Source: Salinivirgaceae bacterium
GTDB lineage: Bacteria > Bacteroidota > Bacteroidia > Bacteroidales > SZUA-534
Direction of reading: 5' to 3'
Assembly (NCBI GenBank): GCA_027858735.1
Contig: JAQICC010000093.1
Coordinates: forward strand, 1-43,101
Length of the DNA: 43,101 nt
How positions within the stretch are numbered: the first letter of the stretch is position 1; the number at the start of each line of letters is the position of its first letter. The position numbers and the translations under genes are program-made. Of this stretch, positions 1 to 43,101 are shown one piece after another. Below the pieces are notes generated by a model, which was not told the origin of the DNA, did no database searches, and worked only from the letters and a program-made list of their open reading frames with translations.

Positions 1-407
1 GTTGTCGCTCAAAATCCAAATCCTCGAATACACTAGTATACTGCGGTTTGAATTTTTCACACGCCTCGAATTTGAACTTTTTAGCTCAAACTCTCGACTT
101 TATGGACAGGCTCTATTTAAAAAGAATAATTCTAGGGGAATTTGCAAGAAAACGCCAAATACAGCCGGCCCGAATAAGTCAGGCGGGCGTTATTCTTGTT
201 TTGAAAACAGTCATCCCGATTGTGCTTTTTGTTGGTTTTTTGTTTTAATAACCTTACAAAAGCTACATCGGGACTCCTGATAATTAAGGCTTCAAAAGCC
301 TCCGAAGCTTGTATTTTAATGCTTCCTTATCTGCCTTGTCGGCAGACAGGTCAGGGACCTCGTTTTCTTGCAAGCACTAAGTATGAATTGCCAATAAATT
401 TGGAATA
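1..407. other. Non-coding stretch at window start
   Basis: No convincing gene is visible. The short plus-strand ORFs here are overlapping, low-complexity and frame-switching, and their ends fall inside the dispersed repeat at 212-380. The one curiosity is that the ORF ending at 248 finishes with IPIVLFVGFLF followed by a stop, and the second repeat copy near 18321 encodes the same residues and stop. That is expected simply because the DNA is repeated. The region lies downstream of the minus-strand response regulator gene. Confidence 0.5.
212..380 (+). repeat. Dispersed structured repeat, copy A
   Basis: Nearly the same sequence recurs in the same orientation at 18321-18505. Shared landmarks in order are TCATCCCGATTGT, a T-rich run, ACATCGGG, AAGCCTCCGAAGC, CTGCCTTGTCGGCAGACA and TTGCAAGNACTAA. 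Several self-complementary segments are visible: CCCGAT pairs with ATCGGG across about 45 bases, AGGCTT with AAGCCT, and CTGCC with GGCAG. Homology to copy B starts and stops abruptly. I see no terminal inverted repeats, so this does not look like a simple DNA-transposon derivative. The function is unknown; it could be a REP-like element or a structured RNA. Confidence 0.75.
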
Positions 408-1163
408 TTACTGATTTAACCACTCTTTAAAATCCTTAACCCTTTCACTTGCAACTATGGTTTCTTTTTCGAAGGTTGGATTCAAATCGAGCTTTATACG
501 GCGTTTAAACCATGTATGCATAGCTTTAATGCTATCGAGTTTAACAATGACCTGACGGTTTACCCTAAAAAAGTTTTCGGGGTCAAGTTTTTGCACTAAG
601 TTTTCTAATGAGAAATCAATTAAATAGCGTTCACCAGGTTTATCAACCAAGAAAGCATATTTTCCTTCGGCAAAAAAATAAGCTACATCTTCAATTAAAA
701 TGGTTTTTATTTGATCGCCCTTGGCTACCATAAAGCGTTTTTGGAATTTCTTTTCCTGCATTTCTCCAATAGCATCCATGAGAAAGTAGTCAACAGATTC
801 ACTTTTATTATGAACTTCCTTAAACTTATCAATACTTTGGGCTAAATCGTATTTATTCACAGGTTTCAGCAAATAATCAACACTATTTACTTTAAATGCC
901 TGAATGGCATATTGGTCGTAGGCTGTTGTGAAAATAATGGGGGTTTTTATCTCTACTTCGTCAAAAATGCGAAAGCACAAGCCATCGGCAAGATGAATGT
1001 CCATAAAAATTAAATCGGCTTTATTATTTTGCAACCATAGCACAGACTGCTTAACCGATTCAAGTGTAGCAACTACTTGAAAATCGGAACCAACATTACT
1101 AAGTTGTCTTTCTAGTTTTTCCGCTGCGAATTTTTCGTCTTCTATGATTACAACATTTATCAT
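408..1163 (-). CDS. LytTR-family response regulator
   Basis: Cytoplasmic two-component response regulator of the LytR/AlgR type that should bind DNA after phosphorylation by the adjacent kinase. The N-terminal receiver domain (about 1-120) shows the acidic pair in VVIIEDE, a phospho-acceptor Asp near residue 55 in LIFMDIH, and the conserved Lys in YLLKPVNK. A LytTR DNA-binding domain follows from about residue 145, with the typical FFRVNRQVIVKLDSI segment. The ORF track opens at a TTG (1169); I prefer the ATG at 1163, giving MINVVIIEDE, a normal start for this family. It overlaps the 3' end of the kinase gene by 65 bases in another frame, implying translational coupling. Targets are not apparent from sequence. 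Confidence 0.93.
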   Translation of the reverse strand: MINVVIIEDEKFAAEKLERQLSNVGSDFQVVATLESVKQSVLWLQNNKADLIFMDIHLADGLCFRIFDEVEIKTPIIFTTAYDQYAIQAFKVNSVDYLLKPVNKYDLAQSIDKFKEVHNKSESVDYFLMDAIGEMQEKKFQKRFMVAKGDQIKTILIEDVAYFFAEGKYAFLVDKPGERYLIDFSLENLVQKLDPENFFRVNRQVIVKLDSIKAMHTWFKRRIKLDLNPTFEKETIVASERVKDFKEWLNQ

Positions 1164-2241
1164 CTTCAATAGTAGTTTTCTCTTTTTCGGGTTTTAATAA
1201 GGGAATACTGGCAACAAAATCACCATTTTTTTCATCAAACTCAGGCATTATACCCGAAAGTAAAAAATAGCGTTGTCTTAAATTATTTAACCCCATACCA
1301 ATGGACTTATTTTCATCGAACCGTAAATTTATTTTGTTTACCACAAATATTCTATCCTCTTCCAAATATATTTTAACATCCAACGGATCTTCTTCAGCAA
1401 CTACATTGTGTTTAATGGCATTCTCAAGCATCATTTGTAATGACATTGGAACTACATAATGACCGTAACAATCTTTATCAATATCAATATTTATTGTAAA
1501 CCCGTTTTGGAAACGAATTTTCTGTAGAAAAATATAAGAATTTATAAAATCGAGCTCATCACCTAAAGTAACAGCTGCTTTATCTTGAATGTTTAATACA
1601 TAGCGGTACACCGATGCAAATTGATCTATAAATTCCTCAGCCCGATTGGCATCTTTATGCACTAAATTTGAGAGCACATTTAAACTATTAAATAAAAAAT
1701 GTGGATTCACCTGATTTTTTAGAGATTCCAGTTGAGCTTCAAGACTCTCTTTTTTAAGTTTTTCTGTAAGAAGCAAGCTCTTTTTCCACTCCGTAAAAAA
1801 ATAATTCCCTTCAACAAAGCTGAGTACAAAAGTGAGTAAAACTACGCCAATGGTAAATTCGTGCAACATGTGTTCCTTGAACCCAACATTGCCATGAAAT
1901 GAACAATGCGCCTCAAAAGTAAATAAACCAAAAATTCCCATTAGTGTTAAAACAGTAATATTGGTTATCAGAAATTCAGCCGGCAAACGGAATTTTGCTC
2001 GCTTTTTCCAAGGCAAAACCTTTTCAAGCCATTTAATTTCCTGAAAAACAATAATTGTTATTCCAAAAGTAACCACGATAGAAATACTTGTCCAAAAAAA
2101 GAATTCATAAGCCGAATCCATTTTATTGATGCCGTACTTAATATAGTTACTTAATTGAAAATAGAAAGGTGGAATAAGTGCTGCTAAAAATAGCCACTTA
2201 AAGGTTTTCCAATTAAACGGTACGTATGATGATTCTGACAT
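1099..2241 (-). CDS. LytS-type membrane sensor histidine kinase
   Basis: Inner-membrane sensor kinase of the His_kinase (PF06580) class, partner of the response regulator downstream. The first 150 or so residues hold about four hydrophobic helices with no recognisable extracellular sensor domain. They are followed by a linker helix and the phospho-acceptor motif NQVNPHFLFNSLNVLSNLV (His near residue 180). An ATPase part follows, with the N-box MMLENAIKHNVV and a GMGLNNLRQRY glycine box. The last 20 or so residues (DDKCCNHRRRKIRS...) are encoded in the region overlapping the regulator start; they are basic and look like a read-out of the overlap rather than a domain. The stimulus is unknown; a short membrane-only sensor suggests envelope or lipophilic cues (inference). 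Confidence 0.93.
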   Translation of the reverse strand: MSESSYVPFNWKTFKWLFLAALIPPFYFQLSNYIKYGINKMDSAYEFFFWTSISIVVTFGITIIVFQEIKWLEKVLPWKKRAKFRLPAEFLITNITVLTLMGIFGLFTFEAHCSFHGNVGFKEHMLHEFTIGVVLLTFVLSFVEGNYFFTEWKKSLLLTEKLKKESLEAQLESLKNQVNPHFLFNSLNVLSNLVHKDANRAEEFIDQFASVYRYVLNIQDKAAVTLGDELDFINSYIFLQKIRFQNGFTINIDIDKDCYGHYVVPMSLQMMLENAIKHNVVAEEDPLDVKIYLEEDRIFVVNKINLRFDENKSIGMGLNNLRQRYFLLSGIMPEFDEKNGDFVASIPLLKPEKEKTTIEDDKCCNHRRRKIRSGKTRKTT

Positions 2242-2345
2242 TATTTGATCGTTTTATTCATACAAATGTTACAATAATTAGTTTGTGTTCCAAGTGGCAA
2301 TATATTTCAATTTCTTATAATTCTTTCATATTCTTTACAAAGCCC

Positions 2346-3422
2346 TCAACGCCACCAATAGTCGAACGCATTTGAATCAGTAACTTGCGCTACTTTACCT
2401 ATTTTCGGAGTAAGAATAATGCTGGTATCGCCTTTACTACTTTCAATTAATAGCTCAACTGGTTCTGTCCATGAATGCAAACTTAATTTAAATTTACCCC
2501 AGTGCAAGGGTATCATTTTATGGCCTCCTAAATCAGCATTAGCTTTATAGGTTTCTGATGGATTCATATGAATAAAAGCCCAGCTATTATTATACTGACC
2601 ACACTCCATAAGGGTTAAATCAAAAGGCCCAAACTTAGCACCTATCTCTTTAAAATGTTCACCATAGCCCGAATCACCGCTAAAGAATACCTTTTGTCCA
2701 TTGGCCTCCACAACATAAGAGCACCAAAGCGTTTTGTTTCGAGTTAAACCTCTTCCCGAAAAATGGCGGGCTGGAGTCATCGTTATGATAAGTTCTGCAT
2801 TCACTTTAAATTGTTGCCACCAATCCAACTCTATAATTTTATCCGTTCCCACTTTCCATTTTTCCAATTGAGATTCTATACCCAGAGGAACAATAAAACT
2901 AGTGGCCTTTTCATTTATTTGCATAATGGTTTTCTTATCCAAATGATCGTAATGATCATGTGAGATAAGCACAATATCAATATCAGGAAGATCAGCAACC
3001 GCAACGTTATGGGTATAATCAAACTTTTTGGTTCCCATAAATGATACAGGTGATGCCCGTTCCCCAAAAAATGGATCGGTTAATACAATTAAACCATTAA
3101 TATTTAGTAGAACCGTTGAATGGCCAAACCAAACCGATTTAATACCATCGGTTTCTGCCAAAAAAGCATCTTTATCAAACTTTACAGTTTGCAAAGCGGT
3201 TTCGGGTTCTCTATTCTCGCCTTTCTTCATAAACTGACGCATCACACTAAAATAAGATGTGTCGGGGTGCATTACTGGAGTTTCTTCCTGATTTTGAAAT
3301 TTTCCATCTTTATAGTTTGTCGATGCCTTCATTTTATCCATTTTATTGCCTCCATTTTGACCTGAATTAAACCAAATAAACCCCGATAGGGTTATAAAAG
3401 TAAATATAGCTGCTATTTTCAT
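2346..3422 (-). CDS. MBL-fold metal-dependent hydrolase, exported
   Basis: Metallo-beta-lactamase-fold hydrolase of the NAPE-PLD/UlaG-like branch. A hydrophobic N-terminus (IAAIFTFITLSGFIWFNSG) is a signal peptide or membrane anchor without a clean lipobox, so the enzyme probably works outside the cytoplasm. Metal-binding motifs are present: GHSTVLLNINGLIVLTDPFF, then SHDHYDHLD near residues 154-162, a later His in MTPARHFSGRG, the Asp in VFFSGDSGYGEHF, and a C-terminal IPLHWGKF. At 358 residues it matches bacterial NAPE-PLD-like proteins. These hydrolyse phosphodiester or lactone bonds; the actual substrate cannot be told from sequence. It ends about 100 bp upstream of the histidine kinase start on the same strand, so co-transcription is possible. 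Confidence 0.85.
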   Translation of the reverse strand: MKIAAIFTFITLSGFIWFNSGQNGGNKMDKMKASTNYKDGKFQNQEETPVMHPDTSYFSVMRQFMKKGENREPETALQTVKFDKDAFLAETDGIKSVWFGHSTVLLNINGLIVLTDPFFGERASPVSFMGTKKFDYTHNVAVADLPDIDIVLISHDHYDHLDKKTIMQINEKATSFIVPLGIESQLEKWKVGTDKIIELDWWQQFKVNAELIITMTPARHFSGRGLTRNKTLWCSYVVEANGQKVFFSGDSGYGEHFKEIGAKFGPFDLTLMECGQYNNSWAFIHMNPSETYKANADLGGHKMIPLHWGKFKLSLHSWTEPVELLIESSKGDTSIILTPKIGKVAQVTDSNAFDYWWR

Positions 3423-3447
3423 ACGTTAATAATTTATAATAAGGTCG

Positions 3448-3522
3448 TATGAAACTGCATTTAAAAATATTATCATTATTGTTTGTTCAAAAAATGCTAA
3501 TTTTTTAAATGCTTGTTTCATA
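3448..3522. repeat. Imperfect inverted repeat upstream of MBL hydrolase
   Basis: The left arm TATGAAACTGCATTTAAAAA and the right arm TTTTTAAATGCTTGTTTCAT are reverse complements apart from a T/AA difference. The arms are about 20 bases with a loop of about 33 AT-rich bases. It lies 26-100 bases upstream of the hydrolase ATG, so it is either in the promoter/5' leader (operator or leader structure) or a very small palindromic element. Confidence 0.6.
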
Positions 3523-3535
3523 AATCTTTATTTTT

Positions 3536-3593
3536 ATTCAAACGGCAGGTAACCCGAAAGTTACCTTGCCAATTTGAATGGGTAAATTTACCC
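3536..3593. repeat. Strong hairpin followed by perfect palindrome
   Basis: ATTCAAA, GGCA and GGTAAC pair with GTTACC, TGCC and TTTGAAT around a CCGAAA loop, giving about 17 base pairs with small bulges (3536-3579). It is followed directly by the perfect 14-base palindrome GGGTAAATTTACCC (3580-3593). It could be a bidirectional transcription barrier, a small structured RNA or a protein-binding site. No U-tract follows on either strand, which argues against an ordinary intrinsic terminator. Confidence 0.6.
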
Positions 3594-3793
3594 CGTATAA
3601 ACCAAAATCAATTTGCATTAATATTTTTTAGGAACACTAATTTTAATGATGCAACTTATTTTTACTGATTAACTTAATATATCAGCCTATTATGTTATCG
3701 GTATTCTATCAATCCAAATATTATTGCGATGCATGTTAAAATAGTTTTCCAATACAATGTTCTACTTGCATCGCTTTTCTTGTTCTTATAATA

Positions 3794-3837
3794 CCTAGGG
3801 CTTTGCCCTAGGCTATTGAATTTCGCCCCTTCAGGGC
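3794..3837. repeat. Bacteroidota-type palindromic repeat (CCTAGGGC)
   Basis: CCTAGGGC-TTT-GCCCTAGG is a perfect 8 bp stem. GGCTATTGAA and a second small hairpin, GCCC-CTTCA-GGGC, follow. Elements of this layout are a common intergenic repeat class in Bacteroidota. Two diverged relatives in this window lie at 8474-8506 and 14245-14285. It sits about 100 bp downstream of the pump stop codon and may act as a 3' structure. Confidence 0.65.
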
Positions 3838-3913
3838 TTGGCAAATACTTACATTCTAAATACTATTTTTTTTATCCGTCTTATCTATTTCATCAATGTT
3901 CTATTTATTTTAA

Positions 3914-3953
3914 ATCAGCGTTAATCCGCCATATCAGCGTCATCTGTGTTCCA
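3914..3953 (-). repeat. Short dispersed repeat at pump gene 3' end
   Basis: The segment ATCAGCGTTAATCCGCC...GTCATCTGTGTTCCAA resembles those at 14299-14340 and 29458-29498, which share the ATCCGTGTTCC end. Here the repeat runs into the pump gene, so the final codons (EHR and stop) are encoded by repeat sequence. The likeness to the other two copies is clear but imperfect. Confidence 0.55.
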
Positions 3954-6900
3954 ATTCTTTAACATCGTTCGATAAACTTTGATACAATACAGGTACCAAA
4001 ATCAACGTTAATAATGTTGAAAATATTAAACCTCCAATAATAGCCCATCCCATTGGCGCCCACATGGTTCCGCCAAACAAAGTTAAGGGTAACAAGCCAC
4101 CAACTGTTGTTACTGTTGTTAACAAAATTGGGGTGAATCTTGTTTTAGATGCTTCAAAAACAGCAGCTCTTACTTTCATACCCTCTTTAATAAGCTGGTT
4201 TGCATAATCGACCAATATTATACTGCTATTAATTACTATGCCCATTAAACTGGTTAAGCCTACAAATGCCATAAACGAAAATGAATGACCTGTAATTAAA
4301 AGTGTTATAAAGCTACCGGTTATGGAGAGTGGAATTGCTGTAAAAATAATTAATGGCTGCTTGAAAGAACTAAACTGCAATACCAATACTGCGAAAATTC
4401 CAAGCAATGCAATTAATAGCGATGTACCTAATCCTCCAAAACTTTCATCGCGACTTTCTTGCTCACCACCTACCGAATAAACCACACTCCCAGCCAATTC
4501 GGTATTGTTTAGTTTTGCAATTACATCTTTTGTGGCTTTATCAATTGACTGTATTCCCTCATCAACGTCGGCAAGAATTGAAACGTAACGATCAAAATCA
4601 TAATGATCGATACGCTTGATGCCTTTTACCATTTGAATATCCGCCACCTGTGAAAGTTTTATTTGACTTCCAATTGCGGTGGGCACATACACTTTTTCTA
4701 TCCATGATAAATCACTGCTGTTATCATCTTTCGACTTAATTACAATGTTATATTTATCGCCCAATTTATCTTGATAGCTACTTACTTGTAATCCGTTTAC
4801 AGCAGTTCGCACCATGCGATCAATATCAATTAGACTTACGCCTAATCGGCCGGCTTTCTCACGATCAATTTTTACATGCAAGTCGGTTTTATCAACCGAA
4901 AACGGATTGTTAATATTAATAATGCCCGATACTTCGTTAAAAACATCCTCCACCTGACCAGCAGCTATTTTCAAATCTTCAAGATTCTCAGAAAACAAGC
5001 GGATTTGTACTGGTGCATCCACCGGAGGACCTTGAATAAATTCTTTAACCTCGATTTTCGCAGCTGGATATGTAGCAAAAACCATTCGCAATTCTGCCAC
5101 AATTTCGTTCATCCTCTCAGGTTTTACTTCACTTAAAATAGCATAAGCTTGCCCGCTATTGGTTGATGGATTTGGCTTTAGCATATTATAATATACCTGT
5201 GGATTACCTTCTCCTGCTGTTGAGGCAATTTTTTCTACTTCCGGAATATTTTCCAAAACGCCCTCAACATAAACCAAAGCTTCTTCGGTATTCTTAAGAT
5301 TGGTTCCTTGAATGCCAGCAACGTTAACCATTAACTGGCTTTTATCGGCTTTTGGAAAAAAGCTTACTCCAATTAACGGCATTAAAGAAAGAGAACCAAA
5401 GAATATAATTACCGAACTAACCACAATTAATTTCGGACGGTTAAGCGCGCCATTCAACCATCGTGAATAGTACTTTTCAATAAAACGGTTAAGCATTCCC
5501 TGCTTGGGTTCTTTATTCGACTTTTTTAGCATTCGGCTTGCAACAAATGGGGTTAAGCAAAGTGCCACAACCAATGAAGCTATTAGTGAAAAAATTACGA
5601 TAAGCACCATACTGCGTATAAAGTTACCTACATCGTTTGCCATTAAAAGCATGGGTGCAAATGCCAACACTGTTGTAAGGGTTGAGCTTACTAAGGCATT
5701 GCCAATTTTTGAAGCTCCTTTTACAGCTGCGTCAATAGGCTTAAGCCCTTTGTTTATATAGCGGTATATATTTTCAACTATGGCAATACTGTTGTCAACC
5801 AACATACCCAAAGCTATAATAAGACCTGCAATGCTCATTTGCTGAATGCCGTATCCGGCAAGATCAATTAATCCAATACCTGCAAAAACAGAAACCGGAA
5901 TAGCAATCATTACAATTAAAGCCGAACGAACCCCAAGGGCAAATAGAATAATGGCTCCCACCAAAAGAATACCTTGAAGAAAGTTCATGAAAAATCCATT
6001 CACCCGCTTTTGTACACCATCGGCCTGACGCATTACGGTTTCAACTTGAATACTTTCTGGTACATCTTTTACAAATTCAGCTACAATCTCATCAATTCGT
6101 TCCGATACTTTATAAATATTTATGCCTTTTTTCTGCTCTATTGTAAGCCAAAGCGCTTCTCTTCCATTGTATCGAGCCTTTATATCCGGGTTTTTATATC
6201 CAAAACTTACCTCCGCAACATCGCCCAACAATACAATTCCATTTTCGCCCGCATTAATTACAGTTTGCTTAATTTCATTAATACTTTTATACAATCCGCT
6301 GGTTTGGATATTGAATTTTTTGTTGCCCAAATCGATACTGCCACCAGGAATACTAAGATTTTCACTTTGCAAAATAGCGATCAACCTATTCAATGAAAGA
6401 TTGTACGAAGCCAAGCGCTCTAAATCACATTTTACCTGAACCTCAAGTTCTTGTTCTGCATGCAAATCCACTTTTCGAACGCCCCCAACTTTTTCTAACT
6501 TCTTTTTTAAATCTTCAGCCGACTTTTTCATCTCATAAGCCGATGCTCCTGTTGAAACAAATGCCATTTGGTAAATAGCAACATTCAGTACCGATGGTTG
6601 GGCTATATCAATATTGTAAATAGTTGATGGTAAATCATCGCGAACTTCATTCACTTTCTGAATTACCTCTTGGTGTTTTTTATCGTAATCTTCGCCAATT
6701 AAAAACTCCACAAAAGAAAATGAAACACCATTTTGAATACTTGTTGTAATGTTTTTAACACCATCTATCTCGTTTAAGGTTTCTTCAATAGGATTTACAA
6801 TTAAAGTCTCCATATCCTCAGGAGTTGAGCCCGGATTAATTACCAAAATAGTAGTAGTATGGAACTCGGTATAAGGGTCTTCTGATTTTGGCATATTGAG

Positions 6901-6987
6901 ATACGAACTCACACCAAACAGGGTTATCATTAGGAATACTACCAGCGTAAAGTGGTAATTTTTTATGGCTATTTTTGGAATGTTCAT
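3940..6987 (-). CDS. RND efflux pump, inner-membrane permease
   Basis: Proton-driven inner-membrane pump of the AcrB/HAE-1-like RND superfamily that extrudes substrates through the adaptor and outer-membrane channel encoded upstream in the operon. At 1015 residues it is the usual size. It shows the duplicated plan: one N-terminal membrane helix, a large periplasmic loop, a membrane block with GMLVDNSIAIVEN (about 392-404), then a second half starting near residue 500. In that fourth helix the pair usually seen as DD in HAE-1 pumps is DN, so proton relay may differ or lean on one Asp. The C-terminal EHR and stop come from a dispersed repeat. Substrate range cannot be read from sequence; drugs, bile-like amphiphiles or solvents are typical. 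Confidence 0.95.
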   Translation of the reverse strand: MNIPKIAIKNYHFTLVVFLMITLFGVSSYLNMPKSEDPYTEFHTTTILVINPGSTPEDMETLIVNPIEETLNEIDGVKNITTSIQNGVSFSFVEFLIGEDYDKKHQEVIQKVNEVRDDLPSTIYNIDIAQPSVLNVAIYQMAFVSTGASAYEMKKSAEDLKKKLEKVGGVRKVDLHAEQELEVQVKCDLERLASYNLSLNRLIAILQSENLSIPGGSIDLGNKKFNIQTSGLYKSINEIKQTVINAGENGIVLLGDVAEVSFGYKNPDIKARYNGREALWLTIEQKKGINIYKVSERIDEIVAEFVKDVPESIQVETVMRQADGVQKRVNGFFMNFLQGILLVGAIILFALGVRSALIVMIAIPVSVFAGIGLIDLAGYGIQQMSIAGLIIALGMLVDNSIAIVENIYRYINKGLKPIDAAVKGASKIGNALVSSTLTTVLAFAPMLLMANDVGNFIRSMVLIVIFSLIASLVVALCLTPFVASRMLKKSNKEPKQGMLNRFIEKYYSRWLNGALNRPKLIVVSSVIIFFGSLSLMPLIGVSFFPKADKSQLMVNVAGIQGTNLKNTEEALVYVEGVLENIPEVEKIASTAGEGNPQVYYNMLKPNPSTNSGQAYAILSEVKPERMNEIVAELRMVFATYPAAKIEVKEFIQGPPVDAPVQIRLFSENLEDLKIAAGQVEDVFNEVSGIININNPFSVDKTDLHVKIDREKAGRLGVSLIDIDRMVRTAVNGLQVSSYQDKLGDKYNIVIKSKDDNSSDLSWIEKVYVPTAIGSQIKLSQVADIQMVKGIKRIDHYDFDRYVSILADVDEGIQSIDKATKDVIAKLNNTELAGSVVYSVGGEQESRDESFGGLGTSLLIALLGIFAVLVLQFSSFKQPLIIFTAIPLSITGSFITLLITGHSFSFMAFVGLTSLMGIVINSSIILVDYANQLIKEGMKVRAAVFEASKTRFTPILLTTVTTVGGLLPLTLFGGTMWAPMGWAIIGGLIFSTLLTLILVPVLYQSLSNDVKELEHR

Positions 6988-7032
6988 TTTCTTGATATCT
7001 TATGTAATAATTCTATTCTTATATTCCCCCTC

Positions 7033-7061
7033 TGCCCTTCGGGCATCTCCCCCAGGGGAGA
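7033..7061. repeat. Double palindrome in pump-adaptor gap
   Basis: TGCCC-TTC-GGGCA is followed at once by CTCCCC-CA-GGGGAG. Both are tight GC-rich hairpins in an otherwise AT-rich gap between the adaptor stop and the pump start. It resembles REP-type intergenic repeats. As the genes are co-directional, it may modulate RNA stability or read-through into the pump gene. Confidence 0.6.
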
Positions 7062-7148
7062 ACTAGCAACATGGCTAATGTGGAAGTGTCAACAATGGAA
7101 TTTTATTATTAACCTCTATTTTTTCCTATACTTAAAAATACTTTCAGT

Positions 7149-8234
7149 TTACTTCAATGATGCTAATTGAACCTTATCTAAATTCTTCAATTCTTTTTGT
7201 TTCTTGGTAATAACCTGCAAATTAGCATCGGCTAAAGGCATGTTTACATAAACAAATTCGTTGTGTAAAAACAATGCTTCCGATTCTTTTTTAACGGCTC
7301 TACCTGTTTTATTTTCGTACACAAAAAAACTCACCGTATTTCCAAATCCTTCCTGAATAGCATCCACAGGAATTTTATAACAGTTTATCTCATGTGAAGG
7401 AATAAGTTCGCCTCGGGCAAAAAAACCTGGTTTTAGTTCTAATCCTGTATTTTCCAGTGAAAGCTCCACCTCATACAAACCGGTAGTTTGCTCGGGCGCA
7501 TTGGCAATTTTAGAAATACTTGCGAATACATTTCTATTTGGATAAGCGTCGGTAACAATTTCAGCTTGATTACCCATTTGTAGCTTTACCACATTTTTAT
7601 CGGAAACGCCTACGTTCATTTTCCATGTATCTTCGTCAGAAGCAAAGTAGAATACTGGTATACCAGGACCTGTAATTTCATTCTCTTCCATAAACTTCAT
7701 CATAATAATTCCGTTACTCGGTGCAGTAATGGTTGAAAATTTAAGATTGTATTGTGCAATATTTAAAGTTGCTTGCGCTACATCAAGTGCCGATGTTGCA
7801 TTTTGCAATTGCTCTAAAGTTGTTACGGTATCATTGTAAAGATTCTCAACACGTTTGAAATCACGTTGTGCTTTTTCAAGACCGACTTTTGCTTGCAAAA
7901 CTTGTTGGTTAATTTCGTTTAAATCGAGCTGTGCCAACACATCTCCAGCTTTAACCTTATCGCCTTCATCTACATTTAGCTTTTTAATAATACCACCTGT
8001 TTTAAAACTCAAACGACTCTCTTTGTTGGCACGTATTAGTCCCGACACGTGTATAGGCAAGGCTACACTTTCTCTAAAAACTTTTGTTGCCTCAGCTGGA
8101 ATAGCAAGATCTTTTTTTTCGGCTGTTGCTAGGGTTTGCGTGCAACTTTGAAATGATACCGCTAATGCTAAAAGGCTTACGGCAAGTGCGGATATCCTAA
8201 TTGTATTCATTTGTTTTTTCTTAAAGGTTTTCAT
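7149..8234 (-). CDS. RND efflux periplasmic adaptor (MFP) lipoprotein
   Basis: Membrane-fusion/adaptor protein bridging the RND pump and the TolC-like channel. It starts at an ATG giving MKTFKKKQMNTIRIS; an internal Met at residue 9 would equally preserve the export signal. The signal ends in a lipobox, AVSFQSC, predicting a lipid-anchored periplasmic protein. A lipoyl/barrel-sandwich half motif follows (SFKTGGIIKKLNVDEGDKVKAGDVLAQLDLNEI), then a coiled-coil hairpin (about 110-160) and the second lipoyl half (ITAPSNGIIM), then beta-barrel and membrane-proximal domains. At 361 residues it is typical. It is the second gene of the minus-strand operon, 161 bp before the pump and 293 bp after the channel gene. 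Confidence 0.94.
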   Translation of the reverse strand: MKTFKKKQMNTIRISALAVSLLALAVSFQSCTQTLATAEKKDLAIPAEATKVFRESVALPIHVSGLIRANKESRLSFKTGGIIKKLNVDEGDKVKAGDVLAQLDLNEINQQVLQAKVGLEKAQRDFKRVENLYNDTVTTLEQLQNATSALDVAQATLNIAQYNLKFSTITAPSNGIIMMKFMEENEITGPGIPVFYFASDEDTWKMNVGVSDKNVVKLQMGNQAEIVTDAYPNRNVFASISKIANAPEQTTGLYEVELSLENTGLELKPGFFARGELIPSHEINCYKIPVDAIQEGFGNTVSFFVYENKTGRAVKKESEALFLHNEFVYVNMPLADANLQVITKKQKELKNLDKVQLASLK

Positions 8235-8372
8235 GTCAATTTGGTTTTAAGGATTAATAACGATGCAAATATTCATGATATATTTTAATGGCAAAGGGTG
8301 AAATGGTGTGAGCATGCATAATTTGAGAGTGAACCTGTTATGTTTGTTTCTTAAGTTTTTTTTAATTTTTAA

Positions 8373-8506
8373 AGCGAAGCAGGCGCTTCGCTGTCCTGAT
8401 TGCAATTGCATTTATGAATGGAACTCGTAGCGCCTGCTGCGAGAATTAATAATAATGAACTTTGCTCATAGTTGCCCTGAGCTAATGCTTTTAATCCTTT
8501 CAGGGC
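8373..8506. repeat. REP-like palindromes between channel and adaptor genes
   Basis: Three self-complementary features sit in the 293 bp gap of the efflux operon. AGCGAAG-CAGGCG-CTTCGCT is a local hairpin (8373-8392). GCAGGCGCT (8379-8387) can instead pair with AGCGCCTGC (8429-8437). GCCCTGA (8474-8480) pairs with TCAGGGC (8500-8506) just after the channel stop codon. The last belongs to the same palindrome class as 3794-3837. The first two pairings are mutually exclusive, so the transcript can fold in two ways. Confidence 0.6.
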
Positions 8507-8527
8507 TTATTTATTTAAAAAATTAAT

Positions 8528-9889
8528 TTAATTTATCGTCATCATACTACTCTTCTCAAGTCTTGCAATGCTAATCCACAGCTTGTATTTAATGGTAATA
8601 AAGTCCGATTCGGCTTCAACCATATTATTACGAGCATCAAGTAGTTCAACCAATGCGGCTTCTCCCTGACGGTAGCGTTTTTCAAGAATTCGATATACTT
8701 CCTTGGCTTCAGCATCTCTGTTGGTGGCTACTTCAATATTTTGTTTTAGCTCTTGTACATCTAAAAAATCACGCTTAATTTCAAGCATTATTTGTTGCGT
8801 AGCCACTAGTTTTTGGGTCTCCGATTTTTCCATTTCTATGATGGCTTGTTGTCGCTTATTTCGGTTTATATTGCCATTAAACAGTTTCCAATTCATTACC
8901 AACGATCCCATAACATAATCATTGTCAGATACATTTGAGAACTCACTACCCTGCAAACCTGCATCTAGAGCCAGAGCAAGCATTGGAATATTTTCAGCTG
9001 TATTTAGATCCGCTAATAGGGAGTAAATCTCCGTTTGAGAATCGAGCTGTTTTAATTCCTCACGTAGTTTTAAAGCACTTTCTGTTAATGAATTGATATC
9101 GTGACTAAGCATTTCCGATTCGGATGAACCTACCTTAACTTCATCATTTAGATTCCGATTTATTAAAAAATTAAAATAGCTTTTAGCCATCTCTCTATTC
9201 TTTTGCACCGTAGTTTCAAATAACTTGACCTGACTTACATCGCTCTTTGCACGAAGCACCGCATCTTTTGTTATCATATTATTATCAAATAGTTTCTCAG
9301 TTACACGGTAATTTTCATTAACCACTTCTTTAGTACGACCAACCAGCGCAGTTAATTGCACCGTTTGCAAATAGTTATAATAGGCCTCCTTTATTTGAAA
9401 AGTCAACTCGCGTTTAAAAATTTCCAAATCGCTCTCCGACATGGATAGTTGCTGCTGGGCAATCTGTTTATTCAAACCTAATGAGCGAGAATACAAAGGC
9501 TGTATTAGCGACAATTTCGCATCATATTCCTGCTCGCGCATAAAAGCAATCTGCTCATTTTCAAGCTGAGGGAAGCCGCCAACCTGACCTTGCTGCTCAA
9601 GCATTTGGTTAAGTGTTTTATAAACCGGATTCATTAAATCTCCAATGGGAAAATCAATTGTTCGACCTCCTCTTGCTAAAGAATAGCGGGTTTGTAGACT
9701 TGCCTCAGGGAGAAATAATCCTTTGGCAATTTTTAATGAATACTTGGCTTTTTTTAATGATAGTACGTTTTGTTGTAGTGCTAAATTATTATCTAGCCCA
9801 ATTTTTACGTATTCACTTAAAACATTAGTCTGAGCTTTTAAACTAAAGATAGAGGTTAAAGAAATTAGTAATAGAATTAGTGTTTTCAT
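8528..9889 (-). CDS. TolC-like outer-membrane efflux channel
   Basis: Outer-membrane factor that completes the tripartite RND exporter. It has a signal peptide (ILLLISLTSIFSLKAQ) and two OEP repeats of long amphipathic, coiled-coil-rich helices, recognised by the opening LSEYVKIGLDNNLALQQNVLSLKKA. The second repeat contains LNTAENIPMLALALDAGLQGSEF and ends ALVELLDARNNMVEAESDFITIKYKLWISIARLEK, the typical OEP C-terminus. The length of 453 residues is normal. There is no lipobox at the signal end, so anchoring is through the barrel alone. It is the first gene of the operon, so the promoter should lie within 9890-10103, where I see no clean -33/-7 pair. Confidence 0.93.
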   Translation of the reverse strand: MKTLILLLISLTSIFSLKAQTNVLSEYVKIGLDNNLALQQNVLSLKKAKYSLKIAKGLFLPEASLQTRYSLARGGRTIDFPIGDLMNPVYKTLNQMLEQQGQVGGFPQLENEQIAFMREQEYDAKLSLIQPLYSRSLGLNKQIAQQQLSMSESDLEIFKRELTFQIKEAYYNYLQTVQLTALVGRTKEVVNENYRVTEKLFDNNMITKDAVLRAKSDVSQVKLFETTVQKNREMAKSYFNFLINRNLNDEVKVGSSESEMLSHDINSLTESALKLREELKQLDSQTEIYSLLADLNTAENIPMLALALDAGLQGSEFSNVSDNDYVMGSLVMNWKLFNGNINRNKRQQAIIEMEKSETQKLVATQQIMLEIKRDFLDVQELKQNIEVATNRDAEAKEVYRILEKRYRQGEAALVELLDARNNMVEAESDFITIKYKLWISIARLEKSSMMTIN

Positions 9890-10370
9890 GGCTTTGATTA
9901 AAAGTTAATAACACTGCAAATTTGGACAACCTGATTTTGTTGTGAAATAAAAAAGGAGTGAATGGAACATTTTTTAGGATGAACAGGTGCAAAGATTGCA
10001 ATCAACAGTCCTCAGTTCCCAACCTAACATCTTCATTATTTGCAAATATTAGAACAGCATTTTTTGAGCAAAATCGAATTCAATATTAATACTAAAAATA
10101 AACGGTTCTACTACCAATTTTGTGGGTAAGGTTAAAATTATATAAGTTTTTTAGTTTTCAAATATGAAGTTCTCAGTCCTCAGTAAACTTATTGACGTAC
10201 TGAGAACTGCCTACTACATCTCACTTAAAAAATACACTTTATAAAATTATTTTCCACTAAATTCGTAGTAATATCAAATAAACAAAGGTGTAAAAAGTAA
10301 ATCCAGATAACTGAAGACTGAAAAGTGAAGACTTAAAAATAGTATCTTCGTTTTACTAAAATTTACAATT
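9890..10370. other. Divergent intergenic region hosting a MITE-like element
   Basis: This 481 bp gap between the efflux operon and the LysE gene has no ORF. About 170 bases of it are the inserted element at 10104-10275. Outside the element, AGTCCTCAGTT (10007-10017) and AACTGAAGACT (10309-10319) form a second, outer inverted repeat with one mismatch, carrying the same word as the element's core. The LysE promoter may include TATCTTCG near 10343, a near match to the -7 box TAnnTTTG. Confidence 0.6.
10104..10275 (+). mobile_element. MITE-like element, copy 1 (8 bp target duplication)
   Basis: A 172 bp element bounded by the direct repeat AAATAAAC (10096-10103 and 10276-10283). Its ends are imperfect terminal inverted repeats of about 22 bp that share TACTACSAATTTWGTGG (10109-10125 against 10254-10270); 17 of 22 positions match. 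The centre has the hairpin AGTTCTCAGT...ACTGAGAACT. Copies 2 and 3 lie at 32026-32214 and 38286-38472. Copies 1 and 2 differ at only 3 of their first 70 bases. There is no coding capacity, so it must be mobilised in trans. An 8 bp duplication is known for several IS families, including ISL3, IS66 and IS1595; I cannot assign the family. Confidence 0.85.
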
Positions 10371-10961
10371 ATGGCTTTTGATTCTATTGGTTTATTAATA
10401 TTTGCTTTGATAACCTTATTAACTCCAGGCCCCAATAACTATTTGCTTTTTGCGCATGGCAAAAACTATGGTTTTAATGATTCTTACAAGTTAATGGCAG
10501 GTATATTTAGTGGTTTTGTTGTGCTGCTATTTATTTCGGGCTATGGTATTTCTGAAATAATTATGCGGAGTCCAACAGTTGGGTTAATTCTAAAAATTAT
10601 AAGCTCTGCTTGGTTAATATATCTTGCTTTTATGCTAAGCAAATTAAATACCATGTCATCATCTGATTCTCATTCAAAAATTGGATACATACATGGTTTG
10701 CTTATGCAATTCGTTAATCCGAAAGCATGGATAGTTTCCATTAGTGGTGCAAGTGCATTTATGCCTCAAGGTGACAATATCCACTTGAATGTTTTTGTAT
10801 TTGCCTTTACCTATGCTGGCATTGGAATCCCATGCATGGCTACTTGGGTATCGTTTGGCGGTTTAATTTCAAAATGGCTAAAATCTGAGAAAACAAACAG
10901 AATAATCGCTTACTCTATTTTTACACTTATGATGGTTAGCGTTGTAATGGTTTGGTTGTAG
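10371..10961 (+). CDS. LysE/RhtB-family exporter
   Basis: Inner-membrane amino-acid or metabolite exporter. The N-terminal signature LLIFALITLLTPGPNNYLLFAHGKNYGF is the hallmark LysE/RhtB start, with the TPGPN motif. About six hydrophobic helices cover the protein, and the second family motif MQFVNPKAWIVSISG is near residues 112-126. The length of 196 residues is slightly shorter than the usual 200-210 but appears complete at both ends. It is transcribed away from the efflux operon, with the MITE-like element between the two promoters, and lies 131 bp upstream of the kinase gene, so it may or may not join that transcript. Substrate is unknown; RhtB relatives export threonine, homoserine lactones or leucine. 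Confidence 0.92.
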   Translation: MAFDSIGLLIFALITLLTPGPNNYLLFAHGKNYGFNDSYKLMAGIFSGFVVLLFISGYGISEIIMRSPTVGLILKIISSAWLIYLAFMLSKLNTMSSSDSHSKIGYIHGLLMQFVNPKAWIVSISGASAFMPQGDNIHLNVFVFAFTYAGIGIPCMATWVSFGGLISKWLKSEKTNRIIAYSIFTLMMVSVVMVWL

Positions 10962-10991
10962 AAGTAACAATGCTTTAATAATATAATAAGT

Positions 10992-11051
10992 AAATGATTT
11001 AATAGAATTAAGATTATTCTCACATTCAAGCATTTATTCATTAAATCATTT
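10992..11051. repeat. Perfect 12 bp inverted repeat before kinase gene
   Basis: AAATGATTTAAT (10992-11003) and ATTAAATCATTT (11040-11051) are perfect reverse complements separated by 36 AT-rich bases; the downstream arm ends about 40 bases before the kinase ATG. AATGCTT/AAGCATT at 10969 and 11027 can also pair. This could be an operator for a regulator of the kinase-permease unit or a weak terminator for the LysE gene. Confidence 0.5.
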
Positions 11052-11092
11052 TAATATATTCGGTTTCAATAACCAATAAAACTTAAAATCAA

Positions 11093-11896
11093 ATGGACCT
11101 TATAGCCCTTACTACCTGCTGTGTAGATTATTATCCTCAATTAGATAAGTCATTTATGGGTGGAAATACTTTGAACTTGGCATCAACGTGGAAAAAAACA
11201 GCCCCAACGGCAAATATTTCAGTAATTACCTGTTTAGGGAAAGATAAAAATGGAGAAACCATCAGCAATTTCTTGAATAAAATAGGCATAAAAACTTCTC
11301 GAGTTTACACAAAAGAGGGCACCACAGCCTGCAACCAACTTCGTGTAGATGAACATGGCGAACGTTTTGGCATTGAAGGTACATGGAACGGGGGCGTTTA
11401 TGAAGACTTTTTACTTTCAGAAAAAGACTGGGCATTTGTCGCTACGCAAGATATAGTAGCCATACCGGCGAATAATCCTAATTATTCTGAAATGGTAAAG
11501 CGCAAAACCAACGGCCAAATACTATCGGTTGATTTTATGGATGTAGAAAATAATATGCCTATTGAAGATACCATTGCCAAAACTGATATTGCTTTTGTTG
11601 CCGCCCGCACTGAACTTATTAATAAGTACGAAATGCTAGCAAATAAAACAAGCAAGCTATTGGTAATTACTTCGGGAGCAGACGGTAGCTACGCATTTTT
11701 TAATGGTAACAAATACCATCAACCCGCCATTGAAGTGCACAAGGTAGTTGACACTACCGGTTGCGGTGATGCCTACCAGGGAGCATTTGCATTAACTTAT
11801 TACAACACCAATGATATTCAGGAATCCATGAAAGCCGGAGCTATTGCTGCCAGTGATATTCTGCAGCATTACGGTGGAGTTGGAAAAATAGATTAA
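11093..11896 (+). CDS. PfkB-family sugar kinase, FrlD-like
   Basis: Ribokinase-fold carbohydrate kinase. The opening (CCVDYYPQLDKSFMGGNTLNLA) and overall length of 267 closely resemble fructoselysine 6-kinase FrlD of enteric bacteria (family knowledge). The C-terminal PfkB signature is DTTGCGDAYQGAF (about 220-232), with Asp226 as the expected catalytic base. The usual Ala of GAGD is Cys here. The gene is followed after only 2 bases by a GntP-type permease, so the two are almost certainly one uptake-phosphorylation unit. No FrlB-like deglycase is present in the window, so fructoselysine itself is unproven; another ketose or Amadori compound is possible. Confidence 0.88.
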   Translation: MDLIALTTCCVDYYPQLDKSFMGGNTLNLASTWKKTAPTANISVITCLGKDKNGETISNFLNKIGIKTSRVYTKEGTTACNQLRVDEHGERFGIEGTWNGGVYEDFLLSEKDWAFVATQDIVAIPANNPNYSEMVKRKTNGQILSVDFMDVENNMPIEDTIAKTDIAFVAARTELINKYEMLANKTSKLLVITSGADGSYAFFNGNKYHQPAIEVHKVVDTTGCGDAYQGAFALTYYNTNDIQESMKAGAIAASDILQHYGGVGKID

Positions 11897-11898
11897 TT

Positions 11899-13266
11899 AT
11901 GGCTACATATTACTTGATTTTTATTGTTATTTCTGCTGTTTCTCTTCTTTTATTCCTTGTACTTAAGCTCAAGCTAAATGCCTTTATAGGTCTTTTAATT
12001 ACCGCTATTTATGTGGGTATTCTATCTGGAATGCCTTTGCAAGGTATTTTAAAAAGTATTGAAAAAGGTATGGCCGGCACGCTAGGTTTTGTAGCAATTG
12101 TTGTTGGTTTGGGAGCTATATTTGGACAAATGCTTGAAAGTTCAGGTGGTGCAGAATCAATGGCCAATTATCTTATTAACAAGTTTGGTGTAAAAAATGC
12201 TCCTATAGCAATGACTATAACTGGCTTTATTATTGCAATTCCTGTTTTTCTTGATGTGGGTTTTATTATACTTGTTCCCATTATTTATGCACTTTCTCGC
12301 GATACTGGGAAACCATTATTATATTTCGGCATACCTTTATTAGCAGGGCTTGCTGTAACCCATAGTTTTATTCCTCCAACACCAGGGCCTGTTGCTGTAG
12401 CAAATATTATAAATGTACAACTTGGATGGGTAATACTATTTGGCTTTATATTGGGAGTTCCAACAGCAATAATTGCAGGACCTATTTTTGGTAAATTCAT
12501 TTCAAAGAAAGTTAAGGGTACCATCCCATTTGATTTCCATACAAACATTGAAAACAAAAGCGATAACAAAGCATTGATAAAACCCCGTTTTCGATTAATA
12601 GTTATTTTAATTGGCATACCCCTTTTGCTAATAATTGCAAGTTCGGTTACAAGTCTTCTTGTTGGGCAATCACATTTACCAACTAACTATTTAACAGAAC
12701 TAATAGTATTTCTAGGTCATCCGTTCTGTGCACTTATAATTGCCACACTACTATCAATTTGGTTTCTGGGCATAAAAAGAGGGTTATCAAAACAGCAAAT
12801 TTTAGATTTAAGCACCAAATCGTTAGGTCCTGCCGGAATTATTATTTTAATAACCGGCGCTGGAGGTGTGCTAAAACAAGTTTTAATTGAGAGCAGTATT
12901 GGTGAAATTCTAGCGAATTCATTAGCCGAAAGTGCACTTTCACCCCTACTACTTGCATGGATACTTGCAGCACTTATACGGGTAACTCAAGGATCGGCAA
13001 CTGTTGCCATGATAACTGCTGCTGGAATAATTGCACCGGTAATTGAAACCATAGGAATGGGGGAAATGCAACGTGCATTAGTTGTTATAGCAATTGCATC
13101 AGGCGCAACCATACTTTCGCATGTTAACGATAGCGGATTCTGGCTGGTTGGAAAATATTTCGGCTTAAATGAAAAACAAACGCTTCAATCGTGGACGGCC
13201 ATGGAAACCATAATTGCATTTTGTGGCTTAATATTTTGTTTGATTGCTGGAATGGTTATCAGCTAA
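11899..13266 (+). CDS. GntP-family sugar-acid:H+ symporter
   Basis: Inner-membrane permease of the GntP (gluconate permease) family with about 12-14 hydrophobic segments over 455 residues, a normal length. Family-typical stretches include GMAGTLGFVAIVVGLGAIFGQMLESSGGAE, VFLDVGFIILVPI, HSFIPPTPGPVAVA and IRVTQGSATVAMITAAGI. GntP members take up gluconate, related sugar acids or other hydroxy acids with protons. Its start lies 2 bases after the kinase stop, so the imported substrate is probably what the kinase phosphorylates. At the 3' end it converges on the phosphatase gene, the two stop codons sharing the tetranucleotide CTAA, with no terminator between them. Confidence 0.93.
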   Translation: MATYYLIFIVISAVSLLLFLVLKLKLNAFIGLLITAIYVGILSGMPLQGILKSIEKGMAGTLGFVAIVVGLGAIFGQMLESSGGAESMANYLINKFGVKNAPIAMTITGFIIAIPVFLDVGFIILVPIIYALSRDTGKPLLYFGIPLLAGLAVTHSFIPPTPGPVAVANIINVQLGWVILFGFILGVPTAIIAGPIFGKFISKKVKGTIPFDFHTNIENKSDNKALIKPRFRLIVILIGIPLLLIIASSVTSLLVGQSHLPTNYLTELIVFLGHPFCALIIATLLSIWFLGIKRGLSKQQILDLSTKSLGPAGIIILITGAGGVLKQVLIESSIGEILANSLAESALSPLLLAWILAALIRVTQGSATVAMITAAGIIAPVIETIGMGEMQRALVVIAIASGATILSHVNDSGFWLVGKYFGLNEKQTLQSWTAMETIIAFCGLIFCLIAGMVIS

Positions 13267-14150
13267 GCGTTGCCATATTTAAGATTGAGTTGTTTAACAA
13301 ATTCAGCAATTTTAATACTACTTGCATACACTATACCTTTATGGTTCATAAAGGTTGAATCTGCTTTATTTAATTCCAATTGATTGCCAAAAATATCAGA
13401 AACTATTGCCCCTGCTTCTTTTACAATACAAGCCGAAGCGGCAAAATCCCAAAGACTGCCTCCTCCATTTTCTTTTTTAGGAAATTTAAAATAACAGCTT
13501 GGAGCCTTTTCAACAACCATGCAGGCATTTATAACTGCACCTGAGGTTTTTTCTAATTTTAAACTATTATATCCCAATCTGGTGGCAAAAATTTCTAATT
13601 CCTCAACTAGTTTCTCAAAGTTTGGGTTTTTAATAAAACTGCGGTCGGTGCTAAATGTAAAAGCATCGTCGGATTGTGAAGTAATTTTAAATTCATTAGT
13701 ATTCACATAGGCTCCTTCACCTTTTACTGCCGAATACATTTTTTTTGTAACTGGATTATAAACTACACCAATAACTGAATCACCATTTTTTGCCACTAAA
13801 GCAATCGACACTGCATAGCCTTCATGTCCTTCAATGAATGATAATGTTCCATCAAGTGGATCGATGCACCAGAAATAGTCTTTTTCTAAACGACTCGAAT
13901 CATCAACACTTTCTTCGGTTAAAAGACCTAAATCAAATTCATCAATTGTAGGTTGCAGCTCGTTTAATATAATTTCTTGAGCTTTTAAATCTACTTCAGT
14001 AAACACTTGCGAGGCTAAAGTATCGCCTCCCTCCTTTTTATTTACTTTAAATTCTTTCAGCGATTGCGAGGCAATGTATTGACCTGCTTTTCTTGCTGCG
14101 CTTATAGCTGATTGTGAAAGCTTATTAAGTTCTATTGTTGATAGTTTCAT
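13263..14150 (-). CDS. Inositol-monophosphatase-family phosphatase (CysQ/IMPase-like)
   Basis: Mg2+-dependent, Li+-sensitive-type phosphatase fold, 295 residues. The metal site is visible: the acidic pair in LLTEESVDDS, then CIDPLDGTLSFIEGHEGYAVSIALV (DPLDGT near 95-100), and the C-terminal LWDFAASACIVKEAGA, matching the WDxAA motif. Substrates in the family include inositol phosphates, 3'-phosphoadenosine 5'-phosphate and sugar bisphosphates. The extended form with a separate EE site leans towards CysQ-like 3'(2'),5'-bisphosphate nucleotidases, but I would not name it. It is convergent with the GntP permease, and a role in the same sugar pathway is only a guess. Confidence 0.88.
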   Translation of the reverse strand: MKLSTIELNKLSQSAISAARKAGQYIASQSLKEFKVNKKEGGDTLASQVFTEVDLKAQEIILNELQPTIDEFDLGLLTEESVDDSSRLEKDYFWCIDPLDGTLSFIEGHEGYAVSIALVAKNGDSVIGVVYNPVTKKMYSAVKGEGAYVNTNEFKITSQSDDAFTFSTDRSFIKNPNFEKLVEELEIFATRLGYNSLKLEKTSGAVINACMVVEKAPSCYFKFPKKENGGGSLWDFAASACIVKEAGAIVSDIFGNQLELNKADSTFMNHKGIVYASSIKIAEFVKQLNLKYGNA

Positions 14151-14244
14151 TTTTTCAATTCAAAAGATTACATTTTGTCGTACGGAACAAAATCATTTCA
14201 AATATACGTTGCTACTTACGACGATTCCTTGTTTATACTCCTTA

Positions 14245-14285
14245 CCCAGAGTTTCACCCTGGGCTATTTAAATCAAAGGTCTTCA
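14245..14285. repeat. Palindromic repeat, diverged relative
   Basis: CCCAGAG-TTTCA-CCCTGGG, followed by GCTATTTAAA and AAGG-TCTTCAG-CCTT, repeats the layout of 3794-3837: a GC-rich hairpin, then GGCTATT, then a second small hairpin. It sits between the phosphatase start and the stop of the downstream-facing kinase gene. Confidence 0.5.
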
Positions 14286-14298
14286 GCCTTTCTTTTAA

Positions 14299-14340
14299 TA
14301 TCAGTGATAATCTGTTTTATCCGTTAAATCCGTGTTCCTA
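14299..14340 (-). repeat. Short dispersed repeat supplying a stop codon
   Basis: ATCAGTGATAATCTG...ATCCGTTAAATCCGTGTTCCTA is closely related to the segment at 29458-29498 and less so to 3914-3953. Its final CTA is the complement of the TAG stop of the kinase gene ending at 14338. The same ATCCGTGTTCCTA end occurs near 29488. Confidence 0.6.
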
Positions 14341-15318
14341 TTTTTCAATATTCAATTCTTCAACAACCTCACGTGCCAAGCGCTCACTATAGCTATTAAT
14401 TTTCCAATGGCCGAGGCTCCATCCTTTTAAGAACCTATGAAAATCAGTCCATGCCAAGGGATACAACTCGCGCCATTCTTTTTCAATTTCATCTGCGTCT
14501 ACATTAATACTGTGCACTTTCAATGCTTCGCGAAGTGCTTTAAAATACATTTCAAGCAGCTCATCTTCATGTTTATCGCAATCATCTTCATACAAACAGC
14601 TTCCAATAAAATAGGCGACATCCTTCATGCCTATTCCTCCCCCCACATACTGAAAATCTACGGCAGCTACTTTTCCTTTTTTGCCAAAACAGAAATTGGC
14701 CAATTTAGCATCACCGTGCACAAAAGTCTGGTATTTGGCTGAATTTAGCCTATTATCAATAACCGATGCTGCTTCTTTCAAAGCCTTATCCTCCAACACT
14801 TCCAATTCATCAGGACGTGTATCCAAATGCCAATAGGTTCCAACCGGCCACAAACCTTCAGGTTTTTCACCTAAAAATGTTGCATGAAAATTCGCCAACC
14901 ATCTGAGGCAATTCTCCATATCATCCATCGATACCTGAGTCTTCCTTCCTGAAAAACCTGCTGCATCTAAATCTTCCAAAACCATTAACACCTCATCACC
15001 TTGAGTGGCTTCTGCTAAACATTTAGGCCCCCTGCAAGTCTCATCGCATTTCTGGCTATACTTATTGTACCATGCCATTTCAACTTCATATGATTTTATT
15101 TTGCGCTTATGCGATTTATCTGTATTCCAACCCCTTGGATGTTTACCTTGGTCGGGCAATCTTACATGTTTGGCTACAATACTATCTATAGAACTACCTA
15201 TTGGCTGTAAACGTACAATTTTGCCGTAGCCACTCCAAAGGTTTTGAATAACCTCAACCTCCTGTAATTGTGTTGCTCCTGTTGCTTTAAGGGTTGTATT
15301 TTTAAAATGCTGATTCAT
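14338..15318 (-). CDS. CHK-like small-molecule phosphotransferase
   Basis: Kinase of the aminoglycoside-phosphotransferase/choline-kinase fold, in the CHK (DUF1679/ecdysteroid kinase-like) branch. The catalytic loop [14 protein letters not shown] (about 198-211) gives the HGDxxxxN motif, and [26 protein letters not shown] gives the metal-binding Asp. An N-lobe Lys/Glu region lies around 50-80 ([14 protein letters not shown]). The length of 326 residues fits. Such enzymes phosphorylate small hydroxyl compounds; bacterial substrates are mostly unknown. It lies upstream of the phosphatase on the same strand with a 187 bp gap that holds a palindromic repeat, so a kinase/phosphatase partnership is possible but unproven. 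Confidence 0.82.
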
Positions 15319-15341
15319 TGTATTTTTACTATAAAAAGCTG

Positions 15342-15349
15342 CAAAAATA
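15342..15349 (-). promoter_or_regulatory. Candidate -7 box for CHK-like kinase
   Basis: Read on the minus strand the sequence is TATTTTTG, a perfect match to the Bacteroidota -7 element TAnnTTTG, 24 bases upstream of the ATG. I find no clear -33 TTTG at the usual spacing, so the call is weak. Confidence 0.3.
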
Positions 15350-15469
15350 GTAAAGAAATTAGCTATATTTGAAGATAATGTATTTTAATGCGGTATAAAC
15401 CCAACTATTTGCACAACTATAAATTATCAAACATTTACTCAAATAGATATTATAAAAACCATAAATGAA

Positions 15470-16261
15470 ATGAAGTTAAGCCATATTATTACCACCCTAT
15501 CAATTACAGTATTAATGTCAACAACCAACGCTCAGCAAAACAACCCAATGAACTGGAACAACAAAAAGTGTGCTATTGTACTTACTTACGACGATGCTTT
15601 AAACGTGCACCTCGACAATGTGATTCCAGCCTTAGATTCTGCACGATTTAAAGGAACATTTTATGTTCCGGGCAATGCAGAAACATTGTACAGCAGACTC
15701 AACGAATGGCGCGATGCTGCAAACAATGGTCATGAATTGGGAAACCACACCGTGTTTCACCCTTGTGCAGGTAAATCGAAAGGCAGGGAATGGGTAAGTG
15801 AAGACTACGATTTAGACAATTACACCCTTAAACAAATTGTTGATGAAATAAAAGTAGCCAACACCCTACTTAAAGCTATTGATGGGAAAACCGAACGCAC
15901 CTTTGCTTATACCTGTGGCGATATGCAAATTGGCGATGCCAGTTTTGTTGATTCAATTCGTAATACATTTGTAGGTGCCCGAGGCGTTACATCTCAAATA
16001 CTTACTCCCGAAAATATTGATTTATTTAACATTTCAACTTTTGCAATGGGCGATAATTCGGCTGAAGAGTTAATTAATATTGTAAAGCAAGCTGAAACTC
16101 AAAATGGACTAGTGGTATTCTTATTTCATGGAGTAGGTGGCGAACATGCAATAAACACAGCCCTTGAAGCGCATAACGAATTACTTCATTATTTAAAGAA
16201 TAAGGAGGATGATATTTGGGTGGCTCCTTTGATTGAAATTGTTAATTTTATAGGAAAGTAA
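15470..16261 (+). CDS. Polysaccharide deacetylase (CE4/NodB) family, secreted
   Basis: Exported CE4-family enzyme, predicted to remove N- or O-acetyl groups from a polysaccharide in the periplasm. A signal peptide (HIITTLSITVLMSTTNAQQ) is clear. The CE4 motifs are visible: AIVLTYDDALNVHL (motif 1, with Asp41/Asp42) and GHELGNHTVFHP (motif 2, His-X3-His metal ligands, about residues 88-100), with a downstream VVFLFHGVGGEH matching the later His motif. The length of 263 residues is complete for a single-domain enzyme. It is divergent from the CHK-like kinase across a 151 bp intergenic region. The substrate could be peptidoglycan, chitin-like or exopolysaccharide chains. Confidence 0.9.
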   Translation: MKLSHIITTLSITVLMSTTNAQQNNPMNWNNKKCAIVLTYDDALNVHLDNVIPALDSARFKGTFYVPGNAETLYSRLNEWRDAANNGHELGNHTVFHPCAGKSKGREWVSEDYDLDNYTLKQIVDEIKVANTLLKAIDGKTERTFAYTCGDMQIGDASFVDSIRNTFVGARGVTSQILTPENIDLFNISTFAMGDNSAEELINIVKQAETQNGLVVFLFHGVGGEHAINTALEAHNELLHYLKNKEDDIWVAPLIEIVNFIGK

Positions 16262-16312
16262 TTTTCCGTAATTTCTTATTCTTCCATTCTTTTAAGCGGA
16301 TTTCTGTTATTC

Positions 16313-16708
16313 TTGCCGAAAAAAAGGAAATTTCAAACAATTGAGTTCAACACTTACAAACTCTACATCATAAAATTTGCCAAATGGTTCATGCTATTCA
16401 TGCCCATTGTGGTATTATTTTATGAAGATAATGGACTTTCACCATTTCATATATTTTTACTACAAGGTATATACTCAATAGCCATAGCGGGGCTTGAAAT
16501 ACCATCGGGTTATTTTGCCGATGTATTGGGTCGAACAAAAACACTTGTTTTTGGCAGTTTTCTTGGCTTTTTAGGGTTTGCTGTTTATAGTATTTCTCAT
16601 GGTTTTATCGGACATTATTCATTAAGAATGCCCTTAACTTTAGCAGGTAGCATATTCTCATTCTTTAGCCTTATTACCTTATTTTTCTACATTAGATCGC
16701 TAAAGTAA
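16313..16708 (+). pseudogene. MFS transporter remnant with internal deletion
   Basis: The first 98 or so residues are the start of a 12-helix MFS exporter: FMLFMPIVVLFYEDNGLSPFHIFLLQGIYS, then motif A as GYFADVLGRTKTLVFGS. They are fused in frame to IGHYSLRMPLTLAGSIFSFFSLITLFFYIRSLK, which looks like the last helix and tail of the same transporter type. At 131 residues against roughly 400 normally, about two thirds is missing, consistent with one in-frame internal deletion. The frame opens with TTG and has no ATG start; it is also in the same frame as the deacetylase stop. I infer a non-functional relic, though a small membrane protein cannot be excluded. Confidence 0.75.
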
Positions 16709-16762
16709 AAACAACTTTATTATTTCTTTGTAATTAATAATTGAACAATAACAAAAGAAACT

Positions 16763-17218
16763 ATGGATTTACAAATTAAGATATTACCACCTAGCCTAAG
16801 GCCAGATCCTATAATGCCTCATCCAAAAATGTACGAACTAATGGGTGAAGCTGGTGTACGCAAAATGGTATCGGATCATTACGAGCTTTTGGTAGAAAGT
16901 AAAATAAAAGACATGTTCCCTCCAAAAGGGTATAGCCTTGAACAAGCAAAAGAACGATCGGCCGATTTTTTTATTCAAAAGTTGGGTGGTCCCGACTACT
17001 TTAATCAACACCGCGGTGCACCAAAACTATCGCAACGTCATAGTTATTTTAAAGTAACACCAGAAGGCAGAGTAACATGGTTAGAATGTTATAGAGAAGT
17101 ATTATTAAAACAGGATCTACCAGAAGAAGTAATTGAAAAATATTGGGCATACTTGCATGACTTTTCAAATTGGATGGTAAATACTCCTAGTAATAATCAG
17201 CAGATGTTTTCATTATGA
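16763..17218 (+). CDS. Group II truncated haemoglobin
   Basis: Small haem protein of the 2/2 globin fold. TrHb2 features are visible: YELMGEAGVRKMVSDHYELL with the likely B10 Tyr at residue 40, LGGPDYFNQHRGAPKLSQRH with the proximal His at 93, and TWLECYREVL, giving the G8 Trp (106) diagnostic of group II. The length of 151 residues is slightly more than the 120-135 typical core because of an N-terminal extension (MDLQIKILPPSLRPDPIMPHP). Such globins bind O2, NO or peroxide and usually act in redox or nitrosative stress defence. It lies 54 bases after the MFS remnant; a hairpin terminator follows it. Confidence 0.92.
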   Translation: MDLQIKILPPSLRPDPIMPHPKMYELMGEAGVRKMVSDHYELLVESKIKDMFPPKGYSLEQAKERSADFFIQKLGGPDYFNQHRGAPKLSQRHSYFKVTPEGRVTWLECYREVLLKQDLPEEVIEKYWAYLHDFSNWMVNTPSNNQQMFSL

Positions 17219-17234
17219 TAATAAAAATAAAAAA

Positions 17235-17257
17235 GGGTCGCAATGCGACCCTTTTTT
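17235..17257. terminator. Bidirectional intrinsic terminator
   Basis: GGGTCGC-AAT-GCGACCC followed by TTTTTT, and preceded by AAAAAA. The hairpin has a poly-T run on both strands, serving both the plus-strand haemoglobin gene and the convergent minus-strand HU gene. Confidence 0.93.
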
Positions 17258-17277
17258 ATGATATCTAAAATGCTATC

Positions 17278-17550
17278 CTAGTTAACGGTTTCATCTAAAG
17301 CTTTACCCGCTTTAAATTTAGCTACATTTTTAGCAGCAATTTGAATTTCTTTGCCTGTTTGTGGGTTACGACCAGTACGAGCTGCACGAGAACTTACTGA
17401 GAAAGTTCCGAATCCTACTAATTGGATGCTTTCTTTTTTACCTAAAGTGTCTTTTGTTGTTTCTACAAATGCGTTTAAAGCTTTTTCTGCATCAGCTTTA
17501 GTTAAACCAGCTTTTGAAGCCATTGCTGTTACTAATTCTTGTTTGTTCAT
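17278..17550 (-). CDS. hup: HU-family nucleoid DNA-binding protein
   Basis: Small histone-like protein that bends and compacts DNA as a dimer. The 90-residue length and sequence are canonical: [28 protein letters not shown] for the helical dimerisation part, [26 protein letters not shown] for the beta arms with the RNPQTG tip, and a short C-terminal helix. The gene stands alone, with its own terminator downstream and about 300 bp of AT-rich sequence upstream that holds a perfect 15 bp inverted repeat. High expression is expected from family knowledge. Confidence 0.97.
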
Positions 17551-17649
17551 AGTGTTAATTCTTAAGTTAAACTTTAATTTTTTTAAATCGGTGGACTAAA
17601 TATAAGGAAAGATTTGAATACAACAGCATATAAACCAATAAAATTCGGC

Positions 17650-17684
17650 ATTTTGTTGAAAAAACAGCCTTTTTTCAACAAAAT
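17650..17684. repeat. Perfect 15 bp hairpin upstream of HU
   Basis: ATTTTGTTGAAAAAA-CAGCC-TTTTTTCAACAAAAT pairs without a mismatch over 15 bp. It lies 100 bases upstream of the HU ATG and about 170 bases before the next plus-strand gene. It could be a leader structure of the HU mRNA, an HU- or regulator-binding site, or a bidirectional termination signal. Confidence 0.75.
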
Positions 17685-17807
17685 TGTATATTTTTTTACA
17701 CAAACACATGCTAACAAAGGTCTATAAGGTTCTATTTCACCATAATATCTGTTAATATACACTTTTATAAAATATGCAAATTTCGCAATTTTCATAAATA
17801 CAAATAG

Positions 17808-17815
17808 TAACTTTG
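17808..17815 (+). promoter_or_regulatory. Candidate -7 promoter box
   Basis: TAACTTTG is a perfect TAnnTTTG Bacteroidota -7 element, 40 bases upstream of the ATG of the 124-residue gene. The -33 TTTG is not clear at standard spacing, so only the -7 box is well supported. Confidence 0.4.
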
Positions 17816-17855
17816 TGACCTATAAGAATTGCAAAATTTAATTTCATAAAAAATC

Positions 17856-18230
17856 ATGAATCTGCCCGAAATAAACAAAAATAATATTCAAGACTATTTA
17901 GATAAGGAAGAAATAATACGCGCAACCATTCAACAAATTATGAAAGATTTTGGCATGTTTGGAGTGGATATAACTTTTTTAGGTGAAATTAAGAATGCAT
18001 ACAGCGAGATACACGCACAATTAACATACCAAGTTGAAGGGTTATTTCAAACCAATCTATCGAAACTATATGCGGTTCTTTACCAAGTCGACATTAGTAA
18101 CAAAGCTATCGAAGATGCCCAGAAAGAAATGCCGGAATATTCTTTAATAGAAGTTATTGCACATCAGATAGTTCAGCGCGATTTACAAAAGGTATTAATG
18201 CGCAAGTATTTTAGTTCAATGAATAATTAG
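17856..18230 (+). CDS. Uncharacterised 124-residue protein
   Basis: I do not recognise this family. The protein is soluble, without signal peptide or membrane segment, and appears mostly alpha-helical. It starts MNLPEINKNNIQDYLDKEEIIRATIQQIMKDF, has a middle GEIKNAYSEIHAQLTYQVEGLF, and ends VIAHQIVQRDLQKVLMRKYFSS. Codon usage looks like its neighbours and a TAACTTTG promoter box precedes it, so I take it as a real single-gene transcription unit. It is oriented divergently from HU and followed by a repeat-filled gap. The alternating charged and hydrophobic residues could support a small helical bundle or dimer; no catalytic motif stands out. Confidence 0.75.
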   Translation: MNLPEINKNNIQDYLDKEEIIRATIQQIMKDFGMFGVDITFLGEIKNAYSEIHAQLTYQVEGLFQTNLSKLYAVLYQVDISNKAIEDAQKEMPEYSLIEVIAHQIVQRDLQKVLMRKYFSSMNN

Positions 18231-18320
18231 CTCTGCAAGAAAACTCCTTTTTTTACTCACTACAAGTATAATTTTAAATAGTGTTCGTGAGCTAAAGTTC
18301 GTTACGCTGCTTCTCAAAAT

Positions 18321-18505
18321 TCATCCCGATTGTACTTTTTGTTGGTTTTTTGTTTTAAAAGCCTTACAAAAGCAACATCGGGTCTCCTGATAATTAAGAC
18401 TTCAAAAGCCTCCGAAGCAAGTTCGGAGCAGGCTCAAGAATAAAGCTTCCTTACCTGCCTTGTCGGCAGACAAGTCAGAGACCTAGTTTTTTTTGCAAGT
18501 ACTAA
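18321..18505 (+). repeat. Dispersed structured repeat, copy B
   Basis: Same family and orientation as 212-380. It begins TCATCCCGATTGTACTTT and ends TTGCAAGTACTAA. Compared with copy A it has about 15 extra bases in the middle that create an additional hairpin, CTCCGAA-GCAAG-TTCGGAG, extended by GCC/GGC. The homology starts and stops sharply. No target duplication or terminal inverted repeat is evident. Confidence 0.75.
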
Positions 18506-18638
18506 TTAATACCGATACTAATCGTGCGCTATACAACTTAAAGCCTTTGATTATATATTAGAATTAACTCGTGAAACAAGTTCAAGACAAGCTAATGTAA
18601 CGTAAAATTACTTGACATTCCAAGCCCTTAAAAAAAAC

Positions 18639-18666
18639 AAAGCCCTGCTTATTATAGCAAGGCTTT
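18639..18666 (-). terminator. Intrinsic terminator of OB-fold lipoprotein gene
   Basis: On the minus strand AAAGCCTTGCT-ATAATA-AGCAGGGCTTT folds into a stem with one mismatch, followed by G and a run of eight Ts. Position and orientation fit the gene ending at 18695. Confidence 0.85.
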
Positions 18667-18694
18667 CAATATTTAATATTATTAGCTTATCATA

Positions 18695-19417
18695 TTACTT
18701 TACAACAGCATCCTCCATTAAAACTTCATAAGAATATCCGTGACCAAAGTCTTTATTCAGAATAATCATTCCTTCAAAAGTTACTATTGAACCAACCTCA
18801 ATATCATTTTCAAGCGATGTTATGGTTAAATCAAAATTTTCACCATCGGCTGTTCCATCCTGAATATGAAACCAGTTTTTATTCATTATTTCTAAATTAG
18901 CCTTAACCACCTCACCTTTAATAAGTACCTTTTTACCATTATATTTTTCTCTGTTTGCGAAAAGTTCAGCAATCGTAATTCCTCCTTCGGCCGCTTCTAC
19001 CTTAACCTCATTCTGAGTAGCCTCAGGCTTGCCTTTATGTACGTCTGGAACTGCCGGATGACCTGTAGACATTCCTCCCTGGGCAGCATGATCATGTCCG
19101 GCATGAGAATCTGCTTCTGTTCTTAATTCTTGTATAAAATAAACCGATTCAAAGGTTCTTCCTAAATCTTTACTTTCGAAGTCGTTCATTTCCATAAAAT
19201 CATCAAAAAAATAAATATCACCAACTTGCGCTTCCATTTTTGGTACAGCTATCCACTGGTCTTTTTTATTTTCTCTTATATTCAAATACGTATAGGCGTT
19301 TGCCTGCAATACTTCTTTCACTTCAACTTTATGTGGGCCATCAACTTCTTTATTTTGTGAAACACACGATGAAAATCCTATAACTGCTGATATTAAAATA
19401 ACAAATACATTCTTCAT
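18695..19417 (-). CDS. His-rich OB-fold lipoprotein (NrfJ-like)
   Basis: Predicted envelope lipoprotein of 240 residues: signal VILISAVIGFSSC with lipobox Cys. There are two domains. The N-terminal one, YTYLNIRENKKDQWIAVPKMEAQVGDIYFF, resembles NrfJ-like periplasmic proteins found near haem/nitrite systems. The C-terminal one, ITIAELFANREKYNGKKVLIKGEVVKANLEIMNKNWFHIQDGT, is a recognisable OB-fold nucleic-acid/ligand-binding-type domain. Between them is a His-rich linker (SHAGHDHAAQGGMSTGHPAVPDVHKG), which suggests metal binding. It lies next to lpdA and about 1.6 kb from the zinc importer genes, so a zinc-related role is a reasonable but unproven guess. It has its own terminator. Confidence 0.78.
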   Translation of the reverse strand: MKNVFVILISAVIGFSSCVSQNKEVDGPHKVEVKEVLQANAYTYLNIRENKKDQWIAVPKMEAQVGDIYFFDDFMEMNDFESKDLGRTFESVYFIQELRTEADSHAGHDHAAQGGMSTGHPAVPDVHKGKPEATQNEVKVEAAEGGITIAELFANREKYNGKKVLIKGEVVKANLEIMNKNWFHIQDGTADGENFDLTITSLENDIEVGSIVTFEGMIILNKDFGHGYSYEVLMEDAVVK

Positions 19418-19471
19418 AATAGTTTTCTATAATTTAATTAATCAATGCCATAAATATAGTGGTAAAAATAG

Positions 19472-19499
19472 AAAACCCTACAAAAATTAGCAGGGTTTT
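19472..19499 (-). terminator. Probable terminator downstream of lpdA
   Basis: AAAACCCT and AGGGTTTT form an 8 bp stem around a 12-base loop, 20 bases beyond the lpdA stop codon on the minus strand. The following T-run is short (CTATTTTT), so termination may be partial. Confidence 0.55.
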
Positions 19500-19519
19500 A
19501 CTATTGACATATAATAACT

Positions 19520-20911
19520 CTAAATATGAATCACCTCACCATACGCGGCGGCGGCGGCTTCCATTATTGCTTCACTCATTGTAGGGTGAGGATGAATTGC
19601 TTTAATAAGCTCATGCCCCGTTGTTTCTAACTTTTTAGCAACAACCAATTCTGCAATCATCTCAGTAACATTAGCCCCAATTAAATGAGCGCCAAGCAAT
19701 TCACCATATTTTTCATCAAAAATAAGTTTTACAAAGCCATCTTTTGCACCTGCTGCATTTGCTTTACCAGATGCTGTAAATGGAAATTTACCCACTTTAA
19801 TTTCATAACTGGCTTGTTTTGCTGCTTTCTCGGTCATACCTACCGATGCAATTTCAGGTATCGTATACGTACACCCCGGAATATTTGAATAATCAATTGG
19901 ATGTACATTTTCACCTGCAATTTTCTCCACACAGGCAATTCCTTCTGCTGATGCAACGTGTGCTAAAGCAGGCCCATGCACAATATCACCAATGGCATAA
20001 ATACTTTCCACATTGGTTTTATAGAAATCGTCGACTTTTATTTTGCCATTTTCAAGCTCAACGCCTAACTCTTCAAGACCAATGCCTTCAATATTAGGAG
20101 TAATGCCGACCGCTGATAGCACTATATCGGCCTCGTGTATTTCCTCTCCTTTTTTGGTTTTAATGGTTACTTTGCATTTTTTGCCCGAAGTATCAACCTT
20201 TTCAACCGACGAGCCAACCATTACATTTATTTTGGCTTTTTTAAACGAACGTCCCAGTTGTTTCGATACTTCAACATCTTCATTCGGAACTATTTCAGGC
20301 AAAAACTCAACTAAAGTTACTTTGGTTCCAATGGTTGAATAAAAATAAGCAAATTCACTACCAATGGCACCTGAACCAACAACAATCATGCTCTCAGGTT
20401 GCTTTTCAAGAGTAAGTGCTTTGCGATATCCAATAATCTTTTCTCCGTCTTGCGGCAAATTGGGCAATTCTTTTGAGCGTGCTCCTGTAGCAAGAATAAT
20501 ATGTTTTGCGGTTAGGTCCTTCTTTTTACCATCAGCATCGGTAACCTCAACAGTATTCTTGGCCTTAAGTTTACCAAAACCGCTTATCGTTTCAATTTTA
20601 TTTTTCTTAAATAAAAATTGAATTCCTTTGCTCATTCCATCAGCAACGCCTCGGCTACGTTCAACCATTTTAGCAAAATCGGGTTTAATTGTACCTTCAA
20701 CCGCTATGCCATAATCGGCTGCATGAGTCATGGAATCATACACTTGAGCACTTTTTAATAAAGATTTGGTTGGAATACAACCCCAATTTAAGCAGATACC
20801 ACCCAGCTCAGATTTTTCAACAACTCCTGTTTTTAATCCTAATTGTGAGGCTCTAATAGCAGCTACATATCCGCCAGGGCCACTTCCTATAACTAATACA
20901 TCAAAATCCAT
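19520..20911 (-). CDS. lpdA: Dihydrolipoyl dehydrogenase (E3)
   Basis: FAD-dependent pyridine-nucleotide disulfide oxidoreductase that reoxidises dihydrolipoamide for the 2-oxo-acid dehydrogenase and glycine cleavage complexes in the cytoplasm. Diagnostic features: FAD site GSGPGG at 9-14; redox disulfide GGICLNWGCIPTKSLL with Cys40 and Cys45; NAD site VVGSGAIGSEFAYFY; second FAD motif YAIGDIVHGPALAHVASAEG; and the C-terminal catalytic His-Glu in HPHPTMSEA. The length of 463 is canonical. It stands apart from E1/E2 genes, so E3 is presumably shared by several complexes. The next gene upstream, znuB on the same strand, ends 124 bp away, so co-transcription is not certain. Confidence 0.97.
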   Translation of the reverse strand: MDFDVLVIGSGPGGYVAAIRASQLGLKTGVVEKSELGGICLNWGCIPTKSLLKSAQVYDSMTHAADYGIAVEGTIKPDFAKMVERSRGVADGMSKGIQFLFKKNKIETISGFGKLKAKNTVEVTDADGKKKDLTAKHIILATGARSKELPNLPQDGEKIIGYRKALTLEKQPESMIVVGSGAIGSEFAYFYSTIGTKVTLVEFLPEIVPNEDVEVSKQLGRSFKKAKINVMVGSSVEKVDTSGKKCKVTIKTKKGEEIHEADIVLSAVGITPNIEGIGLEELGVELENGKIKVDDFYKTNVESIYAIGDIVHGPALAHVASAEGIACVEKIAGENVHPIDYSNIPGCTYTIPEIASVGMTEKAAKQASYEIKVGKFPFTASGKANAAGAKDGFVKLIFDEKYGELLGAHLIGANVTEMIAELVVAKKLETTGHELIKAIHPHPTMSEAIMEAAAAAYGEVIHI

Positions 20912-21035
20912 TCAATTTAAATTTTTAATATTCTAATTCATTATATGTTTGCTCCATCTATAACATAAGAAAAAAACTTTTGTTTTAGATGCCTAAGCTC
21001 AAATTACAATTCAAGAAAACAGGTCAGTAAAACTG

Positions 21036-21872
21036 CTATCCAATTTTACTACGATTTCTTCTTTCCACACATACTTTTAAAATTTTTGCCAAAAAGAAAA
21101 TCAATGCCAAGGTAAATATTATTGAAGCTCCGGAAGGGATTCCAAGCCAAAATGACCCCGCCAAACCTGTCATTGTTCCAACAAAGCTAATCAATATAGA
21201 ATAGAAAATAATATGTTTGAAATTGTTTGAAAACAAATTTGCTGTATTTTGAGGTAAAGTAAGCATACTCATTACTAAAATAATACCCGCCACTTTAATA
21301 TTAATAACTATACCAAGAGCAATAAGTAGAATAACTAAATAATTTATAAGTGCAACAGGAGCTTTTTGTGATTTTGCAAAGTTTTCATCAAAGGCAAAAT
21401 ACAAGATTGGCTTGAAAAAGAATGTGAAAAATAGAATTATTACAATAGCAAGACCCAACATAGCATACAATTCGATTGAACTTACGGTTAATATGCTACC
21501 AAACAAATAGCTCATTAGGTTTGGTGTAAAACCAGGTGTAATATAAACGAAAATAATACCAATAGCCATGCCTAACGACCAAAGTATTCCAATGCTTGAA
21601 TCGCTGCGTATGTTTCCCTTTTTTGAAAACCATTCAATACCTATTGCTGATATTAATGCAAATATGGTAGCACCAAAAAAAGGCGAAAGCCCCAAATAAA
21701 AAGCCATTCCAATACCACCAAACGAAGCATGGGTAATTCCTCCCGAAATAAACACCATACGCTTGCTTACAATATATGTTCCTAATATGCCACAAATAAT
21801 ACTTGAAAAGAACGCAGCAAGCACTGCATGGTTTATAAATGTATATTCGAAGAATCCGGTGAAAATATCCAT
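21036..21872 (-). CDS. znuB: Zinc/manganese ABC importer permease
   Basis: Integral membrane subunit of a cluster-9 (ABC-3) metal importer. It has about eight hydrophobic helices across 278 residues, with family stretches FFSSIICGILGTYIVSKRMVFISGGITHASFGGIGMAFYLG and VNIKVAGIILVMSMLTLPQNTANLF. The gene starts 2 bases after the ATPase stop codon, so translation is coupled. The metal is most likely zinc, judged from the His-rich loop of the partner binding protein, but manganese members share the same permease fold. Confidence 0.93.
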   Translation of the reverse strand: MDIFTGFFEYTFINHAVLAAFFSSIICGILGTYIVSKRMVFISGGITHASFGGIGMAFYLGLSPFFGATIFALISAIGIEWFSKKGNIRSDSSIGILWSLGMAIGIIFVYITPGFTPNLMSYLFGSILTVSSIELYAMLGLAIVIILFFTFFFKPILYFAFDENFAKSQKAPVALINYLVILLIALGIVINIKVAGIILVMSMLTLPQNTANLFSNNFKHIIFYSILISFVGTMTGLAGSFWLGIPSGASIIFTLALIFFLAKILKVCVERRNRSKIG

Positions 21873-21874
21873 AA

Positions 21875-22618
21875 TTAATGTTTATGTTCTGCTAATACTT
21901 GGTGTGGCACTACACCATGCGATATTAATTGAATAGGACAATTATAATGCGCAAGCTGCTCTGCTGTTATTTTACTCGATTTATGATAATGTAAATGGTA
22001 ATTTACACAAGCTATTGTTTTAACATGTGATGAGATGGTGCCAATATCGTGTGATACCATTAGAATAGCAATATTTTCATTGAGTTTCCTCAACCATTCA
22101 AACAACTCATTTTCAAACTGATTATCTACAAAAGTGCTGGGTTCATCAAGTATTAATAACTCGGGTTCATTTATTAAAGCTCGGCACAATAAAGTACGCT
22201 GCATTTGACCACCCGATAAATTGCCAATCGATTTATTTTTCAAATGGCCAACTCCAGCATGCTCCATTAACTCAGCGACTTTTTCAATATCCGATTTTTG
22301 ATATTTTTTAAACAAGCCTTTTTTACCCGCTAAACCTGAAAGCACAACATCCTTAACATTAATTGGAAATTTTTTATCGAAAGGATTAAACTGTGGTAGA
22401 TATCCAATTTTTGATTGGCTAATGTTTGATGTAACAGTTCCGGACCAACTATTAGTTAATCCTAGAATCGTTTTTATTAAAGTAGTTTTACCTCCACCAT
22501 TGGGTCCAATTACTCCAATAAAATCGTCAGAGCTTATTGTTAGTGAAACATTGTCGAGCACCTTTTGGCTTTCATACCCAACCGCTAGGTTTTTTATGTC
22601 TATTAAGTTTTTGTGCAT
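21875..22618 (-). CDS. znuC: Zinc/manganese ABC importer ATPase
   Basis: Cytoplasmic ATP-binding subunit that powers the metal importer. All ABC motifs are intact: Walker A GPNGGGKTT, signature LSGGQMQR, Walker B LLILDEP, and the switch His in LMVSHDIGT. The C-terminus carries a His-rich stretch (CVNYHLHYHKSS...LAEHKH) that may sense or buffer metal. The length of 247 is normal. It lies between the binding-protein gene (150 bp upstream, with an intervening hairpin) and znuB (2 bp downstream), on the minus strand. Confidence 0.95.
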   Translation of the reverse strand: MHKNLIDIKNLAVGYESQKVLDNVSLTISSDDFIGVIGPNGGGKTTLIKTILGLTNSWSGTVTSNISQSKIGYLPQFNPFDKKFPINVKDVVLSGLAGKKGLFKKYQKSDIEKVAELMEHAGVGHLKNKSIGNLSGGQMQRTLLCRALINEPELLILDEPSTFVDNQFENELFEWLRKLNENIAILMVSHDIGTISSHVKTIACVNYHLHYHKSSKITAEQLAHYNCPIQLISHGVVPHQVLAEHKH

Positions 22619-22677
22619 ATTTTCCCGTTTGCCACGAATTTAGCATTTATATTTTTTGGCTAAAGCCATAATTATTA

Positions 22678-22697
22678 AAACGGCATAAATGCCGTTT
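22678..22697 (-). terminator. Hairpin between znuA and znuC
   Basis: AAACGGCAT-AA-ATGCCGTTT is a perfect 9 bp stem with TTTTAATAATT following on the minus strand, located in the 150 bp gap between the binding-protein stop and the ATPase start. It may be a partial terminator or processing site that makes binding protein in excess over the membrane complex, as is common in ABC operons. It could also be a small repeat. Confidence 0.55.
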
Positions 22698-22767
22698 CTA
22701 ATTATTCTTTTTTTATTGCAAATTTACACTAAAGCTTAAGACTGTTCAAATAACTTTTCTTCCATAA

Positions 22768-23649
22768 CTAATTATCCCCAGAATCAAATACATTTCCAAA
22801 TTTCTTCATAATATGAAACCAATTATACTCCAGCGGATTCAACAAAACAACTTTACCCCCAATTTCTTTGGCAATAGTTTGTACCTGAGCATCGCTAAAT
22901 TCTTTTTGGGCAACAATAATTTTTATATTCTTTTCCTTAGCAAAATCTATTATGTTTTTCAGTTTATCGGCTGTAGCTTCCTTACCATTATGCTCAATGC
23001 TCACTTGCTTTAAATTATAATCCCTTGCAAGGTAATTCCATACCGGATGATATACAATAAAAGCTGTGCCTTCGGCCTGTTTTAACTGGCTATTTAATTT
23101 TTGCTGAACAGAATCGCATTTTGCAATAAACTTATCCAAATTTAATTGCATTGAATCAGCATATTGAGGATAGGTAGAGCTTAATGCTTTAAAAATTATT
23201 TCTGCCTGCTTTTTTACCAATTGCGGCGAAAGCCAAATATGCGGATTATATCCTTCATGACTATGTCCATGATTGTGATCATGCGCTTCACCCCACTCCT
23301 CTTCTACAATTAAATCTAGACCCTCAGAAGTATCAATAAATTTTAATTTTGGATTTACCGATACAAGCCTATTCATCCAGGCTTTTTCAAAACCAATATG
23401 TCCTATTTTAATATACAATTCGGAGTTTGAAAGATCGCGCATTTGTTGTGGCGTTGGTTCGTATGTTGCCGGACTGCTACCTGAAGGAACCATTACATTC
23501 ACGTATAGCCAGTTACCTGCAATTTGATTAACAAAAAATTGTTGAGGAACTATACTAACAGTAACAGTAAGTTTTGATTCAATATTCTTCTCTACACATC
23601 CCGTTAGTAAATAAACAAAAATTCCGATTACTAATATTTTTTTAATCAT
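22768..23649 (-). CDS. znuA: Zinc-binding lipoprotein of ABC importer
   Basis: Periplasmic solute-binding protein (cluster 9, TroA/ZnuA fold) that captures metal for the permease. Signal VIGIFVYLLTGC carries a lipobox, giving a lipid-anchored protein. Metal ligands are in PSGSSPATYEPTPQQMRDL, the region GYNPHIWLSPQ, VYHPVWNYLARDY and the final Asp/Glu segment. A histidine-rich loop, HDHNHGHSHEGYNPH (about 120-135), is the typical ZnuA zinc-acquisition loop and favours zinc over manganese. The length of 293 is normal. It is the first gene of the cluster; upstream lies the palindrome AATAATTATT, a possible Zur/Fur-type site. Confidence 0.94.
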   Translation of the reverse strand: MIKKILVIGIFVYLLTGCVEKNIESKLTVTVSIVPQQFFVNQIAGNWLYVNVMVPSGSSPATYEPTPQQMRDLSNSELYIKIGHIGFEKAWMNRLVSVNPKLKFIDTSEGLDLIVEEEWGEAHDHNHGHSHEGYNPHIWLSPQLVKKQAEIIFKALSSTYPQYADSMQLNLDKFIAKCDSVQQKLNSQLKQAEGTAFIVYHPVWNYLARDYNLKQVSIEHNGKEATADKLKNIIDFAKEKNIKIIVAQKEFSDAQVQTIAKEIGGKVVLLNPLEYNWFHIMKKFGNVFDSGDN

Positions 23650-24070
23650 TCAAACCTGTTTTATATTGAGCTTACAAAAGTAATAATTATTGATCATGAC
23701 AAGCATCCTTTGTTATTGTTTGCTGTAATTTGCATTTTGCCGAGAAAACCAAATAAAAAAAATCTATCAAGCTATCGGAATAATAATTTGAGTTCCATGT
23801 TTAAGTATCTGGTTAACATAGTTTTAATAAAATTATCCAGCCTTATACAAAGTGGCAAAATAGTTTTCACTGCTTAGAACCTTTCTAAATTACTATGTAA
23901 TATAAAAAATAACCCATTGTATTTAACTCATTTTCAGGCACCAATATCCACAAACCATTTATCAACACCATAGTGCCTGATTTGAATATCAACTAATATG
24001 CTAATTTTGCCTGATATAAAATTTACCGCATACACGAACTTATTTATAAACTTAGACCAAACTTTGCATT
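23650..24070. other. Divergent intergenic region, znuA and giant T9SS gene
   Basis: The 421 bp region must hold promoters for both divergent genes. Near znuA there is AATAATTATT (23682-23691) and TGATCA. TCAGGCAC (23934-23941) pairs with GTGCCTGA (23973-23980) in an 8 bp perfect inverted repeat, about 90 bases before the giant gene. I find no full -33/-7 pair and no ORF. Confidence 0.5.
23682..23691. promoter_or_regulatory. Possible Zur/Fur-type operator upstream of znuA
   Basis: AATAATTATT is a perfect 10-base palindrome about 33 bases upstream of the znuA ATG, in a context (GTAATAATTATTGAT) reminiscent of Fur-superfamily boxes. The AT-rich setting makes chance palindromes common, so this is only a pointer. 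Confidence 0.25.
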
Positions 24071-27000
24071 ATGAAACAAATGCTTACACTGCTGCTTATG
24101 CTTTTTGCATTAGCGTCATTTACCCAAACCGTTATCACCAGGAGTGGTACTATTACTACAAGCGAAACTTGGAGCGCCGATACTATAAAAGTTACTGGCG
24201 ATATTACGATCCCTGATGGGATAACTTTAAGTATAAATCCAGGTACCTACGTTGAAGTTCAAGGTTATTACAGAATAAATATCCAAGGTCGAATTTTGGC
24301 CCAAGGTACTGCCAATAATCGAATTACCTTTACAGCAAAAGATTCCGTTTTAACCTCTAATACCGGTGGTTGGAATGGACTCAAACTTAAAAGCATTGCA
24401 GTTACGAACGACTCCTCAAAAATTGAGTATTGTACTTTTAAATATGGCAACTCATATGGCCCACTTTGGGACGATAGATTTGGTGGTGCTATTCTAATGT
24501 TTCGAGCCTCGAAAGTTAGGGTGACCAACAACTTCATTACAAAAAACAGAATGGCTGAATTAAGCACTATCGACATTAGCGAATCGTCACCCTTAGTGGC
24601 AGGAAATGTAATTGTAGATAATAATTCACAAGGTATTTTATGTTCCACAGGTTCATCTGCCAAACTTTTTAACAACACTATAGCCAATAACACCAAAAAA
24701 GGTTTAGTAAACTATCAATCGAACCCAACAGTTACCAATTGCATAATTTATGGCAATAGCTCAAATCTTGAAAACACAGGTTCAAGCCCTGTTATCACTT
24801 ATTGTAATATTGGCAATGCAACTGTTTCGGGGACTGGAAACATTAACCAAGATCCAAAATTTATTGGAACAGGAAAAGCCCCCTATGGTTTGCTGGCAAA
24901 CTCGCCTTGCATCAATACTGGCGATCCTTCGCATTCATTGAGTAATGTGTTTTATGAATATGACATTATTGGAAACACTCGCATCTATATCAAAAACACT
25001 GACAATAAAATAGATATGGGAGCTTATGAGTTTAATCCAGACTTAACAAGCTACATAGCAACTCCAATTAAAAGTGAATTTTACGCTAAAGCAGGCAGTC
25101 CGTTTGAATTAGATTTAGACATTCTTTCTTATCCGTCAAGCTATACGGTAAGCTTAAATAATGCACCAACCGGAATGACTGTGGTTAATGACACTATACG
25201 TTGGACACCGTCTGACTCCCACACAAACAAATCATTCAGCGTATCCATAATAATTAATAATGGCAATGAAATAAAAACAAAAAACATAACGCTTATTGTA
25301 TTAGACATAAATTCTTATGGCGAACTACCTGACGAAGATATAATTTGGGATGCAGACACGATTAAAGTTATTGGTAATTTAACGCTTAACAATACGCGTA
25401 CGCTAACCATTAAACCTGGCGTTGTGGTGCAATTCTTAGGGCATTACAGCTTAAATATTCAAGGCAGGCTATTAGCAAAAGGCACAAAAACCGATACGAT
25501 AACCTTTATATCAAAAGATAAAACTTTAACAAAAACAAGTGGAGGTTGGAACGGAATAAGATTTGACAACACCGCTTCAACAAATGACTCTACCATAATA
25601 CAATATGTGAAATTTAGTTATGGTAACGCATACACAAATAATGACGAAAATTCTTATTCAAATATTGATGGAGGAGCAATTTATATCAACAATTCAAGAA
25701 AGATACGAATTTCCGATTGCCTTTTCGAGAAAAACAAATGCCTAATAAGCTTTGGAAACGGCAGTGGTATTTATGTCCGACTATCTAAAACTAAAATTAC
25801 AAACAATACCTTTAAAAATAACTATAGTGATTATGGAGGCTCTGGAATATACTGTCTTCAAGATACAAGCTACGTCTTTAATAACCGTTTTTACTTGAAT
25901 GAATCAAGAGTAGGAGGATGTGCTATTGGATTAAATAGCTCACGAGCACTGGTAGTAAACAATGTACTATACAATAACACAAGCTCGCGCCTTGACGTTG
26001 ATGGAGCCATTTTCATAGATGGTTCAAATGACACTTTAATTAACAATACTATTGCTAACAATACTGGTAATGGCATTTGTATTCGTGGCAATTCTTATTC
26101 ACCTGTAATAACAAACTGCCTGAGTGCTAATAATACACTTAATACAAGCTCAACAAACTTTAAAAACGGAGGCTCACCAATTATTTCAAATTCATATTTA
26201 AATATTGTTGACGCCAATGAACTATTTGACCATGGTTTTGTTGATTTGGGAAACAATAATTTTCAATTAAAAGGCACCTCGCCGTTTATTAACAAGGGTA
26301 AAGCAAGCACAGTATTTAACAACCATAACATAACAACCGATTGCGATGGTAATTCACGAATAGCACATGGCACTATTGATATTGGAGCCTTTGAATACCA
26401 CGGACCAGAATTTGTTTTTGTAGATAAAACCTGCAAAATTAACGAAAACCCAAACAATGATATTTTAATAGACTCTGTTCAGGTACATTACTACGGCAAT
26501 TCAGGAACCCCTACTCTTAAACTATTAAGTGGCAACGAGGACAATAGTATAACCTTTAACTATGTTACCGGAATGTTATGGGTTAATGATTCAACTAAAT
26601 TCAACTATGAACTAAACGATAGCTTGGTTTTTAAATTTGCTACCAGCGTTGACACCTATAAAGACACAGCCTTATTAATTGTAAAATTAAATGATATTAA
26701 TGACCCTCCAACTGCTCCGGTTTATGTTGAAATTAAAATAGAAGAAAATCAAAAGCTTAATGCTGTAATTGATACTATAAAAGTTTTTGATGAGGACGGA
26801 AATGATGAATTAGTATATTCATTTAAATATGACAATAATGCTGTAGGTATTGTTAATTCAACAGGTGTGTTGTACGTAAAAGACCCCAACGCTTTCGATT
26901 TTGAAAAATATTCACAATACTTACTACCTGAAATTATTGTTTCAGATGGAGAATATGAGGTAAATATTATACCTGAAATTATATTAATAGATCTTAATGA

Positions 27001-29347
27001 AGCTCCTACTATTCAAAGTTTTACAGCCAATATAAATGAAAATACACCGAATGGCTCTCTTATTGAACATCTTAATATATTTGACTCCGATAATGATACC
27101 CTAACTTTAGAAATAATATCGGGCAATACTAATGATGCATTCATCATAAATAACACCGATACAACACTTAGGGTTAATAATAGTGACGCTCTTAATTTTG
27201 AAGAAACACCTGTATTCAACCTGAAAATTACAGTAAGCGATGGTGAATTAACCGACACCGCAAACATTACAATCAACTTAAAAAACCTACATGGCATTAA
27301 CCCACTCCAAGGTTCAGGAAGATCAAATGCGGTTAGTTTCACCATTAACGATACGGTTTACATTGGATTAGGTAATAATGCTGATACCGTTCTTAATGAT
27401 TTTTGGAGCTACAATTCGACTGATGACATATGGAAAAAAATAGCCTCTTTCCCAGGAAAAGCAAGAGCGGGAGCTGTTGCATTTGTGATTAACGGTAAAG
27501 CCTATGTAGGCTCGGGTTACAATGGAGGTTACCAAGCGGACTCATACTTCAACGATTTTTATGAATATAATCCAATTACCAATACCTGGACAAAAATTGC
27601 AGACTTTGCTGGTGTAGCACGTCATAACGCTGTAGCCTTTGCTATTGGCGATACGGCCTACATGGGTACCGGACTTGCCAGCAATGGTTCAACCAAAGAC
27701 TTTTGGAAATACTCACCTTCCGCAAACGTATGGACAGCTTTAAATGGTTTTCCGGGCTATGAACGTACATCAGCGGTTGCCTTTGTTGTTAAGGGTAAAG
27801 GTTATATTTCAGGAGGTGTTGATATAAATGATTCTGGCACACGAGTAATAAGTGATGTGCAGGAATATGACCCACTTACCGGATTATGGACTGAGAAAAT
27901 ATTTGCCGACGGTTTAAATCTTACCTTTAATAGTGCCACAGCTATAGCAGCAGGAGATAAGGCTTTTATTTGTTATGGAAATTTCAAAAAAGTAGTGAGT
28001 TACCAACCATCGACCAATAACGTTGAAGATTTAGGAGATATTTTAAACTTAGGTGAGGATCGATCTTATCCGATTTCTTTTATGCTAAACGATACAGCCT
28101 ACTTTGGTTTAGGTTATTATTACGAAAATACTTGGGATGAAGTTTATTCAAATGAAATAGTTGCCATTGATTTACCCATTTCATTTGCACCTTCAGATAT
28201 TACGCTATCGGTAAATACTATTGAAGAAAACCAACCCACAAACACCCTAGTTGGTACTATAACAGCAAGTGACAGAAATACAGCCGACACCCACACCTTT
28301 GAGTTGGCAAGTGGTTCAGGCGACACCGACAATAGTTTATTTAGCATTACTGATAATAAATTATTGGCAACACCCCTTAATTTTGAAGAAAAAGAGACCT
28401 ATTCTATCAGAATTAAAGCGAATGATAACGATGGCAATACCTTTGAAAAAGCCTTAGAAGTGATTGTATTAAACGTTAACGATGCACCTTCAGATATTGT
28501 ACTTGGCATTAATACTTATGCTGAAAATAATACTATTGGAGATATTGCCTTAAAAAGTAATTTGGCAACCTCTGACGGCGATATGAATGATAAGCACACC
28601 TACACTTTTACAGCTGGCACAAACGACAATGAAAGCTTTAGTATAGACAATGGCTACATTTACCCAAACACTGTATTTAACTATGAATACAAAAACACCT
28701 ACGCCATTGAAGTTACCTCAACCGATAGTTCTGGGGCATCAATAACAAAAAGCTTTGATATTTATATTGAAAATGTAAATGAAAAACCCGATAGCGTTAC
28801 CATCAGTAACAATGCGGCATATACAAGCGATAACATTGGAACCATTGTGGGCACATTTATTGCCTTAGATGTTGACCAAGACGATACCCATACTTTTGAG
28901 TTTACATCGAATGACAAAACCTCGATTGACGATGCCAAATTTTACACCATTGATGCCTATAATTTAGTAGTAAATGCACCAATAACCACCGAAAAAGCAT
29001 TTCATGAGCTTTTAATTAAAGTTACCGATGCTGGCGGTTTAGACACAACTTCAGTGCTAGCCATAATAGTTGAAGAAGGTGTCGGCATTAAATTACTTCA
29101 AGAAGCCTCAACAGTTTTCAAAATCTACCCTAACCCAACCAACGGTTTATTAAACATTGAACAACTTAATACTAACGTTAATATTAAACAAATTAAGCTT
29201 AAGGATAGTAACGGCGGAATGATTAAATCAGTTGATGGAGTTTCCGGTTTTAATCAGCTTAATCTTTCAGAATACAAAGCTGGTATTTACTTTATTGTTC
29301 TTGAAACCAATGATAAATTGTATTATAAAAAAGTTATTTTGGAATAA
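24071..29347 (+). CDS. Giant T9SS-exported beta-helix/cadherin/Kelch protein
   Basis: 1758-residue secreted or cell-surface protein. Order: signal peptide (MLTLLLMLFALASFTQT); right-handed beta-helix 1 (about 25-320); Ig-like domain (about 330-410); beta-helix 2 (about 415-770), whose opening repeats helix 1 (ADTIKVTGDITI against ADTIKVIGNLTL, both reaching NDSS/NDST); cadherin-like repeats (about 780-1075) with IEENQ/INENTPNGS and Asp-rich DEDGN/DSDND calcium-type motifs; a Kelch propeller (about 1080-1360) with repeated AFVINGKAYVGSG-type blades; more cadherin-like repeats (about 1370-1670); and a T9SS type A sorting domain (about 1680-1758; IYPNPTNGLLNIE ... YYKKVILE). The likely role is adhesion, glycan binding or degradation at the surface; the beta-helices could be catalytic, but no lyase motif stands out. 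Confidence 0.9.
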   Translation: MKQMLTLLLMLFALASFTQTVITRSGTITTSETWSADTIKVTGDITIPDGITLSINPGTYVEVQGYYRINIQGRILAQGTANNRITFTAKDSVLTSNTGGWNGLKLKSIAVTNDSSKIEYCTFKYGNSYGPLWDDRFGGAILMFRASKVRVTNNFITKNRMAELSTIDISESSPLVAGNVIVDNNSQGILCSTGSSAKLFNNTIANNTKKGLVNYQSNPTVTNCIIYGNSSNLENTGSSPVITYCNIGNATVSGTGNINQDPKFIGTGKAPYGLLANSPCINTGDPSHSLSNVFYEYDIIGNTRIYIKNTDNKIDMGAYEFNPDLTSYIATPIKSEFYAKAGSPFELDLDILSYPSSYTVSLNNAPTGMTVVNDTIRWTPSDSHTNKSFSVSIIINNGNEIKTKNITLIVLDINSYGELPDEDIIWDADTIKVIGNLTLNNTRTLTIKPGVVVQFLGHYSLNIQGRLLAKGTKTDTITFISKDKTLTKTSGGWNGIRFDNTASTNDSTIIQYVKFSYGNAYTNNDENSYSNIDGGAIYINNSRKIRISDCLFEKNKCLISFGNGSGIYVRLSKTKITNNTFKNNYSDYGGSGIYCLQDTSYVFNNRFYLNESRVGGCAIGLNSSRALVVNNVLYNNTSSRLDVDGAIFIDGSNDTLINNTIANNTGNGICIRGNSYSPVITNCLSANNTLNTSSTNFKNGGSPIISNSYLNIVDANELFDHGFVDLGNNNFQLKGTSPFINKGKASTVFNNHNITTDCDGNSRIAHGTIDIGAFEYHGPEFVFVDKTCKINENPNNDILIDSVQVHYYGNSGTPTLKLLSGNEDNSITFNYVTGMLWVNDSTKFNYELNDSLVFKFATSVDTYKDTALLIVKLNDINDPPTAPVYVEIKIEENQKLNAVIDTIKVFDEDGNDELVYSFKYDNNAVGIVNSTGVLYVKDPNAFDFEKYSQYLLPEIIVSDGEYEVNIIPEIILIDLNEAPTIQSFTANINENTPNGSLIEHLNIFDSDNDTLTLEIISGNTNDAFIINNTDTTLRVNNSDALNFEETPVFNLKITVSDGELTDTANITINLKNLHGINPLQGSGRSNAVSFTINDTVYIGLGNNADTVLNDFWSYNSTDDIWKKIASFPGKARAGAVAFVINGKAYVGSGYNGGYQADSYFNDFYEYNPITNTWTKIADFAGVARHNAVAFAIGDTAYMGTGLASNGSTKDFWKYSPSANVWTALNGFPGYERTSAVAFVVKGKGYISGGVDINDSGTRVISDVQEYDPLTGLWTEKIFADGLNLTFNSATAIAAGDKAFICYGNFKKVVSYQPSTNNVEDLGDILNLGEDRSYPISFMLNDTAYFGLGYYYENTWDEVYSNEIVAIDLPISFAPSDITLSVNTIEENQPTNTLVGTITASDRNTADTHTFELASGSGDTDNSLFSITDNKLLATPLNFEEKETYSIRIKANDNDGNTFEKALEVIVLNVNDAPSDIVLGINTYAENNTIGDIALKSNLATSDGDMNDKHTYTFTAGTNDNESFSIDNGYIYPNTVFNYEYKNTYAIEVTSTDSSGASITKSFDIYIENVNEKPDSVTISNNAAYTSDNIGTIVGTFIALDVDQDDTHTFEFTSNDKTSIDDAKFYTIDAYNLVVNAPITTEKAFHELLIKVTDAGGLDTTSVLAIIVEEGVGIKLLQEASTVFKIYPNPTNGLLNIEQLNTNVNIKQIKLKDSNGGMIKSVDGVSGFNQLNLSEYKAGIYFIVLETNDKLYYKKVILE

Positions 29348-29380
29348 ATCTTAGTATACCTCTTTGAAAACTCCGTGTAG

Positions 29381-29413
29381 CTCTGTGTTATAGTTTTTTT
29401 TTGTAACACAGAG
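29381..29413 (+). terminator. Inverted repeat after giant T9SS gene
   Basis: CTCTGTGTTA pairs perfectly with TAACACAGAG around a T-rich loop, 34 bases after the stop codon; flanking ACTCCGTG and CACAAAGGAG extend the symmetry imperfectly. The CTCTGTGTTA/AACACAGAG words recur a little downstream. This is a repeat type seen between Bacteroidota genes; it could terminate transcription but lacks a trailing T-run. Confidence 0.45.
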
Positions 29414-29457
29414 TTTCACAAAGGAGACACAAAGTTTCACAGAGTAAAAAATATAAT

Positions 29458-29498
29458 ATCCGCGTAAATCTGTTGCATCAGTATAATCCGTGTTCCTA
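29458..29498 (-). repeat. Short dispersed repeat downstream of NUDIX gene
   Basis: ATCCGCGTAAATCTG...ATAATCCGTGTTCCT is the third copy of the family at 3914-3953 and 14299-14340, with the same orientation relative to the neighbouring minus-strand gene. Here it lies 20 bases beyond the stop codon rather than inside the gene. Confidence 0.6.
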
Positions 29499-29517
29499 TA
29501 ATAGTTTGCGCAAATTT

Positions 29518-30159
29518 TTAGTCCACCCAAACCTCAACATCACCACTTAAAAGCTTAGTATAAACAATCAGTAATTGATTTTCCAATATCCGATCTTTTG
29601 AAAGCTCAGGCAATTCATCAATATCAAAATAACCAATATCGGTAATTTCGTAATCGGGTTTAAATTCGGGCGAGCCAATAACTTTGCATTCAAACACCAA
29701 CTTATATACATAATGCGATTGTGGAGGATGCGGATGACAACGTTTGTCAAACAAAGCAATTAGTCGGTCTACCTCAACATCCAAACCTGTTTCCTCCTTC
29801 ATTTCTTTCACAATATTTTCTTTGGGTGTTACACCAATTTCACACCAGCCTCCGGGCAGGGTCCATTTGCCATCACTGGCTTCTTTCACCAAAAGAATTT
29901 GTTGCTTTTCGTTGATCACCACTCCTCTAACATCTACATTGGGTGTGGGGTATTCCAAAGGTTCTTTAAAGGCTCCTTTAATATCTTCAATGGGTTGATC
30001 TGTTATTTGTTGCATTAGCTCAAAGCTAATTTCTTTAAGCTCTTTATAACGATCAATATCGTAGCCAATTTCAGCATACATTAAACCCACCTCGGCCATA
30101 CTTTTAAGGCGTTTGGCTATGTTTAAAATATCGTTGCCTTCTTGTTTAATATTTGTCAT
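29518..30159 (-). CDS. NUDIX hydrolase with N-terminal NUDIX-associated domain
   Basis: Nucleoside-diphosphate-linked pyrophosphohydrolase. An N-terminal helical domain (about 1-65) resembles the NUDIX_N_2 region of YjhB-like ADP-ribose pyrophosphatases. The NUDIX box near 105-127 reads GGWCEIGVTPKENIVKEMKEETGL: the catalytic KEMKEE acidic core is intact, while the usual E after GX5 is V and the usual R is K, as is typical of this subfamily. It should hydrolyse a nucleotide sugar or ADP-ribose-type substrate. It lies 38 bp after the MutS-like gene on the same strand, so the pair may be an operon. Confidence 0.9.
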   Translation of the reverse strand: MTNIKQEGNDILNIAKRLKSMAEVGLMYAEIGYDIDRYKELKEISFELMQQITDQPIEDIKGAFKEPLEYPTPNVDVRGVVINEKQQILLVKEASDGKWTLPGGWCEIGVTPKENIVKEMKEETGLDVEVDRLIALFDKRCHPHPPQSHYVYKLVFECKVIGSPEFKPDYEITDIGYFDIDELPELSKDRILENQLLIVYTKLLSGDVEVWVD

Positions 30160-30197
30160 GCGCTAAAAAATATAAATTTACTTTTAATCCCAATTTC

Positions 30198-32003
30198 TTA
30201 CTCATCAATAATCCCCATTTGTTTCATTAAAAATGAAGCGTTCATATTCTGAGTAACACCGGGCTGAAGTTTATAATCGAATTTCAGCTCGTTGCTTTTT
30301 ATTTCTACCTCAAAACATAAGGCTTTAAAAATATCGGGTTGCAGCTCTGCCAATCGAGCCAATTCTAAATCGTGTGTTGCCACTAGTCCATGAGCCATTT
30401 TTTCAGTAATTTTTTTGACAAAGCCAATCGATCCTTTTCTCTTATCCTCCGAATTTGTTCCTCGCAAAATTTCATCTAGAATAATAAAAAGCTTTTTGCC
30501 TTTATCGAGCTCTTGTGTAATTTTTTGCAGGCGTTTTAACTCAGCAAAAAAGTACGATTCATTATTCATTAACGAATCTTCTGCACGCATGCTTGAATGC
30601 AATGGCAGTGGTGTAAAAGTTAGCTTTTCAGCACAAACAGAAGCGCCGCATCCGGCAAGTACAATATTGGTAGCTATTGTACGCAAAAAGGTGCTTTTGC
30701 CAGCCATATTGGCTCCGGTAACAATGGCATATCTTGGCGATTGATCAATCGAAAAATCATTACAAATTCGAACATTCTTAGCTAAAAGCGGATGGCCAAT
30801 CTGAACAGCTGAAAGCTCAAATTCCTTTTCTGAAATTGCCGGAAAAGAAAAATCGGGATTATTAAAACTTAAATTCGCCAAACTTATAAGAGCGTCAAAA
30901 TTGGCAATACATTCCAGCCAGTTACTAAAATCAACCTTGTGATTCAATCTCCATTTTTCAATTCTAAAAATATATTGCCAATCCCAGAGCAACAAGCTAT
31001 TTAAAATTATTCCAAGCAGCATGTTATTTCTATTATCAAGACCATTCAATAGTTTGGTTAGCTTATTAATTTGAGAACTGGCATGAACTTCATTCTTTTC
31101 AAGCATGCTTTTCAAATAAAGAGCATGCTCCGTTTCACAATCAAGCTGTTCTATCATTTGAACCAAGCGCGATGTTTTTCTTAAAACAGCATGGCTTCTA
31201 TTTAATAAGCCATAGTAGCCATTAAATTTTTTGAGTCGCGAACCAATTATAGTAAGATTAATAAAAATCACCCAAATCAAACTTGTAATTTCAAACCTAC
31301 CTGCAATTACTAATGCTAATACAGAAATATTTACAAGCGGTAGCAACCAAAGAAAAATCAACATAAAAAGCCTTTTTGTAAAAAACAAGGGGTAATTTAT
31401 CCACGAGCTTACCAATTCCTCTTCTTCAGTTTCGCTGGCAAATAACTTACCCACTACCTGAAATTCTTGTCTAAAATTTAGTTTGGTTGATAGTTCCTCA
31501 ACAACTTTTTGGTTATTAACAATATCTGCATTTATTAATGGAGTATTACGCAGCCATTTGGCTAAAAGGTTTTTCCCTTTAATGGTAACCGATCTATTTA
31601 AATATTGAAATAATGAACCATCGCCAAATAAATCAATATCGTATGAATAAGGATGATTATGATCGACAAACTCAGCTCCTGACTGAAATACACTATAATC
31701 TCCATTACAACATTTAATTTCATTTGCATTGGTTTTAATCATGGCCTCCAGATAATTTCTTTTATCCTCAAGATTTTTATGCACCTTTAAAAACACCATA
31801 AAAGCCACAATAAGTAGCATTCCCATTATAGCACCAGCACCTGCATGTACCGAAGGAAAAACATAAAACCACGAGAGTAGAATAGCTATAAAAATGGCCA
31901 ATCGTAACAAGGAAACTTTTGCATGAAGACTTTTTGTTTTCTTTAATCTCTTGCTATACTCATCGAGAAGCGTTTCGTATGTTGGTATTTGAAAGGTATT
32001 CAT
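30198..32003 (-). CDS. Membrane-anchored MutS-like ATPase
   Basis: A 601-residue protein with MutS core and ATPase domains but no mismatch-recognition (domain I) region. Two pairs of hydrophobic helices are visible, about 28-72 and 205-255, so it is probably tethered to the inner membrane. The ATPase is intact: Walker A GANMAGKSTFLRTI (about 427), an N2-type AEDSLMNNESYFFAELKRL signature, Walker B LFIILDEILRGTNS (about 500), and the conserved His in GLVATHDLELA. Bacteroidota carry a lineage of such proteins, usually annotated only as MutS-related; their role is uncharacterised to my knowledge. It is transcribed with the NUDIX gene. Confidence 0.85.
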   Translation of the reverse strand: MNTFQIPTYETLLDEYSKRLKKTKSLHAKVSLLRLAIFIAILLSWFYVFPSVHAGAGAIMGMLLIVAFMVFLKVHKNLEDKRNYLEAMIKTNANEIKCCNGDYSVFQSGAEFVDHNHPYSYDIDLFGDGSLFQYLNRSVTIKGKNLLAKWLRNTPLINADIVNNQKVVEELSTKLNFRQEFQVVGKLFASETEEEELVSSWINYPLFFTKRLFMLIFLWLLPLVNISVLALVIAGRFEITSLIWVIFINLTIIGSRLKKFNGYYGLLNRSHAVLRKTSRLVQMIEQLDCETEHALYLKSMLEKNEVHASSQINKLTKLLNGLDNRNNMLLGIILNSLLLWDWQYIFRIEKWRLNHKVDFSNWLECIANFDALISLANLSFNNPDFSFPAISEKEFELSAVQIGHPLLAKNVRICNDFSIDQSPRYAIVTGANMAGKSTFLRTIATNIVLAGCGASVCAEKLTFTPLPLHSSMRAEDSLMNNESYFFAELKRLQKITQELDKGKKLFIILDEILRGTNSEDKRKGSIGFVKKITEKMAHGLVATHDLELARLAELQPDIFKALCFEVEIKSNELKFDYKLQPGVTQNMNASFLMKQMGIIDE

Positions 32004-32025
32004 AATTTGAAATATTTACTTTTAT

Positions 32026-32214
32026 GCTATTACTACGAATTTAGCGGAAAATAATTTTACAAAGAGTATTTTTAAAGTGAGATATAGTAAGCAGTTCTCA
32101 GTACGCAATCAACAAGTTTACTAATAACTGTGAACTGAAAACTAAGAACTTCATACTTGAAAAATAAAAAACTCATATAATTTTAACCTTACCCACAAAA
32201 TTGGTAGTAGAACC
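32026..32214 (-). mobile_element. MITE-like element, copy 2 (8 bp target duplication)
   Basis: A 189 bp element inverted relative to copy 1, bounded by perfect direct repeats ACTTTTAT (32018-32025 and 32215-32222). The ends are GCTATTACTACGAATTT... and the reverse complement of GGTTCTACTACC. Core stem: AGTTCTTAGT with ACTGAGAACT (one G-U type wobble). Its central part is about 17 bases longer than copy 1, with extra CAGTTCACAGTTATTAGT words. The end lies 23 bases upstream of the MutS-like ATG. Confidence 0.87.
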
Positions 32215-32317
32215 ACTTTTATTAAGGTATTTTTCCATTCTGCGAATCTAACGCTTTTAATTCGAATTAAACATTAGCAATCCACGGAAAATAATTAAAA
32301 AATAGATGCATACTCAG

Positions 32318-32349
32318 TTGATAGATTAATAATATTTTCTGTATTTTTA
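32318..32349 (+). promoter_or_regulatory. Candidate promoter of helicase gene
   Basis: TTG (32318-32320), a 21-base spacer and TATTTTTA (32342-32349) approximate the Bacteroidota -33 TTTG / -7 TAnnTTTG pair (last base A instead of G). The ATG lies 24 bases downstream. Confidence 0.35.
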
Positions 32350-32373
32350 TATATTAAAAAACAAAAACCCAAC

Positions 32374-34635
32374 ATGGAAGTAATTGAAAAGAGCGAAATC
32401 ACACAACTAGCATCACGATTTGTTAACAATACCAATCAGCATATTTTTTTAACGGGCAAAGCCGGAACCGGCAAAACCACCTTTTTACGCCAAATTATTC
32501 AAACTACCCATAAGAATGTAGTCATTGCGGCTCCTACTGGTATTGCGGCTATTAATGCCGGTGGTGTTACGCTTCACTCATTATTTCAGTTGCCATTTGG
32601 GTCGTTTATTCCCGAAAATAGGCAGTTCGACCAAAGCATTACCTTTCAGGTAAATACACCAAAGTCGCTAATGGCAAATATTCAAATGAATAAGTACAAG
32701 CGCAAGCTTTTGCAAGAAATGGAGCTGCTAATTATTGACGAGGTTAGTATGCTGCGTGCCGATTTACTTGATGCCATTGACACGATACTAAAAAGCATCC
32801 GCCGAAAAAGCTATAAACCCTTTGGTGGCGTTCAAATGCTATTTATTGGTGATATGCTACAACTCCCTCCCATTGTAAAAGATAACGAATGGAGTTACCT
32901 GCAACAGTTTTACAAAGGCATGTACTTTTTCAATGCAAAGGTGCTTGAAAACAATCAACCCGTGTATATTGAGCTTGAAAAAATATTTCGCCAAAGCGAT
33001 CCCGAATTTATTCAGGTACTAAATCATTTGCGCGAAAACCGTATTGATGCATCAGATTTAGAAATTCTAAATAATCATTATAAACCCAATTTTAATCCTC
33101 GAAGCAACGAAGGTTTTATCTACCTAAACACGCACAACTATCAAGCCGACCGAATAAATGCCGAAGAGTTAGATAAACTTGAAGCCAAAACTTATAAATA
33201 CAATGGTGTCGTAAAAGGTGATTTTTCAGAATATAACTATCCTGTTGAATTTACCCTAGAGCTAAAAAAAGGGGCTCAAGTAATGTTCATTAAAAATGAT
33301 TATTCGGGCGAATCGCTATATTTTAATGGTAAAATTGGCGTAGTATCTGAACTGTCCGAAAAACAAATTGAAGTAAGTTTCCCTGACGGATCGCCCTCAA
33401 CCTGGGTAGAACCCTACGAATGGGAAAACCGTCGTTTTACACTAAATCAGCAAACCAACGAAATTGAAGAGAAGGTAATAGGTACCTTTACACATTTTCC
33501 TTTAAAATTGGCTTGGGCCATTACCATTCACAAAAGTCAGGGCTTAACCTTCGAAAAAGCCATTATTGATGTATCAAAAGCTTTTGCCCCGGGTCAGGCT
33601 TATGTAGCTCTTTCGCGTTTAACCTCGTTAAAAGGGTTGGTATTAACCGGAAAAATTCCTCGCGAAGGCCTCGATCAGGACAGCCTGATATTTAGTTTTA
33701 CACAACAAAAAAGCAATACCATAAATTTAAACCAAACCGTAGTACAACATTCCTATAACTATATTAAAGATTTTGTATTGCAGGCTTTCGATTTTTCTGA
33801 ATTGATTAATCAACTTCGATACCATCTGCAAACATACAATAAAGAAGAAGGTCGGTCTACCAAACAAAAGCATAAAGGCCTTGCGCAAGAGTTATTGCAA
33901 ATAACTATTAAAGAAAAAGAATTCGCCGACAAATTCTTGGTTCAGGTTAATACTATTTTACAAACAAACAATGCAAATACAATTAGCCAATTGCAAGAGC
34001 GTGTTGGAGCTGCTAAAGGATATTTTCGGCCTAAAATTAGTGGTTGCACAACAAAAATAAAGGACAAAATTAATGAACTAAAAAGCCAAAGCGGTACAAA
34101 GAAATTTATAACTGAATTGGTTGATCTGGAAGCTTTATTTTTTAAACAAATGGTTTATATTCACAAGGCCGAGGCTTTGATTAAAACTATAATATCGAAT
34201 ACCGAGCTTTCAAAAAGCGAACTAAAAAACAGCGATTTATACAAGCAACGTATTGTAGATGCTCCTAAAAAAGCAGAACGTAAAAAGAAAACACTAAAAG
34301 AAAAAACAGAGAAAAAAGCAAAAGTTGATACAAAGGCCGAAACGCTAAAAATGTATTTGGATGGGATGAAAATTAAAGAAATTGCAAAAGAACGCGATCT
34401 TAAAGACGTAACCATTGAAGGTCATTTGGCACATTACATTGAAAAAGGTACACTGGAAGTAACTGAATTCACTAGCCAAGAAAATATTGACTGGGTTTTT
34501 GAAATTGCCGATGAGCTTGAAACCACTAATTTAAGTCCCATTAAAGAAGTTGTATTGGATGATTTAAACTATAGTGAAATAAGAATGATTATGGCGCATT
34601 ACAAGAAAGTTAAAGACAAAATCGAAGCTGAATAA
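32374..34635 (+). CDS. PIF1/RecD-like DNA helicase with C-terminal winged HTH
   Basis: Superfamily 1B helicase of 753 residues. The motor is complete: Walker A GKAGTGKTTFLRQI (about 27), motif Ia VVIAAPTGIAA, Walker B LLIIDEVSMLRADLLD (about 118), motif III GDMLQLPPI, motif V WAITIHKSQGLTFEKAIID and motif VI AYVALSRLTSL. After about residue 450 there is a helical region, then a Lys-rich linker (APKKAERKKKTLKEKTEKKAK). The C-terminal helix-turn-helix (TLKMYLDGMKIKEIAKERDLKDVTIEGHLAHYIEKG) is of the HTH_40 type that occurs at the end of RecQ and PIF1-like proteins. The likely function is 5'-3' unwinding during replication or recombination. It is divergent from the MutS-like gene. Confidence 0.92.
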   Translation: MEVIEKSEITQLASRFVNNTNQHIFLTGKAGTGKTTFLRQIIQTTHKNVVIAAPTGIAAINAGGVTLHSLFQLPFGSFIPENRQFDQSITFQVNTPKSLMANIQMNKYKRKLLQEMELLIIDEVSMLRADLLDAIDTILKSIRRKSYKPFGGVQMLFIGDMLQLPPIVKDNEWSYLQQFYKGMYFFNAKVLENNQPVYIELEKIFRQSDPEFIQVLNHLRENRIDASDLEILNNHYKPNFNPRSNEGFIYLNTHNYQADRINAEELDKLEAKTYKYNGVVKGDFSEYNYPVEFTLELKKGAQVMFIKNDYSGESLYFNGKIGVVSELSEKQIEVSFPDGSPSTWVEPYEWENRRFTLNQQTNEIEEKVIGTFTHFPLKLAWAITIHKSQGLTFEKAIIDVSKAFAPGQAYVALSRLTSLKGLVLTGKIPREGLDQDSLIFSFTQQKSNTINLNQTVVQHSYNYIKDFVLQAFDFSELINQLRYHLQTYNKEEGRSTKQKHKGLAQELLQITIKEKEFADKFLVQVNTILQTNNANTISQLQERVGAAKGYFRPKISGCTTKIKDKINELKSQSGTKKFITELVDLEALFFKQMVYIHKAEALIKTIISNTELSKSELKNSDLYKQRIVDAPKKAERKKKTLKEKTEKKAKVDTKAETLKMYLDGMKIKEIAKERDLKDVTIEGHLAHYIEKGTLEVTEFTSQENIDWVFEIADELETTNLSPIKEVVLDDLNYSEIRMIMAHYKKVKDKIEAE

Positions 34636-34786
34636 ATTAAAAAGAGTGTGTCTCGTAAAGTATTAAATTTTCAATCATTAGTCACGGTGTGAATTTTCAA
34701 TTAATTGGCTATGTGCATCTTAACACTCAAGCCATTAAATAAACATATTCACACCGTGACTTTTCAGATAGCCTCTTTTTCAATTT
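34634..34786. repeat. Large nested inverted repeat between convergent genes
   Basis: Three nested complementary pairs lie between the helicase and GH9 stops: AAATTAAAAAGAG with CTCTTTTTCAATTT at the outside, a perfect GTCACGGTGTGAAT (34681-34694) with ATTCACACCGTGAC (34747-34760), and an inner TTAATTGGCT with AGCCATTAAA. The outer T-runs on both strands make it a plausible bidirectional terminator, but 14 perfect GC-containing bases 50 bases apart is more than termination needs. It may be the remnant of a small mobile element. Confidence 0.7.
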
Positions 34787-34799
34787 AAATTATACAAAC

Positions 34800-36440
34800 C
34801 TACTCCATTGCCACCCAAGCCATTAAATAAACCAATGATGCTTGCCAGTTAATACAAATTTCGTTGTGCGAATAACTGCCTTCTTCATCAACCCAATCGG
34901 TAGCTGTATGGCCGCCACCTACAATATAACCCGGCCAAGGATTTTTAATCCCATCAGCGCCACATCTTCTATCATGCGGAAACATCGGCGGATTAACACC
35001 TAAACCTGTAACATAAGAGCGACCATAATAATTACGTCCGAAAATATGCGCCACAATACTTTCTGCAGCTTCCTTATATTTTTTATCTGGATTCAATTTT
35101 GAGGCCACATAAAGATTCGAAGCTAAACGAGCAATAGTACCGTTACATCCCCACTCATACAAAGCTGAAGGACGACCATAAACATCGCTTTTGGTATGGC
35201 TCACAATAGAATCAGCAATATGGATCATTTCTTGTTTAATTTTAGCGTGCAATTCTTTGTTTCTACCTTTTTTTTCTGACAACAGGTAAGTGTAAACTCC
35301 AAGATTTCTAACATTTCCCCAATCCCAATTGTAATCAACCAATTCTTTAAGATTTGTTAATCGCAATTCAAAATCTTTTAAGTATTGATCCTCTCCTGTT
35401 GTTTCCCACATTTCGGCAGCAGCCCAAATTAAACCACCGGTCTGGTTAGGCTGATATCCGCCAGTATGAAAATCTTTTTGCCCCCAGCGTACATACTCAG
35501 AATTTTCTTGCAAATACTTATAACTACGTTTGGCAGCATCTAAGCACGTTTTAGCATATTCAGCATCATAGGGTTCAAAATTGCGAGCTGCAATAGCCAT
35601 TGCTCCTACAAAATGTGCTGTAGCCGCAGTTCCCCATTCTGTAAAATATCTTTTTGCAGTATCCTCGTTCGGCATTATAAACCCAGAAAAACTTGTACGA
35701 GTTAATTTATGCGATACCCTACCTGAATTATCCGAATACTGCATTTTTAAGAACCAATCGGTTTCCCATTTTAATTCTTCTAAGTAATCTGGCATTTTCT
35801 CGTGCTTATCCGGAATATCAAACGCTGTTTTTTCAAGACCTTTTTGAAAATCTTGCCAGCCCATAAAAAGTTGTCCTAATGAAATTCCTCCATTTACAAT
35901 GTATTTTCCATAGTCACCTGCATCGTGCCAACCGCCGGTACCATCTTTCTGTTTCTCTCCAAATTCAGTAAAATCTAAATAGCCATCGTGCATGTGGCAA
36001 GCTTCCTGCTTAAAAGTATCGGCTTCAAATACACCTTCAACTTCAGTACCGCACCGCCATAAGTAAAATGCACGCATTGAGGTTTTAAAAGCAAAATCGT
36101 AACAATCATCAGCTATTTTAAACACTACCGATTTTAAACCACTTTTTGTTTCAATATAGTAATTCCCAGGAGTATTCAAGGCACTAAAATCCGCAATAAA
36201 TACCGATTGATCTACATCATCTTGAATTTTCGATTCTTTTAACTTGCCTTTAAAAACCACTTTTTTATTCGAGGTGTCAACTACTTTAAAACCATTACAA
36301 AGTCCATTTATAGTAGCTTTTTTTACACTCTCTAATTTATAACCCAAGGTATTTACCTTAATCGAGTTACCATTTTCCTGTCCAAAACCAACTAAAAAAA
36401 AGCAGAAACCCAAAATCAATAATAGTATTTTCTTTTTCAT
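34800..36440 (-). CDS. Glycoside hydrolase family 9 (endoglucanase-type)
   Basis: Secreted GH9 enzyme, 546 residues, with signal peptide ILLLILGFCFFLVGFGQ. An N-terminal CelD_N Ig-like domain (about 22-105; IKVNTLGYKLESVKKATI ... GNYYIETKSG) is followed by the (alpha/alpha)6 catalytic domain. Catalytic features: GGWHDAGDYGKYIVNGG with the nucleophile-side Asps (about 165-180), SYVTGLGVNPPMFPHDRR with the substrate His/Arg, and SHNEICINWQASLVYLMAW with the acid Glu. It has no T9SS sorting domain, so it is expected in the periplasm or released by signal cleavage only. It should hydrolyse beta-1,4-glucan or related oligosaccharides. No SusC/D pair or other CAZyme is adjacent. Confidence 0.92.
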   Translation of the reverse strand: MKKKILLLILGFCFFLVGFGQENGNSIKVNTLGYKLESVKKATINGLCNGFKVVDTSNKKVVFKGKLKESKIQDDVDQSVFIADFSALNTPGNYYIETKSGLKSVVFKIADDCYDFAFKTSMRAFYLWRCGTEVEGVFEADTFKQEACHMHDGYLDFTEFGEKQKDGTGGWHDAGDYGKYIVNGGISLGQLFMGWQDFQKGLEKTAFDIPDKHEKMPDYLEELKWETDWFLKMQYSDNSGRVSHKLTRTSFSGFIMPNEDTAKRYFTEWGTAATAHFVGAMAIAARNFEPYDAEYAKTCLDAAKRSYKYLQENSEYVRWGQKDFHTGGYQPNQTGGLIWAAAEMWETTGEDQYLKDFELRLTNLKELVDYNWDWGNVRNLGVYTYLLSEKKGRNKELHAKIKQEMIHIADSIVSHTKSDVYGRPSALYEWGCNGTIARLASNLYVASKLNPDKKYKEAAESIVAHIFGRNYYGRSYVTGLGVNPPMFPHDRRCGADGIKNPWPGYIVGGGHTATDWVDEEGSYSHNEICINWQASLVYLMAWVAME

Positions 36441-36466
36441 AACTTAATGTTTAAAAATCAATTCAC

Positions 36467-36474
36467 CAAAAATA
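36467..36474 (-). promoter_or_regulatory. Candidate -7 box for GH9 gene
   Basis: TATTTTTG on the minus strand is a perfect TAnnTTTG match, 27 bases upstream of the ATG; no convincing -33 box is seen. Confidence 0.35.
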
Positions 36475-36564
36475 TTCTAAAACTTAGCAGTAATAACTTG
36501 TAAGTGATTTTTTACAACTACTTAAAAATACTCTTTACTTATAAACCATAAACTTGTCGCCATT

Positions 36565-36578
36565 AATAAGGCCTTATT
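36565..36578. promoter_or_regulatory. 14 bp perfect palindrome upstream of GH9
   Basis: AATAAGGCCTTATT is a perfect palindrome about 90 bases upstream of the GH9 -7 box. A dimeric regulator could bind here; no factor can be named. Confidence 0.3.
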
Positions 36579-37022
36579 TGTACAATTTCAATTATTAATT
36601 AAATACCCTTAGTAAAAAATTGAGAAGTACATTTAAAATTAAAAAACACTTTTAAAGAATCTAATTTCGTTCAAAATATACAACATACACAACAAAAACC
36701 ATTTTAATCTCACATTTTCCATTACATTACAAACTCAACTATTAATTATATCAATAAAAAATTGTTCTTCTTTAAGTTCACAATTAACCATAAAAATTCA
36801 AAAAAGTTTTTTACTAAAAAAAACACTCAAATCACAACTATTTTATATACGCACTTTTCAAAAACAGGGCTAAAAATATCTACCTAATAAATCTATTTTC
36901 TGAGAAATAAATTAATTATTGTACATAATATGATTACGCAAACATTAATATTTTGATATATTTGATTTTTATTTATCGATATAATTTTCACATACACCCT
37001 ATAAATTGAAATCTTACAAACT

Positions 37023-38255
37023 ATGAAAAATCTTATCATTCTATGTATTGTTATTTGTGCAGCTTGTACCCAAACCGAAACCAGTAAAATTAATATTGCT
37101 CAATGGCGAGGCGAAAATCGCGACGGCATATATAACGAAACCGGGCTCCTTAAAAGCTGGCCTAAAGCTGGGCCTGATTTGATTTGGGAAACAGACACCA
37201 TTGGACACGGATATGGTTCACCTGTAGTTACATCAGATAAAGTATTTGTAAATGGCGAAATTGATAGTGTAAGTCATCTTTTTGCTTTCGACCTAACAGG
37301 CAATCTACTTTGGGCTTCACCAAACGGGAAGGCATTCATGGGAGAAGGTTTTTCAGCATCTTTCCCTGGTTCGCGGTCAACACCTACTATTGTTAATAAT
37401 TTAGCTTACGCTATTTCGGGCTTAGGAAGAGTAGCTTGCTACGAAACTGAAACCGGAGCGGAAAAATGGGCGATTGATATGCTTGCAGATTTTAATGGTA
37501 AATATAACTATTTTGGTTTTGCAGAATCGCCATTAGTTGATGAGAATAGAATATTCTGCCTTCCTGCTGGAAAAGACACTAACATTGTAGCCTTAGATCG
37601 TTTTACAGGAGAAACCTTATGGATTTCTAAAGGACTTTCAGACACGGCATCCTATTGCTCACCTATGATTATTAACCTCCCCACCAGAAAAATATTGGTT
37701 ACATTCACCATTCATAATCTTTTAGGGCTTGATGCCGCAACTGGTGAATTATTATGGTCGCATAAGCAGAAAATTAAGCAATTTAACCAACCGAGCAATA
37801 CTCCAATATTTAAAGACGGGCATCTTTACTATGTGCAACCCGACGGTAATGGTGCCGTTAAATTGGCATTAGCTGATGATGGAACAAGCATCACAGAAGT
37901 GTGGGCTGAACCCTCTCAAGCGGGCACTTTCACAGGCTTTGTAATTAAAGACGGCAAAATATTCAACACAACAGGTAAACTAAAAATGGAAATTCGTGAC
38001 ATAAATTCTGGTCAAATAACCGATAGCTTAAGAGTAAAATCAGGAAGTGTAATAACGGCTGACAACATGATATATTGTTATTCTGACAATGGATCGGTAA
38101 ATCTTATAAACACGACTGACTCTGTTAATATTGTTAGTAAATTCAAAATTAAGAAGGGTACAAAAGAACATTTCTCGAACCCTGTAATTAAAAATGGGGT
38201 ACTATATATTCGCCACGGAAATACATTGCTGGCCTACAATATTAAACAAGAATAA
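37023..38255 (+). CDS. PQQ-type beta-propeller lipoprotein
   Basis: Envelope lipoprotein of 410 residues: the signal CIVICAAC ends in a lipobox. The rest consists of PQQ/quinoprotein-like propeller blades, each with a GxxxW-type turn: PDLIWETDTIGHGYGSPVV, HLFAFDLTGNLLWASPNG, GRVACYETETGAEKWAID, NIVALDRFTGETLWISKG and LLGLDAATGELLWSHKQ. The opening INIAQWRGENRDGIYNETGLLKSWP is common in the annotated 'outer membrane protein assembly/PQQ-binding-like' family. Catalytic quinoprotein-dehydrogenase residues are not evident, so it is more likely a binding scaffold than an alcohol dehydrogenase. It is divergent from GH9 and may share its regulation (inference). Confidence 0.85.
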   Translation: MKNLIILCIVICAACTQTETSKINIAQWRGENRDGIYNETGLLKSWPKAGPDLIWETDTIGHGYGSPVVTSDKVFVNGEIDSVSHLFAFDLTGNLLWASPNGKAFMGEGFSASFPGSRSTPTIVNNLAYAISGLGRVACYETETGAEKWAIDMLADFNGKYNYFGFAESPLVDENRIFCLPAGKDTNIVALDRFTGETLWISKGLSDTASYCSPMIINLPTRKILVTFTIHNLLGLDAATGELLWSHKQKIKQFNQPSNTPIFKDGHLYYVQPDGNGAVKLALADDGTSITEVWAEPSQAGTFTGFVIKDGKIFNTTGKLKMEIRDINSGQITDSLRVKSGSVITADNMIYCYSDNGSVNLINTTDSVNIVSKFKIKKGTKEHFSNPVIKNGVLYIRHGNTLLAYNIKQE

Positions 38256-38285
38256 TATTTGTATTTCAAGTACCTTTAAAAACAA

Positions 38286-38472
38286 GGTTCTACTACCATT
38301 TTTGTGGCTAATGATTAAATTAGGTGTATTTTTAAGTTCTCAGGTTGGCATCCTCCAGTCCTCGGTTCTCAGTCCTCAGTATGTCCAACAACTGGAGACT
38401 GAGGACTGCCTAATATAACTCATTAAAAAAACTCCTTATAAAATTATCTTACACTAAATTCGCAGTAATACC
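38286..38472 (+). mobile_element. MITE-like element, copy 3 (near-perfect target duplication)
   Basis: A 187 bp element in the same orientation as copy 1, flanked by AAAAACAA (38278-38285) and AAAAATAA (38473-38480), 7 of 8 matching. The ends are GGTTCTACTACC and the complement of GNTATTACTGCGAATTT. The centre is the most expanded, with repeated AGTCCTC/GGTTCTCAGTCCTCAGT words, and it folds by AGTCCTCAGT with ACTGAGGACT. It lies in the convergent gap between the PQQ-type and GPH genes. Confidence 0.8.
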
Positions 38473-38493
38473 AAAAATAAAAACATATTAAGC

Positions 38494-39849
38494 TTATTCT
38501 TTCTCTTTTCTTTCCTTCAATTCTAGCTGTACTTTTTCAAGCAGAACATTATTCAAAGTATAAAACCGCATTATAAATGCAGCTAAAAGCGCAAAAACTC
38601 CCGGAATAACACTAATCACCACTACAATTCCTGTCTGCGATGCATCACTTTGAGCTTCATTTGCCACATAACCCAGACTAGCCAATACTGTACCAATAAT
38701 AAAAGAAGCTAATGCTCCACCCAGCTTTTGCGAGAAATTGGCGGCCGAAAAAGTCATTGCTGTTGCTCGTCTTCCTGTTTTCCATTCAGTATAATCAGCG
38801 GTATCGGCATACATTGAAAAGGCTAGCGGCGATTTTGGCCCCAATACCAAGCCTATAAATACATGAAGTGTAAACATTAACCAAACTGCATCCTTTGGAA
38901 TAAAAAAGAATGCTATTGACAAAATTCCGGTTGCACTCATAAGATACACCATTAACCGTTTTTTGTCAATGAATTTTGTAAGCATTGGTGTTATGGCTGC
39001 ACCCACTGCAAGAGCAATACCATATGCAGTAAGAAAGTATTTAATTAGTTCAGGGCGCTCTACGTAATATTTCACATAATAAATTGATGCTCCTGCACGC
39101 ATGGTAATTGTTATCATTATAATTAGTGCCAAACTAAACAATACCAGCCAAGGTTTATTCTGGAACAAATCTTTAATATCACTGGCCACATTTGTATTTT
39201 GTTTTGGTGGCGAGGTTATTCGTTCTTTAGTGCTAAAAAAAACTATGGTGAAAACTATTGCAGCAGCAATTCCATACAAAGCCATAGTTAATTGCCATCC
39301 TAGTGTTTCGTTACCTTTTCCTAGAACATCAACCAAATCAAGTGTAAAAAAGTTTACAATAATAGTTCCGGAAAAGGCCGCTATAAAACGAAAACTTATT
39401 AATGTGGTTCGCTCCTGGCTTTCCGCAGTAATTACACCCGAAAGGGCTGAGTACGGAATATTTAACACCGTATAAACCATCATCATTAGGGTATAAGTAC
39501 CATAAGCCCAAATAAGTTTTCCATTTTCGGCCAAATCTGGTGTGGTATAAGTTAAAACTCCTGCAGCTGCCATTGGCAACCCTGCATAAAGTAAATAAGG
39601 CCTGAAATTTCCAAATTTGCTCTTTGTTCTGTCTGCCAACGCCCCCATTGCCGGGTCAGTAAAGGCATCAACAATTTTAGTTACCAGCATCATGGTTCCT
39701 GCTGCTGCAGCTGAAATACCAAAAACATCGGTATAAAATATTAACAGAAAGGCTGAAATGTTAGCCCAATAAAAGTTAAATCCCAAATCTCCTATTCCGT
39801 AGCCTATTTTCTCTTTAAGGCTTATTTTTGCTAGAATTCCATTTGCCAT
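38494..39849 (-). CDS. GPH-family sugar:cation symporter (MelB-like)
   Basis: Inner-membrane MFS_2 transporter of 451 residues with about 12 hydrophobic helices. GPH-family signs: an opening LKEKIGYGIGDLGFNFYW, the loop motif FTDPAMGALADRTKSKFGNFRPYLLY and NIPYSALSGVITAESQERTTLISFRFI, plus FGPKSPLAFSMYADTADYTEWKTGRRATAM in the second half. Members co-transport melibiose, glucuronides, xylosides or similar oligosaccharides with Na+ or H+. With GH9 3 kb away it could import released oligosaccharides, but this is inference. A REP-like hairpin CCCGAA-CTGGC-TTCGGG lies 131 bases upstream of its ATG. Confidence 0.93.
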   Translation of the reverse strand: MANGILAKISLKEKIGYGIGDLGFNFYWANISAFLLIFYTDVFGISAAAAGTMMLVTKIVDAFTDPAMGALADRTKSKFGNFRPYLLYAGLPMAAAGVLTYTTPDLAENGKLIWAYGTYTLMMMVYTVLNIPYSALSGVITAESQERTTLISFRFIAAFSGTIIVNFFTLDLVDVLGKGNETLGWQLTMALYGIAAAIVFTIVFFSTKERITSPPKQNTNVASDIKDLFQNKPWLVLFSLALIIMITITMRAGASIYYVKYYVERPELIKYFLTAYGIALAVGAAITPMLTKFIDKKRLMVYLMSATGILSIAFFFIPKDAVWLMFTLHVFIGLVLGPKSPLAFSMYADTADYTEWKTGRRATAMTFSAANFSQKLGGALASFIIGTVLASLGYVANEAQSDASQTGIVVVISVIPGVFALLAAFIMRFYTLNNVLLEKVQLELKERKEKE

Positions 39850-39979
39850 ATCTTCATTGCTTTTTCGTTAATTATAACCCAAACGATGCATTTGGTTTTA
39901 AATTTTTAGTTCTAATGCATAGCTATAATAAATATTATCCATTTTGAGAAACCAGTAAAATGGCAATCTTACAAATCAG

Positions 39980-39996
39980 CCCGAACTGGCTTCGGG
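39980..39996. repeat. Small GC-rich hairpin upstream of GPH gene
   Basis: CCCGAA-CTGGC-TTCGGG is a perfect 6 bp stem in an AT-rich 289 bp gap, in the region that should be the GPH promoter or the SpoIIE-gene 3' end. Its sequence is of the Bacteroidota repeat type. Confidence 0.4.
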
Positions 39997-40138
39997 AGGG
40001 TTAACAATTGCTAAATGCACTAGTTCAGAATTATCATTTTATTTACATGATTGATACAGAAACAATTCTGCACTTACTTCAATTAAAAAAACAAAAAGGA
40101 GAAAATGTAACATGACATGTATGATTGCGAAATAGGCT

Positions 40139-42844
40139 CTACACTAAAAGTCCCATCACCATTATATCATCAATTTGTTCAAAATCATTTTTCCAATTAA
40201 TATGAGCGGCTTCAAGCGCACATTTTTGTTCTGCCATTGATTTGCTGCAATTTTTTAATAACAGCTCTTTAAATGTCCTCGATTTATAACGTTTACCATC
40301 AGTTCCTCCAAATTGATCGACGTAACCATCAGAAAACATATAGATTTGGTCTCCCTTATAAATTTGAATCTCCTTGGTACTAAACCTGTCCATTTTTTCA
40401 TAAAGAGCAATGGGCATTCTATCCCCTCTTATTTCGTACAATATATAATCTTCATATTCAACAGCATCAACTTCCGGCACAGGTAAAGTCTCCTTTTTGC
40501 GTATAATATACAATGGATTATGAGCTCCTGAAAACTGAAGTTGCAATTTATCAAAATCAATAGAGCACAAGGCAATATCCATTCCATCGCGCTGTTCACC
40601 TAATACTCCCTTTTGCTGCAAAGCATGAATTACCTCTTTACGCAATCGCTGTAATATAACACCCGCATGTGTAATGTATTCTTTGTTTACAATTTCGTTT
40701 AAAAACGAAACCCCCAGCATACTCATAAATGCACCTGGCACACCATGCCCAGTACAATCGGCTGCAGCAATAATAGTTCTTCCTTCAATTTCTGTTGTCC
40801 AATAAAAATCACCACTAACAATATTCTTCGGTTTATAAAACACAAAAAAATTCGTCAACTTTGCAGCAAGCGCTTCTTTTTTAGGTAAAATGGCGCGCTG
40901 AATGTATTGAGCATATTCTATACTATCTGTTATTTCTTTTTTTGTTTTTTGGATACGTTCTTTCTGCTCATTAACCGTTTCAACAGTTACACGCAACTCT
41001 TCATTACTTTGCTTTAGCTCTTCATTTTTTTCTTCAATTTCATTATTTTGCAGCATTATAACTCCTTTTGCTCTGTGAATTCGTATATACCCAAGAACAA
41101 CTAAAATCACAATTATAAAAATAGCAGCAATGCCCCCAATTAGTGCATTTTGTAATATGAGTCTATGTTTAATTACGGCATCTTGTTTTTCCAATTCCGT
41201 TTTTTGCAAGGTAATTTCCTTTTCTTTACGCTCTAACTCAAACCTATACTCTACAATATGAATTTGCTTTTGACTCTCAAGAGTAAATAAGCTATCATGA
41301 ATTAATCTATATAAATTTGAATACTGGTAGGCTTCCTCAAAATTATTTTTTTTAGCATAGGCCTTTGATAGTATTTCGGCCGCAAGCCTAATATTTTCTC
41401 TTATACCCATCTCACGAGAAGCTTTCAGTCCAATTAAACTATAATCAATGGCTTTTGATGGATAACCCATATTTAACCAAGCCTCTCCTATTTTAAGATT
41501 ATCAGTAGATACTTCACCGGTCTCTTCTAATTCTTGATGAATTGCTTTTGCCTTATTAAAATTATCTATTGCATCAGCGAAACTACCCTTTTGCCTGTAT
41601 ACCTCACCAATCAAATACAACGATTTTGCCTCTTCGCTCTTCTCACCTATTTGTACACATAGGTTCATTGCTTTATTAAAATTTAACAGCGCTTTATCTA
41701 ATTTTAACTGTTTCAGATACGATTCTCCAATGCCATTTAATATATTTGCTATAATCCTTTTATCACCATGTTTATTAGCACTAACCAAAGCTTCAGTATA
41801 GTACTGGTCCGTTTTTTCATAACTGCTTTGTAAAAAATGAATATGCCCAATGTTCAGCAAACAAATCGCTATTCCTCCTTCATCATCTAACTTTCTATCA
41901 ATAGCTAACGATTTTTCGTAAAACTCTACCGCTTTAGCATATTCTCCTTTATCCTTATAAACTTCCCCAATATTATTATAGCATACCGATGTTCCTAGTT
42001 CATCCGCAATATTAACTCTTATAGCTAGCGCTTCGGTATAACACTCCAATGCTTTCTCATATTTATTTAAGTCATCGTACGATACTCCTAAATTATTTAA
42101 GCCTTTTGCCAGCTGATTCTTTGCATCTATCTTACGATATTCCTCAATAGCTTTTTTTTGATACTCGATCGATAATATATGGTTACCCATATAGTTATAA
42201 ACAACCCCAATATTTGTTAAACAATCAGCAACACCTTTTCTATTATCATCTTTAATATAATAAACAACTGCCTTTTTAAAACACTCAATTGAACTTGTAT
42301 ACTCACTTGTATATACCAAAACAACACCTTTAATTTTAAGCAAATGCGGCACTAATGAAAAATCTTTAAGCTCAACTCCAATTTTTATTCCTGTATCAAA
42401 TACTTCTATTGATTTGTCGTATTCTGAATTATACATATATGCCGATCCTAAACCAATATAGCATTTCAATGTATTCTTTATAATATTATATTTATTTCTT
42501 TGGTTAAGCGATTGATCAAGGTAATCAATGGCATTATCATGCGCTCCTTTCTGCAATGCATCGTTTCCTAATAATAAAAGAGACTCACATACACCATACT
42601 CGTAGCCAATGCTTTTCGCAAGTTCTAAAGCCTCATTTAAAAATGTTAGCGTTTTATCCGATTTGTCTTGACTAAGCTTATCACCAATTTTATTTAGAAG
42701 GTTTACTTTTACAGTATCATTTCTCTCCGTTTTTAAAACATTCAATAAACTATCAACATTACTAACATCAGCCGCAAAGGAGTATAATCCAGAACCACTT
42801 AATATAAGCAATACCAATATGTTATAAAAAGGCTTTAAACTCAA
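40139..42844 (-). CDS. TPR sensor with SpoIIE/PP2C serine phosphatase
   Basis: Membrane phosphatase of 901 residues. A signal peptide (FYNILVLLILSGSGLYSFAA) leads into a periplasmic array of about ten TPR repeats (to about 540; for example AVEFYEKSLAIDRKLDDEGGIAICLLNIG). A transmembrane helix (about 565-588) and a coiled coil (about 590-645) follow. The SpoIIE/PP2C domain (about 655-901) has the metal Asps in SGDFYW, ADCTGHGVPGAFMSMLG, MFSDGYVDQFGG and FEQIDDIMVMG. The start is TTG: no ATG lies in frame upstream, and TTG retains the signal peptide. The likely role is extracytoplasmic sensing that dephosphorylates an anti-sigma antagonist or related regulator; no partner gene is nearby. Confidence 0.92.
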   Translation of the reverse strand: MSLKPFYNILVLLILSGSGLYSFAADVSNVDSLLNVLKTERNDTVKVNLLNKIGDKLSQDKSDKTLTFLNEALELAKSIGYEYGVCESLLLLGNDALQKGAHDNAIDYLDQSLNQRNKYNIIKNTLKCYIGLGSAYMYNSEYDKSIEVFDTGIKIGVELKDFSLVPHLLKIKGVVLVYTSEYTSSIECFKKAVVYYIKDDNRKGVADCLTNIGVVYNYMGNHILSIEYQKKAIEEYRKIDAKNQLAKGLNNLGVSYDDLNKYEKALECYTEALAIRVNIADELGTSVCYNNIGEVYKDKGEYAKAVEFYEKSLAIDRKLDDEGGIAICLLNIGHIHFLQSSYEKTDQYYTEALVSANKHGDKRIIANILNGIGESYLKQLKLDKALLNFNKAMNLCVQIGEKSEEAKSLYLIGEVYRQKGSFADAIDNFNKAKAIHQELEETGEVSTDNLKIGEAWLNMGYPSKAIDYSLIGLKASREMGIRENIRLAAEILSKAYAKKNNFEEAYQYSNLYRLIHDSLFTLESQKQIHIVEYRFELERKEKEITLQKTELEKQDAVIKHRLILQNALIGGIAAIFIIVILVVLGYIRIHRAKGVIMLQNNEIEEKNEELKQSNEELRVTVETVNEQKERIQKTKKEITDSIEYAQYIQRAILPKKEALAAKLTNFFVFYKPKNIVSGDFYWTTEIEGRTIIAAADCTGHGVPGAFMSMLGVSFLNEIVNKEYITHAGVILQRLRKEVIHALQQKGVLGEQRDGMDIALCSIDFDKLQLQFSGAHNPLYIIRKKETLPVPEVDAVEYEDYILYEIRGDRMPIALYEKMDRFSTKEIQIYKGDQIYMFSDGYVDQFGGTDGKRYKSRTFKELLLKNCSKSMAEQKCALEAAHINWKNDFEQIDDIMVMGLLV

Positions 42845-43101
42845 TTTTATTTTACTTTATTATCATTCTTAAATAAATTTCTTTTTTACACATTTCAAAT
42901 AATCAAAATACTTACAATTATAATCAATTTTCTTTCTAACCTGATTAATTCATGTATTTAGTTTAGTGCAAATACAACTTGAAATACCTGCCGACGTAGT
43001 TCCCTACTTCAAAGGGATTGCAAGGAAGTAGATGTGCTGAAATAAATGCACTTTAGTAAAATTTGACAAAATTAATTTCAACACTTTAAAATTATAAGGT
43101 T
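42845..43101. other. Upstream region at window end
   Basis: 257 bp upstream of the phosphatase gene. It contains CTACTTC (43004-43010) pairing with GAAGTAG (43025-43031), inside a segment starting CTGCCGACGTAGTTCC that looks like another intergenic repeat. I see no clean promoter box and no ORF. Confidence 0.45.

Follow-up and report, generated by a model that had tools for sequence, protein, structure and literature searches.

Two homologous β-helices, cadherin repeats and a Kelch propeller in a probable type IX-secreted surface protein of a Salinivirgaceae bacterium

Background

Many polysaccharide lyases fold as a right-handed β-helix, and N-acetylneuraminate epimerase (NanM) and galactose oxidase fold as a Kelch propeller. 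The protein described here joins both folds to cadherin repeats and to a sorting tail for the type IX secretion system (T9SS). Some described adhesins share single parts of this plan. In the general model of T9SS export, cargo with a type A C-terminal domain (CTD), the domain recognised by the models PF18962 and TIGR04183, is cleaved by PorU and attached to A-LPS (PMC10202324). Adhesins of the RemA type belong to this type A cargo and, like the protein reported here, combine a signal peptide with a type A CTD for T9SS display, but their binding domains are different (PMC10202324). Cadherin-like proteins are known from other bacteria, among them BapP, which has a calcium-dependent adhesive role (PMC12153261), and the RapA lectins, which bind exopolysaccharide (EPS; PMC5061743). 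BapP and RapA2 have the same cadherin-like β-sandwich repeats with calcium motifs, whereas they come from other phyla, leave the cell by other secretion routes and lack any assembly of β-helix and Kelch.

Here we describe a gene in a window of 43,101 nucleotides, the whole stretch of DNA analysed, from the genome of a Salinivirgaceae bacterium. Its product is a novel arrangement of known modules within an ordinary kind of protein. We think it probable that this is a T9SS-secreted, surface-anchored, modular binding protein, either an adhesin or a binder of matrix or glycan, which is stiffened by calcium and was built by domain shuffling.

Results and discussion

The open reading frame (24071-29347, + strand; coordinates exact) is intact and encodes 1758 amino acids in the order signal peptide, β-helix 1, Ig-like module, β-helix 2, three cadherin repeats, six-bladed Kelch propeller, three further cadherin repeats and type A T9SS sorting domain:

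24071..24124, + strand: signal peptide, aa 1-18 (MKQMLTLLLMLFALASFT), read from the translation, with possible cleavage before Gln19
24128..25054, + strand: β-helix 1, aa 20-328, matched by PF13229 (60.2 bits) and NF041518 (57.8 bits) and homologous to β-helix 2; choice-of-anchor Q end IDMGAYE
25055..25306, + strand: Ig-like (He_PIG-type) spacer, aa 329-412, a weak match to PF05345 (E 0.0027, under the gathering score)
25307..26410, + strand: β-helix 2, aa 413-780, E 3e-45 against β-helix 1; best choice-of-anchor Q stretch aa 729-776, end IDIGAFE
26408..27295, + strand: cadherin repeats A-C, aa 780-1075, PF00028 matches to B and C, A by alignment with B and C; calcium motifs
27296..28174, + strand: six-bladed Kelch β-propeller, aa 1076-1368, from PF24996, PF24681 and PF01344, AlphaFold2 and Foldseek
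28178..29086, + strand: cadherin repeats D-F, aa 1370-1672, PF00028 match to D above the cut-off, E slightly under it, F weak
29123..29344, + strand: T9SS type A C-terminal sorting domain, aa 1685-1758, PF18962 and TIGR04183

An earlier note on this DNA, made from the letters alone, had described two β-helices interleaved with Ig, cadherin and Kelch modules. The matches to Pfam and NCBIfam models bear out these domain identities and fall at the places that the note had given. The word interleaved is partly right: the Ig-like module does lie between the helices, and the Kelch module is bracketed by cadherin triplets.

Both ends of the protein point to export. The T9SS sorting domain that the note had placed at the C-terminus is matched above cut-off by two models, PF18962 (43.8 bits, cut-off 27) and TIGR04183 (35.9 bits, cut-off 23). 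On direct reading of the translation the N-terminus is a signal peptide, a Lys followed by a hydrophobic stretch, and a Gln at +1 would suit the Q-rule of Bacteroidetes (PMC5837995). The same genome encodes the sortase PorU (NF033707, 1211.9 bits against a cut-off of 420) and at least 150 scored T9SS tails, which makes surface export credible. The signal peptide would carry the protein to the periplasm and the type A domain would route it through the T9SS, where, under the general model, PorU would remove the tail and attach the protein to the cell surface; we infer that it is displayed there.

The two β-helices are homologous over their full length (BLASTP E 3e-45, 119/363 identities, 33%), with a local alignment score of 422 against a maximum of 107 across 500 shuffles. 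The internal duplication that the note had proposed at about 100 residues or more is thus real, and larger, since it takes in the whole domain. β-helix 2 is longer by about 60 residues in its middle, consistent with additional rungs. The match to the right-handed β-helix and choice-of-anchor Q models passes both cut-offs (25.9 for PF13229, 25 for NF041518). The opening of about 100 residues follows the pattern W, TL.I.PG, V.F.G.Y, G...A.G, I.FT, GW.G, which is conserved across 53 β-helix openings, almost all of which come from genomes of the order other than this one. The likeness of the two openings is therefore partly a family trait, and what counts is that the domains are homologous throughout; the repeated opening is a β-helix module of the whole family, present in many proteins of the order and not private to this one. 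An AlphaFold2 model of aa 20-780 from the single sequence was of low confidence (pLDDT 36), and a scan of viral contigs for β-helix relatives gave one weak match only.

The Asp-rich repeats for which the note had suggested calcium binding turn out to be cadherin repeats with recognisable calcium-site motifs. PF00028 passes its gathering cut-off for the whole protein (86.9 bits); taken singly, repeats C and D lie above the cut-off, B and E under it but with E-values below 0.001, F is weak and A has no match. Repeat A nevertheless aligns with B and C (z about 10), and D aligns with E (z 17.7) and with F (z 13.8). In an alignment of the six repeats, the xEN site and the (F/L)-N/D-(F/Y)-E site are present in A-E, and F is without most calcium motifs. 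The linkers read DINDPP, DLNEAP, NVNDAP and NVNEKP, with DEDGND and DSDND also found. Judged by these motifs, the repeats likely bind Ca2+. A second protein of the same genome (L041, contig C314 of G000, 3151-8193; 1680 aa) is for the most part a tandem array of cadherin repeats, carries a T9SS tail and is a strong cadherin relative of repeats D-F.

Of the modules whose structure the note had proposed to predict, the Kelch module gave a confident AlphaFold2 model (pLDDT 79.5, pTM 0.84), built from five aligned rows from four relatives' loci and less confident in its last two blades, while the β-helix region did not. Foldseek returned 711 matches to this model at E <= 0.001, the top ones being Kelch propellers of known structure in the PDB (TM up to 0.85, E 4e-18), and the module is, as modelled, a closed propeller of repeated four-stranded blades.

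Since right-handed β-helices and Kelch propellers are also enzyme folds, the main rival reading is a secreted or surface enzyme, in which either the helices would be degenerate lyase- or hydrolase-like domains or the Kelch module a sugar epimerase or oxidase, and the cadherins and Ig-like module would serve as substrate-binding spacers. It draws on the partial match of the Kelch module to NANM-type models (PF24996, 87.7 bits, cut-off 45) and on a GH9 cellulase-like gene 5 kb away, which however belongs to a different transcription unit. Membership of the N-acetylneuraminate epimerases (NanM/YjhT) fails on the NCBIfam mutarotase models, which score far under their cut-offs (82.9 against 416, 72.9 against 256 and 69.5 against 243 bits), the best stretch spanning the first blades only. 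Galactose oxidase fits poorly as well, because a single Cys and next to no His (0.3% each) occur in the module, where that enzyme has a copper site. For the helices, a Pfam search of the protein found no lyase or hydrolase match, a sequence search of the PDB with either helix found no solved relative and no solved enzyme, and conservation in the 53 openings falls mainly on Gly, aromatic and aliphatic positions of a structural kind. We consider an enzyme unlikely, and continue to favour the surface-anchored binding protein.

The same genome holds a paralogue of 2329 aa (G000:C116:552-7541). It shares with the window protein, in the same order, the N-terminal β-helix (40% identity) and the C-terminal Kelch module (41%), cadherins and T9SS tail (32%), whereas it has a single β-helix and is without the Ig-like module, the second β-helix and cadherins A-C. 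Its middle is made of four ASH/Hydin-like units plus MAM-like units, and two cadherins precede the tail. In the β-helix tree, helix 1 pairs with the helix of the paralogue (support 97/84 for the full set and 95/86 without the long rows), which suggests that the helices had duplicated before the gene did. The opposite order, with the helices duplicated after the gene, was set aside on this pairing, although a topology with helices 1 and 2 as sisters is not rejected (p 0.42). In the Kelch tree, the window module falls in a clade (100/97) with the paralogue, G355 and Kelch proteins of other families. A separate origin of the two Kelch modules was likewise not adopted; the tree leans that way, but a sister pairing survives the AU test (p 0.20).

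Directly behind the paralogue (L039, contig C116 of G000) lie genes for an FN3 protein (7743-9791, 682 aa) and for an outer-membrane-like protein of 576 aa (9793-11523) that has no Pfam match. Homologues of the latter occur in 32 of 197 genomes of the order. In a relative from another genome (G222, L137), a stand-alone Kelch-cadherin-T9SS gene adjoins, divergently, a homologue of the 576-aa protein (10535-12274 and 13378-15174); this is a second link between the Kelch-cadherin and 576-aa families. The window protein might then work in a dedicated surface complex with the FN3 and 576-aa proteins, with the Kelch-cadherin module as its recognition part, and the FN3 and 576-aa pair does recur across several families of the order. 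The window gene, however, has neither of them as a neighbour, the G222 gene is divergent, and two coincidences are all there are; other pairs accompany other giants and not Kelch proteins, a SprB-repeat giant with a T9SS tail lying in between in two checked cases. We regard such a complex as improbable. The same low standing attaches to its broader form, in which the window protein and its paralogue would be one recognition device with constant ends (β-helix; Kelch-cadherin-T9SS tail) and an exchangeable centre, partnered with the FN3 and 576-aa proteins.

Elsewhere the two halves of the protein occur apart. The relatives were sought in overlapping samples of roughly a thousand Bacteroidota genomes, with 2-8 candidates scored per genome and a single genome representing the genus. 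Searches of 60 relatives, of 393 order-level genomes with two queries, and of 395 genomes from the phylum and 295 from the class turned up no further β-helix–Kelch fusion, an absence that is indicative only. A scan of contigs with the whole protein as query returned four loci only, all Kelch proteins. Three Kelch relatives (G222, G150 and G375; 399-599 aa) belong to the same Kelch subclade (100/97, with the paralogue and G355) but differ from the window protein in being without β-helices. The G222 protein (599 aa) is like the corresponding part of the window protein, with Kelch, two cadherins and T9SS tail and 45% identity; in G150 the tail follows the Kelch module directly, and the G375 gene is cut by a contig end. 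Conversely, tandem β-helix giants of the order and class (L117, L119, L121, L122, L126 and L162) have homologous tandem helices with the same opening, to which L121 adds cadherin repeats and L126 a T9SS tail, but they run to as many as 4-5 helices and no Kelch module was detected in them. β-helices of the order and class are also joined to Ig-like domains.

The architecture search that the note had called for thus yields partial combinations, and in the sampled Bacteroidota no β-helix–Kelch fusion outside this genome. The note could not match the order as a whole to any characterised protein, and this holds: the sole other β-helix-Kelch-cadherin-T9SS protein found is the paralogue, with its different middle, and a literature search for T9SS, β-helix and Kelch together found no paper. 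The protein is less special than the note suggests, since every one of its modules, and most of the partial combinations of them, are commonly found in Bacteroidota and the opening is family-wide.

That the paralogue's middle is entirely different, and that the module order is absent from all other sampled genomes, could also be read as the mark of a fast-evolving surface protein with no one fixed ligand, such as a decoy, an S-layer-like filler or a variable phage-exposed protein, with its modules exchanged either neutrally or through diversifying selection. The intact frame and the conservation of both ends with the paralogue speak against this reading, which we hold to be very improbable.

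On the reading that we favour, a binding protein on the cell surface, the cadherin triplets would serve as stalks stiffened by Ca2+, and the six-bladed propeller would be the binding head. The two β-helices would lie at the outer end and offer an elongated, repetitive surface for contact with polysaccharide or protein. The gene probably arose by domain shuffling, with a duplication of the β-helix within the gene and a duplication of the gene itself, the paralogue bearing a different central cassette. It illustrates clearly how bacteria with a T9SS build large surface proteins from few shuffled modules: one genome carries a pair of genes that agree at their ends and differ in the middle, and in relatives the halves are separate proteins. 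The general understanding of T9SS cargo is unchanged by it.

The window gene stands alone, and its neighbours offer no hint of function. Upstream on the - strand is a zinc-type ABC transporter set, and downstream, also on the - strand, are Nudix and MutS-like genes; the GH9 cellulase-like gene, which has a CelD_N domain, lies at 34800-36440. The GC content of the gene (35.4%), of its modules (30-39%) and of its neighbours (34-38%) gives no signal of horizontal acquisition of gene or modules. Neither the scans for promoters and terminators nor an upstream match to a Bacteroidetes promoter pattern (23981-24009) rose beyond chance. Behind the gene, at 29407-29440, are short repeats of the CACAGAGTTTCAC type and an inverted pair, CTCTGTGTTA and TAACACAGAG; the motif occurs 3 times in the window against 0.03 expected by chance, and it looks like an interspersed repeat.
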